Assembly (NCBI GenBank): GCA_039619475.1
Contig: CM077115.1
Coordinates: 43,224,685-43,288,684, forward strand
Source: Icerya purchasi
Taxonomy: Eukaryota > Arthropoda > Insecta > Hemiptera > Monophlebidae
Direction: 5' to 3'
DNA: 64,000 nt
Of the stretch, positions 1-64,000 are shown piece after piece. Position 1 is the first letter of the stretch, and each line of letters begins with the position of its first letter. Position numbers and translations under genes: made by a program. The notes beneath the pieces are model-generated. The model was not told the origin of the DNA and searched no databases. It was given only the letters and a program-made list of their open reading frames with translations.

Positions 1-960
1 TAAAAAAATTGTATATAAGGGTTTTTGAGGTCGCTGATTACGAATCCGTCACCAGATTTTGTTAATTCAAAATGGCGGACAAAAAAGTCAAAAAAGTTTT
101 AATTTTAATGACAAATTTTATACGAGGATTTTTGGGGTTGCTGATTACGTTCAATTTTTAAAAATTCAAATTACCCTGTGCTTTATACCAACAAACCCCA
201 GTCAGGCTGAAGGCCCGTGTTTTTAAACCGATAAACCCCAAACTCCTAAACCTCAGACAGGTCAGAGGCCTGTGCGTTATAACCATGGAGCTTTAAACCT
301 CTAAACATCAGACATGCCGATTGTCTATGACTAAAACCGCACAACTCCTAAACTGCAGGCAGACGAAAAGCCTATTCATTGTGGTATATTGGAAAATCGT
401 TCTTATAATTTACTTATTTAAAAAATTATCGGTATGGTTCAACTTATGTATTTATTTATTTTTTTATCTATTTATTAACGGGAATTACTCTCTTCTTACG
501 AAATTAGAACAAAATTAAATTAATAAGTAGCCAAAGTTAATTAGTAATATAATAATTTCTTTTTTAGAATGAACCTTAATACATTAGAATTATATTCAAT
601 GAGTAAATTAAAACATTTATTACTAATTCTCACAATCAATAAACAGTAAACGGTATATTAATACTATTATAGATATAATTCGTACTGCTATCATGCTGAA
701 TAAATCTGCAAGAATATGAAATATAATAATCAACCATTGTAAAAATAAACATCTTTAACTTTTAAAACTGGCTCGTCCAGAAAGGTGGTGTTCATTTTGC
801 TCGTTATAACTTTAGTCAAAACAGTATGTTAAATTACGAGATTAAAACTTTTTTGACTTTTTTGTCCACCATATTGGATTAGCCATTTTGAATTAACAAA
901 ATCTGATGACGGTTCCGTAATCAGCGACCTCAAAAACCCTTATATACAATTTTTTTACGA
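1..960. repeat. Long-inverted-repeat element, cut by the left window edge
   Basis: Bases 1-118 and the reverse complement of about 838-958 are closely similar (a run beginning taaaaaaattgtatataagg in the arm orientation), with a roughly 13-base gap in the left arm. The interior of about 720 bp has no recognisable coding sequence. The layout fits a non-autonomous DNA transposon or foldback element. The outer end of the left arm lies outside the window, so the target duplication cannot be tested. Confidence 0.6.
185..385. repeat. Degenerate tandem repeat, unit about 50-55 bp
   Basis: Roughly four diverged copies follow each other inside the inverted-repeat element. Shared landmarks in each are a run like ctcctaaac, then cagacaggt-like bases, then a gcctgtgcgtt-like end. 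No reading frame is conserved across the copies, so I treat it as non-coding. Confidence 0.45.
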
Positions 961-3173
961 AATTGGATTACTTGATACATGTATTTATTGATTTTTCTTG
1001 TAAGGCCTGCTTTACCCCCTTTAAGGGTGAAATTCATGAAAATGCTGAAACACGTCAACTTTATTTTTTAATTGTGTGTTAAAAACAATTTTTCTTATTT
1101 TTTTATATTATTTTATAATTTTTTATTCCATAATTATGACTGAAAAAATGTCTTTTCACCCCCTAGAAAATAGGGGATGCAACCACATTGCTTAAGTCAT
1201 TGTGGATTACTTGTCCTTTGCACGAGAAATAATTTCCATTTTGTTTCATAAAAAAATATAGAGTTGAAGACGAGATATTTAGGAAAAACGATTTTGGGGG
1301 TGAACTTTAAGAGTGATTTTTATCCCCTTGAAACTGCATATGGACCGATAAAAAAAAACAAACATGTGTCTAATATTTTTTTATACTCTACAATATAACA
1401 AAATTTCATCAAAATCAACATCTGACAACTCGCGTATTTCCCTTGTATCGACTGCATGTATATAGGGCACCGATTTGGGTCCAGTTAAGGAACTCTTGCG
1501 CTCGCGTATAATTGATAGATGTTATCATGCATCGCGTTGCGAGTTACAAGACCAGTCGTCCTAACCTATTAGGTGCTACTGCTTGGATACCTTTACAGCA
1601 GTGTTTTGACATGATTCTGTGTTAGGCGCGAATATAGTTGTGCACTAGTGTGAGCTAGTCCTCGGTAATGACATTTAGTGCTTGCCGTCCTTGGTGTACC
1701 AACTCTACCCCATCCGGACTCTTCAGAGGAAGGACTGAATTGAGCTTGCAAAGTGCACCTGGAGCTGTTGCGGCTATCGTTTATTTTATTCACCTAAACG
1801 ACATATGTTTACAACGTATTTTTTTCCGTAGAATTCAGAAAAGTTATTGTTTTTTTGATTAAATGTAACGGTTGTCCGTAAATTGACAAAAAAAGTAAAA
1901 AAAAAAACGCTTCTTCGAATTTTAGGTTATGTTACACCACTCACAAAAATCTGAAAAAATACATACAAGTTGTACTTTTTCCTGCTCTTCAAATATTAGG
2001 AATAAAGTTTTATGCAAAGATTTAAGAACACAGTAAAAATCGTGATTGAAAGTTAAAAATTTTTTTTTACGAGGTTATGTTGACCTTCTTTGATGCTCAA
2101 AAAAATGCCACTAAAAAGTAATCACTTAAAATATACTCATGAATTTTTTCAAATTTTTTCGTTGATTAGAACGTGAGAAAAAAAATAAAACGTGAAAAAC
2201 GCCGCTTTTTGGCACCCTAGGGCCCAAAAAAAAAGCTATTGGGGACTTAGGACCTGGTTCACCCTTTATTTTTAGCTCCCAGAAACACATTTTCATCCTA
2301 AAAAAGGGGGAAAAAATTGAGGGCATTTCACCCCCCTTAATATACCCTTTAAAAGCTTAATTTGAGTCTAATAGGAAGTGTCTGTGATGAAAGATTAATT
2401 ATATCTTAGAAAAATATAAGAATAAATTAAATTCTTCTGTTTAACGCTCACAACAAAACTGAAACAATGCTGCTCTTTTTAACTTGATGTAATAATCGGT
2501 ACTTTTTTTTTTCTTTTTCCGGCATTGCTTTTGTAAAGCAGATGATAAAGCATGTAGTGATTATTCTTTGCATTATGTTTAGTAGGATTTGAAATCGTTC
2601 TCATACATAAAAACTAGAAAAGTTAACCATATTATAAACGAGACCTAAATCGATGTCGTATTATTTTTAATCGCAGTGATTAACAACATAGTTGCTATCA
2701 TTCTACGGTTTGAAATCGATGCATAATTTCGAATATATGCGATTTCTGAAAAATAACGTAACGCTAGTCTATTTTTAAAAATAAAGCAAATTGCGAATAC
2801 TTTGAACACCCGGCGATCTTTTAGACAAATAATTTTACAGTAAAAAGCACATGTTTCGACATTTTCTTTATATATATTTAAAGAAATTTCTTTTTAATCT
2901 CGTATTGAAAACTACAATTGTAAATGCGAAATAAAAAATTTCCACTAAAGTAATAAATAAACCCGAAGACATACGTATATCAATATAAAAATGATTAAAC
3001 ATATCAGTTCGATAAAAATAAAATGTTGGTACTTATACAGTATGTATAAAAAAAAATCATTTGCAATACGTTAAAAACTAATTTTAAATGCATATACATT
3101 ATTATGGTATTAAGAAAAAATTACTTGTTTATCTCAAGTAAGATATTCCGGTACTCTAGGTTTTTTTTTGTCT
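961..3173. other. Region without recognised genes, 3' of the dynein light chain gene
   Basis: AT-rich sequence downstream of the minus-strand DYNLT2B-like gene. It must contain that gene's 3' UTR, but I see no clear poly(A) signal. No protein family, RNA gene or transposon end was recognised. Confidence 0.4.
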
Positions 3174-3221
3174 TCAGTAACTATAAATAGCGTAAACAGT
3201 AGCAACACAAAATATCGATTC
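3174..3221 (-). CDS. DYNLT2B: DYNLT2B-like coding exon 5 (C-terminus and stop)
   Basis: 48 bases encode ESIFCVATVYAIYSY and TGA after the acceptor TTAACAG. The SxFCVxxxxxxxxY tail is the conserved last strand of Tctex light chains, and phase 0 matches exon 4. Confidence 0.85.
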   Translation of the reverse strand, partial: ESIFCVATVYAIYSY

Positions 3222-4452
3222 CTGTTAAATTTAGAAAAACAGAACAAAAAAAAACAACATATAATTATAATTATTTACTGGATAGTGTAATACGATAACT
3301 AATGTATGTTTAACTGAAGTTTGATAGTGACATTTAGGAAAATTATATCAATAATTTTTTTATGAGGCATATATATGTTCGCCGTATTTGCAATATCTGA
3401 CTAATAATTGCAAAAAGGTTATGGATTTGAATTACACAAAGTTAATATGCTAATGGATGGGTGCAGTGTAAGGTAAATGGTTTTCCATTTAGCCTTTGAT
3501 CTTTTGGCGGAAATAACCGTCAGCAATGTACGCTTTAAAAATCGCTGTAAAATAATTTCTACAATTAATAAAATCATAGGAGAAGATCAAATGCAGGGGA
3601 GTAAAAGCATTAATTATATTAATTTTGAAACACTAATTAAAAATTAACATTTTGATTCACAAATAGACCAAATTAAAAACATTAATGAATAAACGGCGAT
3701 AAATAAAGATCTAATTGAAATCGTAAAATTTAAATATTTAAAAGTAAATGTGAAGAAATTAAATTGGCCAGGTGTCATTCGACAGAGCTATAAACCTGGA
3801 AAGTATAAAAAGACAACGAAAAAAAAAAAAATTAAATTAAAGAACAAATGTAATAATAGCAATAAATTAATTTAACTAGTAATTTCACAACGAAGATAAT
3901 TAAGGAAATTACAAAAAATATAAAAATTATATAGAAAAAATTAAATCAGAATCAGGGAAAAAACTGGTCCATGTCACGGAGTTCGGAGGAAGCTTAATTA
4001 ACATGCATGAACGCAAAAACGAAAAAAATTTTCCACCACTATTTAACATAACAGAAGTTATTACTGAAGAAAAGAAAAAATAGGAACTAATTTGTGAAGT
4101 ATTTTTTTCAAAAGTGAAGAATGCAATAGAAAACAACCTAACCGAAAAAATAGAGGAAATTATAGAATAAAAAAATCTTACTTATGTACGTATTTTTCAG
4201 TCGGCTAGGATAGTGTTTTTATTTATTTTTTCATTTCTTCCTTTTTAGTGAATTTATTTGATATTCTTAGTTAACAATCGTTTGTTTCTAGTTCTTCTAT
4301 GTCCCACCGTCTAATTAATTAATTTTTTTTTTTAAACTATCGAGTTAAAAAATACAATTTTTTGATTTTTGTATTTTCACTCAAGATTTTCAACAAAGAA
4401 TGTGTGCTGTCCTGAGATTTTGTTAGGATTTGTTCATTTCCCCAAAGTTTAA

Positions 4453-4519
<67 letters not shown>

Positions 4520-4796
4520 CTCGGCCATTTTGTCCTCGCAAGGGGCTGTGCCCCTTGACCCCTCTTGCTTTTATTTATGTCTCTTTCTCTTCTATACTTT
4601 GTATAAAATGATCAAAATTTACAACGTTATTCTTACTGGCATCAACACAAAAAGAAAAACAAAACATAATCACAAAAATCCTATCCTAACATTTAACTTT
4701 CATTACATAAAATTAAGATATTCTTTCATTACATTTTTCGTTACATAAAATTGGGACATTTTTTCGAATAGGGGGTAGCCTCAGAATTACGTTGTA

Positions 4797-4846
<50 letters not shown>

Positions 4847-7800
4847 TAATTATGGTATTCAGGAGTGCTTATTATTATTTAGTAATGACGTGCGAGATAA
4901 AAAAAACAAAAAACAAGGGTTCTCAAATATGCAAAAACTTTTGTATCACTACAATTATTAATGTGGTTTTCTAACTAGTTAGCTTTTAGCACCATGTTTC
5001 GTTATGTTTCAACTGTTTTCCAATATCATCCGTCATTTTTATATGATAAAGGGCAAAATTGCAGTCAGCTCGATAAGAACTTGTTATTAATTTTGCAGAA
5101 CTATAATGAATAATGCCTTCACAATTTTTCAAAATTAGTCTAGCTTACTCATTCCCGGTATTGCTTCAATCGGCTTACGCTGTAGGTTTTTATTTCTGTA
5201 TGGTTCAGTTTTACCATATTTTAATACTTTCGCTTATAGAAAATATTGTTTTATTGATTTTTTAAATAAACACTGCATACAATTAAATAAATTTTACATC
5301 GTTAAAAAACAAATTCGTTGTTAATTATGAAAACAATTAAATAAATTTAGTGAGCTTATTTTGGTACGCTTAGTTATTTTTATATTTTACAGTTGCGAAT
5401 AGCGAAAAAAATACAGAATCGGTCCTCGATATAACGGACTAATTGAGGGAAAGCATAGTTTGTTGTTGTGAAAGTCCGAAAATCGAAATCACCACCCTTG
5501 TATTTGTTGCCAGCAATAAAAGTGAATCCATTTCATGTGAACTGGCAAACAATCACGCACTTAAACTTTAAAAAGGCAAACTTTTACACGTAAATCTAGA
5601 AAATTGTAAGAACTATATTTACACAAATTGAATACAGCTACTCATTAGTGCTATTTTCTTTCTTTTTCCGTAGATACATTTCTTTTTGTGACTAAAATGT
5701 GTTTCTGACTGCTTAGCGAAATACGATAAACATTTAGTAATTTTGAATGAACTTACACTTCTAAAAACATTTGATATATAAGTATCAGATTCGCTATCCC
5801 AGAAGCATCTACAAGTAATTTTTACTCCGGCAATACCTTCTTCGCCTAGCATTACATGAACGACTAATTTGTACTTTTTATAAACAATATCTGCAACAAA
5901 ATTGAATGTCATAAGTTATTTATTTCTTCGGAATACGTTTTATCTATGTTAACTTTTAGTTCCTGCTCGGATTTATTCCCGATAGTGTGCTTTTTTCATG
6001 AGTTTCGCAAACATTTAAAAATACAACAACATTACGCGTGTAATATGGAACTTACACCCCCCCCCCACACTATTTTTAAATTTTGAAAGCGTATTTTTTA
6101 ACTTGCGTAATATTTAAGATCATTATATAAATATGGCGAAAAATTATTTATACGCATTGCATTATTTGTAGACAAATCCAGAACCGGTTTTTGTTAAAAT
6201 TTATAAATGTAAAATAAAAATGAATTTCTCTTAATAGCGAACAAAAATAAATATAAATTAATTTACTTTAATAATTTAAAATTAAATTACTTTAGAAACG
6301 TTTTCGGGAATATCCTATCATCAGCTAACAACACAGAATACACTAAATTAAAACTAAAAACGCAATTTTATGAGGGTACTCCGTGTTGTTAGCTGATGAC
6401 GATGGGTTGTATTCGAAAATATGTTTCTAAAATAAGTTATATTTTTTTAAATCCATTAAAGTAAATGAATTTATTATACTTATCATTGTTATTAAGAGGA
6501 ATTTATTAATTTCACACCGGTGGCCACTCAAATATAATTTTTAAATTCGCGGTTTTTTCCCAATCCAAATCCTTCTTATTTCCTAATTTACACGAGCATA
6601 CTTCCCCGTTTGTATAATAACAAAAACCTAACAAATTTGAAACGAAAGTAAATAAAATATCAGCAGAAACAAAAAAATTGCTAATTAAATTTTTTTAGTA
6701 GTTTTTGAAGTTGTTTTACTGACATTTTAAATATTTTACCGTTATATAATGATCGCTAACTAAATCGCGTAATATGTGTTCATTTTATTATTACAAAAGT
6801 TAATAATGAAATTTGTAACCGGTTGATTTCAGTATTGCTTCACTATTTAAATAGTGTACCGACTTACGGAATTTATTTGGCGCCCAATATTGTGTAATCA
6901 TACCCGCTGATTTCGAAGGTTTTAAGAAAAACTCAAGCCCCTCCAAAAGTTTTACTGGGATGGTTCAACTTATTAGCCGAAATGCGTAATAAAATTTTTT
7001 TTATGCGTTTCGCGTTAAAATTTTAACTAAAACGTGTGTACCGGCAATAAATATAAAACATTTAACTCATCATGGAAATTTACCTGCCGCTATAGAGAAA
7101 GCCTTTTAATCGAAAAGTCAAGGTCAAATTCCTAAAAGAAGAATGGAATTCTTTTTGTTACTGTTGATAATATTCGATCGTCGCAGCATATTTTATAGAA
7201 ATAAAAAATAAAAAACTTCACAATTTATTACTGAGTAGAGTGCATTAAAAAATAACGCATTCATCACTTTTCGCTTCAAATGATTTTTTTTTTTTAATCA
7301 AAATTACCGTACGGCTAATTTTACCTTTTTTTCCCGGTTTTACAACAAAATTCTCGCCTTATTCTTGGCATGAAAAATTTCCGGCTTATCTCTCGTTTCC
7401 CGATTGGGTGGCTATCCTGTTTTATATTTATTGCATTCTTTATGATGTTGGAAGTATTCTCGCTCGCGTTACGAAAAATAAATAAAAATTCAAAATTCAT
7501 AAGACAGAAAAATTATTATTATCTGTATAATTCTACAACGATCTTCTGTATATTTGAATTGACGTAATATTTAAATCCGTTATGTAAGTCTTCATCACGG
7601 AACAAAGATATGTCTTTATCCATTTTCAGTTATCATGGTTGAACGCTAAAACGAACACTGGTCGCCTCATTTTTATAATTGCTCATTTCATAGAATTTTC
7701 TCCACGATAAAACCTCGACCAGTGTCGATTTATCCAAATCCCTAAAAATCCCCTAATTCGTGAATTTCATAATAATCGGTTGAGCCGTTTACAAGAACCC

Positions 7801-10800
7801 AGTTACATACATTACAGATGCATATAATTTTTACTCTTTTATAAGATGAAAAGTAATAAAAAACGGAAAACCTTATGTGGGAAAAACATTTATTATTAAT
7901 GAATTTACATATATATATCTGATAATTGCGAATCTTAAAATTAATAAAAATGATTACTCTGATGATACCTTTAACTTTACGCTGAATATTACTCGCGATA
8001 CTATCACACCAGGAAGGAACTAAAGTAGAATTGAAGCTTTTGCCGGCCAGGGTGTCGCTTAATACGGAGTGAATAATTTCTTTAACGGTTTCGCGTTTAA
8101 ATCTGTATAACATAAAAAATTAAATAATTTCGTATCTTTGTACATAAAATAAAAAATACGTGAAATTAAATGACTAAATATTAAACATATCAAAATGTGT
8201 TAACAGATCGCAGTTCACGTTATATATGTGAATTTTAGCAGGACGCTTTGCTTATAAACGTATACGAACTCGAGAGTTGCGTTTATGACTTCCTGGTCAG
8301 TAAGCACGTTAAAAAAAAAACAAAAAAAAACAATTTATATCAGTATGCCAATGTAACTAAAATAAGTAAATTTTTAAATGTATAATTATATAACATCAGA
8401 AATGAAAAGATCTTTCGTTTATAATTATTGCAGTTTAGTGATATTTCAAATATTAAAATGGAACATCGGAGATTGGATAAATAATTTTTAAGTAAAAATT
8501 GGAGCTTTGTCAACTTTTTTGGTCATAAAGTTTAAATTTTTAGATTTCTTCTTCAACATAAAGATTTCACAAAATAATCAAAAAGTATGACGTGTTTACA
8601 ATTACATACAATTATAGAAGTGACCTCTAAAAAATATTTTTTACAAATTTGTTTTTGATACCCGAGTTTCGGAACTGAAATTATTAACGTAATTGTTAAT
8701 AACATACGTCAAATAGTAGGGAATAGTGTATTCATTTGCGTCATTTTTTTAAAATAACAGACAACAGTTATACACACAGGTTTTTTTTATCGCGCAGATA
8801 TTTCTAGAATAATAAAAAAAAATTTTGATGGTCAATTAAAAAAAAAAAAATAATAAATAATGAAAACGATTCCTCCAACACTGAATTTTTTAAGATTTTA
8901 AATGATCTAATTCAATAAATACAGTTTTATATGATACTGGTTATTATTACGAACTAGCATAATTTAGATAAGTTCTGTAAATTTTTAAAACTTTTTCAAC
9001 TGAAAATGAACTCATCTATTGACACAGATCGTCATGGGCGTCGCCAGCGGGGGGCACCTGCCCCGCCTGGAGCCTTGAAACTTTTTAAACAACTGGCCAT
9101 AATGAGTGTTCATAGGCGCGTAATCACGAATAATTTGTCAGAAACCCACGAAAATTATGTTTTAATTAAGATTTTATTCTTGTTTAATAAAATATTAAGC
9201 CTTTACAACTTATAAATTTCATTTTTTCTATAACTCATATCCTTTTTCTATCATCTTATTGCATTATAGGCAAAACGTTGGTTAGCAGTAAGTTTTGATT
9301 CATTGATACCATTTTGAAGAGTAGTTGAGTCATAATTGATCTTTCTAAAATAACGAGCATTAAATAAAGAATCTGACTGTTTCATAAACTAAAATCCGTA
9401 AAGCACTTTTTAGCGAACAACAGACTCTCATTTTTTGTTTTATCTGGAATTTACATGAATCATAGTTTTTCTAAATCTTTATTTTATTTTACCCTACTTT
9501 TTTGCTTACTTTCATCGATGAAACTCTGCATGGGTCTGATTCGCAGCAAAAAATTATACAAATTATGTAAGAAAAGCTTTCTCGGGAATCGCTGATGCAA
9601 ATTGGAGCAAAGTTGGTTCGGTAGTCCCTTTCCCACATTTTCTAAAATATTCTAAAAAAAAAAGAGAATTTAATATTTGCGATTGCGCAGTAATTCAATA
9701 CTATATCTACTTTATAAAGCTGCCTTCAATAAAATATTTGTACAATTTAAACCCCTTTTACCCGTGATACACCTATTTTTTGAATGGAGTTTCCTCATAA
9801 ACTTTCTCAAGCGCATCAGCTTTAACCCGAGGAAATTCTATTGGAATCAGATAAACGATATGCTCATGCATGCGGGACAAACAAACAAACAAACATTCAT
9901 TTTTACATATATACTAGTTGTTACTCACGGCTTCGCCCGTGTATTAATACCCGTTTAAATCTGTACTTGGAAATTAAGAAAAATTTTTTCTTTTATCTAG
10001 AATTATATTTATGTAAAGATTCTTTCTTTCTTTCTTTCTTTTGGGGGAAACATGTTTATCACCGTCGAACAAAAAGTGGTCTTCATGTTTCACGTTTAAT
10101 CAAAGATTATTGATCTTTCTATAACTTGTTTGTCGTGATGTAATAAAAAGTTTCACTCAACTAATACACACAGTCATCATTTTAAAGGGGCTGAGTTGTT
10201 ATTCGCATGGTGATCTCCCATAATTACACATTTAACAGAACATCTTCTTCACTCATATCTTTCAAACTATTTTAATAAAAATAATTTATTATTACAGTAG
10301 CAAACTACAATAGTCGAATAAAGAATTTCAAATTTGATTGTAAATAATATTCCCGGCAGCAAATATTAAAAATATGGTTTCCAGTCTTACTTCTCGTTGC
10401 TCGTTGTTTCAGACGAACGGACTTGAGTAGTGTGTACTCGAACGGTTTCCAGTCTTACTTCCTGTTACTCACGGCTTTGCCCGTATATTAAGACCCGTTT
10501 AAATCTGTACTTAAAAATTAATAAAGAAATTTTTGTTTTATCTGGAACTAAATTAATGTAAAGATTCTTTCTCTCTTTGGGAAACATGTTTATTACAGTT
10601 TAACAAAAAATGGTCCTCATGTTTCACGTTTAGCTGAAGATTATACAGTCTTTCTATAACTTGTCTATTGTAATCTAACAAAAAGTTTCAAGCCATCACT
10701 TTGAAGGGGCCGAGTTATTTACACTAGGCCTAGATAACTCCGGATACAGTTATATTTTCGGAAATATATCCGCGTTCGGGAATTTTCTCCGACAATGTGA

Positions 10801-12462
10801 TTTAATACATCACAACTCCGAAAGGCGATAGCTGCGCGCAAGCGTCCTGTGTTCTAGAAAGTTTTGTTGCTTTGTGCGTTCAGAGTGCTGCGCAGAGTTG
10901 AATACGCAGCCGAAGATGATTCCGATTATACACTAGATATGAGATACGTAACTCCGGAGTTGGAGTTGAGAAGTGGATATATATCCGCAGTCGGAAAAAA
11001 CAATTATGTATCCAACTCCTCTGGCGGAGTTGATTTGCGCATCTCTAATTCACACGGTAATCTCCTACGATTACACATTTAAGAGAACATCTTCTTCACT
11101 CATATGTTCCGAATTCTTCGTCTCGAGCATTTTATTAAAATTAATTTATTACCATAAAATCAAAATTACAATAGTCGAGTAAGGATTTCAAATTTGAATA
11201 TAACTAACATTCCCAGTAGCAAAAATATTAAAAATTCCGTTGCAGGACTTTTTATTTCTCTGTAAAAACTAATAGAAAACACTATTTTTTTAAAACTTTC
11301 ACAATGAAGACAGCAGCAATGATTTCAGTAACACAAAAAGGGAAGTAACAGAACTCTGTGTATTTACTTACGTCAGAAATTAATAACATGTTATCTAAAG
11401 TTTATTATTCATTATCGTAATCATTTTATTTACATTTTTACGTTTAATTTAGATTTACCATGGTAATCATTTTATTTAAAATTTTATAAAAATTATTATT
11501 TTTTTATTCGTTTGGTATGCATTTCTGTACCGCTGGTCGCATCTCAACTACCTAAAAATTCGTATACCGTGAAGGAGAAGAGATAGGAAACTCAGCCTTA
11601 TCTTAAAACTTTCGTTGGACAACACATATACACCCTGAAAATTTTAGCATGATCCATCCAGCGGTACTGGAACGCGTATAGGACAAACAAGCATTCATTT
11701 TTATATATATATATATATATATATTTGTATATACATGTATAGATATAAATTTCGTTATATAAAGTTTGTATTTTATTAAATCGTATATTTATAAATTAAA
11801 AAAGAAAAGCACACATAGGAAATTTTTCATTTTTACTATTTGATTAAACAAACATCTAAGAAATGGTTTTGTATAAATATAAATGATTAAATTAGATTAA
11901 CGATTCGTTAATTTTAATTTGATCGTTTGTATTTATACGTAACTATTTCTTAAGAAAAAAAGTATACATTTAAGATCACATAAATTTAATAAGAAAGATA
12001 TATTTAGTTACAGTTATGTACCATCTGTTTTATTTAAACCTAACAATGACGTTTACAAATTAAACTGTTCCAATTTTAAATCTGCGAATATATAAGTTGG
12101 AGCAAAACAAATTTTGTGTATTATAAGAAAAATAAAATTGTTTTAAATTTTTTGGCTCCGTTTCCAGGGTCAATAGTATACTGTAATTTGGGTAACCGCA
12201 ATAACCTAAATATAGTTAATTTTGTTTGCTGCGGTACAACTACCGCTTTAATGTAAAAAATTATTTTTTTTTAAATGTTTTATTCGTTAGACAACCGTAG
12301 AACATATGTAACATAATACTTACCGTGCATTTAATGGCGGTCTAACTTCAAAGTTCATTTCATGTTCTTCAATCTCCCCCTCTTCAATATCATGAGGGCA
12401 AGTATTTAAATTTCTAAAATTAAAGCGGTAATGTAATGTACTGTTTCGTTTCTTGAATGTTT

Positions 12463-12501
<39 letters not shown>

Positions 12502-13497
12502 CATTAAATTTTGCTTTATCGTAATAAATATGTTTGTAAATTTCATTGTTTATAGAGCTCAAATTTATATTATTACCCTTTACTTATTTTTTTGCTATTT
12601 TATTTTCAAATATAGGAGATAAAGATCTAATATTAATTCCCTTTTTCGTGTTATTTAAAATGCCGAAAATAAATTATTTCGGTATTATTATAAGCTTCAT
12701 GTGTAAATTTGAATTTTAGGCTATTTATATATATTACCGTTTTGTGTAATTACATATATGGAAATCAGATATCGTGATTTCTTCGCTATTAGAAATATAT
12801 AAAGGAAAAAATTTCTTCGTGCTGAGTTGAGTAAATACAAACGAACCGTTTCTATATAAAATTTTCGCGTGATATATTAACTTTTGTATGATAAACGAGT
12901 TACATATTCCAGAACTAATCTGATTGTTTAGTTACAGTTTTAGATGTTTTATTTATTGTATGACTTGAATGAATGAAACGAAAAAAGTGTTTTTTATTTT
13001 TTACAAGCTTCTTTATTTCTGAAAAAAACAGCAAGAAACATTTAAATTTATTCATTTATTATAAGAATATTAAGAAAAAGAAATAAACGGGTTTTATATA
13101 AAATATCTTATATGTTAATTAATGGTTTTGTTTTAACAAACATTGTTTATGCGTGTTATAAATACAAATGAACAATGTAAATTAATTAGTATTTAAAATG
13201 CGAAGTATATTAGCTGTTTGCGGTACGTTTTCGAATTGCTTTTATTTAATTGTCGTAAGAAACAGTTGTTACCTTTAAAGTAGAACATTAATCATATAAA
13301 CCGGATACTGATCAATACAGATTTGATGTGTCTGGGTTATCAAATTTATAGAACAACACATACTAATCTATTATTAAATGTCTAATAAAAATAGTAGTGT
13401 AAAACTATAATCTGCTTAAGAAGTTCCTTATTTGTTATACGTACTTGATCTAGTAATACAATTTTAGTGATTAATTTACTTACCGTGATTTTTCCAT
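3174..13497 (-). CDS. DYNLT2B: Tctex-type dynein light chain, DYNLT2B/TCTEX1D2-like (whole gene, 5 coding exons)
   Basis: Joining 13497-13484, 12413-12324, 8102-7969, 5890-5757 and 3221-3174 gives 420 coding bases, 139 residues plus TGA, with matching phase at all four junctions and GT/AG at every intron. The length is close to the vertebrate protein (about 140 residues). Residues 36-124 show the Tctex fold signature: VKEIIHSVLSDTLAGKS near 41, KYKLVVHVMLGEE near 85, and the hallmark CRCFWD at 106-111. The C-terminus SIFCVATVYAIYSY corresponds to the family's SLFCVxxxFGxxxY tail. By family knowledge the product is a light chain of the dynein-2 motor used in intraflagellar transport. The N-terminal 30 residues are acidic and variable. 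Head-to-head with CRAT. Paralogue assignment within the Tctex family is the main uncertainty. Confidence 0.88.
3934..4170 (+). pseudogene. Unidentified coding relic
   Basis: A plus-strand frame of 79 codons is open apart from one TAG at 4081-4083 and its final TAA. It reads as plausible protein (HVTEFGGSLINMHERKNEKN, then an EEKKK-rich stretch and FFSKVKNAIENNLTEKIEEI). Codon choice looks coding-like, but I cannot assign a family. A retrotransposon fragment is the likeliest source. Confidence 0.25.
4456..4518. repeat. (AT)n microsatellite
   Basis: 63 bases of uninterrupted AT dinucleotide. Confidence 0.95.
4799..4842. repeat. (AT)n microsatellite
   Basis: About 44 bases of AT dinucleotide. 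Confidence 0.95.
5757..5890 (-). CDS. DYNLT2B: DYNLT2B-like coding exon 4 (core beta strands)
   Basis: 134 bases encode residues 80-124 with the strand LVVHVMLGEE and the diagnostic CRCFWDSESD. The acceptor is GTTGCAG and the donor is GTAAGT, phase 0. Confidence 0.9.
5891..7968. other. DYNLT2B-like intron 3
   Basis: 2.1 kb AT-rich intron. Apart from the palindromic element at 6219-6508 I recognise nothing. Confidence 0.45.
6219..6508. mobile_element. Palindromic miniature Penelope-related element with hammerhead-like motifs (copy A)
   Basis: Arms 6219-6334 and 6384-6508 are inverted copies around a 48-bp loop. Each arm contains, reading inward to outward, CTGATGA, a short hairpin, CGAAAA and then TTTCTAA, the conserved boxes of a hammerhead ribozyme. 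The left arm carries this on the minus strand (CTGATGA at 6324-6318) and the right arm on the plus strand (6393-6399). The arm-plus-loop sequence resembles the 3' tail of the Penelope units at 34-52 kb, including an aactaaattaaaa stretch. Located in intron 3 of the DYNLT2B-like gene. Confidence 0.6.
7969..8102 (-). CDS. DYNLT2B: DYNLT2B-like coding exon 3
   Basis: 134 bases encode FKRETVKEIIHSVLSDTL through NIQRKVK, the first helices of the Tctex domain. The acceptor is ATACAG and the donor is GTATCA. The trailing G joins the next exon's AT to make Asp, giving KVKDIVYKKYK. Confidence 0.85.
9915..10395 (+). repeat. Dispersed repeat family, copy 1
   Basis: Begins GTTACTCACGGCTTCGCCCG, continues through cccgtttaaatctg and gtaaagattctttct, and ends near aaaaatatggtttccagtctta. 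The same order of landmarks recurs at 10457-11230 and 54028-54290 in the same orientation. No ORF is conserved. The class is unknown (non-autonomous element or LINE 3' end). Confidence 0.6.
10457..11230 (+). repeat. Dispersed repeat family, copy 2 (interrupted)
   Basis: Same landmarks as copy 1 (ttactcacggctttgcccg, cccgtttaaatctg, agattctttct, ggtaatctcctacgattacaca, attcccagtagcaaa). A block at about 10727-11035 is absent from copy 1 and splits it. Confidence 0.6.
10727..11035. mobile_element. Insertion inside dispersed repeat copy 2, MITE-like
   Basis: About 310 bp with imperfect inverted ends: aactccggatacag / tatatccgcgttcgg at the left, and tatatccgcagtcgg / ggatcc-less tatccaactcc...ggagtt at the right. 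It is more GC-rich than its surroundings. The paired gagtta/gagttga bases at the edges may be a target duplication, but this is not clean. Confidence 0.4.
12324..12413 (-). CDS. DYNLT2B: DYNLT2B-like coding exon 2
   Basis: 90 bases encode an acidic stretch (DIEEGEIEEHE) then NFEVRPPLNAR, which aligns with the family's pre-domain motif (NTYxLRPxxxxRF). The acceptor is TTTTAG before 12413 and the donor GTAAGT begins at 12323. An internal in-frame ATG (MNFEVRP) could serve as an alternative start. Confidence 0.8.
12414..13483. other. DYNLT2B-like intron 1
   Basis: 1.1 kb AT-rich intron with a short TA microsatellite. Nothing else was recognised. Confidence 0.5.
12470..12498. repeat. (AT)n microsatellite
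   Basis: 29 bases of TA dinucleotide just upstream, on the minus strand, of DYNLT2B-like exon 2. Confidence 0.9.
13484..13497 (-). CDS. DYNLT2B: DYNLT2B-like coding exon 1 (start codon)
   Basis: Only 14 coding bases: ATG plus three codons and two bases of an Arg codon (M-E-K-S-R), followed by a consensus GTAAGT donor at 13483-13478. The leftover two bases pair in phase with the single leading base of the next exon. The 5' UTR must lie above 13497. The start is chosen because no other in-phase ATG with a donor was found. Confidence 0.75.
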
Positions 13498-14273
13498 AAT
13501 ATATAAATATATAGCTATCAGCTAATGTTTCCTAAAATGGATTTTAGTTTTATTGTTTATATTTAGATAACGTGTAAACAAAATACTAATTGAATAGTAT
13601 CGATACGATCGATATTTACGTTTATTGTTTTTAATAAATGCTATATTAAACTGAATTAAAAAATTATTAATAAATAACAACATGGAAGTGAAAAAATAGA
13701 TAATTAAATTCAAATGAGATTAATGCATGGGTTTGTCTATACAAAGTTTATATTTAATAATTATAAAAATTATATTTTAGAGTAACGATAATAGAAAAGT
13801 GTGAAAGTCAATAAAAAATTTGCCGACAAAACAATATCCATTTCGTAATTTATTTATAGTGTTATTATTTTTGTAAATAGGTGGTAATCCGTTGTTTTGC
13901 GTTTGTTGAATTAAAAATAATTTCGGTGTAAATAAATTGTAAATATTTGTAGGCACATATTTTGTTTATTCAATTTAAAATTTTCGAGCTAATTTCACGT
14001 ATGTTGTTTTCTCTTGTTTCTCTTTCGAAGTCGCTCGTAATAATTATACGTTTTACACCATTTATTTTTTTTTATATATCACAAATGTCTTATAATACAC
14101 GCGATAATATAAAATTGTAAACTATCTGACCGTTTTTTATAAGTTTAATTTAGCGTAGTATAAGTCGAATGTATGATCTGGAAATCAAATTTTTGAAATT
14201 AGTTTCTTCGAATTTTTTACTATTATTGCTGTTAAATGTGTGTAATTTTCTATATGTTTTCGGTTGCAGAAAA
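13498..14273. promoter_or_regulatory. Divergent intergenic region between DYNLT2B-like and CRAT
   Basis: 776 bases separate the two start codons, which face away from each other, so both promoters and 5' UTRs must lie here unless a distant first exon exists. The block is very AT-rich and I find no convincing TATA or initiator. A good acceptor (TTTTCGGTTGCAG, ending 14269) sits 4 bases before the CRAT ATG, suggesting a non-coding first exon upstream. Confidence 0.5.
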
Positions 14274-14464
14274 ATGAATTTGTTAAAAAGACAGATGAAG
14301 CTTTATCATATTGTAAATAATTTAAAGAATTTCGGTACTCGATTTGCATTGGCAAAACCGTTTTCAACCGCTGAACTACAAGGGTTGAAAAATGCATTTA
14401 ATATGAATAATATTCCCAAGCATCCTGTACCTGTTCTTTCGGATACATTAGATAAATATTTAAA
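14274..14464 (+). CDS. CRAT: CRAT coding exon 1
   Basis: Residues 1-63 plus two bases. Basic N-terminus (MNLLKRQMK), then the acyltransferase signature IPKHPVPVL. Donor GTAAGA at 14465. His50 replaces the Leu/Val/Pro usual at that signature position. Confidence 0.88.
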
Positions 14465-17400
14465 GTAAGAATCTTTTAGTAGACGTTTAACATTTTGTTT
14501 ATTGGTGCGCAGCTGTGTTATTTTTAACACCAATTTACGGCGATTTATTTGTTTTATTTATAGATCGGTTAAACCTTTTTTATCCGATGAAGAATTCAGT
14601 AATACAGAGAAAATAGTTAACGAATTTAAGGTTGAAGGGAAAAAACTTCAGTCATATCTGATAGAAAAAGCATCAAAGGAATCAAGCTGGGTGAATAATT
14701 TTAATTTATTTATGATGACACGATTGGTATAATTTTAAGCGTGAAAATGTAACACCAGAATGTTTCTGTTGATGACTTCCAAATGAACCTCGAGTATTTT
14801 CCTTGCAGAATGTTGTTTGTTGTTTTTTTTTATTAAAACGTTCATAGTAAATCAGACTAGAAAAATTCATCACCTTCCAAATATTGAATTTTTCTTTTAA
14901 TGAATACTTTATAAAATTGAGGTTTTAAAATGTATTCGCATATAATAAATCGATTTTTTGTTATTTTCAAAGATAAAATTTCATAATTTTTGTTATGCAT
15001 AAGTTCGACAGTAATTTTTTCGCCTATTAAAATCAAGATTTTTTTGTTTCAATTGTTCTTATTAACGTAAATATTATTCGTTATGTATTAAATTTATATT
15101 AATTTTGTTATCGGCGATCATTTTGTTGTTGTTGTGTAGTGCTACTTTCTTCACTCTTTCATTCAACAGTAAGTGGAGCGAATTAATTATGCGAAACGTA
15201 TGTAAATTGACAGTAAATTTATTATTGTTAACGATTTTAATAAATCTTAGATAGCAGATTGGTGGCTTAATTCTGCTTATCTGGAATTTCGAAAACCGGT
15301 TGTAATGTGGTCAAGCCCTGGACTGGTTTTTCCTTTACAATCGTTTAAGTCGGTTGCTGAACAACTTACGTATGCCGCTAATATGATTTCCGCTGCTTTA
15401 CGATATAAAGAAAATATTGATAAGTATGATATTATGATCTTATTTTTTTGCATTTCGTAAGGTATGATTACCACGGAAACTTATTTTCTGACGAAATTAT
15501 TAATGACCTATTTTTACAAGTTCAAAAAATTTTTGCATCACTGTTGCGTAAAATTCGACTTTTCTAAAAAATTAGAATCTGGTGGTTCAGGGAGTATCCT
15601 CATTGCGAGATTCGAAGGATTGCGTTTATGTGTATTTATATATTGTTTTTTGAAGGGCATATAGAATTTCGCTTTCGAATTTTACGATTAGTTCTGAAAT
15701 ATGATAGTTTAAAAAATTATAATTAATGCTGTAAAATTAGTCCTGTGTGTATCACAGCTGTCTGTAGTGTGTTGGTGTATTGTTGTTTCCCAGTTTTTTT
15801 TTTTTTTGTAAAACATAATCTTTATCGAAATTTTTTAGAACTTTTACATTAAATACCCCATTGATTCATTGAAAGGTCGATAAGACGATGCATTATTAAT
15901 TATTTTTTTAATCGCCAATTTAGCAGCATTGAACGACATTGAATAAAACTTTTGAAAAAAAGTTGCATGTTATTATTATTATATAAAAAGCACACAAGAT
16001 CTTTTTGGAATAACTGTTAAATATGTGTATAATAATAGAGTTCAATTTTTTAATTTATTTAAATTTTAAACAATTTCTGTTTTATATTTTGATGTTGGAT
16101 TTTCGAGGATAAGATTTATTTTTATATTGTGAAGCAAATGGCATAAGTATAATCTGTATTCGGATATCTTAAGAGTTTTCAGGAATGTTTGTGAGGAAAT
16201 AAAAGATTACCTTCAGTAACAATTATATTACATTTACAAGAAAGTTATGACATAGCTGTGATATTCAATGATTCTTTTTGATGTTTAATATACATGTAAC
16301 ATATCAAATTTAAAAATTCCGTAAAAAATAATTGATAACAATTTAAAATTCAATCAATTTTTTTATAGTTTATGGAAGTGGATTTACGAAAATTCCCGCT
16401 ACGAATCAATTTTAATCCATGCATATGAAACATTAAGAAAAACGAATTCTAAAACATTCTTTTCTAATAACATATTATATGTGTGTGCAGATGTTATGTT
16501 CATTGAAAAAATAAAGCAGAAAATACGATTTCCGATTCTATACTGTAGTCGCCAATTAATTTATTTATATTACGATCCTAAAAATTAATTCGCAATAGCT
16601 AATAGAAAACTTCACCTCAATTTTAGAGTCAGCGTAAAGTTGACTTACATAACGTCCAATATGGCTCTAGGGGAGTCGATTTACACTGAGTCAATATGTT
16701 CAACATGTAGTACCAGTTAGAGTTGCCAATCTCTATTTAAAAATCATTTTTATATAAAAAATTATAAATTTGAAATAAAAAAAAAACAACGTTGTACAAA
16801 AATTTATTTATCTTTTTCATATTTATTTAGTGGCAGTATAGCTCAAGATATGGCCGGAAAAGATCCGTTAGATATGCAGCAGTATTACAAAATATTCGGC
16901 ACATGTCGGATACCAAAACCGGGTAGAGATGCTTTAATTTATGATGATCCTCATTATCCGTCTAAACATATCATAGTAGCTCATAATAATAATGTAAGCA
17001 TTATGATATATATATATAAATATTTTTTTTTCTTACTGAATTAAATAGTTGTTCATTTTCCTATTTTTTGTTTTTATTTATATTTAGTTTTTTAAACTAA
17101 TTGTTCGTGACGATGATGGAAATTACCTTACTGTTGATGATTTGTACGATAATTTATTGGATATTGTTGAAAGCTCTTTAGAAAAAGTCATTCCTATTGG
17201 AATCCTTACTTCGGATAATCGGGATAACTGGAGTGAGAGTTATCAGCTATTAACGGAAGGTAACGTTTCATGATAAAATTAATTGAATATTGTGTATTTC
17301 CAACTCACACACACATATAAATAAACGTATATATATATATATATATATATATAGTCTTAATGTGCATCTATGATAAAGAAAAAAGTAATTAATAAAGTGT

Positions 17401-20400
17401 CTAGTTGTGCATCACGCGTTATCACTCGCTCGCTGATAAGAATCCGATTACAATTGCCTCTGGTTAGTCTGTCTTATTTATTTATCTTCGATTTTCGTTA
17501 CACTAATCACCTCCGAATAGAATCGAATTTTTAGCTGTTGTACTTAACGGTGTTACCAGTTAGGAAATGTTAAATTATCGGATTCTATCGTAACTGGCTA
17601 GGATACGGGTTTCAATGGCTATCCGACAGTTATTAGGTTCCACTATTTTACCTTTTTTGGTTGACTTAAGACCTAAACTTGGAGCTAAAGGCACAAAATA
17701 TGATGGAATTAAGAAAACGATTACGGACCTTGTGTCAGAAATTAACACAGCGTTAGCTGAAGACGTCAACCCAGTTAGTTCGAGCATAGACATGAATGAA
17801 ATTACTAAAGTAATTCATGAAACAATTTATCCCGTTTTAAAAAGATTCCAAACAAAAAATAAACCGAGTTATTCGCAAATAACTAAAAATGATACCAAAA
17901 AAAAATATTACTTCAATTCAGAAATCGAAACTGGACAAAACTATTAAAATCTCCATTTCCGATGATTCTAAGAAATTAGATAAACTGAATAATATCGCTC
18001 CGGGTAGTAAAACCTCTTCTGAATTAGTAGAAAAGGTATTTAAACAAGCTATCAAGCCTAAGGATCTTAAAGACATGCCTATTTTCACACGTAAAAAGGA
18101 TAGTTTGATGATAAAAACCACTAACGAAGACAAGGAAACAATTATAAACCGCTTGAATAATTTTGCTGATAAAGATATATTTACCTTTTCAGAACCGGCA
18201 AAAAGAATGCCTTACATTAAAATAACAGGGTTACCTTTTTCCTTTCGTTCTTATGATTCTGACCAAGTCAAAAACGAAATTCTTACTTCAATTCACCAGT
18301 ATACTAACCTCTCAATCGATTGGAACGCTTACATCAAAATTATCAAGAAGCAATGGAATGAAAATACTTACTTGGAAGCGATTGTTCAGGTATTACCGGA
18401 TGTATACAATTATCTAATTAAAGATGGATTTGTTCCTGTAGAATGGCGCTTATGTCGGGTCTACAAACATATTGATATTACCCAATGTTATTCATGTGGA
18501 GGCTTCGGGCATAGAGCTCGGCATTGCAAACTGGATAATGAAGAAAGAGGTAAAATTAAGGAAATCATTGATCGTGGACATTGTCCAAACTGTCACTTTT
18601 CAAATGTAGAAAGAAAAACGAACTTCAGTCTGGACCATAAGTATTACCAGCTTTACAAATGCGAAACTGCGAAAAGAATTCATTCAATTTTAGATAACAA
18701 CACTTGTTATGGAGAATAATAATTTCGATTTCCTCTCTGTAATGCAATTAAACCTACATCATTCACGTGCTGGTAATAATTTGCTACACTTCGATTTATT
18801 GAAGGATAACAAAGATATTGTGTGTATCTCAGAACCGTATCTTATTCAAAAGGTAATCCCAGATATTACCAATGCTTATACTCAAACTACAAAGCAGTTC
18901 GTGTCAATTTTAGTTAACTCAGCATTACCATTTAAAGAGGTAGAATTCTTCGAACGTTGCGAATATATCGTGGCAGTTCAATTGGAAGAAATTTTTATTA
19001 TCTCCTGTTACTTTCCGCCTTCACAAGATCTAACTAACTTCTTAGATTTGTTATCGCAATTTATTACTCTCCACCAGAAGAAATCGATTATCTTATGCGG
19101 TGACTTTAATGTCCGAAATAAGATCTGGGACAGTCGGGCTTTTCACTCGAGAAGATCTAACATTTTTGAACAATTTATTCTTAGTAATAATCTTTTTGTC
19201 GCCAATGAACGAGATGAAATTACTTTTTCTAACGCCAATGGTTTCAGCGTTATTGACTTGACTTTGATCCACGGTCGACCTAACGTAATCAGTGACTGGA
19301 AGGTAGATAATAAAGCAATTTATTCAGACCACAGTCTGATTCAGTTTAAATTATCAGTAAAAATGAATATTATTAATAGCTTAACGCATCGCATTATAAA
19401 TTATAAGAAATTTAATAAAATCGTTGTAGAACATTCGCACTTAAACTACGATTTTAAAACTGCTAATGATTCCCACCAACTGCAAATAATTTTAGAAAAT
19501 TTCCGTAACACACTTCATGATATTATTAGTAGCAGCACTGAAACGATTCAATTAAATAGGAATTCGTGGTGGAATATTAATTTAGAGATTTTACGAATAA
19601 TTCTAAGGAAATTGCGCAAACGGGTTCAACGCTCACACAAGCGGGGAGCTAATGATCACAATGCGCGCCTGGTTATGAATTTGGTACGAAAAATTTTTAA
19701 TAAAGAAATGCGAAACGCGAAAACCAAAAATTGGAAAAAATTTTGTTCCGATTCGAAACTATGGGGCTTTCCTTACAAGACTATTTTCAAAAATAAACAC
19801 CAGTTACAGATTCCTTCGTATTTTTTAGACCAGAATAATCAAAAAATTTTCGATAAGGATTCAAAGATAAAGGCCCTTCTTGATCATTTTTATCAAGTAA
19901 ACTCAAACACAAATGGGGACGAAACCTTCTCATATAAGTTGCAAGAATTCCAGAGATTTAACCTTAGCGGCTTTAGTTTTAACAGCGAACTATTTATTTC
20001 CAAAGCGGAAATTAAGGATATTCTTCGCCGGACTAAAAATAAAGCTCCTGGCTTAGACCAGCTGACGAATAAATGTTTGAAGATCTTGAATTTCCACTAT
20101 CCTAATTTACTTCAGAGCTTATTCATCGCTTTGTTGAGGTTCGGAGTCTTCCCGGAAGCCCGGCGAGCAGGAAGGACAGTTTTTCTGCTAAAACCCGGAC
20201 GTAGTCCTAGTCTTCCATCTTCGTACAGACCGATTATCTTGTTAAGCGCTTTAGTCAAGGTGTTTGAATATGTTTTGTTGAATTGTATACTGCCGGTTTT
20301 ACCTCACGATGATCGGCAATTTGGATTTACTAAGTCCCGTTCCACGGCAACGCTTTTTGGCGAATTATCTAAGCAGATTGAGCGTACGTTAAGTAAAAAG

Positions 20401-23400
20401 ACTGCGATCGGCCTGCTGACGTTGGATATTAAAGGCGCCTTTGATAACTGTTCGTGGCCAGTCTTATTCCACAAAATTAGAGCACTCAGGCTTGATTATA
20501 GAATAATCTCAATTTTAAGACAATACTTAGATTCAAGAACTATTAAATTTATTTACGAACATCAAACATATTTTCAAAATGTTACTCGCGGATGCCCGCA
20601 AGGATCGATTTTGGGCCCGATTTTTTGGAATTTGTATATTTCAGACTTATCGTTGATGGAGTTCCCGTCGGCAGTAACCAGATATTTCTATGCAGATGAT
20701 CTAGCATTCGCGGTCACTTCTAACCATCGTCCCTCCATTTGTAAATACTTCAAGATTACAATCAACAATATTTTAACCTATATGGAAAAACATCTACAGT
20801 TGGACGAAAACAAGACTAATTTATTAATCATGCACAGGAAACGAAAAAGGGACTACTACAATTCGCTACATCTCTCTATACCGAACTTTAAAATTAATAT
20901 CGTCGAATCACTGAAATATCTTGGTATTACATTAGACTGTCGCTACAGTTTTAATCAACATTTCAAAAATTTGTCCAGTAAAGCTACAACGGTTCTAAAT
21001 AAATTGCACTCCGTGTCTGGACGCACGTAGGGGATGAGCACTAAACACCGTTTAATAATTTATAATATGCTAGTTGTTCCATTATTCACGTACTGCGTAT
21101 TTATGTTTGAAGAGGCTTTAAAGCGTAAAAGCATTCAGGAAGTACTAGTTAAATCCCAACGGAAATTTCTTTTGTTTATTCTCCGCGCGCATAGAACTAC
21201 TTCCGGTGATGCGTTGCGAACAATAGCAGGACAATTGCCACTGCATTCCGTATTGCAGCATAAAATTTTGTATTTCAAAGGGTTAAATAATCTCAATTTG
21301 GAGTTGGATCTAAACAATAGATTTATTGAAATGCAAAATAGCTGGAACAATAGCTCAACTGGAAGATTAACATTTAGTTTCGTCCCCGAGGTTAAAACCA
21401 ATCCAATCAAAATTAATAATATTTAATACGTATGTGACGCAATTTCTTACTGGACATGGTAGATTTCAAAGTTATCTGCACCGTTTCCATCTAGCAGACA
21501 CCAATTTGTGTTCCTGTGGAGATGCTCCTGAAACTGTCACCCATATCGTTAATGAGTGCGCCAAATGGAAATTCTTGTTTAAAGACGTAAATTGTTTTCC
21601 GTTAAACAACGATAATTTATCAAAATTCCTGCACGCGGCGAATTTTATCATGACTTCCAAATATTCGGATGTTGAAGATTTTTCATTTAATGTATAATTT
21701 TATTTTAATTTTTATATCGGTTAATTTTTGTCTTTTTCATTTTCTTTTTATTGTTTCCAATCCATGAGGTGTTCATTCAACTGAGATACTCATGGCTATG
21801 TTTCAATTACTATGTAATTATGTTATTATTCACCAAATAAATAAATAAAAAAAAAAAAAATGTGCACCTATAAAGAACAAATAATTTTCTGTGAGCTGGC
21901 AAGGATTTTTATTACGTATTTACAGTACAATCTTCTTTATCCGCTAACATTGTCCCGTTTCTTCGGATTAGTAGATTACTGGGAATATTAAATAAGTTTC
22001 ATGTTTTCATTGATAAAAATTTCTGCAAACATGTGTGTAATGTTGCGCTGTTTTTTTATTTTTTATTTTTGGTAAAATATGGAGAATTTTTTTTTTTTTC
22101 TTCAAAGCTTTGAATTATAGCTGTCATGCAGGTTTGCAATTATTAGTATCTATAAAATTAATTTCCATGCTTTTATTTGGATGCCAAAGGTACATTATAA
22201 ATCGTCATATTATTCTATAAGGGAAATTTAGATATAATTTTTTGGTACAATTCAAAGACAAAATTTAGATTTGGCAATTAGTAAGCTTACAACTGAGTGT
22301 GTTATATTCGGTTAATTTATTATATGCAATCGTGCTATTGCATGTGGTTCGTGGAGAACGGTTGAATCAGTTTCTTTTCATAGAAAGAAAGTCTCGTATA
22401 AACCGATGTGCCAGAATTTATTTTAATTTCCCATTTTTGCCTACTAATTTTTAAGACATAACCGAAAAACGATTTCGGGATGATTGTCGCAACATCGGTG
22501 TTAAACCTACGCAGATAAGAATTGATGAATAGGATATATATAGCTGTATAAATTGAATATAACTCTGACCAAACACATCGCTTTGAGGAACAGGCGTTGT
22601 ATAATTGGGTCCAAGTATGAAGATCTCCATTTCCCACATATCTGAAACGCGTTCTAGCTTCTATGTAAAGCAAGGTAAATTTAAAAAATTTTCCTAGTAG
22701 TAGTGCATGAAGTCAGAAAACTTTGTTAAGAGGTTGGCCTCCGTGGAGAAGGACAGTTAATAATGAAGAAAGGAGAGTAGCTTGAATAACACGGTCGTAA
22801 GCGAAGGAAAAGCTTCGTAATATGAGACTTTCTATAGTTTTTAACATGGTGTACAAAATCGGCCTGTCTAGTGCATTATTTAATTCTATGATTGTAATCG
22901 ATTTTTTCTTCCCCAGTTATAGGGAGATACACGAAGTAGAAATGATCGGTTATATTAATGTGAGATTTGGACGGGTTCCTTACATTTTTTACAACCCGTT
23001 CTTTATAATTTCGTGAAAATTTAGGTTATTTGTAAATCCTCCTCCTCTTGTATTTATATGTATAAAATTTGGTCCTTCGGACTTCGCCATAGGAGCACTT
23101 TTAAACTTCCGGATGATAGTTTTTCTAAATACTTTCAGAAAAGTAAATTTCAATTGCTTATCATTCTTAAAGATATATATATATATATACGGTTTTTTTA
23201 TTATAATTTAAATTACATATTTCGTAACTATTTTTCACATTACTTCTGACGCAAGAATGCCGTTGTAATTAGTAGTATTATATTGTTTTTTTTCCAAATA
23301 CTTAAATATTTTGAAATATTCATTTAGCAATTACACTCGTAAGTTATCTAAACCCAATAATTTCTTCGCAGATTATTGCAATTTCGGATCGCTCTTTTAT

Positions 23401-26400
23401 TATTTCGGCCCTTTGTCATCTTCTCTGTATTAGTTTATCTTTATTTTTTCTATGTTTTTGTTATTTTTAAATAGATTTCTCAGAAGTTTTTTTGATTTTA
23501 CACAAATTGCTTCTTCCGTTATAAGTAGTTTCCTCTGTCTGCCATTTATGATATTATTAGTTACTTTGTGGTTATTATACGTTTCTTCAACTTTATTTAC
23601 CTCGAATTTCTTTTCCATACTTTTTCATTTGCTTTCTATTCATTCTTTTTTTTCTTTTCGACAACTCATCATTCTATCACAAAGTTTTTTATATTTTCTT
23701 TTACCGTCCTCTGTTTTATTACTTTTAATTTTCTTCTTTCATCTATATCATCTTGTATTGTATTCGTTGTTATCCGAACTTTTTTATTTGTACTTTTTCT
23801 GTTTTTTTGCAACATTTGTTATTTCATCTTCCGTTATTTCATCTCTATGTTATTTATTTGTTTCACCTTTTATTTCTTAATAATTCTTTCAATTCCCGCT
23901 TATGATCATTGATAAATTCCATTTTCTTTTATTTCTGAAAGTACCTTTCTTTTTCAATGCTAATCTGCAGTTGGAATTAAGATGTGATCGCAGTCTATAC
24001 TATCCCCGGAAGTTTACATGTTTTAATTTGATTCCGACGTCTTTGTTTGACAGATATGCTGTTAATTCGGTGTCGGTGTCTAGATGCTATCGAAATGTAT
24101 TTTTTTTCTTTTATGGTTTTTGAATAAGCTGTTGTGTACACGGACTACACTCTGGAGATTGATTATTTGTATTGTAATTCGTCTCTTAAACGGATATTTG
24201 CCGCTGGTAATCTTGACTATACGCTTTCTCAGAGAGACAGTGTCTATACGATAAGACATATTTGAAATTTCTATTCCATATAATAAACGAAATAAATACT
24301 ACACGCGGGTTACTTACAGAGAAAAAAAAATTGTCTACTAATTTTGAAAATATCTTTATATTTATCAATGATTAGCTTACTACTGACTCAATGGAGTAAC
24401 ATTCGCATTTGAGCAAATGTTTGCCGTCCTTTACCTCGGCACATTCGTACGGATCATTTTTTCGGTCAGTTGCCAGTTGCTATATACTCGGTATGTATTT
24501 TGATCGTTCTAGTCGACTTTTTAGGCTATTTAGCGTTTCTGTGTATATATCGGAACAAGAATTTAAATACGATATGATAAAAAAGATGTAGTATGTTCGT
24601 ACTTTGTCAAATAACTAATAAATTAATAAAATTATAAACATTTTAACAAACACTAAATAAGTTTCTAGTATATTAATGTATATTTAGTGTTTGTTACAGC
24701 GTTTATAATTTTATTATTTCAATAATAAAGAAGAATATGTTCTTTTTTAAACATCTAGCGTGTCTTGTAAGCAATAGAGAGTTCTGTTGTTAAAATAAAC
24801 TACTGGGCTGATCATTCTAAATCGCATTGACGATGAAACTTTCCAAGTCGGTTATATTTATAAAGTGACGATTTCTTTATTTAAATTTTACAGAGCTATT
24901 TTTGATTAGGTTTAAATTTTTTGTTTATGTTTTTATTTGTTTTTTCTGATGTTTATAATTTGGCAGTCTTTTCACCGCTCTTATTAACACAAGTTGAAAA
25001 TCATTACTTCCCGTGGGGGGATGAATAATAAAGATCGGAGAAAAATATCAGACAAATCGGAATTGGTTGATTGATAATCTACCGTGATAGGGCGAATTTA
25101 ATGTTGCAGGATATGTATTATAATTAAAGTGTTTATTAAAAAAGGGCAGTTTACTGCATGAGTGCCCGCCCCCGGTCTCTGGAAAAAACTCGATAATAGT
25201 AGTGCATCGTTGGCAGACGAAAAACACATTAGCGCGACATCGAAAGAAAGAGAAACGAATACTTACATAATTGTTCGCGTGTTTAAAGTAATTAATATTT
25301 TATAGTCAGACCAGTAATCTTATAACTGTGACGAATTTTCGTTTTTATCGAAAGTTTTTTATTCATCGAGTTTTGTATTTTTGTCAACAAATGAAGTATC
25401 GTATGCGCAGTATAAGTTCAGTTTAGCGAGTTAGTTCGTTTTTAATTAACGATCAATTCATTTCTTAGAGAGTAAGAGTTTTACGCGTTCCCTATATAAA
25501 CTGTTAAACAATTTTAGAATTAGACGTCGACACTATGTTCCTTGCAAAGGCCTGAATAAATTGTAGTGTAAACGAGGTTAAACTTCACTATGTAAAAGGC
25601 ATATGGACTGTGCGTGGTAGTACACAGTCGATGCGCAGATACACTTTTTCACTTCTACATTGGAGACTATGTTGTATTGGCTAATTTCTATTGTGGCGTT
25701 GATTTATTTTAACAGCTTCACAAGTTCAGATCGCTGGCGCACTGCCCGTAACGTGATATTTTTTTAAAATTGAATTACGCTGTTTTCTGATTGGCGTAAT
25801 AAATATCTAGTTTTTACAAACATACACGTATGCTGCGAATACAATTATTTGTATTTGATTTTCTTAGATAAATTAAATCAACAAACAGTTGAAGAAATAC
25901 AAAAATCATTATTTCTTCTATGTTTGGATAATCAATGTGACATGTCGGATGTTAATACACAGACGCGAGCGGCGCTTCAATTGATACACGGCGGTGGTTC
26001 TCGTTGTAATGGCGGAAATAGGTGGTTCGATAAAACAGTACAGGTGATTGTTGTATGCTCTGTAAGTTATTGTTATTAGTAAAGACCGGATTTCTGAAAA
26101 TATACAATTGACGCTTAATATGCTACAAAAACAGTATCATTGAATGCGAGTAAAATAAAGTTTTAAGTTTTGTGTACTACATGATCATCGTCGTGAAGTA
26201 ATCCGCAAATAATTTAACTAAATATGTGTTTTGTGATAAATATATATTTGAAGAAACAAATGAAATGCAGATATACAGGATTTATTTGGAAAACAAATTT
26301 TTATACAGATAAAATGTCGTGTAAACATAAACGAAGTATTACTATATTTCATATTTTGAAACTGTAGGTAACATTGCTGCTTATACTTATTTTTTTTGTG

Positions 26401-29400
26401 TTCTGTCACAATATATATATTTTTTTTTCTTTTGGTTTTGTAACAATTGTTTGACTTAAATATAAAGCTAAATTTTCTTTTTGCAATTAAAAAAATAAGT
26501 TTACAATTAGATCTATTGAAAGTGATCAAAATAGCCTACAAACCTTAATTCTTTCTTGATAGGTGACATGTTCCAATGTCCTGTTTCCGCTGCTACACGA
26601 AGAAATGGCATTTTAATGAAATTTAAGTTCACGCTTTGTTTTTTCGAAACGTAGAGATAGAAAAAGTACACATTATACAAAAAAATACTGTCCTACACTT
26701 GGACTTTTCACAAATGCTATCTGGGTAAAATGTTTTCGATATTACGATAAAAATGGTGCGGTCTAAAAATTAGCCATTGTAAAGAAATCGGTTTTTGATA
26801 AATTGCCTAATGTGATCAGGTATAAATGTTTTTGCCATAAAAAAAAAAAAAAAAAAAATAAATAAAGAATTATTGATACTGAAGAGTAAAATGAGTCCTT
26901 ACCCTTCGGTAAGGTTCGAAGATTATAGAATTAAGCTTTTCGTAGGCGTTAAACTCAAAGACACCAATGAGAGTAAAGGGGCCAATTCCTTTCAGCTGTT
27001 TATTCTACATTTCTCTGATATTCAGTTCGATTTTAGATGGAGTAGGCATTGGTTAATATAGTTTCTTTTTAAAATTTTAACGCATAAAAATACGCCAGCT
27101 GTTGTGATTCATCAATACCTTTTCCGTTTTGTTATTCGAATAATAATGGCACGCTTCAAAATTCATACATCACAATAAATATTACCCGCGAGTGAACTAA
27201 ACATGGTTTAAATAAAAAAAAAAAATAAGAAGAAAAGTTTGACTTTTTTTTTCTAATCTCATTCTCAACATGCTTTACTGAACAAAAACCCTAAAATAGA
27301 AACGAAGTATACATTGACTTGTTAGCAGTTGTAACGGGTATCGGGAATTAATTGTTAGTATTCAGATGGTTCTTAATAATTTTTAAGAAGCTGACATAAA
27401 GAACAGAACGAAAAAAAACTAATGTTTTTCAAAATTTCTACCAATTTTATAAGCTTCCGATGAAATAACTATAATAAAAATTGTAAATCTGTTTATTCGT
27501 TAAGCATAATTTTTCTTTTTTGTTCGTTTTATTTTGTCGGTTCCTTTTTTAAGAAAAGTACATAAAAAAAATAATCGATTATAGAAACAATTTTGCGCCG
27601 TTTGTAAATAACTAGTGCACAATTCTAAATTGTAGAAATCCGGTTAAATATTTATGCATAAAATTAATATACCATATAAATATGTGATTATAATTCAATA
27701 AACTATACATTAAATGTGTATTTATTTGTCTTATATTAGTTCATTGTAAATCGAAGTGGTGAAGTTGGGTTAACATATGAACATAGTCCAGCTGAAGGGC
27801 AACCTATTGCAGTTATGATGGATTTCATCGTGGATCAAATGTGAGTAATTCCATTTAACGCGTATTTTATATAAAAACTTGTTCCTTTTTTTTTTTTTTT
27901 TTTTTTTTGTTATAATTTATATGTGTAATATAATTGCGTAGCATATAAACTATTAAAAAACGGTAACTTTTACTCCTTAAATAGTTTGGAGTCGACAGTA
28001 TGGTTGCTATTTGCGCGCTTCTTCGATTATATTAAAAGACAAAACACTTTCCATTTAGCAAAGCAGATATTGGACGACGGCGGGACAACTTGTATGAGAT
28101 GTCTAGGAATACCGCAAAACAAATGGTTGGATAAAGTTCTTGTCGCACCCAAAATTAATGAAATTATTGGCATGTTAGCAGGTTAGCAATGGGCCGAAAT
28201 TAATGAAGAAAAATCGTTTGTAGACGATAGACTAATTATGATCGCCACGACATTCTGCAAGCCGATGGTTATGGGATTGAAAATAGAATTGAGTCAATAG
28301 GCGGCCTTGTTTAAGCCCTGAGTTCATTTGAAAAGATTTAAAAAGTTTTTCCCCCTCATATATTATTCAATAAACTATTCCTCGTTAGAGTCGGTAGTAG
28401 TTTAAGAAACTTTCTTATACTTTCCAGCTTGTGTGTAAAGTTCATTAGAAATTGCCTATTAACAACTGTATGAAAAGCTTTAATAAAAACATCTGTAAAC
28501 GGTGTGTAAAGGGATTTTTTTTTAACCGGTAGATTTCTGTTGCAATTGGTGTAATGGGAACGCCGTGTCTATGGTACTTCGAGAGTAGATTGCGTTTCAG
28601 TTATTTTTTAGCAAACGATGAGGTAATTTTTACAATAATTTTTATCACATTTTCGTTTATATCAACGAGTTTTTATTATTCTTCTTTTACAAAATAATAG
28701 ATGTTAATTAAATTTTTATGTTTCAATTTTAAAATATCGGGGTGTTGTCAGGACTCGGTATCCGATTCACTTTTGAGACTGGTTAATGCTACTTCTATCT
28801 TTTCAGTAGTTACGCTTTTATCTGACGTCTTTATTTTTCTAGTCAATAATTGAGCTGAGAGAATGTTTAATAATTTTTGGAAATGTTGTTTTCTTCTGTT
28901 CAATACGTTTTAACTATACCTGCGGTTAAAGTATTCGTTCTATCTCGGAGCAGAGCTTTAGAATAAAAGTACGGTCAGAATATTGTTTTAACTATATCAA
29001 AGAATTTTTTCTAATTATTCAAGTCCGCGCATTCTTCAGTTCCATTCGTCTTATTTCCCACCAAGCATTCTTTAGAGTGCGAATTTCTTTTTCAAGTTGT
29101 TTTAGAGAAATTTTTTCTTTTTTATTCGTTAGCGATATAATTTTTTGAAACGATACAGGCTTTTTTAGTTATTGAGTTATTGTTCCGAGTTAACTCCGAT
29201 GCTGTCTATTATATTTTCGAAAGTTGAAAAATTTTACGCGTGTTGCGCGCAACTTTAAGTTACTAACTTTTATGTGTGGGCGTTTATAGGCAAGCTAGAG
29301 TTTTCCTCCTCAACTATTTGTACATCTTTATTCATTAATTCGACTAATAAATAGTGAAAAATTTTGTCTGGGGTACACTTATTATTCGGCTTATTTGTAC

Positions 29401-32400
29401 TATTGGACCTCTGGATCTAATTAAAGATCTGACTCCGGGGTCGTATGTTTTTATCGCATTCAGTGCTCCATATTGTCTCCGGGTAATATTTGCTTCTTAT
29501 TCCCGAATACGGCAATAACGTAAGCTAATACGTTTTTATTCCTTAGTCATATGTTGCGTAAAACAGAATGAGTATTACTTATAATTAAATTTAGTTTTTT
29601 ACAAAATTCAAGCGAGCGAGAAGTCTATTGGTATTAGAACTCTTCTGGCTGCGCTTCTCATCACTGACGGTCAGATAGTAGCACTATTGCAACATGCGCG
29701 ATGAAATCTCTCCTATAAGGAACATTCTGCTTGATGCTGAAATTTTTCATCTAACATTTTATGTGGATAATCATAAAAGAATTCTTTAGCTATGTGCCAT
29801 TGGCATCTAGTGTTGGTACGTAAGCGCAAATTGTATACACTAGTGCGTATTGTAAATTAGATTTAACGTGCGTTTCTCGATACCAATTGAATTGGCAACC
29901 AAAAAAGAGTTTTCTGATTATCTCTTAACATTCGTATTTTCCGTAATCCAAGTTAAAAATGAAATTCTCTAAATTTTTCTGAAATTTTTCAGGCGCCTAA
30001 CAAGATGCGGTCATCTGGGGGTGGTGCTGGTTATGACGATGCGGAATAGTCGATTTGTAGAGAACTTTTTTTTAGCCCTTTCTATGATTACAATAGGTAG
30101 TAGGAATGCTAAACAGACCCGCTTAGTCGTACATCTAACTGTTGAACTCGGCTATTTGCTTCATTCTATCCGAGGACGACTATGTTACACAATGTAGCAC
30201 CGTTCGTTGTGCAAAATTTTTTTGGTTAAAACTTGCCACTACCGCCTTAGTCTTTTTATCGTGGGGCTTTTAAAGAAAAATGTAGACGAGATAGAAAGGA
30301 TAAGGAACTCGGAAAGGGAAGGGTACAGAATATGAGAGGAGGAGGAGGGAAGAGAAGTATACAGGGTGCGGCAGCATAACTTTCTTTTTTAAAACGCGCC
30401 ACTTTTTTTCTACTGAATTTTGTTAAAGAGAAATAATAATAACAGAAAATCGAAATAACATACTCTAGATCCCCCATTGGAGCAATCTGTATGCTTCTTC
30501 CCTTGCAGTTTTATTTCGATTTTCTGATATTATGTCTCTTTAATAAATTTAGTAGAAAAAGAGTGGCGCATTTTAAAATATATAGGAAGTTATGCTGCCG
30601 CATCGTGTTTAACCGGGTTTATACGGGCGAAAAAGATGAGATGGGAAAATTGAGTAGAAGTATTGAAGAAAATAACGGAATCGAAGGGTAGTAGTTCATT
30701 ATTTCATTACACAGCTTTACGAGGTTTGGTCAGTGACACTTTTAGTTAATTGCGCTCATTGCTTTATATTAAAATGAGTGCGCGTGTTATATGTAAATGG
30801 TAGAGGGTCGTTCCTGAAAGGAATGTATTTTAATTCACCAATTATAAAAAATTTTCCGAATTCTTAAACAGCAAAGAACCGGGAAAACCCTTCTAGGTGC
30901 TTAATAAGCGTACAGATATAAATATTATCTAATTTATTTTCAGGGAAAATAATATGAAGATTGTTGATACGTCTACCATACGTAATTACTCTATAAGATA
31001 TAAGAAGTTACCTTTCGTCATAACGGAAACGATAGAGAAGCATGTTAAATTAGCCGAACAGAATTTAGACGAGTAAGTAATTTTATTTCTCCGAATTCGG
31101 TTGCTGCTTGTATTTTTATTGTGTAATTCGTACTGTAATCCGAGCGTGTGTTTGTAAGTGGAATTTTCGAAAATTTTTTACAAATACTTAAATTTTTCTA
31201 TTTTATTTGTTGAAATTTATTTCGATACAGTTTTGCAGCAGATTAATTGGTATAGTATAATGCGTGGAAATCTTCTTTTAACCTCTATTAAGTTTTGTAT
31301 AAAATAATTCAGATTTTTAGTATATAGCACGCTTCTGTTTTATAGTTCATACACGTACACATATAATGAGATATTTTAATATTTGAAATTTCCGTAATCG
31401 ACCGTATCTTTTTAAACATCGCCAGTAACGGAGATTATCAGAGGCTACGATGTAAAATAACATTATTTAGTAAACTGGATGATGATAAAAACGAAAATTA
31501 ATTAATATTAATCGGCCGTAGTTCGACGACTAAAGCGCGTTTTTGATTGCAAGATATTGGTAATTTAAACAAAACGTAAAATTAAATTTTGTTCTGCGAC
31601 TGACGTATAGGGCGAATTAGTGAACATGCCCCTATTTATTTGTAATTTATTATACTTAATGAAATAAGCGTCATTTTTGTGCTTAGAATTTTTCTTTACA
31701 AATCACTCGTAGAATATGCACTGGAGTATTGAAACTAGGTTTGTTCCTATTGAATAAAATTGAATAAGAGCAAAATGAAACTCTTCTCAATATAGAGGAA
31801 TTAATATATGTGACGGTCGCTGAGAAAAGGTACATAGTGTGTCAGAAATGTGGTCTTGACTTAACAACGGTTTCGGACACTTTTTCAGCATGCTCTTTAA
31901 CGTGAAATAGATGTCAAACACAGGTGAAAATAAATTTTTTCCCGTTGTAAATCGTAGTTGTATGTTTAAAATTACCACCTTAAAGTGTATTATACTTCGA
32001 AACTTTAAACGCGTTTTTCTCGATTAATTACTTTCTGACACTGTGCATCTTTTCTCAGCGACCGTCACATATGCAGGGCAGTGTAATCATATAGTGCGTT
32101 AGAGAATTCTAAGCGATGTCCTGCTTTTGGATCTATACATCTTAAGCAGAACAGTTATGATTAAAAAACTTCAAATACGAATAAGGAAGTGGAAATGTAA
32201 ATAAATTTTAAATAAATCCATACCTGTTTGTTAATACTTATAAATATAAAATAAATAATTACTTTGATAACAAACGAAAATAAGTATTAAATTACTTTAA
32301 TAAATTAAAATAACTTACTTTAGAAACGTTGTCGGGCATAACCCATCATTAATTAACAATATAGAGCGAACTCAAATAAAACATGGGCTATGACCGAAAG

Positions 32401-35400
32401 CGTTTCTAGAGTAAGTTATTTCGATTTCTATTAAAGTGTAAATTATTTTATACTTATTTTCGTTTGTTAATCGGAGGTATTTATTTATTTTATATTTAAA
32501 GGAGGGGAATGTGAGATGGGATTTTCGTTCTCATTCAAACGTCGAGCCAAAGCTGTAGGAAAGAAATGAAAAATAAATCCGAGTACACACTTTGGAATTC
32601 GTAGAAAAAGTGGGAAATAAAAGCGTAAAATAGCATTCATATCAGTTAACACCCAATGTAATTGAACAACGAAAATAAACAATCATATTTAATTTTTACT
32701 CTTACCAGCTTCTAACGGAGTACGAAAAATAGGTGAATACTTACGTAGGAATGGACTAAATGTACGTGAGAACCGTTATAGTCCTCGTGGGGAAACAGAA
32801 ACTGCTGATCACATTACCTCTGATGTTATACGATCAGATTAGAGACGTCAACAACAAACTACCAGACTTTAATGATCCCAGTATACTAAACAAGTTCTTT
32901 TACTTTTAACGGTCTGCACCCAAAATTTAAAATTCCCTAGTTAGTGGTATTTTAATTACACACATATATGTAGTTTTTTAAGTGCGTGCGTATATGCACG
33001 TGTGTGAAAACTTTGCAATGAGAAAGAACGTATGTAGGCTACGATCCAGTTATTACCTATTTTGTAGTATTAATATTATCATTTTCAATATCACTACTCT
33101 TTCTTTATTTTTTTATTTATTTTTTTATTTTTTTATTATCATCATTATTATTATTCTTACTGGCCAACGATCATACCACGTTGAATACACCGGTTCTCTC
33201 GTCCAATCACCGAAGTTAAGCAACGTTGGGCCAGGCTTAATGCTTAGACTGGAGAAACCTGATATTTTATAGTCCGTCGTCGCGGTAGCCTAGTGGCTAG
33301 ATCGTTTGGCTTTCGTTCGGAAGTCTTTAATTTGATCCCAGACGATGACAAAATATGCGCGCTAGTTTTTGGCCGGCAAAAAGCATGGAAACTTGGTTGC
33401 GCTTTGATTTATGTGCTTCTCAATTATGCTGCTTCTATCCTCTAATTCTCCTATGAATTAGAAGATAATCTCCTACTTGTTATCGAGTGAGAATAGAAGA
33501 TACTACCATTTTTATTTTCTTTCGCCTTCTTTTTCTTTTTGTTAGTATTACCCTTACTATTATTAGTAACTTTTTCTTTAGTATAACTATTATGTAATTA
33601 TTGCTATTATTATTATTATTAATATTATTTATTTATTTATTAGTTGTATATGTAATACCTATAGCTTTGTGGCTGATTATAACATTTTACAATCATGAAA
33701 TTTTATAAATAATTAATATGTTTACATATTTTTTTAGCGACTTAATTAAATCACCTACACACGCGCACGCCCATACATACACACGCATATACATATATAC
33801 AGCGCGTGCGCGCACGTGTGTGTGTGTGTGTATTCAAAAAACATATTTATAACTTATAGCCTTCATCTTCAAACTTGCCTTTTAAATGTTCATTAAAATT
33901 CAGATCAACTTTTAAAGATAATTGTAAACTATTTTTTTCCTAAACGTTCTGTCTCCCGTATGAAATAAATGAATCTCACCACTCTGAGCAGTTAGATTTC
34001 TTCGCTTGAGTGCAATTGAAAGAGATCAGTTGGTATAGTGTTGTGTATTCGTTCAAGATATACCAAACACCTGTGTTTCCTTAGAATACTGAACCCAGGC
34101 ACCCTGAATCCTCTCTCAGCTGATATATGTTTATCGCTCATTTTTCCATTTATCAAGTTACATACTAATATTATTGGAACTATTTTCCTTTTACTAATGA
34201 AACTATGTTTTGCTAGGTATTGTAACGTTTCATTATAATTAAAATTATTTATTGTTCTTTAAACAGTTTGTAAAATATGTATGCTTCATGAATTGTATTT
34301 GTATCTTTTCAAGCGTGTATATACTACTCTTCGAGGATCGATTCCATACTGTACTAGCGTATTCAATTTGCGATCTAACAAATGCATAGCAAATAACTAA
34401 AAATATAGTATAAAAAATAAATGCTAAAATAACAAACTAATACGTAAGTAACAAAATTAATATAAGAATATCAAACTTGTTATCTTAGGAACGTTTTCGG
34501 GCATAACCCATCTTCAGCTAAAATAATCGAACTAAATTAAAAACATAGTGTAACAGTGAACACAATTTAAAACTTCACTTTGAAGCTAAAATAAAATAAA
34601 ATTAAAAATAAATTAAAATGAAAATAACATGAAACATAGCACACATGTGAACCGAACTACAGTCTAACACATATTGAAACTAAAAATTAAATCACAAGTT
34701 TAAAACGGTAATTAATGTGAAATAAAAACAAGAAATAAAATTGAAATAAAAAATTAAAATAAAAAATGAATGATAAACATATTTGGAGATTAGATAAGAA
34801 ATAAATAATAGAACCTGTCTAAGAAGGGCTAGTTTAAAATTTTTTATTAAGGTATTATATTAAAGAGTGGGTTTTGATTGTGTGGAGTTTGGTCATTTAA
34901 TATATTGTTTTTGTGTTTATTTATGTAATAGTTTTCAGCTATGTTCATTAGGTTTCCTTTATTGTATGTGGCTAATACTGTAACTGTTTTTTCTAGTGAA
35001 TCAGGTGTATGTTTATTTTTTATTAAGTGTTCTGCATATGTGGATTTTTCCGTTTCGTTATTTGTAAATGATTTAATGTGTTCTAGGTATCTATATTTTA
35101 TTTTCCTACCAGTTTGACCGATGTATGCCTTTTCACAATTATTACAGTTTATTTTGTATATACCACTATTTTCAAATATATTATTATTTTCTTTATTCAT
35201 AGTAATTATTTTGTTTTTTAGGGTATTGTTTGTTTTATAAGCTATTTGTAATCCTAGTTTTTTAAATATATTACTTAATTTGTATATATTTTTATTTATG
35301 AAAGTGAATGTTATAAATTTGTTTTTGTCTTTGTTAATATCGTTATTTTTTGGTTTATATTTTAATTTTAATTTTATTTTTTGTATTAATTTTTCTATTA

Positions 35401-38400
35401 TGTGTTCAGTGTAACCATTATTTATTGCAATTGTTTTTAATATTTTTATTTCATTTTGTTTTTTGTTTTGATTCATGGGGGTGTTTAGTAATCTATTTAT
35501 GGCGTGTATGAAGTATGCGTGTTTATGTTGATTTGGATGGTTTGATGTTTTGTTTATTATAGTGTCGGTTGTTGTTTGTTTTCTGTGTATATTGTATTGT
35601 AATTTATTGGTAGTTTTATTTATTATGATGTCTAAGAAGTTAATTTTATTGTTTATCTCTTTTTCCATAGTGTATTGTATGTTTTCATGTATTTTATTTA
35701 AATCATTTAAAATGTTATTTTCAGTGTTATTGTTGTTTTCATCAAAAATAACTAAAGTATCATCTACATATCTGATATATGTTTTTATATTATATTTTTT
35801 AATTAAATTTTCAATATATCTTTCTTCGAGATGTTGTAGAAATATTTCACTTAAAATACCTGATAAGGGGGATCCCATACCTAAACCACTATTTTGGGTA
35901 TATGTAATATTATTGAATTTGAAATAATTTTGTTCAATGAGTATTTTTATTAAATTGATTAATTGGTTATTATATATATTATTATTTGAAACATTTATTG
36001 ATTTTTTGATTATTTCTATTGTCTCATTAATTGGTATGTTAGTGTATAAATTGGTTATATCGTAAGAGATTATTTTAGTTTTATTGTTTATAGGTATGTT
36101 TTGTAATTTATCAAAGACATTTTGTCTATTTCTGATTATATATTTATCATTTAAAGATATATTTTGTTTTAATATATTGGATATGTATTTGGCTAATTTA
36201 TATCCAGGGGCAGTTGTGTAATTTACTAAAGGTCTAATTGGTATATTTGGTTTATGTATTTTTAATAGTGGGTTGAGAGTTGGTGCTTTGGGGTTCATAT
36301 TTATAAAGAATTTGGCGATATTGTTATTTATTAGTAAATTTGATTCTTTTATTATTTTTCTTATTTTAGCCTGATATTTGTTTGTGGGATCGATTTTTGT
36401 CGTATTTATGTTATTTTCTTTTATAAAATTATCAGTTTTTTGAATAAGTTCATTTTTATTTATTATAATTATACTATTTCCTTTATCAGCTTTAGCGGTA
36501 ACAGCATTTTCTTGGTTTAATTTATTATTTATATTTTTGATGGTTTTTTGTATTTTTAAATGGTCTGTGTTTGTTTTGTTTTTCTTTATAATGTTTAAAA
36601 TTGCGTGTGTTGCTTCGGCTCTTGTAATAGTTTGTTCATTTGTTGGTAATTTTTGTATTGCATTTTCAGTTTCTATTATTAAATTTTCATATTGTTTTTT
36701 ATGTGATGTGTTTAAATTATATTTATAACCTAAATTTAAAATGTTGACTTCATCATTTGTAAATTTTATGGTAGTTAAGTTTACAGTTCTTGGATAAAAA
36801 TCAAATTTATTATTAATTGTAGGTTTAGGTATTTGTTGTTTTGCTAAAGTATTTAATTTTTTATTTATTATTTGTTGTTTTTGGTATATAATGGGTTTAA
36901 TTTTGTCATTAATTTTTTCAAAATATAAATTTAGAATTTCATAGTTTATATTATTAACTAATTGTAAATGTATTTTTAAGAGTTGTATATTGATTTTATT
37001 CTTTTTGTTATATAGGTAATTTATTTCATTTTTGATCCAAAATATTTCAGCTTGTTTTTTGGTTTTTATTGCTACCGGAGATTTGTTTTTTATTTTTATT
37101 GTTGCATATTTTGGTATTATATTCATTTGTAGGCATTTTTTATTGAAGTAGATGTTATTAATAGTTTTTTTCAATTTTAATGTTAAGTAATAATATTTTT
37201 GGATATGTATTGCTATATCAGCAGAATTCATTAAAGAATATTTTATCATCCTGTTTGTTAGTAACTATAGTATAAAAAATAAATGCTAAAATAACAAACT
37301 AATACGTAAGTAACAAAATTAATATAAGAATATCAAACTTGTTATCTTAGGAACGTTTTCGGGCATAACCCATCTTCAGCTAAAATAATCGAACTAAATT
37401 AAAAACATAGTGTAACAGTGAACACAATTTAAAACTTCACTTTGAAGCTAAAATAAAATAAAATTAAAAATAAATTAAAATGAAAATAACATGAAACATA
37501 GCACACATGTGAACCGAACTACAGTCTAACACATATTGAAACTAAAAATTAAATCACAAGTTTAAAACGGTAATTAATGTGAAATAAAAACAAGAAATAA
37601 AATTGAAATAAAAAATTAAAATAAAAAATGAATGATAAACATATTTGGAGATTAGATAAGAAATAAATAATAGAACCTGTCTAAGAAGGGCTAGTTTAAA
37701 ATTTTTTATTAAGGTATTATATTAAAGAGTGGGTTTTGATTGTGTGGAGTTTGGTCATTTAATATATTGTTTTTGTGTTTATTTATGTAATAGTTTTCAG
37801 CTATGTTCATTAGGTTTCCTTTATTGTATGTGGCTAATACTGTAACTGTTTTTTCTAGTGAATCAGGTGTATGTTTATTTTTTATTAAGTGTTCTGCATA
37901 TGTGGATTTTTCCGTTTCGTTATTTGTAAATGATTTAATGTGTTCTAGGTATCTATATTTTATTTTCCTACCAGTTTGACCGATGTATGCCTTTTCACAA
38001 TTATTACAGTTTATTTTGTATATACCACTATTTTCAAATATATTATTATTTTCTTTATTCATAGTAATTATTTTGTTTTTTAGGGTATTGTTTGTTTTAT
38101 AAGCTATTTGTAATCCTAGTTTTTTAAATATATTACTTAATTTGTATATATTTTTATTTATGAAAGTGAATGTTATAAATTTGTTTTTGTCTTTGTTAAT
38201 ATCGTTATTTTTTGGTTTATATTTTAATTTTAATTTTATTTTTTGTATTAATTTTTCTATTATGTGTTCAGTGTAACCATTATTTATTGCAATTGTTTTT
38301 AATATTTTTATTTCATTTTGTTTTTTGTTTTGATTCATGGGGGTGTTTAGTAATCTATTTATGGCGTGTATGAAGTATGCGTGTTTATGTTGATTTGGAT

Positions 38401-41400
38401 GGTTTGATGTTTTGTTTATTATAGTGTCGGTTGTTGTTTGTTTTCTGTGTATATTGTATTGTAATTTATTGGTAGTTTTATTTATTATGATGTCTAAGAA
38501 GTTAATTTTATTGTTTATCTCTTTTTCCATAGTGTATTGTATGTTTTCATGTATTTTATTTAAATCATTTAAAATGTTATTTTCAGTGTTATTGTTGTTT
38601 TCATCAAAAATAACTAAAGTATCATCTACATATCTGATATATGTTTTTATATTATATTTTTTAATTAAATTTTCAATATATCTTTCTTCGAGATGTTGTA
38701 GAAATATTTCACTTAAAATACCTGATAAGGGGGATCCCATACCTAAACCACTATTTTGGGTATATGTAATATTATTGAATTTGAAATAATTTTGTTCAAT
38801 GAGTATTTTTATTAAATTGATTAATTGGTTATTATATATATTATTATTTGAAACATTTATTGATTTTTTGATTATTTCTATTGTCTCATTAATTGGTATG
38901 TTAGTGTATAAATTGGTTATATCGTAAGAGATTATTTTAGTTTTATTGTTTATAGGTATGTTTTGTAATTTATCAAAGACATTTTGTCTATTTCTGATTA
39001 TATATTTATCATTTAAAGATATATTTTGTTTTAATATATTGGATATGTATTTGGCTAATTTATATCCAGGGGCAGTTGTGTAATTTACTAAAGGTCTAAT
39101 TGGTATATTTGGTTTATGTATTTTTAATAGTGGGTTGAGAGTTGGTGCTTTGGGGTTCATATTTATAAAGAATTTGGCGATATTGTTATTTATTAGTAAA
39201 TTTGATTCTTTTATTATTTTTCTTATTTTAGCCTGATATTTGTTTGTGGGATCGATTTTTGTCGTATTTATGTTATTTTCTTTTATAAAATTATCAGTTT
39301 TTTGAATAAGTTCATTTTTATTTATTATAATTATACTATTTCCTTTATCAGCTTTAGCGGTAACAGCATTTTCTTGGTTTAATTTATTATTTATATTTTT
39401 GATGGTTTTTTGTATTTTTAAATGGTCTGTGTTTGTTTTGTTTTTCTTTATAATGTTTAAAATTGCGTGTGTTGCTTCGGCTCTTGTAATAGTTTGTTCA
39501 TTTGTTGGTAATTTTTGTATTGCATTTTCAGTTTCTATTATTAAATTTTCATATTGTTTTTTATGTGATGTGTTTAAATTATATTTATAACCTAAATTTA
39601 AAACGTTGACTTCATCATTTGTAAATTTTATGGTAGTTAAGTTTACAGTTCTTGGATAAAAATCAAATTTATTATTAATTGTAGGTTTAGGTATTTGTTG
39701 TTTTGCTAAAGTATTTAATTTTTTATTTATTATTTGTTGTTTTTGGTATATAATGGGTTTAATTTTGTCATTAATTTTTTCAAAATATAAATTTAGAATT
39801 TCATAGTTTATATTATTAACTAATTGTAAATGTATTTTTAAGAGTTGTATATTGATTTTATTCTTTTTGTTATATAGGTAATTTATTTCATTTTTGATCC
39901 AAAATATTTCAGCTTGTTTTTTGGTTTTTATTGCTACCGGAGATTTGTTTTTTATTTTTATTGTTGCATATTTTGGTATTATATTCATTTGTAGGCATTT
40001 TTTATTGAAGTAGATGTTATTAATAGTTTTTTTCAATTTTAATGTTAAGTAATAATATTTTTGGATATGTATTGCTATATCAGCAGAATTCATTAAAGAA
40101 TATTTTATCATCCTGTTTGTTAGTAACTATAGTATAAAAAATAAATGCTAAAATAACAAACTAATACGTAAGTAACAAAATTAATATAAGAATATCAAAC
40201 TTGTTATCTTAGGAACGTTTTCGGGCATAACCCATCTTCAGCTAAAATAATCGAACTAAATTAAAAACATAGTGTAACAGTGAACACAATTTAAAACTTC
40301 ACTTTGAAGCTAAAATAAAATAAAATTAAAAATAAATTAAAATGAAAATAACATGAAACATAGCACACATGTGAACCGAACTACAGTCTAACACATATTG
40401 AAACTAAAAATTAAATCACAAGTTTAAAACGGTAATTAATGTGAAATAAAAACAAGAAATAAAATTGAAATAAAAAATTAAAATAAAAAATGAATGATAA
40501 ACATATTTGGAGATTAGATAAGAAATAAATAATAGAACCTGTCTAAGAAGGGCTAGTTTAAAATTTTTTATTAAGGTATTATATTAAAGAGTGGGTTTTG
40601 ATTGTGTGGAGTTTGGTCATTTAATATATTGTTTTTGTGTTTATTTATGTAATAGTTTTCAGCTATGTTCATTAGGTTTCCTTTATTGTATGTGGCTAAT
40701 ACTGTAACTGTTTTTTCTAGTGAATCAGGTGTATGTTTATTTTTTATTAAGTGTTCTGCATATGTGGATTTTTCCGTTTCGTTATTTGTAAATGATTTAA
40801 TGTGTTCTAGGTATCTATATTTTATTTTCCTACCAGTTTGACCGATGTATGCCTTTTCACAATTATTACAGTTTATTTTGTATATACCACTATTTTCAAA
40901 TATATTATTATTTTCTTTATTCATAGTAATTATTTTGTTTTTTAGGGTATTGTTTGTTTTATAAGCTATTTGTAATCCTAGTTTTTTAAATATATTACTT
41001 AATTTGTATATATTTTTATTTATGAAAGTGAATGTTATAAATTTGTTTTTGTCTTTGTTAATATCGTTATTTTTTGGTTTATATTTTAATTTTAATTTTA
41101 TTTTTTGTATTAATTTTTCTATTATGTGTTCAGTGTAACCATTATTTATTGCAATTGTTTTTAATATTTTTATTTCATTTTGTTTTTTGTTTTGATTCAT
41201 GGGGGTGTTTAGTAATCTATTTATGGCGTGTATGAAGTATGCGTGTTTATGTTGATTTGGATGGTTTGATGTTTTGTTTATTATAGTGTCGGTTGTTGTT
41301 TGTTTTCTGTGTATATTGTATTGTAATTTATTGGTAGTTTTATTTATTATGATGTCTAAGAAGTTAATTTTATTGTTTATCTCTTTTTCCATAGTGTATT

Positions 41401-44400
41401 GTATGTTTTCATGTATTTTATTTAAATCATTTAAAATGTTATTTTCAGTGTTATTGTTGTTTTCATCAAAAATAACTAAAGTATCATCTACATATCTGAT
41501 ATATGTTTTTATATTATATTTTTTAATTAAATTTTCAATATATCTTTCTTCGAGATGTTGTAGAAATATTTCACTTAAAATACCTGATAAGGGGGATCCC
41601 ATACCTAAACCACTATTTTGGGTATATGTAATATTATTGAATTTGAAATAATTTTGTTCAATGAGTATTTTTATTAAATTGATTAATTGGTTATTATATA
41701 TATTATTATTTGAAACATTTATTGATTTTTTGATTATTTCTATTGTCTCATTAATTGGTATGTTAGTGTATAAATTGGTTATATCGTAAGAGATTATTTT
41801 AGTTTTATTGTTTATAGGTATGTTTTGTAATTTATCAAAGACATTTTGTCTATTTCTGATTATATATTTATCATTTAAAGATATATTTTGTTTTAATATA
41901 TTGGATATGTATTTGGCTAATTTATATCCAGGGGCAGTTGTGTAATTTACTAAAGGTCTAATTGGTATATTTGGTTTATGTATTTTTAATAGTGGGTTGA
42001 GAGTTGGTGCTTTGGGGTTCATATTTATAAAGAATTTGGCGATATTGTTATTTATTAGTAAATTTGATTCTTTTATTATTTTTCTTATTTTAGCCTGATA
42101 TTTGTTTGTGGGATCGATTTTTGTCGTATTTATGTTATTTTCTTTTATAAAATTATCAGTTTTTTGAATAAGTTCATTTTTATTTATTATAATTATACTA
42201 TTTCCTTTATCAGCTTTAGCGGTAACAGCATTTTCTTGGTTTAATTTATTATTTATATTTTTGATGGTTTTTTGTATTTTTAAATGGTCTGTGTTTGTTT
42301 TGTTTTTCTTTATAATGTTTAAAATTGCGTGTGTTGCTTCGGCTCTTGTAATAGTTTGTTCATTTGTTGGTAATTTTTGTATTGCATTTTCAGTTTCTAT
42401 TATTAAATTTTCATATTGTTTTTTATGTGATGTGTTTAAATTATATTTATAACCTAAATTTAAAACGTTGACTTCATCATTTGTAAATTTTATGGTAGTT
42501 AAGTTTACAGTTCTTGGATAAAAATCAAATTTATTATTAATTGTAGGTTTAGGTATTTGTTGTTTTGCTAAAGTATTTAATTTTTTATTTATTATTTGTT
42601 GTTTTTGGTATATAATGGGTTTAATTTTGTCATTAATTTTTTCAAAATATAAATTTAGAATTTCATAGTTTATATTATTAACTAATTGTAAATGTATTTT
42701 TAAGAGTTGTATATTGATTTTATTCTTTTTGTTATATAGGTAATTTATTTCATTTTTGATCCAAAATATTTCAGCTTGTTTTTTGGTTTTTATTGCTACC
42801 GGAGATTTGTTTTTTATTTTTATTGTTGCATATTTTGGTATTATATTCATTTGTAGGCATTTTTTATTGAAGTAGATGTTATTAATAGTTTTTTTCAATT
42901 TTAATGTTAAGTAATAATATTTTTGGATATGTATTGCTATATCAGCAGAATTCATTAAAGAATATTTTATCATCCTGTTTGTTAGTAACTATAGTATAAA
43001 AAATAAATGCTAAAATAACAAACTAATACGTAAGTAACAAAATTAATATAAGAATATCAAACTTGTTATCTTAGGAACGTTTTCGGGCATAACCCATCTT
43101 CAGCTAAAATAATCGAACTAAATTAAAAACATAGTGTAACAGTGAACACAATTTAAAACTTCACTTTGAAGCTAAAATAAAATAAAATTAAAAATAAATT
43201 AAAATGAAAATAACATGAAACATAGCACACATGTGAACCGAACTACAGTCTAACACATATTGAAACTAAAAATTAAATCACAAGTTTAAAACGGTAATTA
43301 ATGTGAAATAAAAACAAGAAATAAAATTGAAATAAAAAATTAAAATAAAAAATGAATGATAAACATATTTGGAGATTAGATAAGAAATAAATAATAGAAC
43401 CTGTCTAAGAAGGGCTAGTTTAAAATTTTTTATTAAGGTATTATATTAAAGAGTGGGTTTTGATTGTGTGGAGTTTGGTCATTTAATATATTGTTTTTGT
43501 GTTTATTTATGTAATAGTTTTCAGCTATGTTCATTAGGTTTCCTTTATTGTATGTGGCTAATACTGTAACTGTTTTTTCTAGTGAATCAGGTGTATGTTT
43601 ATTTTTTATTAAGTGTTCTGCATATGTGGATTTTTCCGTTTCGTTATTTGTAAATGATTTAATGTGTTCTAGGTATCTATATTTTATTTTCCTACCAGTT
43701 TGACCGATGTATGCCTTTTCACAATTATTACAGTTTATTTTGTATATACCACTATTTTCAAATATATTATTATTTTCTTTATTCATAGTAATTATTTTGT
43801 TTTTTAGGGTATTGTTTGTTTTATAAGCTATTTGTAATCCTAGTTTTTTAAATATATTACTTAATTTGTATATATTTTTATTTATGAAAGTGAATGTTAT
43901 AAATTTGTTTTTGTCTTTGTTAATATCGTTATTTTTTGGTTTATATTTTAATTTTAATTTTATTTTTTGTATTAATTTTTCTATTATGTGTTCAGTGTAA
44001 CCATTATTTATTGCAATTGTTTTTAATATTTTTATTTCATTTTGTTTTTTGTTTTGATTCATGGGGGTGTTTAGTAATCTATTTATGGCGTGTATGAAGT
44101 ATGCGTGTTTATGTTGATTTGGATGGTTTGATGTTTTGTTTATTATAGTGTCGGTTGTTGTTTGTTTTCTGTGTATATTGTATTGTAATTTATTGGTAGT
44201 TTTATTTATTATGATGTCTAAGAAGTTAATTTTATTGTTTATCTCTTTTTCCATAGTGTATTGTATGTTTTTATGTATTTTATTTAAATCATTTAAAATG
44301 TTATTTTCAGTGTTATTGTTGTTTTCATCAAAAATAACTAAAGTATCATCTACATATCTGATATATGTTTTTATATTATATTTTTTAATTAAATTTTCAA

Positions 44401-47400
44401 TATATCTTTCTTCGAGATGTTGTAGAAATATTTCACTTAAAATACCTGATAAGGGGGATCCCATACCTAAACCACTATTTTGGGTATATGTAATATTATT
44501 GAATTTGAAATAATTTTGTTCAATGAGTATTTTTATTAAATTGATTAATTGGTTATTATATATATTATTATTTGAAACATTTATTGATTTTTTGATTATT
44601 TCTATTGTCTCATTAATTGGTATGTTAGTGTATAAATTGGTTATATCGTAAGAGATTATTTTAGTTTTATTGTTTATAGGTATGTTTTGTAATTTATCAA
44701 AGACATTTTGTCTATTTCTGATTGTATATTTATCATTTAAAGATATATTTTGTTTTAATATATTGGATATGTATTTGGCTAATTTATATCCAGGGGCAGT
44801 TGTGTAATTTACTAAAGGTCTAATTGGTATATTTGGTTTATGTATTTTTAATAGTGGGTTGAGAGTTGGTGCTTTGGGGTTCATATTTATAAAGAATTTG
44901 GCGATATTGTTATTTATTAGTAAATTTGATTCTTTTATTATTTTTCTTATTTTAGCCTGATATTTGTTTGTGGGATCGATTTTTGTCGTATTTATGTTAT
45001 TTTCTTTTATAAAATTATCAGTTTTTTGAATAAGTTCATTTTTATTTATTATAATTATACTATTTCCTTTATCAGCTTTAGCGGTAACAGCATTTTCTTG
45101 GTTTAATTTATTATTTATATTTTTGATGGTTTTTTGTATTTTTAAATGGTCTGTGTTTGTTTTGTTTTTCTTTATAATGTTTAAAATTGCGTGTGTTGCT
45201 TCGGCTCTTGTAATAGTTTGTTCATTTGTTGGTAATTTTTGTATTGCATTTTCAGTTTCTATTATTAAATTTTCATATTGTTTTTTATGTGATGTGTTTA
45301 AATTATATTTATAACCTAAATTTAAAACGTTGACTTCATCATTTGTAAATTTTATGGTAGTTAAGTTTACAGTTCTTGGATAAAAATCAAATTTATTATT
45401 AATTGTAGGTTTAGGTATTTGTTGTTTTGCTAAAGTATTTAATTTTTTATTTATTATTTGTTGTTTTTGGTATATAATGGGTTTAATTTTGTCATTAATT
45501 TTTTCAAAATATAAATTTAGAATTTCATAGTTTATATTATTAACTAATTGTAAATGTATTTTTAAGAGTTGTATATTGATTTTATTCTTTTTGTTATATA
45601 GGTAATTTATTTCATTTTTGATCCAAAATATTTCAGCTTGTTTTTTGGTTTTTATTGCTACCGGAGATTTGTTTTTTATTTTTATTGTTGCATATTTTGG
45701 TATTATATTCATTTGTAGGCATTTTTTATTGAAGTAGATGTTATTAATAGTTTTTTTCAATTTTAATGTTAAGTAATAATATTTTTGGATATGTATTGCT
45801 ATATCAGCAGAATTCATTAAAGAATATTTTATCATCCTGTTTGTTAGTAACTATAGTATAAAAAATAAATGCTAAAATAACAAACTAATACGTAAGTAAC
45901 AAAATTAATATAAGAATATCAAACTTGTTATCTTAGGAACGTTTTCGGGCATAACCCATCTTCAGCTAAAATAATCGAACTAAATTAAAAACATAGTGTA
46001 ACAGTGAACACAATTTAAAACTTCACTTTGAAGCTAAAATAAAATAAAATTAAAAATAAATTAAAATGAAAATAACATGAAACATAGCACACATGTGAAC
46101 CGAACTACAGTCTAACACATATTGAAACTAAAAATTAAATCACAAGTTTAAAACGGTAATTAATGTGAAATAAAAACAAGAAATAAAATTGAAATAAAAA
46201 ATTAAAATAAAAAATGAATGATAAACATATTTGGAGATTAGATAAGAAATAAATAATAGAACCTGTCTAAGAAGGGCTAGTTTAAAATTTTTTATTAAGG
46301 TATTATATTAAAGAGTGGGTTTTGATTGTGTGGAGTTTGGTCATTTAATATATTGTTTTTGTGTTTATTTATGTAATAGTTTTCAGCTATGTTCATTAGG
46401 TTTCCTTTATTGTATGTGGCTAATACTGTAACTGTTTTTTCTAGTGAATCAGGTGTATGTTTATTTTTTATTAAGTGTTCTGCATATGTGGATTTTTCCG
46501 TTTCGTTATTTGTAAATGATTTAATGTGTTCTAGGTATCTATATTTTATTTTCCTACCAGTTTGACCGATGTATGCCTTTTCACAATTATTACAGTTTAT
46601 TTTGTATATACCACTATTTTCAAATATATTATTATTTTCTTTATTCATAGTAATTATTTTGTTTTTTAGGGTATTGTTTGTTTTATAAGCTATTTGTAAT
46701 CCTAGTTTTTTAAATATATTACTTAATTTGTATATATTTTTATTTATGAAAGTGAATGTTATAAATTTGTTTTTGTCTTTGTTAATATCGTTATTTTTTG
46801 GTTTATATTTTAATTTTAATTTTATTTTTTGTATTAATTTTTCTATTATGTGTTCAGTGTAACCATTATTTATTGCAATTGTTTTTAATATTTTTATTTC
46901 ATTTTGTTTTTTGTTTTGATTCATGGGGGTGTTTAGTAATCTATTTATGGCGTGTATGAAGTATGCGTGTTTATGTTGATTTGGATGGTTTGATGTTTTG
47001 TTTATTATAGTGTCGGTTGTTGTTTGTTTTCTGTGTATATTGTATTGTAATTTATTGGTAGTTTTATTTATTATGATGTCTAAGAAGTTAATTTTATTGT
47101 TTATCTCTTTTTCCATAGTGTATTGTATGTTTTTATGTATTTTATTTAAATCATTTAAAATGTTATTTTCAGTGTTATTGTTGTTTTCATCAAAAATAAC
47201 TAAAGTATCATCTACATATCTGATATATGTTTTTATATTATATTTTTTAATTAAATTTTCAATATATCTTTCTTCGAGATGTTGTAGAAATATTTCACTT
47301 AAAATACCTGATAAGGGGGATCCCATACCTAAACCACTATTTTGGGTATATGTAATATTATTGAATTTGAAATAATTTTGTTCAATGAGTATTTTTATTA

Positions 47401-50400
47401 AATTGATTAATTGGTTATTATATATATTATTATTTGAAACATTTATTGATTTTTTGATTATTTCTATTGTCTCATTAATTGGTATGTTAGTGTATAAATT
47501 GGTTATATCGTAAGAGATTATTTTAGTTTTATTGTTTATAGGTATGTTTTGTAATTTATCAAAGACATTTTGTCTATTTCTGATTGTATATTTATCATTT
47601 AAAGATATATTTTGTTTTAATATATTGGATATGTATTTGGCTAATTTATATCCAGGGGCAGTTGTGTAATTTACTAAAGGTCTAATTGGTATATTTGGTT
47701 TATGTATTTTTAATAGTGGGTTGAGAGTTGGTGCTTTGGGGTTCATATTTATAAAGAATTTGGCGATATTGTTATTTATTAGTAAATTTGATTCTTTTAT
47801 TATTTTTCTTATTTTAGCCTGATATTTGTTTGTGGGATCGATTTTTGTCGTATTTATGTTATTTTCTTTTATAAAATTATCAGTTTTTTGAATAAGTTCA
47901 TTTTTATTTATTATAATTATACTATTTCCTTTATCAGCTTTAGCGGTAACAGCATTTTCTTGGTTTAATTTATTATTTATATTTTTGATGGTTTTTTGTA
48001 TTTTTAAATGGTCTGTGTTTGTTTTGTTTTTCTTTATAATGTTTAAAATTGCGTGTGTTGCTTCGGCTCTTGTAATAGTTTGTTCATTTGTTGGTAATTT
48101 TTGTATTGCATTTTCAGTTTCTATTATTAAATTTTCATATTGTTTTTTATGTGATGTGTTTAAATTATATTTATAACCTAAATTTAAAACGTTGACTTCA
48201 TCATTTGTAAATTTTATGGTAGTTAAGTTTACAGTTCTTGGATAAAAATCAAATTTATTATTAATTGTAGGTTTAGGTATTTGTTGTTTTGCTAAAGTAT
48301 TTAATTTTTTATTTATTATTTGTTGTTTTTGGTATATAATGGGTTTAATTTTGTCATTAATTTTTTCAAAATATAAATTTAGAATTTCATAGTTTATATT
48401 ATTAACTAATTGTAAATGTATTTTTAAGAGTTGTATATTGATTTTATTCTTTTTGTTATATAGGTAATTTATTTCATTTTTGATCCAAAATATTTCAGCT
48501 TGTTTTTTGGTTTTTATTGCTACCGGAGATTTGTTTTTTATTTTTATTGTTGCATATTTTGGTATTATATTCATTTGTAGGCATTTTTTATTGAAGTAGA
48601 TGTTATTAATAGTTTTTTTCAATTTTAATGTTAAGTAATAATATTTTTGGATATGTATTGCTATATCAGCAGAATTCATTAAAGAATATTTTATCATCCT
48701 GTTTGTTAGTAACTATAGTATAAAAAATAAATGCTAAAATAACAAACTAATACGTAAGTAACAAAATTAATATAAGAATATCAAACTTGTTATCTTAGGA
48801 ACGTTTTCGGGCATAACCCATCTTCAGCTAAAATAATCGAACTAAATTAAAAACATAGTGTAACAGTGAACACAATTTAAAACTTCACTTTGAAGCTAAA
48901 ATAAAATAAAATTAAAAATAAATTAAAATGAAAATAACATGAAACATAGCACACATGTGAACCGAACTACAGTCTAACACATATTGAAACTAAAAATTAA
49001 ATCACAAGTTTAAAACGGTAATTAATGTGAAATAAAAACAAGAAATAAAATTGAAATAAAAAATTAAAATAAAAAATGAATGATAAACATATTTGGAGAT
49101 TAGATAAGAAATAAATAATAGAACCTGTCTAAGAAGGGCTAGTTTAAAATTTTTTATTAAGGTATTATATTAAAGAGTGGGTTTTGATTGTGTGGAGTTT
49201 GGTCATTTAATATATTGTTTTTGTGTTTATTTATGTAATAGTTTTCAGCTATGTTCATTAGGTTTCCTTTATTGTATGTGGCTAATACTGTAACTGTTTT
49301 TTCTAGTGAATCAGGTGTATGTTTATTTTTTATTAAGTGTTCTGCATATGTGGATTTTTCCGTTTCGTTATTTGTAAATGATTTAATGTGTTCTAGGTAT
49401 CTATATTTTATTTTCCTACCAGTTTGACCGATGTATGCCTTTTCACAATTATTACAGTTTATTTTGTATATACCACTATTTTCAAATATATTATTATTTT
49501 CTTTATTCATAGTAATTATTTTGTTTTTTAGGGTATTGTTTGTTTTATAAGCTATTTGTAATCCTAGTTTTTTAAATATATTACTTAATTTGTATATATT
49601 TTTATTTATGAAAGTGAATGTTATAAATTTGTTTTTGTCTTTGTTAATATCGTTATTTTTTGGTTTATATTTTAATTTTAATTTTATTTTTTGTATTAAT
49701 TTTTCTATTATGTGTTCAGTGTAACCATTATTTATTGCAATTGTTTTTAATATTTTTATTTCATTTTGTTTTTTGTTTTGATTCATGGGGGTGTTTAGTA
49801 ATCTATTTATGGCGTGTATGAAGTATGCGTGTTTATGTTGATTTGGATGGTTTGATGTTTTGTTTATTATAGTGTCGGTTGTTGTTTGTTTTCTGTGTAT
49901 ATTGTATTGTAATTTATTGGTAGTTTTATTTATTATGATGTCTAAGAAGTTAATTTTATTGTTTATCTCTTTTTCCATAGTGTATTGTATGTTTTTATGT
50001 ATTTTATTTAAATCATTTAAAATGTTATTTTCAGTGTTATTGTTGTTTTCATCAAAAATAACTAAAGTATCATCTACATATCTGATATATGTTTTTATAT
50101 TATATTTTTTAATTAAATTTTCAATATATCTTTCTTCGAGATGTTGTAGAAATATTTCACTTAAAATACCTGATAAGGGGGATCCCATACCTAAACCACT
50201 ATTTTGGGTATATGTAATATTATTGAATTTGAAATAATTTTGTTCAATGAGTATTTTTATTAAATTGATTAATTGGTTATTATATATATTATTATTTGAA
50301 ACATTTATTGATTTTTTGATTATTTCTATTGTCTCATTAATTGGTATGTTAGTGTATAAATTGGTTATATCGTAAGAGATTATTTTAGTTTTATTGTTTA

Positions 50401-52617
50401 TAGGTATGTTTTGTAATTTATCAAAGACATTTTGTCTATTTCTGATTGTATATTTATCATTTAAAGATATATTTTGTTTTAATATATTGGATATGTATTT
50501 GGCTAATTTATATCCAGGGGCAGTTGTGTAATTTACTAAAGGTCTAATTGGTATATTTGGTTTATGTATTTTTAATAGTGGGTTGAGAGTTGGTGCTTTG
50601 GGGTTCATATTTATAAAGAATTTGGCGATATTGTTATTTATTAGTAAATTTGATTCTTTTATTATTTTTCTTATTTTAGCCTGATATTTGTTTGTGGGAT
50701 CGATTTTTGTCGTATTTATGTTATTTTCTTTTATAAAATTATCAGTTTTTTGAATAAGTTCATTTTTATTTATTATAATTATACTATTTCCTTTATCAGC
50801 TTTAGCGGTAACAGCATTTTCTTGGTTTAATTTATTATTTATATTTTTGATAAATTCAATAATATTACATATACCCAAAATAGTGGTTTAGGTATGGGAT
50901 CCCCCTTATCAGGTATTTTAAGTGAAATATTTCTACAACATCTCGAAGAAAGATATATTGAAAATTTAATTAAAAAATATAATATAAAAACATATATCAG
51001 ATATGTAGATGATACTTTAGTTATTTTTGATGAAAACAACAATAACACTGAAAATAACATTTTAAATGATTTAAATAAAATACATAAAAACATACAATAC
51101 ACTATGGAAAAAGAGATAAACAATAAAATTAACTTCTTAGACATCATAATAAATAAAACTACCAATAAATTACAATACAATATACACAGAAAACAAACAA
51201 CAACCGACACTATAATAAACAAAACATCAAACCATCCAAATCAACATAAACACGCATACTTCATACACGCCATAAATAGATTACTAAACACCCCCATGAA
51301 TCAAAACAAAAAACAAAATGAAATAAAAATATTAAAAACAATTGCAATAAATAATGGTTACACTGAACACATAATAGAAAAATTAATACAAAAAATAAAA
51401 TTAAAATTAAAATATAAACCAAAAAATAACGATATTAACAAAGACAAAAACAAATTTATAACATTCACTTTCATAAATAAAAATATATACAAATTAAGTA
51501 ATATATTTAAAAAACTAGGATTACAAATAGCTTATAAAACAAACAATACCCTAAAAAACAAAATAATTACTATGAATAAAGAAAATAATAATATATTTGA
51601 AAATAGTGGTATATACAAAATAAACTGTAATAATTGTGAAAAGGCATACATCGGTCAAACTGGTAGGAAAATAAAATATAGATACCTAGAACACATTAAA
51701 TCATTTACAAATAACGAAACGGAAAAATCCACATATGCAGAACACTTAATAAAAAATAAACATACACCTGATTCACTAGAAAAAACAGTTACAGTATTAG
51801 CCACATACAATAAAGGAAACCTAATGAACATAGCTGAAAACTATTACATAAATAAACACAAAAACAATATATTAAATGACCAAACTCCACACAATCAAAA
51901 CCCACTCTTTAATATAATACCTTAATAAAAAATTTTAAACTAGCCCTTCTTAGACAGGTTCTATTATTTATTTCTTATCTAATCTCCAAATATGTTTATC
52001 ATTCATTTTTTATTTTAATTTTTTATTTCAATTTTATTTCTTGTTTTTATTTCACATTAATTACCGTTTTAAACTTGTGATTTAATTTTTAGTTTCAATA
52101 TGTGTTAGACTGTAGTTCGGTTCACATGTGTGCTATGTTTCATGTTATTTTCATTTTAATTTATTTTTAATTTTATTTTATTTTAGCTTCAAAGTGAAGT
52201 TTTAAATTGTGTTCACTGTTACACTATGTTTTTAATTTAGTTCGATTATTTTAGCTGAAGATGGGTTATGCCCGAAAACGTTCCTAAGATAACAAGTTTG
52301 ATATTCTTATATTAATTTTGTTACTTACGTATTAGTTTGTTATTTTAGCATTTATTTTTTATACTATAGTTACTAACAAACAGGATGATAAAATATTCTT
52401 TAATAAATAACTAAAAAGGTGAGCAACGAATAATATAATCCATAATATGATTCGCTTTGGATGTTATTTTCTCAATGTAAACCGTAAAACATACTTGAAA
52501 TTTAATACTTTACCTAGATCTTTTAGGTTTGTTACAGGATTTAAATTCTCGCCGTTTATTGAATAAATATAAAATACCTACGCAGTTACATTTCTTAATA
52601 CTATCTTCATTATTATC

Positions 52618-52652
<35 letters not shown>

Positions 52653-53135
52653 CATTATCATTATCATTATCATTATCATTATCATTATCATTATCATTAT
52701 CATTATCATTATCATTATCATTATCATTATCATTATCATTATCATTATCATTATCATTATCATTATCATTATCATTATCATTATCATTATCATTATCATT
52801 ATCATTATCATTATCATTATCATTATCATTATCATTATCATTATCATTATCATTATCATTATCATTAATGGTAGTGGTATAAATAATTGTTACCATTATT
52901 TTATATTATTTTTTATATTATACACTTTTCTTTAATTCACTTTCACGTCTGCTTGTTTGTCTGGAATCAAATCTGAGAAGCTCTGTTTAAAACATTTTCC
53001 GTCGATGAAAAATTCTAAAATTTTATAGAGACCTTTGTTTTGGATTACAATACAATAATCTAAGATTATTTTCGACATATACGCAGCGTATGTAAGATCT
53101 CTGAGGAATCAGGCCAAATATCTTCTTGTATATGT

Positions 53136-53177
<42 letters not shown>

Positions 53178-56100
53178 CTGTTACTGGATGATAAAAATAA
53201 ACGAGAAAGAAAATGTTTCTAATCTTGCTTGCTTAGCATTATCACTTTTACGTTTATAGTCACGTTAGCTGCAATATGAAAAATTATCCACATTAATGAG
53301 GGAAACAACCATTCAACGTTAACGACGTTTGGAAAAAGTTCGTAAAAAACATTATGAGAAGAGGTATGGAGAAAATGATAATGCTAAGCGAGTAAAATTA
53401 GAGAAATATAATCAATATAGATCGAAATAGAGAAGTGCTGAAGCGAAAGATCATCGTGAATTCTGATTAGAACTTGGTCGTCAGAAACATTCACAGCTAC
53501 ATGCAAATGAAAGTTACGAAAAACGTGAGGCTCGTTTAGAGGATGTTCGCAATGCTGTCACACAACATCGTGCAACTGAGAATAACCGTTTTTAAATTGT
53601 TGAAAATTCATTTATAACTAAAAAGTATAAAATAAAAAAATATTAGAAAAAATTTTAAGTGTCGCTTGCGACCCTTGGAAAATGTAAAAACATACATATA
53701 AGCGCCTAGCAACATAGATTTATTATGCGGAATTTTTAACAAATATTTTTAATTTAAAATAACACATGCTTTCATACTATTTTTAGGATCGGCTTTTTCA
53801 AAATTTTTGAAAATTAAATTTAGTGCTGATACTTAATGTTCATTAAAATAAACATTGGAAAATGGGATCTCCTTAGAGATTACTTTATTTACTTACTACT
53901 AATTTTCATTAGAATATAAGAACAAAATATGAACACTCAAAATTTTAAAATGAAGGAGCGATAAACTCAAGCGACTTAATTAAATATTATTGTTAAATTT
54001 GAAATATTTCTGTTTTATAATAATATCTGTTACTTATGGCTTTACTCGTTTATTAATGCCCGTTTAAATCTGTTCTTGGAAATTAATAAAATTTTTGTTT
54101 TATCTAGAATTATATTTATGTAAAGATTCTTTCCCTCTTTGAGAAACATGTTTACCATCGCCCAAAAAAAAAAAAAAAAATGGTCTTCACGTTTCACGCA
54201 CAGCAAGCTACAGTAGTTGAATAAAGATTTCAAATTTGAGTATAAATAACATTCCCGGTAGCAAATATTAAAAATATGGTTTCTAGTATTGTCGATCGAA
54301 TGCCATTTCTGGAGGTCCTAAAGCTTTATCATTGTAATTGATTTGTTTCCTATCTCGTATTTACACCGCTTTTATTACATCATTCATTTATCCTATAAAT
54401 GGTTCATTTACCTATCTGTTAGCCTTGCTCGTGGCTTCACCCGTGTATTAATATCTGTTTAAATCTTCTATTTTTTCTCTTTTTTCATACAGGTGATTTC
54501 TGTATTTCCCCAAAAGATTTATTTCCTGTATTTTCGCCCCTTTTTAAGGGAATAGTACTAATATAATAATTAAAACAAACTTTAAATACCCTTTATAAAA
54601 GGTAACGACGACGCTCGAAAATATTCACTCCCCAAGCGAAAAATACCGTGTAAGTAAACGTTAAGACACGTACTATTTCCATCAGTGATGAGCCTATAAA
54701 TGGTACTATTGCGATTTCAAATTCGTTTTCTTTATTTGAATTTACATTTCCATGGTAATTAAAATTATTCGAAATTACATTTCCATGGAATTAAAATTGA
54801 TATTTTAATGTTTTATAAAAAATTAGTTTTTTTCACAATTATATTTCCCCATGGAGTAAATTATTAATATTTTGAGTTAATCACGTTTATTATGTTGCTA
54901 AACGCTCGAAAAAGGTAACAATAATGCTCGAATATTTTCACTTTCCAAGCAAAAAACGCCTTATAAGATGTTTCCACATTAAATTTTTTTTAAAAACGCA
55001 CTTTTCTAAAAAATAGGTCCAAAGAAATCACTAAAAAAAATAAAATAAATTCTTTAGCACATATAACTGAAAATCATTTTTTCAACGAGTTCTCATGGAA
55101 AATTAAAATGAAAAGTGTGGACGCTGACATGTCATTCATATTGATACTCTTCTTCTTGATAAACTCTTACAAAGTGTAGTCAAATGTTCACGTGTACTAA
55201 TTGTATTATGTGTAGGAAATTTTACTGTGTGTTGCTGTAAATTTAATATTTTTTCCTTGATTTGTAGTATATTTATCAGAAAGTTAGCATATGTACTATG
55301 TGATGTAAATATAAATATTGTGTGGTGTAGTATATTATATTTTCTACACACGATGAATTTGTTCGGTGTGTACTATGTAGTATTTGTTCAAAAATTTTAT
55401 CAGCGCTCACACTTTTCATTTCAGTTTTTCATGAGAAAATTTTTCACACAATTATTGTAATTTGGTTTTAAGTTATATGTGCTAAGGAATTTAGTTTATT
55501 TTTTTTAGTGAATTTTTTTGGGTACACTTTTTAGAAAAGTGTCTTTTTAAAAAAATTTTAAAATCTTTTTATTTATTATTGCTATTATGTGCATAGTCCA
55601 TCTGGTAAGTATATTACTGATATAGCTATTTTTAGAAATAAACTTAGAATTACATATAATGTCTTTAAGCATAATCGTACAATACTTTCTTCAGACTAAT
55701 TCTACGGCGGTGCTGAGCCTAATATTATCTCTTAAACTCTAATCTGTTAATAACAAAAACTAAACCAATGAACGTTTTAATAAAAAAAAAAACATTTTTC
55801 TTATTGCGTCATTTATGGTTGCAAAAAAGCGAGAGGAAAAGGTTTTTTCCCTTAGGCTCGCAGCAGGTCCTGCTAACAAATCAGTTTGCTCATTGCCTTC
55901 AATTTCTGCAAGATCGAGGACGCATAAAACTGTATCTACCAAGGGAGAAAGAAGAAGTGAAGTAATGGCTAGAAGCATACTTTGAGCATCAAAAGCAATA
56001 ACGAAATTATTTGAATAATTAGAAAAAGAGATATAAAGGATAGCGTGCAGAAAATCTGCAGAAGTAAAATTTAATGGATTCAGAATGAGCAAGAGGCAGG

Positions 56101-59100
56101 ATGGTAAAAGTGGTGCTTACACATTCCAGTCTCATTAAACTGCCAGTGATTTCTTATTGAAATTGCTACACCTTCGTAACCGTCTTCTCTGTTTGACCTG
56201 ATAATGTTAAAGCCTTCGATTTAGAGTTCTAACGAGGTTTTAAGCCAGTTTTCGGATAGTAATGCGACTCTGATATATGAAGGTTCAATAAGCCTTCCAG
56301 TGCATTTTTGTTGACCTTTATATTGCGGAAGTTTCACTATAGATTATTAAGTTTGGAAAGTATTGCGATTGAATTGAGAAAGAAACAGTAAGGATGTGAA
56401 CGTTTATGAATAGAGAAAGAAAGTGGATAAAGTCAAGAAAGAGTCCGCGAGAGACAGCTGTATTTACAACATTTTTTCTTTTTGTTTAAGCAATATACAA
56501 GTTTTTAGACATAGCTTTACACACGTAGTGACGGTAACTTTGCAGAAAGGAGAATGAAGCTGAAAGGAAGTAATAAAGCACGTACAGTTCGTGCTTCAGA
56601 CATTCGAGACAACTGCTACTTAAAATGAAACATAAGGTAATAAAACGTATACAAAACCTTTGAATATTGGTTTATACCCATGATGTTAATAACACTTTGT
56701 AACGTAGGGTGGAGAAGGAAAGGAAAGCAATCAAAAAATAAAGGTAAAAAAAAAAACAAAAATGTCAACAGGAAAAACAAAAAAACAATGTGGCAGTGCG
56801 AAAATATATACATTATTTAGACCATTGGAAACTGTTCCGCAAAAAGTGGAAAGGTAATTCTCAATGTTTGAGGAAGATGTTATATTATGCTAACAAAGTA
56901 GTTCCGTGACAAAAGAGGAGAGAACTTGAGAACTTTACATTCGGAGAAAAGACGTAGGCTGGAACAGTGAGAACATGAAGGAAAAGAACTGCGGCAAGGT
57001 TTAGTCGTAAGGCCAAATGGTTGGCATTTGGCGCACTGAAGGGGTGATGGGACGCTCGGAGACACTTTAAAAATGAGCTTAAAAGAGATACTTCAACGCA
57101 GAATGTGGAATTTCAAAGCAGATTTCTGTTGATTTTGTCGGTTTAAACTTTGACTTTATAAATTCTTCGAATCGACAATACAGGAACCGAATTTCTTCCA
57201 TAATATTGTTTTCAGAAAAGTTCACATATATGTCGCTAATAATACCACCACATTTAAGAAACACATAGTTTAGAATATATGCTTGGATATTACTATGCAA
57301 AAAATAATTTTTCAAAAAGACAATTGCTGGCAGAAAAGGCGGAAGGGTAGAAGTCCAATTTCCCTGCTGTTTTAAAATTGCTGATGTTGGCTCATAATGA
57401 CGAGAGGTACATATATACAAATTCGTCGCCTGGGTCCGTATACTTTAGTTGGCATAAATACCGTTGCCCGAAGTGCTTTAAAATACAGGTAATATTCGGA
57501 CTTTGATTGGAGTAATTTTGATATTGCTAGAGAAGGGGATTTTACCTACGTTTTTACTGGAATCATGTACATTCTCAAGACAGATCTTGTATGAACCAAA
57601 ATAAGATAAAAGGGAACCGGAAATTTTGTTCAGTGTCATTACTATTATTATTATTATTTTTTTTTTATTTTTATTTTTATTGTTACTATTATTATGATAA
57701 CGTATTAAAAATAAGAAAAAAGTGTGAAAAAAAGAGAAAAATAAAAATAAAACTCTCCATACTCTATTTTAGTTGCACGAATATACTCACCCTAGTTTAC
57801 CGAACTTTCTAGGTTAAGGGGAATTTCACTTAAGTTTTATTATAACGGAAACGCGCATTTAGTGGTGAAAAAATCGTCTGTGATTTCGATGTGATATTGA
57901 AATTGTCAGTATCTGATCTGCCTATGTGATCTGCTAATGTGCTTCTCCTTCTCATCCGCTGGCTTGTTAAGTTGTTCTATACTTTTTAATTTTTTTCACT
58001 GGTTCAAAATCGTTCCTTTTTATTAATATTTGTCTATTGTAATTCCAACCATATTTTATCTGATTTTTATATTTTTTTCAATTCGAGACGTTGGTCAACC
58101 ATATAAATTTCACGACTTTTTTTCTTCTTCCAAATATGGTATAGCGGAGAGTATAATATTTTTCTTCCTCCTATATTGCTTGATTGAATTAATATAACGT
58201 TTTAACTTATTGTTCTTTTGTCTGAATTTTGCTATCTCTTTCTTTTTTTTGGATTATTTTCTATTTTTTGTAATTTTTCTGCCTTTAAAGTGAAATTCGT
58301 TACTTTGTTATTAGTTTTCATTTTTCTTTTAGATTGATTTTATCAAGTAAGATCTTAATTTGTTTCTTAAGTTTATAGTTTAATGTAATAACGAAATAAT
58401 CACTAATAAAAGCGAATCTTGTTTTATATTACTTGTTACCACGATTAGAGAGATGTAACGATCCATTTGAACATAAACTCGACATGTCTTCAAACCAACT
58501 TTGCTCGATAGAGAATCGACTTTAATTTTACATCTAAGCAAGACTGTTGATTCTTTTCAAACTTGTAAACGATATATCGAATGAAATGAAGAAAAATTAA
58601 TTTGGAAGGTAATTATTAGTCGAATGGTGAAGTGAACACTGTAAAAACTATTCACCGAAATATTGCATTTTACATTTCCCTCCACCCATCAAAATGTTAG
58701 GTTATATGTTAGTAGTATAGTATAGAAGTACGTTAGCCTACTATAATTCGGCATATATATTGTTTTTTCTGTTTTCGAATTAATGTTAAATTTTAAATTT
58801 CAGACTGGTCCGGAATTTGGAAATGGCCTGTTTCACTTACACCTTGTTTGGGAAAAATTTCATTAAAGACAAAAAATTTAGTCCGGATAGTTTTATTCAA
58901 ATGGCTCTACAGCTTGCTTTTTATAGGTAATTCTCATCGTGTTAATTTTGAAACTGATTTTTTTCAGTTTTATAAAGCAAACGAGACTGTGACCTAATCA
59001 GTGTGTATTTGCGCGGTTAATGTAATAGTGGACAATTTCATTAGAAACGTGAACTACATCGAATGCTACGTGCTATTCGGAGCATCTTTTAATCATAAAA

Positions 59101-60268
59101 ATCGGCTAAATGCCGGATATAATCTTTAGCGTATTAATAAGAATCCTTTCTAAATCATTACGTGTATTTTCCGGTACAGGAATTTTGGAAGATCGTATTA
59201 ACGTTAGATTTTAAAGTAATATCTCTTATAATGTTTCAATTGGTCACTTTTTCGGAAATACGACTATTCTAAGATTAAAAGTAGAATAAAATATGGGAAA
59301 ATTCTTCAGTTATTCAGGTGAGTGCTGTGTAGCTAGTTACAAAAATATATTAAAGCTTCCAAAATTGTCAACGCATTCTTTCCTCTAGCGTATTGGCAGA
59401 AGCTCGTTGACCTGCGAATTGTAAACGTACTTTGTCCGTTTCCGCGACAAATTCATACACATTTTGTCCCGGAGAACTCTAGTTGCTTCCGTAATATAAA
59501 AAGCACACAGATATGTAACCTTCATTAAACGTACAGGTTGTGCAATATTTGCCGCTAATTCAACGGTTTTTGCACCATCCGGTAAGTGTTTCGCACTTAC
59601 TTTCCATATGAATTGATCAAAACTCTCATTATTGTTTTCGGTAAATCTACCGATGTACCTCGTCAGTAATTTTGCGTTCGATAGATCTTCGTATGCCGGT
59701 TTTATTGCTGTCAAAACGTAGTTAGGTAAGTCTTTTTATAGCCATGAATACAAGTATCAAGTTCTCTAAAGCTTTTGTTTTGCCAGGTATCGTGATTTTT
59801 CACTTTATGCGAAATATTCGTGTGAAGGTTTTTCGTTGGTAAAACGATATAATAACAAAAAGTATAGTCCATATCGCGTCCCTCATTTTTTTCAACTGCT
59901 TCGCAGTTACGATGTATACCGGCGATCTGTAATATGTAGATCGACAATTTATCAATCATTAGGCAGTTTTATTTTTTCTTCGATTCTGTTTTTTACTCGG
60001 TGTAATCGAGACGCGATCCCATTCGTTTTCGAATGTGTGTGGCTATTGCATTCTTAGGGTGACCATCCAACCGGGAATAAGCTGGGAATTTTGTTGTAAA
60101 ATCGGGGGAAAAAAAAATAAAAATAGCCAAATGATATTTTTAATAAGAAAAAATCATTTGAGGCGAATAATATGCATTTTTTGATGTTCTTCACACTCGA
60201 TAATAAATTACGAAGTTCTGTTTTATACATATAAAATATGCGGCGCCGGTCAAATATTATCACTAGTA

Positions 60269-60311
<43 letters not shown>

Positions 60312-61464
60312 TTTTTTTTGTACAATTCTAGTAATCAGAAAATCGGGTGGATTTGGACTGGAAAAAACCCCGGAATTTAAAAATTTTGAGTGGTCACCAT
60401 GATTCTTTCTTTACACATTATTAAAACATCTCCGTGCGGGACACAGATTTTTATTTCAATGCACGTTTTCGAATCACCGTACCAATGTAGCTGACCTATT
60501 TTACTCTGTATTTCTTCCATGCTCTTTGAATTACAATTTCAGAAACTTCCATTTTACCCGACGAATCTTCGTGATTTTCTTCAGTATCATTACGCGCTAT
60601 TCGTACCACTCTGCATATGCTGTTGCATATTTATTATTTTTTTCTTCTCGAAATTTTTTTGCACAATACACTTTTCACTATAATATATCTATTGGAAATG
60701 GTAACTACAAAAAGTAACGTGAATCCACGTTTTTTCCATGCTCCATCACCGGGGACAATTCAAAATGATTTTCAGTAGAACGATTCCTTTCGTGTCAATC
60801 TTTTCTCTTGTACGACCTTCTTGGAAACTATATTACTCTGACGGTGTGTACTGCAGGGGATATATACGTGTATGTATATGGAGTTACAAATAAGATCGAC
60901 ACGTCGATTGATAAAAAAATGCGAATAATCGACATGGATAACAATGTACCATGAACGTGATTTTTTGTAAAATTTCTCAATTATATTTCTGAAAAAGTTG
61001 TAAAATAATTCGAAATAGTATACGCGTGGAAGCGGTGACATAGAAAAAACATAATTAGTCGTTAAGAAAATAAAAAAAAGAAGACAAGTTTTAAAACAGG
61101 GTGTCTCCACTACTTCAACGACAACTTTTTAAATATCTTTCATGCTCGCAGCTGAAATGTAAGTTAAAAATTTCCATGTATTTTGGCTAACAACAGCTGC
61201 TCCACAATATTTATATTTAAATAGATTAATTATATTGTTGAGCACTATTAATTTGTATTACCTAGGCTGCATAGAACACCTGGAGCTCAATACGAAACTG
61301 CGTCGATGAGAAAATTTTTGCACGGCCGTACAGAAACAATTCGTTCCTGTTCTGTAGAATCTGTTCAGTTTGCTAAACACATGTTAACATCGACCAGTAC
61401 GAAAAACGATAAAATACTCGCTTTAAAGGATGCTATTAATTCGCATAAAAATTATACAGTGCAG
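14274..61464 (+). CDS. CRAT: Carnitine O-acetyltransferase, exons 1-10 (3' end beyond window)
   Basis: Ten exons (14274-14464, 14564-14690, 15251-15423, 16831-16993, 17088-17259, 25868-26043, 27740-27840, 30944-31072, 58804-58926, 61266-61464) join in phase to 518 codons. The enzyme moves acetyl groups between CoA and carnitine in mitochondria and peroxisomes. Evidence in order: a Lys/Arg-rich N-terminus like a mitochondrial presequence; family signature 1 (IPKHPVPVLSDTLDKY, 47-62); ADWWLNSAYLEFRKPVV at about 108; GILTSDNRDNW; LIHGGGSRCNGGNRWFDKT; the catalytic-His motif TYEHSPAEG with His349; SPDSFIQMALQLAFYR; and the substrate-site segment GRTETIRS. About 100-110 residues (including the STS motif) are missing and should lie right of 64000. 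An upstream in-frame ATG at 14169 would add a hydrophobic leader, but a good splice acceptor before 14274 argues against it. Confidence 0.95.
14564..14690 (+). CDS. CRAT: CRAT coding exon 2
   Basis: Residues 64-106, SVKPFLSDEEFSNTEKIV to KESSW. Acceptor TTTATAG, donor GTGAAT, phase 0 exit. Confidence 0.92.
15251..15423 (+). CDS. CRAT: CRAT coding exon 3
   Basis: Residues 107-163, IADWWLNSAYLEFRKPVV then MISAALRYKENID. Acceptor ATCTTAG, donor GTATGA. Confidence 0.93.
15424..16830. other. CRAT intron 3
   Basis: 1.4 kb AT-rich intron. No element or RNA gene recognised. Confidence 0.5.
16831..16993 (+). CDS. CRAT: CRAT coding exon 4
   Basis: Residues 164-218, including PLDMQQYYKIFGTCRIPKPG and HIIVAHNNN. 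Acceptor TATTTAG, donor GTAAGC, phase 0. Confidence 0.94.
17088..17259 (+). CDS. CRAT: CRAT coding exon 5
   Basis: Residues 219-275, FFKLIVRDDDGNYLTVDDL to GILTSDNRDNWSESYQLLTE. Donor GTAACG at 17260. The following 8.6 kb intron contains the R1/LOA-like LINE. Confidence 0.94.
17328..17353. repeat. (AT)n microsatellite
   Basis: 26 bases of AT dinucleotide directly left of the LINE insertion site. Confidence 0.9.
17360..17380. repeat. Target-site duplication, left copy
   Basis: atgtgcatctatgataaag followed by aa, compared with atgtgcacctataaagaa on the right: one substitution and a 3-base indel. The divergence points to an old insertion. Confidence 0.6.
17615..18719 (+). pseudogene. LINE ORF1 (gag-like), frameshifted
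   Basis: The ATG at 17615 opens a frame to 17947. The protein clearly continues in another frame from about 17889 to 18719. The switch falls at a run of nine A at about 17895-17903. The C-terminal half has a CCHC zinc knuckle (CYSCGGFGHRARHC, bases 18487-18528) followed by further Cys/His (CPNCHFSNVE). By family knowledge ORF1 binds element RNA. Its stop overlaps the ORF2 start by 11 bases. An A-run slip could be a mutation or a recoding site; with two other lesions in ORF2, mutation is more likely. Confidence 0.8.
18709..21697 (+). pseudogene. LINE ORF2: endonuclease-reverse transcriptase, with stop and frameshift
   Basis: The ATG at 18709 is followed by an AP-type endonuclease: LNLHHSRA, ISEPYL, CGDFNVRNKIWDSR and the SDH box (YSDHSLIQF). 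The linker contains KNKAPGLDQLTNK. The RT core follows: SYRPIILLSALVKVFE, LDIKGAFDNCSW, GCPQGSILGPIFWN and FYADD (about 20690-20700). An in-frame TAG at 21028-21030 falls in a position reading R-T-stop-G and is probably a mutated Trp TGG. The same frame then continues to 21426. A shift of frame near 21420 leads into the C-terminal segment with CSCGDAPETVTHIVNEC, ending at 21697. The protein would cut DNA and copy element RNA by target-primed reverse transcription. Confidence 0.85.
21860..21877. repeat. Target-site duplication, right copy
   Basis: Starts directly after the LINE poly(A) end and matches 17360-17380 imperfectly. Confidence 0.6.
23420..23880 (-). pseudogene. LINE ORF2 linker relic
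   Basis: Minus-strand frames with several stops read KLCDRMMSCREKKKE, then MEKKFEVNKVEETYNNHKV and GRQRKLLITEEAICVKSKK. The pattern resembles the linker between endonuclease and RT of LINE ORF2 proteins (a Cys-containing helical segment, then a Glu/Lys-rich coiled stretch before the RT). No RT catalytic motif is visible, so this is tentative. The plus-strand frames over the same bases are merely T-rich. Confidence 0.35.
24622..24717. repeat. Short palindromic repeat
   Basis: Arms of about 38 bp (ending taacaaacactaaata and tatttagtgtttgtta) are inverted around an 18-bp loop. MITE-like or a simple cruciform; no target duplication seen. Confidence 0.5.
25868..26043 (+). CDS. CRAT: CRAT coding exon 6
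   Basis: Residues 276-334, DKLNQQTVEEIQKSLFLL through LIHGGGSRCNGGNRWFDKTV. Acceptor TTCTTAG, donor GTGATT, phase 0. The GGGSRxNxGNRWFDKT block is a strongly conserved CRAT segment. Confidence 0.95.
26044..27739. other. CRAT intron 6
   Basis: 1.7 kb AT-rich intron with a poly(A) tract near 26840. No gene or mobile element recognised. Confidence 0.45.
27740..27840 (+). CDS. CRAT: CRAT coding exon 7 (catalytic His)
   Basis: Residues 335-367, FIVNRSGEVGLTYEHSPAEG to FIVDQ. His349 in TYEHSPAEG matches the general-base His of carnitine acyltransferases. Acceptor TATATTAG, donor GTGAGT. Confidence 0.95.
28750..29110 (-). pseudogene. LINE ORF2 relic (linker into RT)
   Basis: On the minus strand, across frameshifts, I read LEKEIRTLKNAWWEIRRMEL, then RRKQHFQKLLNILS, then EKIEVALTSLKSESD. 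This order (WWE segment, RW-EHFxxLLN, then a helix before KAPGPD) is the typical region between endonuclease and RT in RTE/CR1/Jockey-type LINEs. Stops and frame changes make it a clear pseudogene. Confidence 0.5.
30367..30602. mobile_element. Long-TIR MITE/foldback element
   Basis: Arms of about 95 bp (30367-30462 and 30510-30602) are inverted copies with ends tgcggcagcataactt / aagttatgctgccgca. The 47-bp spacer has no coding content. No clear target duplication. Not attributable to a superfamily from the ends alone. Confidence 0.65.
30944..31072 (+). CDS. CRAT: CRAT coding exon 8
   Basis: Residues 368-410, ENNMKIVDTSTIRNYSIRYK to VKLAEQNLD. Acceptor TTTTCAG, donor GTAAGT. The intron that follows is 27.7 kb and contains the Penelope array. 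Confidence 0.92.
31809..32069. mobile_element. Tc1/mariner-type MITE with TA duplication
   Basis: 261 bp with terminal inverted repeats of about 40 bp starting TGTGACGGTCGCTGAGAAAA and ending in its complement. TA dinucleotides flank both ends (31807-31808 and 32070-32071). A TA target duplication is the rule for the Tc1/mariner/IS630 superfamily. No transposase is encoded. Confidence 0.75.
32240..32499. mobile_element. Palindromic miniature Penelope-related element (copy B)
   Basis: Arms 32240-32346 and 32383-32499 are inverted copies, sharing acaaacgaaaataagtat, attactttaat, ataacttactttagaaacg and gggcataacccat. The order and sequence match the arms of the element at 6219-6508, so they are one family. 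The hammerhead-like boxes are decayed here: the CTGATGA equivalent is altered in the left arm and missing in the right, while CGAAA and TTTCTA persist at 32395-32408. Confidence 0.55.
33163..33270 (+). pseudogene. 5S rRNA-like sequence, 3' truncated
   Basis: Starts GCCAACGATCATACCACG and continues with GAATACACCGGTTCTC, TCACCGAAGTTAAGCAACG and GCTTAGACTGGAGAAACC. These are all recognisable arthropod 5S rRNA segments with a few substitutions and one inserted CT. The last ~20 bases of 5S are replaced, so it is not a functional rRNA. The internal promoter A-box region (gaagttaagca) is preserved. Confidence 0.8.
33276..33350 (+). pseudogene. tRNA-like sequence (SINE pol III module)
   Basis: 75 bases with a complete 7-bp acceptor-like pairing (GTCGTCG at 33276-33282 with CGATGAC at 33343-33349, one G-U). 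There is an A-box-like TAGCCTAGTGG at 33286 and a B-box-like ATTTGATCCC at 33330. The anticodon arm does not pair well, so it is a SINE head or tRNA pseudogene, not a working tRNA. Confidence 0.6.
34391..34403. repeat. Target-site duplication of Penelope array, left
   Basis: aaataactaaaaa, identical to 52405-52417. It abuts the 3' end of the leftmost Penelope unit. Confidence 0.88.
34480..34526 (-). ncRNA. Hammerhead-ribozyme-like motif, unit 1 tail
   Basis: Same 47-base motif as the plus-strand copy at 52246-52292, here on the minus strand near the outer 3' end of the array. Confidence 0.6.
34847..37249 (-). CDS. Penelope-like reverse transcriptase/GIY-YIG endonuclease, unit 1
   Basis: 800 residues, intact. 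Landmarks: TAKADKGNSIIII near 250, PLLKIHKPNIPIRPLVN, SYDITNLYTNIP near 395, GLGMGSPLSG near 455, catalytic YVDD near 494, and a C-terminal GIY-YIG nuclease from about 693 (SGIYKINCNN...KAYIGQTGRK). This RT plus GIY-YIG order defines canonical Penelope-like elements, which prime reverse transcription at nicked target DNA. The ATG lies only 16 bases inside the unit, so its leader comes from the preceding unit's tail. Unit 1 uniquely has Ile in DEVNILN (T at 36742), where the others have Val. Confidence 0.95.
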   Translation of the reverse strand: MIKYSLMNSADIAIHIQKYYYLTLKLKKTINNIYFNKKCLQMNIIPKYATIKIKNKSPVAIKTKKQAEIFWIKNEINYLYNKKNKINIQLLKIHLQLVNNINYEILNLYFEKINDKIKPIIYQKQQIINKKLNTLAKQQIPKPTINNKFDFYPRTVNLTTIKFTNDEVNILNLGYKYNLNTSHKKQYENLIIETENAIQKLPTNEQTITRAEATHAILNIIKKNKTNTDHLKIQKTIKNINNKLNQENAVTAKADKGNSIIIINKNELIQKTDNFIKENNINTTKIDPTNKYQAKIRKIIKESNLLINNNIAKFFINMNPKAPTLNPLLKIHKPNIPIRPLVNYTTAPGYKLAKYISNILKQNISLNDKYIIRNRQNVFDKLQNIPINNKTKIISYDITNLYTNIPINETIEIIKKSINVSNNNIYNNQLINLIKILIEQNYFKFNNITYTQNSGLGMGSPLSGILSEIFLQHLEERYIENLIKKYNIKTYIRYVDDTLVIFDENNNNTENNILNDLNKIHENIQYTMEKEINNKINFLDIIINKTTNKLQYNIHRKQTTTDTIINKTSNHPNQHKHAYFIHAINRLLNTPMNQNKKQNEIKILKTIAINNGYTEHIIEKLIQKIKLKLKYKPKNNDINKDKNKFITFTFINKNIYKLSNIFKKLGLQIAYKTNNTLKNKIITMNKENNNIFENSGIYKINCNNCEKAYIGQTGRKIKYRYLEHIKSFTNNETEKSTYAEHLIKNKHTPDSLEKTVTVLATYNKGNLMNIAENYYINKHKNNILNDQTPHNQNPLFNIIP
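37342..37388 (-). ncRNA. Hammerhead-ribozyme-like motif, unit 2 tail
   Basis: Identical motif. Predicted cleavage after 37351 would leave a leader of about 101 bases before the unit 1 ATG at 37249. Confidence 0.6.
37709..40111 (-). CDS. Penelope-like RT/GIY-YIG endonuclease, unit 2
   Basis: Intact 800-residue ORF, the same as unit 1 except Val in DEVNVLN. It keeps Ile in DKYIIRN and Glu in KIHENIQ, as units 1 and 3 do. Confidence 0.95.
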   Translation of the reverse strand: MIKYSLMNSADIAIHIQKYYYLTLKLKKTINNIYFNKKCLQMNIIPKYATIKIKNKSPVAIKTKKQAEIFWIKNEINYLYNKKNKINIQLLKIHLQLVNNINYEILNLYFEKINDKIKPIIYQKQQIINKKLNTLAKQQIPKPTINNKFDFYPRTVNLTTIKFTNDEVNVLNLGYKYNLNTSHKKQYENLIIETENAIQKLPTNEQTITRAEATHAILNIIKKNKTNTDHLKIQKTIKNINNKLNQENAVTAKADKGNSIIIINKNELIQKTDNFIKENNINTTKIDPTNKYQAKIRKIIKESNLLINNNIAKFFINMNPKAPTLNPLLKIHKPNIPIRPLVNYTTAPGYKLAKYISNILKQNISLNDKYIIRNRQNVFDKLQNIPINNKTKIISYDITNLYTNIPINETIEIIKKSINVSNNNIYNNQLINLIKILIEQNYFKFNNITYTQNSGLGMGSPLSGILSEIFLQHLEERYIENLIKKYNIKTYIRYVDDTLVIFDENNNNTENNILNDLNKIHENIQYTMEKEINNKINFLDIIINKTTNKLQYNIHRKQTTTDTIINKTSNHPNQHKHAYFIHAINRLLNTPMNQNKKQNEIKILKTIAINNGYTEHIIEKLIQKIKLKLKYKPKNNDINKDKNKFITFTFINKNIYKLSNIFKKLGLQIAYKTNNTLKNKIITMNKENNNIFENSGIYKINCNNCEKAYIGQTGRKIKYRYLEHIKSFTNNETEKSTYAEHLIKNKHTPDSLEKTVTVLATYNKGNLMNIAENYYINKHKNNILNDQTPHNQNPLFNIIP
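40204..40250 (-). ncRNA. Hammerhead-ribozyme-like motif, unit 3 tail
   Basis: Identical motif, 2862 bp from its neighbours, upstream of the unit 2 ORF. Confidence 0.6.
40571..42973 (-). CDS. Penelope-like RT/GIY-YIG endonuclease, unit 3
   Basis: Intact 800-residue ORF. At the three variable sites it matches unit 2 (Val, Ile, Glu). Confidence 0.95.
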   Translation of the reverse strand: MIKYSLMNSADIAIHIQKYYYLTLKLKKTINNIYFNKKCLQMNIIPKYATIKIKNKSPVAIKTKKQAEIFWIKNEINYLYNKKNKINIQLLKIHLQLVNNINYEILNLYFEKINDKIKPIIYQKQQIINKKLNTLAKQQIPKPTINNKFDFYPRTVNLTTIKFTNDEVNVLNLGYKYNLNTSHKKQYENLIIETENAIQKLPTNEQTITRAEATHAILNIIKKNKTNTDHLKIQKTIKNINNKLNQENAVTAKADKGNSIIIINKNELIQKTDNFIKENNINTTKIDPTNKYQAKIRKIIKESNLLINNNIAKFFINMNPKAPTLNPLLKIHKPNIPIRPLVNYTTAPGYKLAKYISNILKQNISLNDKYIIRNRQNVFDKLQNIPINNKTKIISYDITNLYTNIPINETIEIIKKSINVSNNNIYNNQLINLIKILIEQNYFKFNNITYTQNSGLGMGSPLSGILSEIFLQHLEERYIENLIKKYNIKTYIRYVDDTLVIFDENNNNTENNILNDLNKIHENIQYTMEKEINNKINFLDIIINKTTNKLQYNIHRKQTTTDTIINKTSNHPNQHKHAYFIHAINRLLNTPMNQNKKQNEIKILKTIAINNGYTEHIIEKLIQKIKLKLKYKPKNNDINKDKNKFITFTFINKNIYKLSNIFKKLGLQIAYKTNNTLKNKIITMNKENNNIFENSGIYKINCNNCEKAYIGQTGRKIKYRYLEHIKSFTNNETEKSTYAEHLIKNKHTPDSLEKTVTVLATYNKGNLMNIAENYYINKHKNNILNDQTPHNQNPLFNIIP
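43066..43112 (-). ncRNA. Hammerhead-ribozyme-like motif, unit 4 tail
   Basis: Identical motif upstream of the unit 3 ORF. Confidence 0.6.
43433..45835 (-). CDS. Penelope-like RT/GIY-YIG endonuclease, unit 4
   Basis: Intact 800-residue ORF. It differs from units 1-3 by Thr in DKYTIRN (44724) and Lys in KIHKNIQ (44272). Catalytic motifs are unchanged. Confidence 0.95.
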   Translation of the reverse strand: MIKYSLMNSADIAIHIQKYYYLTLKLKKTINNIYFNKKCLQMNIIPKYATIKIKNKSPVAIKTKKQAEIFWIKNEINYLYNKKNKINIQLLKIHLQLVNNINYEILNLYFEKINDKIKPIIYQKQQIINKKLNTLAKQQIPKPTINNKFDFYPRTVNLTTIKFTNDEVNVLNLGYKYNLNTSHKKQYENLIIETENAIQKLPTNEQTITRAEATHAILNIIKKNKTNTDHLKIQKTIKNINNKLNQENAVTAKADKGNSIIIINKNELIQKTDNFIKENNINTTKIDPTNKYQAKIRKIIKESNLLINNNIAKFFINMNPKAPTLNPLLKIHKPNIPIRPLVNYTTAPGYKLAKYISNILKQNISLNDKYTIRNRQNVFDKLQNIPINNKTKIISYDITNLYTNIPINETIEIIKKSINVSNNNIYNNQLINLIKILIEQNYFKFNNITYTQNSGLGMGSPLSGILSEIFLQHLEERYIENLIKKYNIKTYIRYVDDTLVIFDENNNNTENNILNDLNKIHKNIQYTMEKEINNKINFLDIIINKTTNKLQYNIHRKQTTTDTIINKTSNHPNQHKHAYFIHAINRLLNTPMNQNKKQNEIKILKTIAINNGYTEHIIEKLIQKIKLKLKYKPKNNDINKDKNKFITFTFINKNIYKLSNIFKKLGLQIAYKTNNTLKNKIITMNKENNNIFENSGIYKINCNNCEKAYIGQTGRKIKYRYLEHIKSFTNNETEKSTYAEHLIKNKHTPDSLEKTVTVLATYNKGNLMNIAENYYINKHKNNILNDQTPHNQNPLFNIIP
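45928..45974 (-). ncRNA. Hammerhead-ribozyme-like motif, unit 5 tail
   Basis: Identical motif upstream of the unit 4 ORF. Confidence 0.6.
46295..48697 (-). CDS. Penelope-like RT/GIY-YIG endonuclease, unit 5
   Basis: Intact 800-residue ORF with the same variant set as unit 4 (Val, Thr, Lys). Confidence 0.95.
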   Translation of the reverse strand: MIKYSLMNSADIAIHIQKYYYLTLKLKKTINNIYFNKKCLQMNIIPKYATIKIKNKSPVAIKTKKQAEIFWIKNEINYLYNKKNKINIQLLKIHLQLVNNINYEILNLYFEKINDKIKPIIYQKQQIINKKLNTLAKQQIPKPTINNKFDFYPRTVNLTTIKFTNDEVNVLNLGYKYNLNTSHKKQYENLIIETENAIQKLPTNEQTITRAEATHAILNIIKKNKTNTDHLKIQKTIKNINNKLNQENAVTAKADKGNSIIIINKNELIQKTDNFIKENNINTTKIDPTNKYQAKIRKIIKESNLLINNNIAKFFINMNPKAPTLNPLLKIHKPNIPIRPLVNYTTAPGYKLAKYISNILKQNISLNDKYTIRNRQNVFDKLQNIPINNKTKIISYDITNLYTNIPINETIEIIKKSINVSNNNIYNNQLINLIKILIEQNYFKFNNITYTQNSGLGMGSPLSGILSEIFLQHLEERYIENLIKKYNIKTYIRYVDDTLVIFDENNNNTENNILNDLNKIHKNIQYTMEKEINNKINFLDIIINKTTNKLQYNIHRKQTTTDTIINKTSNHPNQHKHAYFIHAINRLLNTPMNQNKKQNEIKILKTIAINNGYTEHIIEKLIQKIKLKLKYKPKNNDINKDKNKFITFTFINKNIYKLSNIFKKLGLQIAYKTNNTLKNKIITMNKENNNIFENSGIYKINCNNCEKAYIGQTGRKIKYRYLEHIKSFTNNETEKSTYAEHLIKNKHTPDSLEKTVTVLATYNKGNLMNIAENYYINKHKNNILNDQTPHNQNPLFNIIP
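48790..48836 (-). ncRNA. Hammerhead-ribozyme-like motif, unit 6 tail
   Basis: Identical motif upstream of the unit 5 ORF. Confidence 0.6.
49157..50851 (-). pseudogene. Penelope-like ORF, unit 6, 5'-truncated
   Basis: The native frame starts inside the protein at the I-K-N-I-N-N-K region (about residue 236), where the inversion junction replaces the N-terminal third. Everything downstream, including YVDD and GIY-YIG, is intact. A chance in-frame ATG at 50878 within the inverted copy could give a 573-residue chimera. It carries the unit 4/5 variants (Thr, Lys). Confidence 0.9.
50852..51925 (+). pseudogene. Penelope-like ORF, inverted 5'-truncated copy
   Basis: The plus-strand copy begins within the codons of FNNITYTQ (about residue 440) and runs to the normal C-terminus. 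It keeps GMGSPLSG, YVDD and the whole GIY-YIG domain but lacks the N-terminal half. An internal ATG at 50894 would give 343 residues. It has Lys in KIHKNIQ, like units 4-6, so it is related to that end of the array. Confidence 0.9.
51926..52368 (+). other. Penelope unit 3' untranslated tail (inverted copy)
   Basis: About 440 bases between the ORF stop and the unit end. It is AT-rich, contains the hammerhead-like motif, and ends in tttttatactata. The same tail lies 3' of each minus-strand ORF (for unit 1, 34404-34846). Confidence 0.85.
52246..52292 (+). ncRNA. Hammerhead-ribozyme-like motif, inverted copy
   Basis: Order of parts: stem I 5' strand ttattttag (52246-52254), box CTGAAGA (52255-52261, fits CUGANGA), helix II region tgggttatgccc with GGG/CCC pairing, box GAA, and a minimal 3-bp stem III (AAC/GTT). 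The predicted cleavage C is at 52283, followed by stem I 3' strand ctaagataa, pairing over 9 bp with one G-U. Hammerheads with very short stem III are known from Penelope-like elements. The weak point is helix II, where the closing 10.1-11.1 pair is U-C rather than G-C. Confidence 0.6.
52405..52417. repeat. Target-site duplication of Penelope array, right
   Basis: aaataactaaaaa, identical to 34391-34403. It directly follows the 36-bp extension of the inverted copy. Confidence 0.88.
52612..52867. repeat. (ATTATC)n hexanucleotide microsatellite
   Basis: About 255 bases, over 40 units, almost perfect, beginning 195 bp right of the Penelope target duplication. Its six-frame open readings (Asp-Asn, Leu-Ser, Ile-Met dipeptides) are artefacts of the repeat. 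Confidence 0.97.
53140..53175. repeat. (AT)n microsatellite
   Basis: 36 bases of TA dinucleotide. Confidence 0.95.
53296..53595 (+). pseudogene. Helitron-like ORF N-terminal relic
   Basis: One frame with three internal stops reads RRLEKVRKKHYEKRYGENDN, AKRVKLEKYNQYRSK, LELGRQKHSQLHANESYEKR and EARLEDVRNAVTQHRATENN. Such charged 20-30-residue repeats (xRLExxRxxxxxxRAxEs) are common near the N-terminus of arthropod Helitron helicase ORFs. No Rep or helicase motif is present here, so the assignment is an inference. Confidence 0.4.
54028..54290 (+). repeat. Dispersed repeat family, copy 3
   Basis: Matches the copies at 9915 and 10457: gttacttatggctttactcg, cccgtttaaatctgttcttgg, gtaaagattctttccctcttt, then after a deletion aataaagatttcaaatttgag and attcccggtagcaaatatta. 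Confidence 0.6.
54421..54470 (+). repeat. Dispersed repeat family, 5' fragment
   Basis: tgctcgtggcttcacccgtg followed by tattaatatctgtttaaatc repeats only the first ~50 bases of the family. Confidence 0.5.
54980..55562. mobile_element. Foldback/MITE element with ~150-bp inverted arms
   Basis: Arms 54980-55126 and 55400-55562 are inverted copies, sharing cacttttctaaaaa, cactaaaaaaaataaa, cttagcacatataact and gaaatgaaaagtgtg-like blocks. The 270-bp interior is non-coding. No target duplication recognised. Confidence 0.65.
55760..57420 (-). pseudogene. Jockey-like LINE relic: ORF1 knuckle, endonuclease start, RNase H, RT deleted
   Basis: Read on the minus strand from right to left. ORF1-like NFSENNIMEEIRFLYCRFEE (about 57220) comes first, then a knuckle QCAKCQPFGLTTKPC with a second CSHC (57030-56960), its His changed to Leu. 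Next is an AP-endonuclease start (VALLSENWLKTSLEL, then EGFNIIRSNREDGYEGVAIS, about 56300-56110). Directly after it is an RNase H-like end (NNFVIAFDAQSMLLAI ... IEGNEQTDLLAGPA, 56090-55770). The catalytic RT between endonuclease and RNase H is absent. Stops and frameshifts are frequent. The order matches Jockey/I-type LINEs. Confidence 0.55.
57500..58803. other. CRAT intron 8, right end
   Basis: 1.3 kb AT-rich sequence with T-rich tracts near 57640-57690. Nothing recognised before the exon 9 acceptor. Confidence 0.45.
58804..58926 (+). CDS. CRAT: CRAT coding exon 9
   Basis: Residues 411-451, LVRNLEMACFTYTLFGKNFI to SPDSFIQMALQLAFYR. Acceptor AAATTTCAG, donor GTAATT. Phase agrees with exon 8 across the 27.7 kb intron. 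Confidence 0.94.
59385..59959 (-). pseudogene. Transposon ORF fragment with QNxNES-like motif
   Basis: The minus-strand reading AIKPAYEDLSNAKLLTRYIG then ENNNESFDQFIWKVSAKHLP and GAKTVELAANIA resembles a domain found in many arthropod transposon-encoded proteins (LLxRCxxGxTQNxNESxNxxIWxxxPKxxxxGxxxVE), often placed with Mutator-like transposases. The frame changes near 59712, with further coding-like sequence upstream (to 59959). No start or end is preserved. It sits in CRAT intron 9. Confidence 0.45.
60057..60397. mobile_element. Possible hAT-like MITE
   Basis: Outer ends gggtgaccatcc and ggtcaccat form a short imperfect inverted repeat, with similar inner stretches (aaaatcgggg / aaaatcgggt and ccgggaat / ccccggaat). 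Flanking attctta and attcttt could be a decayed duplication. The interior includes a poly(A) run. Confidence 0.35.
60271..60309. repeat. Poly(A) tract
   Basis: 39 consecutive A, with a T-run following shortly after. Confidence 0.9.
61266..61464 (+). CDS. CRAT: CRAT coding exon 10
   Basis: Residues 452-518, LHRTPGAQYETASMRKFLHG, RTETIRSCSVESVQFAKHM and DAINSHKNYTVQ. The ETAS..GRTETIRS segment is the carnitine-side substrate region in the family. Acceptor ACCTAG, donor GTAAGA, phase 0. Confidence 0.94.
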
Positions 61465-64000
61465 GTAAGATTGAAATTAAATAATTTAAGACGAAGTAAC
61501 TCGGTTACCGTGTAAAATTTTTAAAGGGTTATCGAAGTTTAGTATCATTGTCTCGTTTTCGTGTTTGATGATAATTTTTAAAGTGGAAGTCTAAATTAAC
61601 ACGATCTTATATTAAAAGATAAAAATTCACGAGGAGTTCGTAAAACAACCAAAAGTTGAGATTAAGTGTAAAAATATTAATTTAAAAATCTCCGAATTTC
61701 GTACAGTTAATATATGTGCAGTCTTCTTACTTTTTTCTCTTTAACAGTGTGAATATATGTGAAGTTTAAGAATGCGATTATGTGTTTAAAATAATTTTTT
61801 TCAACAATATACGTCCTCTCTAATGTGCGACTTGTAACTAAACTAAGAAGGTAATGTAGATTGTTCTACAATTTAATAATAAGTAATATTTTATTCGATA
61901 ATGTTTTTTGTTTCACTTTTAAAATGTTTAAAATTTGTTTATTTAATTTTCTTTTTTGCGCGCCCGACTCGGCGTAATATTTCGTGTTTATATACCATCA
62001 GTCACTGGACAACGGGCGTAAGTGTATTTGTGCCGTTTATTGGCTCAGCGTTTTGTTAACATTAGTCGTCTATTTTGCGCGTTTTTTCGTTAAATTTGTT
62101 TCATCGCTGTGGCGATATTCGACTTTTAGATGTGCGTGTAAACACCACGGGATTATTCGATTTCTTGTAATAAAATTCACATTTTCTTTCCTTTTCTTTT
62201 CCTTTTTTTCAGATTTTTTTTTTGATGAGTCGGTGGCGTACGCTATAAAAGTTACGCAGAGTGGCTCGGCCACCTCTTTGGAAGGATGGAGGTCAGTCGG
62301 AGGCGCTGGCTGATTACTTCTTGTTTGGTTGAATTTTGATTATTGGACACTTAAGTACTATAAAATTTGTTAGTATATGTATTTCCCCCCTTTTTTTTCT
62401 GCAGTATTTCTTGCTTCGTGGGTATTGACTGGATCGTCTGAGCTTTTGGGGTTCGGCGTCCGTCCGAGACTGCAGTGGTTCGCTGTGCCATTGCTTGGGC
62501 GCCTTCAGGATGTCTGAGATGCTGGAAATGCAAGTTCATCTCCGTAAATCAGTTTCTTTGAAATATTTTGCAGTTGTTGTGGATCCTTTACTTTGATGGG
62601 GAGACAAATTTGCAGGGAGCCCGTGCGGTGTGTATGCGAAGTGACCCGCTAGCATTGGAATGTATTGGATTGGTTTTTGCTGTGTGCACGATGCGTCTTG
62701 TACGTCAGAAATTGGAATCGTGCGTTATATATAAATGTGTAGGTATATTTGTTTATTCATGCCGGCTCGGAGCGTCCGACCAAATTTATTTCCATTGAAT
62801 TTGTACTAATAATTTGTTTATTATATTTTCTATTGAGTGTCGACCCGGGCCTTTGCACTTATTTTCTCGGAATATTTATGTGTTTTGGATCTATTTCTTC
62901 TATATCTTCTGCAATTTTTCAGATGTCAATCCAGAGCATCGGACTTGATTTCTCGTGAATTTCTTCCAGGTTTTTTATATTTTTTGTTGGGTGCCGACTT
63001 ATATTACCGAATTTTACCTACACGGAATCTGATGATGTTTCTCGAATTTTTCTATATTCATTTTTCTACTGGTTTTCCGAAGACCCCGCGTTCTGTGTTC
63101 TAGTGACGAATCGTTATCTTATGTACAGCGATGCAATCTCGGCCGGCAGTATTTATTTGTTTTAATCTTGTTTCTGCATGTGTTCAGGGAAATTTTATTT
63201 TATTTATTTACCCTTTTGTTTTTTTTGTTTTTTTATGCAGCAAACAGCATAAAAGGTTAATGCTCGACAGAATTTAGGTGTTATTCGAGGTTTAGACTGT
63301 TCAAAAAATTCAGGGACTTCGAGTTTCTTGGGTTTCTGCTTAGGGATTTAAAACTTATCCCCGGGAAACATTCTGGAAATCAGGATAACACATCGTAACG
63401 CATCAAATTCACATGAGCCCCTATTCAGTATTCAAAAAATTAGTCTCTGATAGAAAATCTCGGTAAATCAAAACAATGAGCCTATTGTATTAAGTGGCTC
63501 CCGAAACAGGAATCACAGGAGTGGCGAGCCTACATCAGTATACACATATATACACTTATGAATAAGCCGATTGCTTACGGCTTCCTTTTTAAAATATAGT
63601 TTTATGTCGCTATTGTGGGTAATACATAATTAAATAGTTTTACTAATGTTGTCGTACCAGTTAAACGGGTTAGTGTTTATATAAAAATGGTCATACATGA
63701 ATATGCATGCGGTAGTTTTTCTGGATATAGTGGTCATGACTTACCTCTTGCTTGAGTGACTAGGTGCCAATGAAATGTGTTTATTTGCTATGTAGACTGA
63801 ATAGAAGCTGGAACTTTGTAGCTTCTCAAAATTAAACAACCCGCTAGTGCGGTAATAGTCGAATAGCGCACAAATAATCTCTTACTCACTTATACGCATT
63901 CATTTTTTACATTAAGAAATTCTTTGTTTCGATAAAATATAAGCTGATCTGCGGCGGCTTGTCGGATAGAGAAATGACGTCGTCTTTAAACAATTATTTT
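61465..64000. other. CRAT intron 10 to window end
   Basis: 2.5 kb searched for the next CRAT exon (expected to resume near the GxAxDRHLLGLK motif); none found, so the C-terminal exons are presumed to lie beyond 64000. A somewhat GC-richer patch at 62250-62700 has short open frames on both strands that I cannot identify. Confidence 0.4.

Follow-up and report, generated by a model that had tools for sequence, protein, structure and literature searches.

Head-to-head Penelope-like insertions in Icerya purchasi carry one tail and one target duplication

The window analysed is a 64,000-nucleotide stretch of the Icerya purchasi genome (assembly GCA_039619475.1, contig CM077115.1, forward-strand positions 43,224,685 to 43,288,684). 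It contains a block of 18,001 bp (34404–52404), made up of about six and a quarter copies of a Penelope-like element in two arms (Table 1). The left arm is formed by 5.75 head-to-tail units on the minus strand, five full and one truncated, with a period of exactly 2,862 bp. This is followed by the right arm, a 1,553-bp inverted partial copy containing unit positions 1346–2862 plus the first 36 nt of the next unit. Within the block the units differ at three positions only, and their number is given as assembled. The 13-mer AAATAACTAAAAA lies directly against both ends of the block, while no target duplication is present at the internal junctions. When flanks of 15 related insertions were paired at random, at most 8 bp were shared (1,863 draws), against the 13 found in the window; this control used 16-base pieces, the pieces of the real search being somewhat longer. 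A preliminary description of this DNA had recognised the duplication at the outer ends only and the five complete 800-codon reading frames, and both observations hold. It had also listed six 2862-bp units and one inverted copy: the period is as described, with the sixth unit truncated, and the inverted copy is present as a partial one.

Table 1. Features of the repeat block, in window coordinates
Feature	Position	Strand	Remarks
Left copy of the 13-bp target duplication	34391..34403	.	exact match to 52405-52417
Unit 1	34404..37265	-	outermost; tailless end at 34404
Hammerhead-ribozyme-like motif	34483..34523	-	CTGAAGA...GAAA core; complementary arms fold as expected; recurs every 2,862 bp
Intact 800-aa ORF	34847..37249	-	RT + GIY-YIG endonuclease
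Internal variants (block span)	35686..50448	.	sense positions 1580, 1128, 524
Unit 2	37266..40127	-	
Intact 800-aa ORF	37709..40111	-	
Unit 3	40128..42989	-	
Intact 800-aa ORF	40571..42973	-	
Unit 4	42990..45851	-	
Intact 800-aa ORF	43433..45835	-	
Unit 5	45852..48713	-	
Intact 800-aa ORF	46295..48697	-	
Unit 6	48714..50851	-	truncated (unit positions 725-2862)
Second, inverted arm	50852..52368	+	unit positions 1346-2862
Hammerhead-like motif in inverted arm	52249..52289	+	from sequence
36-nt tail, right end	52369..52404	+	unit positions 1-36
Right copy of the 13-bp target duplication	52405..52417	.	exact match to 34391-34403

The proteins encoded by the five reading frames vary at three amino acids. 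The 22 best relatives are 35–43% identical across 95–100% of the protein, and the residues of the reverse transcriptase (RT) and GIY-YIG domains are conserved in the alignment with relatives. The GIY and YIG residues, together with downstream conserved R, H, E and N columns, are common to the window protein and 15 relatives. A profile match to TERT (3du5) has an E-value of 7.7e-5, with three other reverse transcriptases scoring better, and when a predicted model (mean pLDDT 86.9) was compared using Foldseek, the six best matches were all telomerase structures. The whole 800-residue window protein has no Pfam match at 0.001, including to RT and GIY-YIG; a truncated reading frame of the window matches the Pfam RT domain (5.6e-12), and among 16 aligned members RT is matched in eight and GIY-YIG in five, the window protein being in neither group. 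From the conserved residues, the telomerase reverse-transcriptase folds and the Pfam matches of aligned members, the element is classed as an endonuclease-bearing Penelope-like element, by sequence features and predicted fold rather than by a tree. A metazoan retrozyme was ruled out by the 2,862-bp unit with its 800-residue reading frame, retrozymes having a short, non-coding hammerhead unit. Viral contigs searched for relatives gave five weak RT matches only (27–35% identity), which were left out of the analysis.

Each unit also contains a hammerhead-like motif; of 72 copies with exact flanks, 65 have the 34-nt core unaltered. Rfam reports no hammerhead match for the window motif, and an automatic hammerhead pattern scan of the window gave none either, we suppose because its pattern ended at the earliest base where a cut could occur; the motif was placed by direct inspection. 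In another insertion, c1_338 (pieces L028 and L030), all four pLTR copies read CTGATGA in place of CTGAAGA, which affects the base of the hammerhead core that is free to vary. Two isolated stretches of the window, separate from the rest of the element, match the motif in part (6292–6328 and 32320–32347, minus strand), the latter deviating from the core at several places.

For comparison, the assembly (1,103,370,081 bases in 41 contigs, with C1 at 601.7 Mb and C2 at 497.3 Mb) was searched with the protein. Of 7,995 candidates, 56 were scored, and the matches group into 20 places, including the window. Sixteen were read, leaving out 597, 115, 552 and 516; for one of the sixteen, c1_537, which is interrupted by a gap of N, the reading stops short of the right end, so that counts use 15 insertions. 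This first set was picked by matches to the reading frame, regardless of orientation, and heavily truncated insertions are under-represented in it, as the matches were to intact reading frames. A held-out set consists of 13 further insertions from DNA searches and the remaining reading-frame matches, the ends of which were read. Having been chosen for the presence of both strands, they test arm order, the tail rule and the duplication rather than the frequency of missing arms; places with matches on one strand only are outside both sets. The table of arm lengths, tails and joins and that of private variants were compiled by hand. The 15 measured insertions have a total size of 1.55 to 8.09 units, the largest blocks being 18–23 kb. 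The size of the window array, earlier called unusual, is not so within this genome: among the 15 insertions measured in full, four have an arm of at least three units, one of these four being 23.2 kb long.

All 15 complete insertions are head-to-head, with the 3′ ends of the units facing outwards, and the held-out insertions have the minus arm to the left of the plus arm in 13 of 13. Exactly one tailed end (about 36 nt) and one tailless end are present in all 28 (15 of the first set and 13 held-out); were tails taken independently by each end at one half, the chance of this would be 2 to the power −28. At the ends counted as tailless in c1_204 and c1_31, 4 and 7 nt agree with the tail, nucleotides that are also part of the duplication, and the left end of c1_459 was re-read, a chance match having misplaced it. 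A single target duplication of 11–15 bp surrounds the whole block in 27 of the 28, in agreement with the earlier proposal that the window array was inserted as one block. In the first set the duplication is exact and 12–15 nt long in 14 of 15, these lengths being maximal matches that may include a base or bases common to the element end; the exception, c1_157, lies in poly-T. In the held-out set it is 11–15 nt long in 13 of 13. The preliminary description had missed the one-tail rule, and also that the inverted copy in the window forms the second arm of an insertion with the standard two-armed layout. AA is found immediately before the duplication on the tailless side in 17 versus 8 of 23 cases (p 0.022), a weak, post hoc result. 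In c1_374 (piece L025, around 7064–7090) and c1_459 (L064, around 119–143), the tailless end repeats the terminal 11–12 nt (TTTTTTATACT/A), as if the enzyme had restarted after a short copy.

The block is a single Penelope-like insertion; probably, the 3′ ends of both cut strands primed the copying of RNA inwards and the resulting arms were joined mid-block. The element's own reverse transcriptase/GIY-YIG endonuclease would make a staggered cut with 3′ overhangs of about 12–13 nt. One strand would then start copying at a start site A, giving the tailless arm, while the other would start at a site B, which lies 36 nt closer to the 3′ end of the RNA, giving the tailed arm; the two inward-growing cDNA arms would be joined in the middle. 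For the long arm, the enzyme would have copied concatemeric, circular or terminally redundant RNA beyond one unit. Afterwards, local exchange or conversion may have spread two mutations across the three outermost units, or these mutations may have come from a second template. One cDNA for each strand of a staggered cut would lead to outward 3′ ends, one duplication and arbitrary join positions, as seen, and with priming from two strands the inverted copy would be the second cDNA and not a rearrangement. Where the two arms are unequal, the tailless one exceeds the other in length in 11 of 13 insertions (p 0.022), as if the enzyme starting nearer the 5′ end of the RNA had led. Inner arm ends are clustered near the pLTR/ORF start (11 of 30, where 2.3 are expected for an interval chosen post hoc), as expected for RNA 5′ ends.

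Variants of the individual units can help to tell repeated copying apart from growth at a later stage. The difference between units is 0.041% within insertions and 0.51% between them, so both arms come from one source lineage and each insertion passed through one source sequence. In the window, the bases at sense positions 1580 and 1128 are derived in units 1–3 and ancestral in units 4–6; the inverted arm is ancestral at 1580, while 1128 is beyond its reach, and position 524 is derived in unit 1 only. The two derived bases of units 1–3 are missing from the other 15 arrays as well as from units 4–6. Among 41 listed matches, the T1128/G1580 haplotype is exact only in window units 1–3; the next score is shared by window units 4–6 and a small insertion at C2:81.77 Mb, which, from this search score and with its inner sequence unread, would carry the ancestral haplotype. 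The simplest reading of the pattern is that the mutations arose in place and then spread. As the two mutations are common only to the three outermost units, one uniform template without later change is ruled out. Rolling copying of one circular RNA was likewise rejected as the sole explanation for the window, since the linked variants split units 1–3 from units 4–6.

Under a less probable course of events, the insertion was at first small and two-armed, with about one unit per arm, and unequal exchange between its units later lengthened one arm. This would fit the contiguous outer units with common mutations, which are found in the window (units 1–3, with a haplotype seen nowhere else among the 41 listed matches) and in c1_328 (left units 1–2 and the outer two units on the right), and also the nine of 15 insertions in which no arm is longer than about 1.5 units. 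Against it stands c1_99, with 4.03 units in arms of 1.49 and 2.54, among which there are two indels and no substitutions. The largest array met, c1_537, also shows no substitution among 12 unit pieces compared on both sides of its gap. Larger arrays are not more varied internally (rho −0.33, p 0.23), a weak test because duplication itself lowers variation.

No substitution separates the units of the sibling array c1_99 from the outer two right-hand units of c1_328, and among the 41 listed matches, from which the fifth unit of c1_99 (with a long A insertion) is absent, their haplotype is exact only in these two insertions. Single-pass copying of a linear c1_328 transcript into c1_99 was disfavoured, as the haplotype extends over 2.54 units in c1_99 versus two adjacent units in c1_328; with 40 of 994 candidates scored, another donor is possible. 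The uniform arm of 2.54 units speaks for repeated copying, or for growth that preceded any substitution. In c1_557 (pieces L015–L017) the outermost units of both arms have G at position 2194 and all inner full units have A, which is predicted neither by simple growth nor by a single circle. The small insertion c2_7 has no substitution against an inner unit of c1_557. Of 13 private variants, eight are located in the outermost unit, where 3.9 would be expected (p 0.017, from the hand-made table). As judged from these sequences, several units were likely present at the birth of the insertions, and later exchange or conversion probably also acted, growth or conversion being either a rival explanation or a second step. 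The preliminary description had offered two options, a concatemeric RNA or subsequent growth; the first is favoured by c1_99 as regards several units at birth, and is excluded in the form of a single uniform template that did not change later.

The arm joins overlap by 0–4 bp in 13 of 15 insertions; one has 2 extra nucleotides and one a 9-bp overlap. In 11 of the 15, the arms are joined at unrelated unit positions at least 158 nt apart, while in the other four both arms end within 20 nt of each other (offsets of 11–20 nt; permutation p = 0.001). These four near-palindromic joins are what self-priming on antisense RNA would give, the cDNA folding back into a head-to-head repeat, as proposed in PMC3846280. 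As a general origin of the arms this is very improbable, given the 11 joins at unrelated positions and the arms that differ by about two units in c1_557 and about one in c2_429. Moreover, in all 28 insertions the outer ends begin at two different sites, separated by about 36 nt; copying of one arm from the other would not produce this. The near-coincident ends suggest that both arms reached the same RNA 5′ end, or that fold-back occurs in a minority of insertions, and they tell against independent arms, which do not predict them. That the array is an assembly artefact or has a wrong number of units is very improbable: despite the gap of N in c1_537 (piece L033, around 1345–1444), the assembly was made from PacBio HiFi reads with hifiasm (PMC11183206), identical runs in the window array reach at most about 9 kb by the variant positions, and the same layout is present in 27 other insertions.

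The literature already describes tandem copies, inverted pLTRs, target duplications, tails and hammerheads (PMC11167929, PMC3846280, PMC6431247 and PMC7229834); PMC12910113 names the pseudo-LTR, with no further structural detail in the sections consulted. The Poseidon/PAc element of Anolis carolinensis, as described in PMC11167929, resembles the present one in its tandem units with pseudo-LTRs, single reading frame for RT and GIY-YIG, hammerhead motif, AT-rich targets and two start sites bounding a tail of 30–40 nt. However, the tail is optional in PAc, whereas here every insertion read combines a tailed with a tailless end, and the hammerhead cut is located 26 bp inside the reading frame in PAc and is predicted about 100 nt upstream of the ATG here. 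In vitro, the anole protein cuts and extends both strands, with two RNA start sites that bound the tail and are used alike on either strand (PMC11167929). The present insertions fit priming from both cut strands at two such sites. As those experiments show no strand difference, they leave the rule of one start of each kind unexplained. A tentative and rather doubtful extension is a paired, telomerase-like machine, in which two enzymes would sit 36 nt apart on the RNA, one for each strand of the same staggered cut, each copying round and round and adding 2.86-kb repeats inwards from both sides as telomerase adds short ones.

The Pen2a element of Adineta vaga and its endonuclease-bearing kin (PMC3846280) share with our element the head-to-head copies, inverted pLTR and single reading frame, and have 8–10-bp target duplications and a 31-bp tail optionally on one inverted pLTR. 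The copies detailed there consist of about one unit plus pLTRs, or of partial tandems, compared to arms of up to 5.75 units and blocks of 18–23 kb here, although long tandem or inverted structures are mentioned for two families. The head-to-head arrangement was the most frequent, and self-priming on an antisense template was favoured by those authors (PMC3846280). Metazoan retrozymes, as presented in PMC7229834, are also tandem repeats of a hammerhead-bearing unit; their units are of a few hundred bp and non-autonomous, and circular RNA has been shown for them. An invariant one-tail rule and two-armed blocks of 18–23 kb with one duplication were not found in listings of open-licence papers, a scope outside which the primary Penelope papers of 1997–2005 lie, so that earlier statements may exist. 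What is new is the regularity and the scale, the class of element being already known. A scattered description, with optional tails and tandem or inverted copies, becomes a testable rule of two arms, one tail and one duplication. This rule speaks for a coupling of the priming on the two cut strands, and against fold-back as the general route. Penelope elements are relatives of telomerase, and the many near-identical insertions with legible ends in this genome inform their insertion mechanism.

Several other repeats are present in the window. A third copy of AAATAACTAAAAA is located at 17877, at the start of a LINE; no connection to the block was found and the match is probably due to chance. 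The LINE (17889–21030, plus strand) contains two overlapping reading frames of 276 and 773 residues, the latter with endonuclease and RT domains, which identifies it as a non-LTR element. A sequence resembling 5S rRNA (44.7 bits) lies at 33163–33274 on the plus strand; the stretch after it looks to us like a tRNA A box, so this may perhaps be a composite 5S/tRNA SINE. At 52612–52867, 195 bp to the right of the array, about 43 copies of ATTATC are found.
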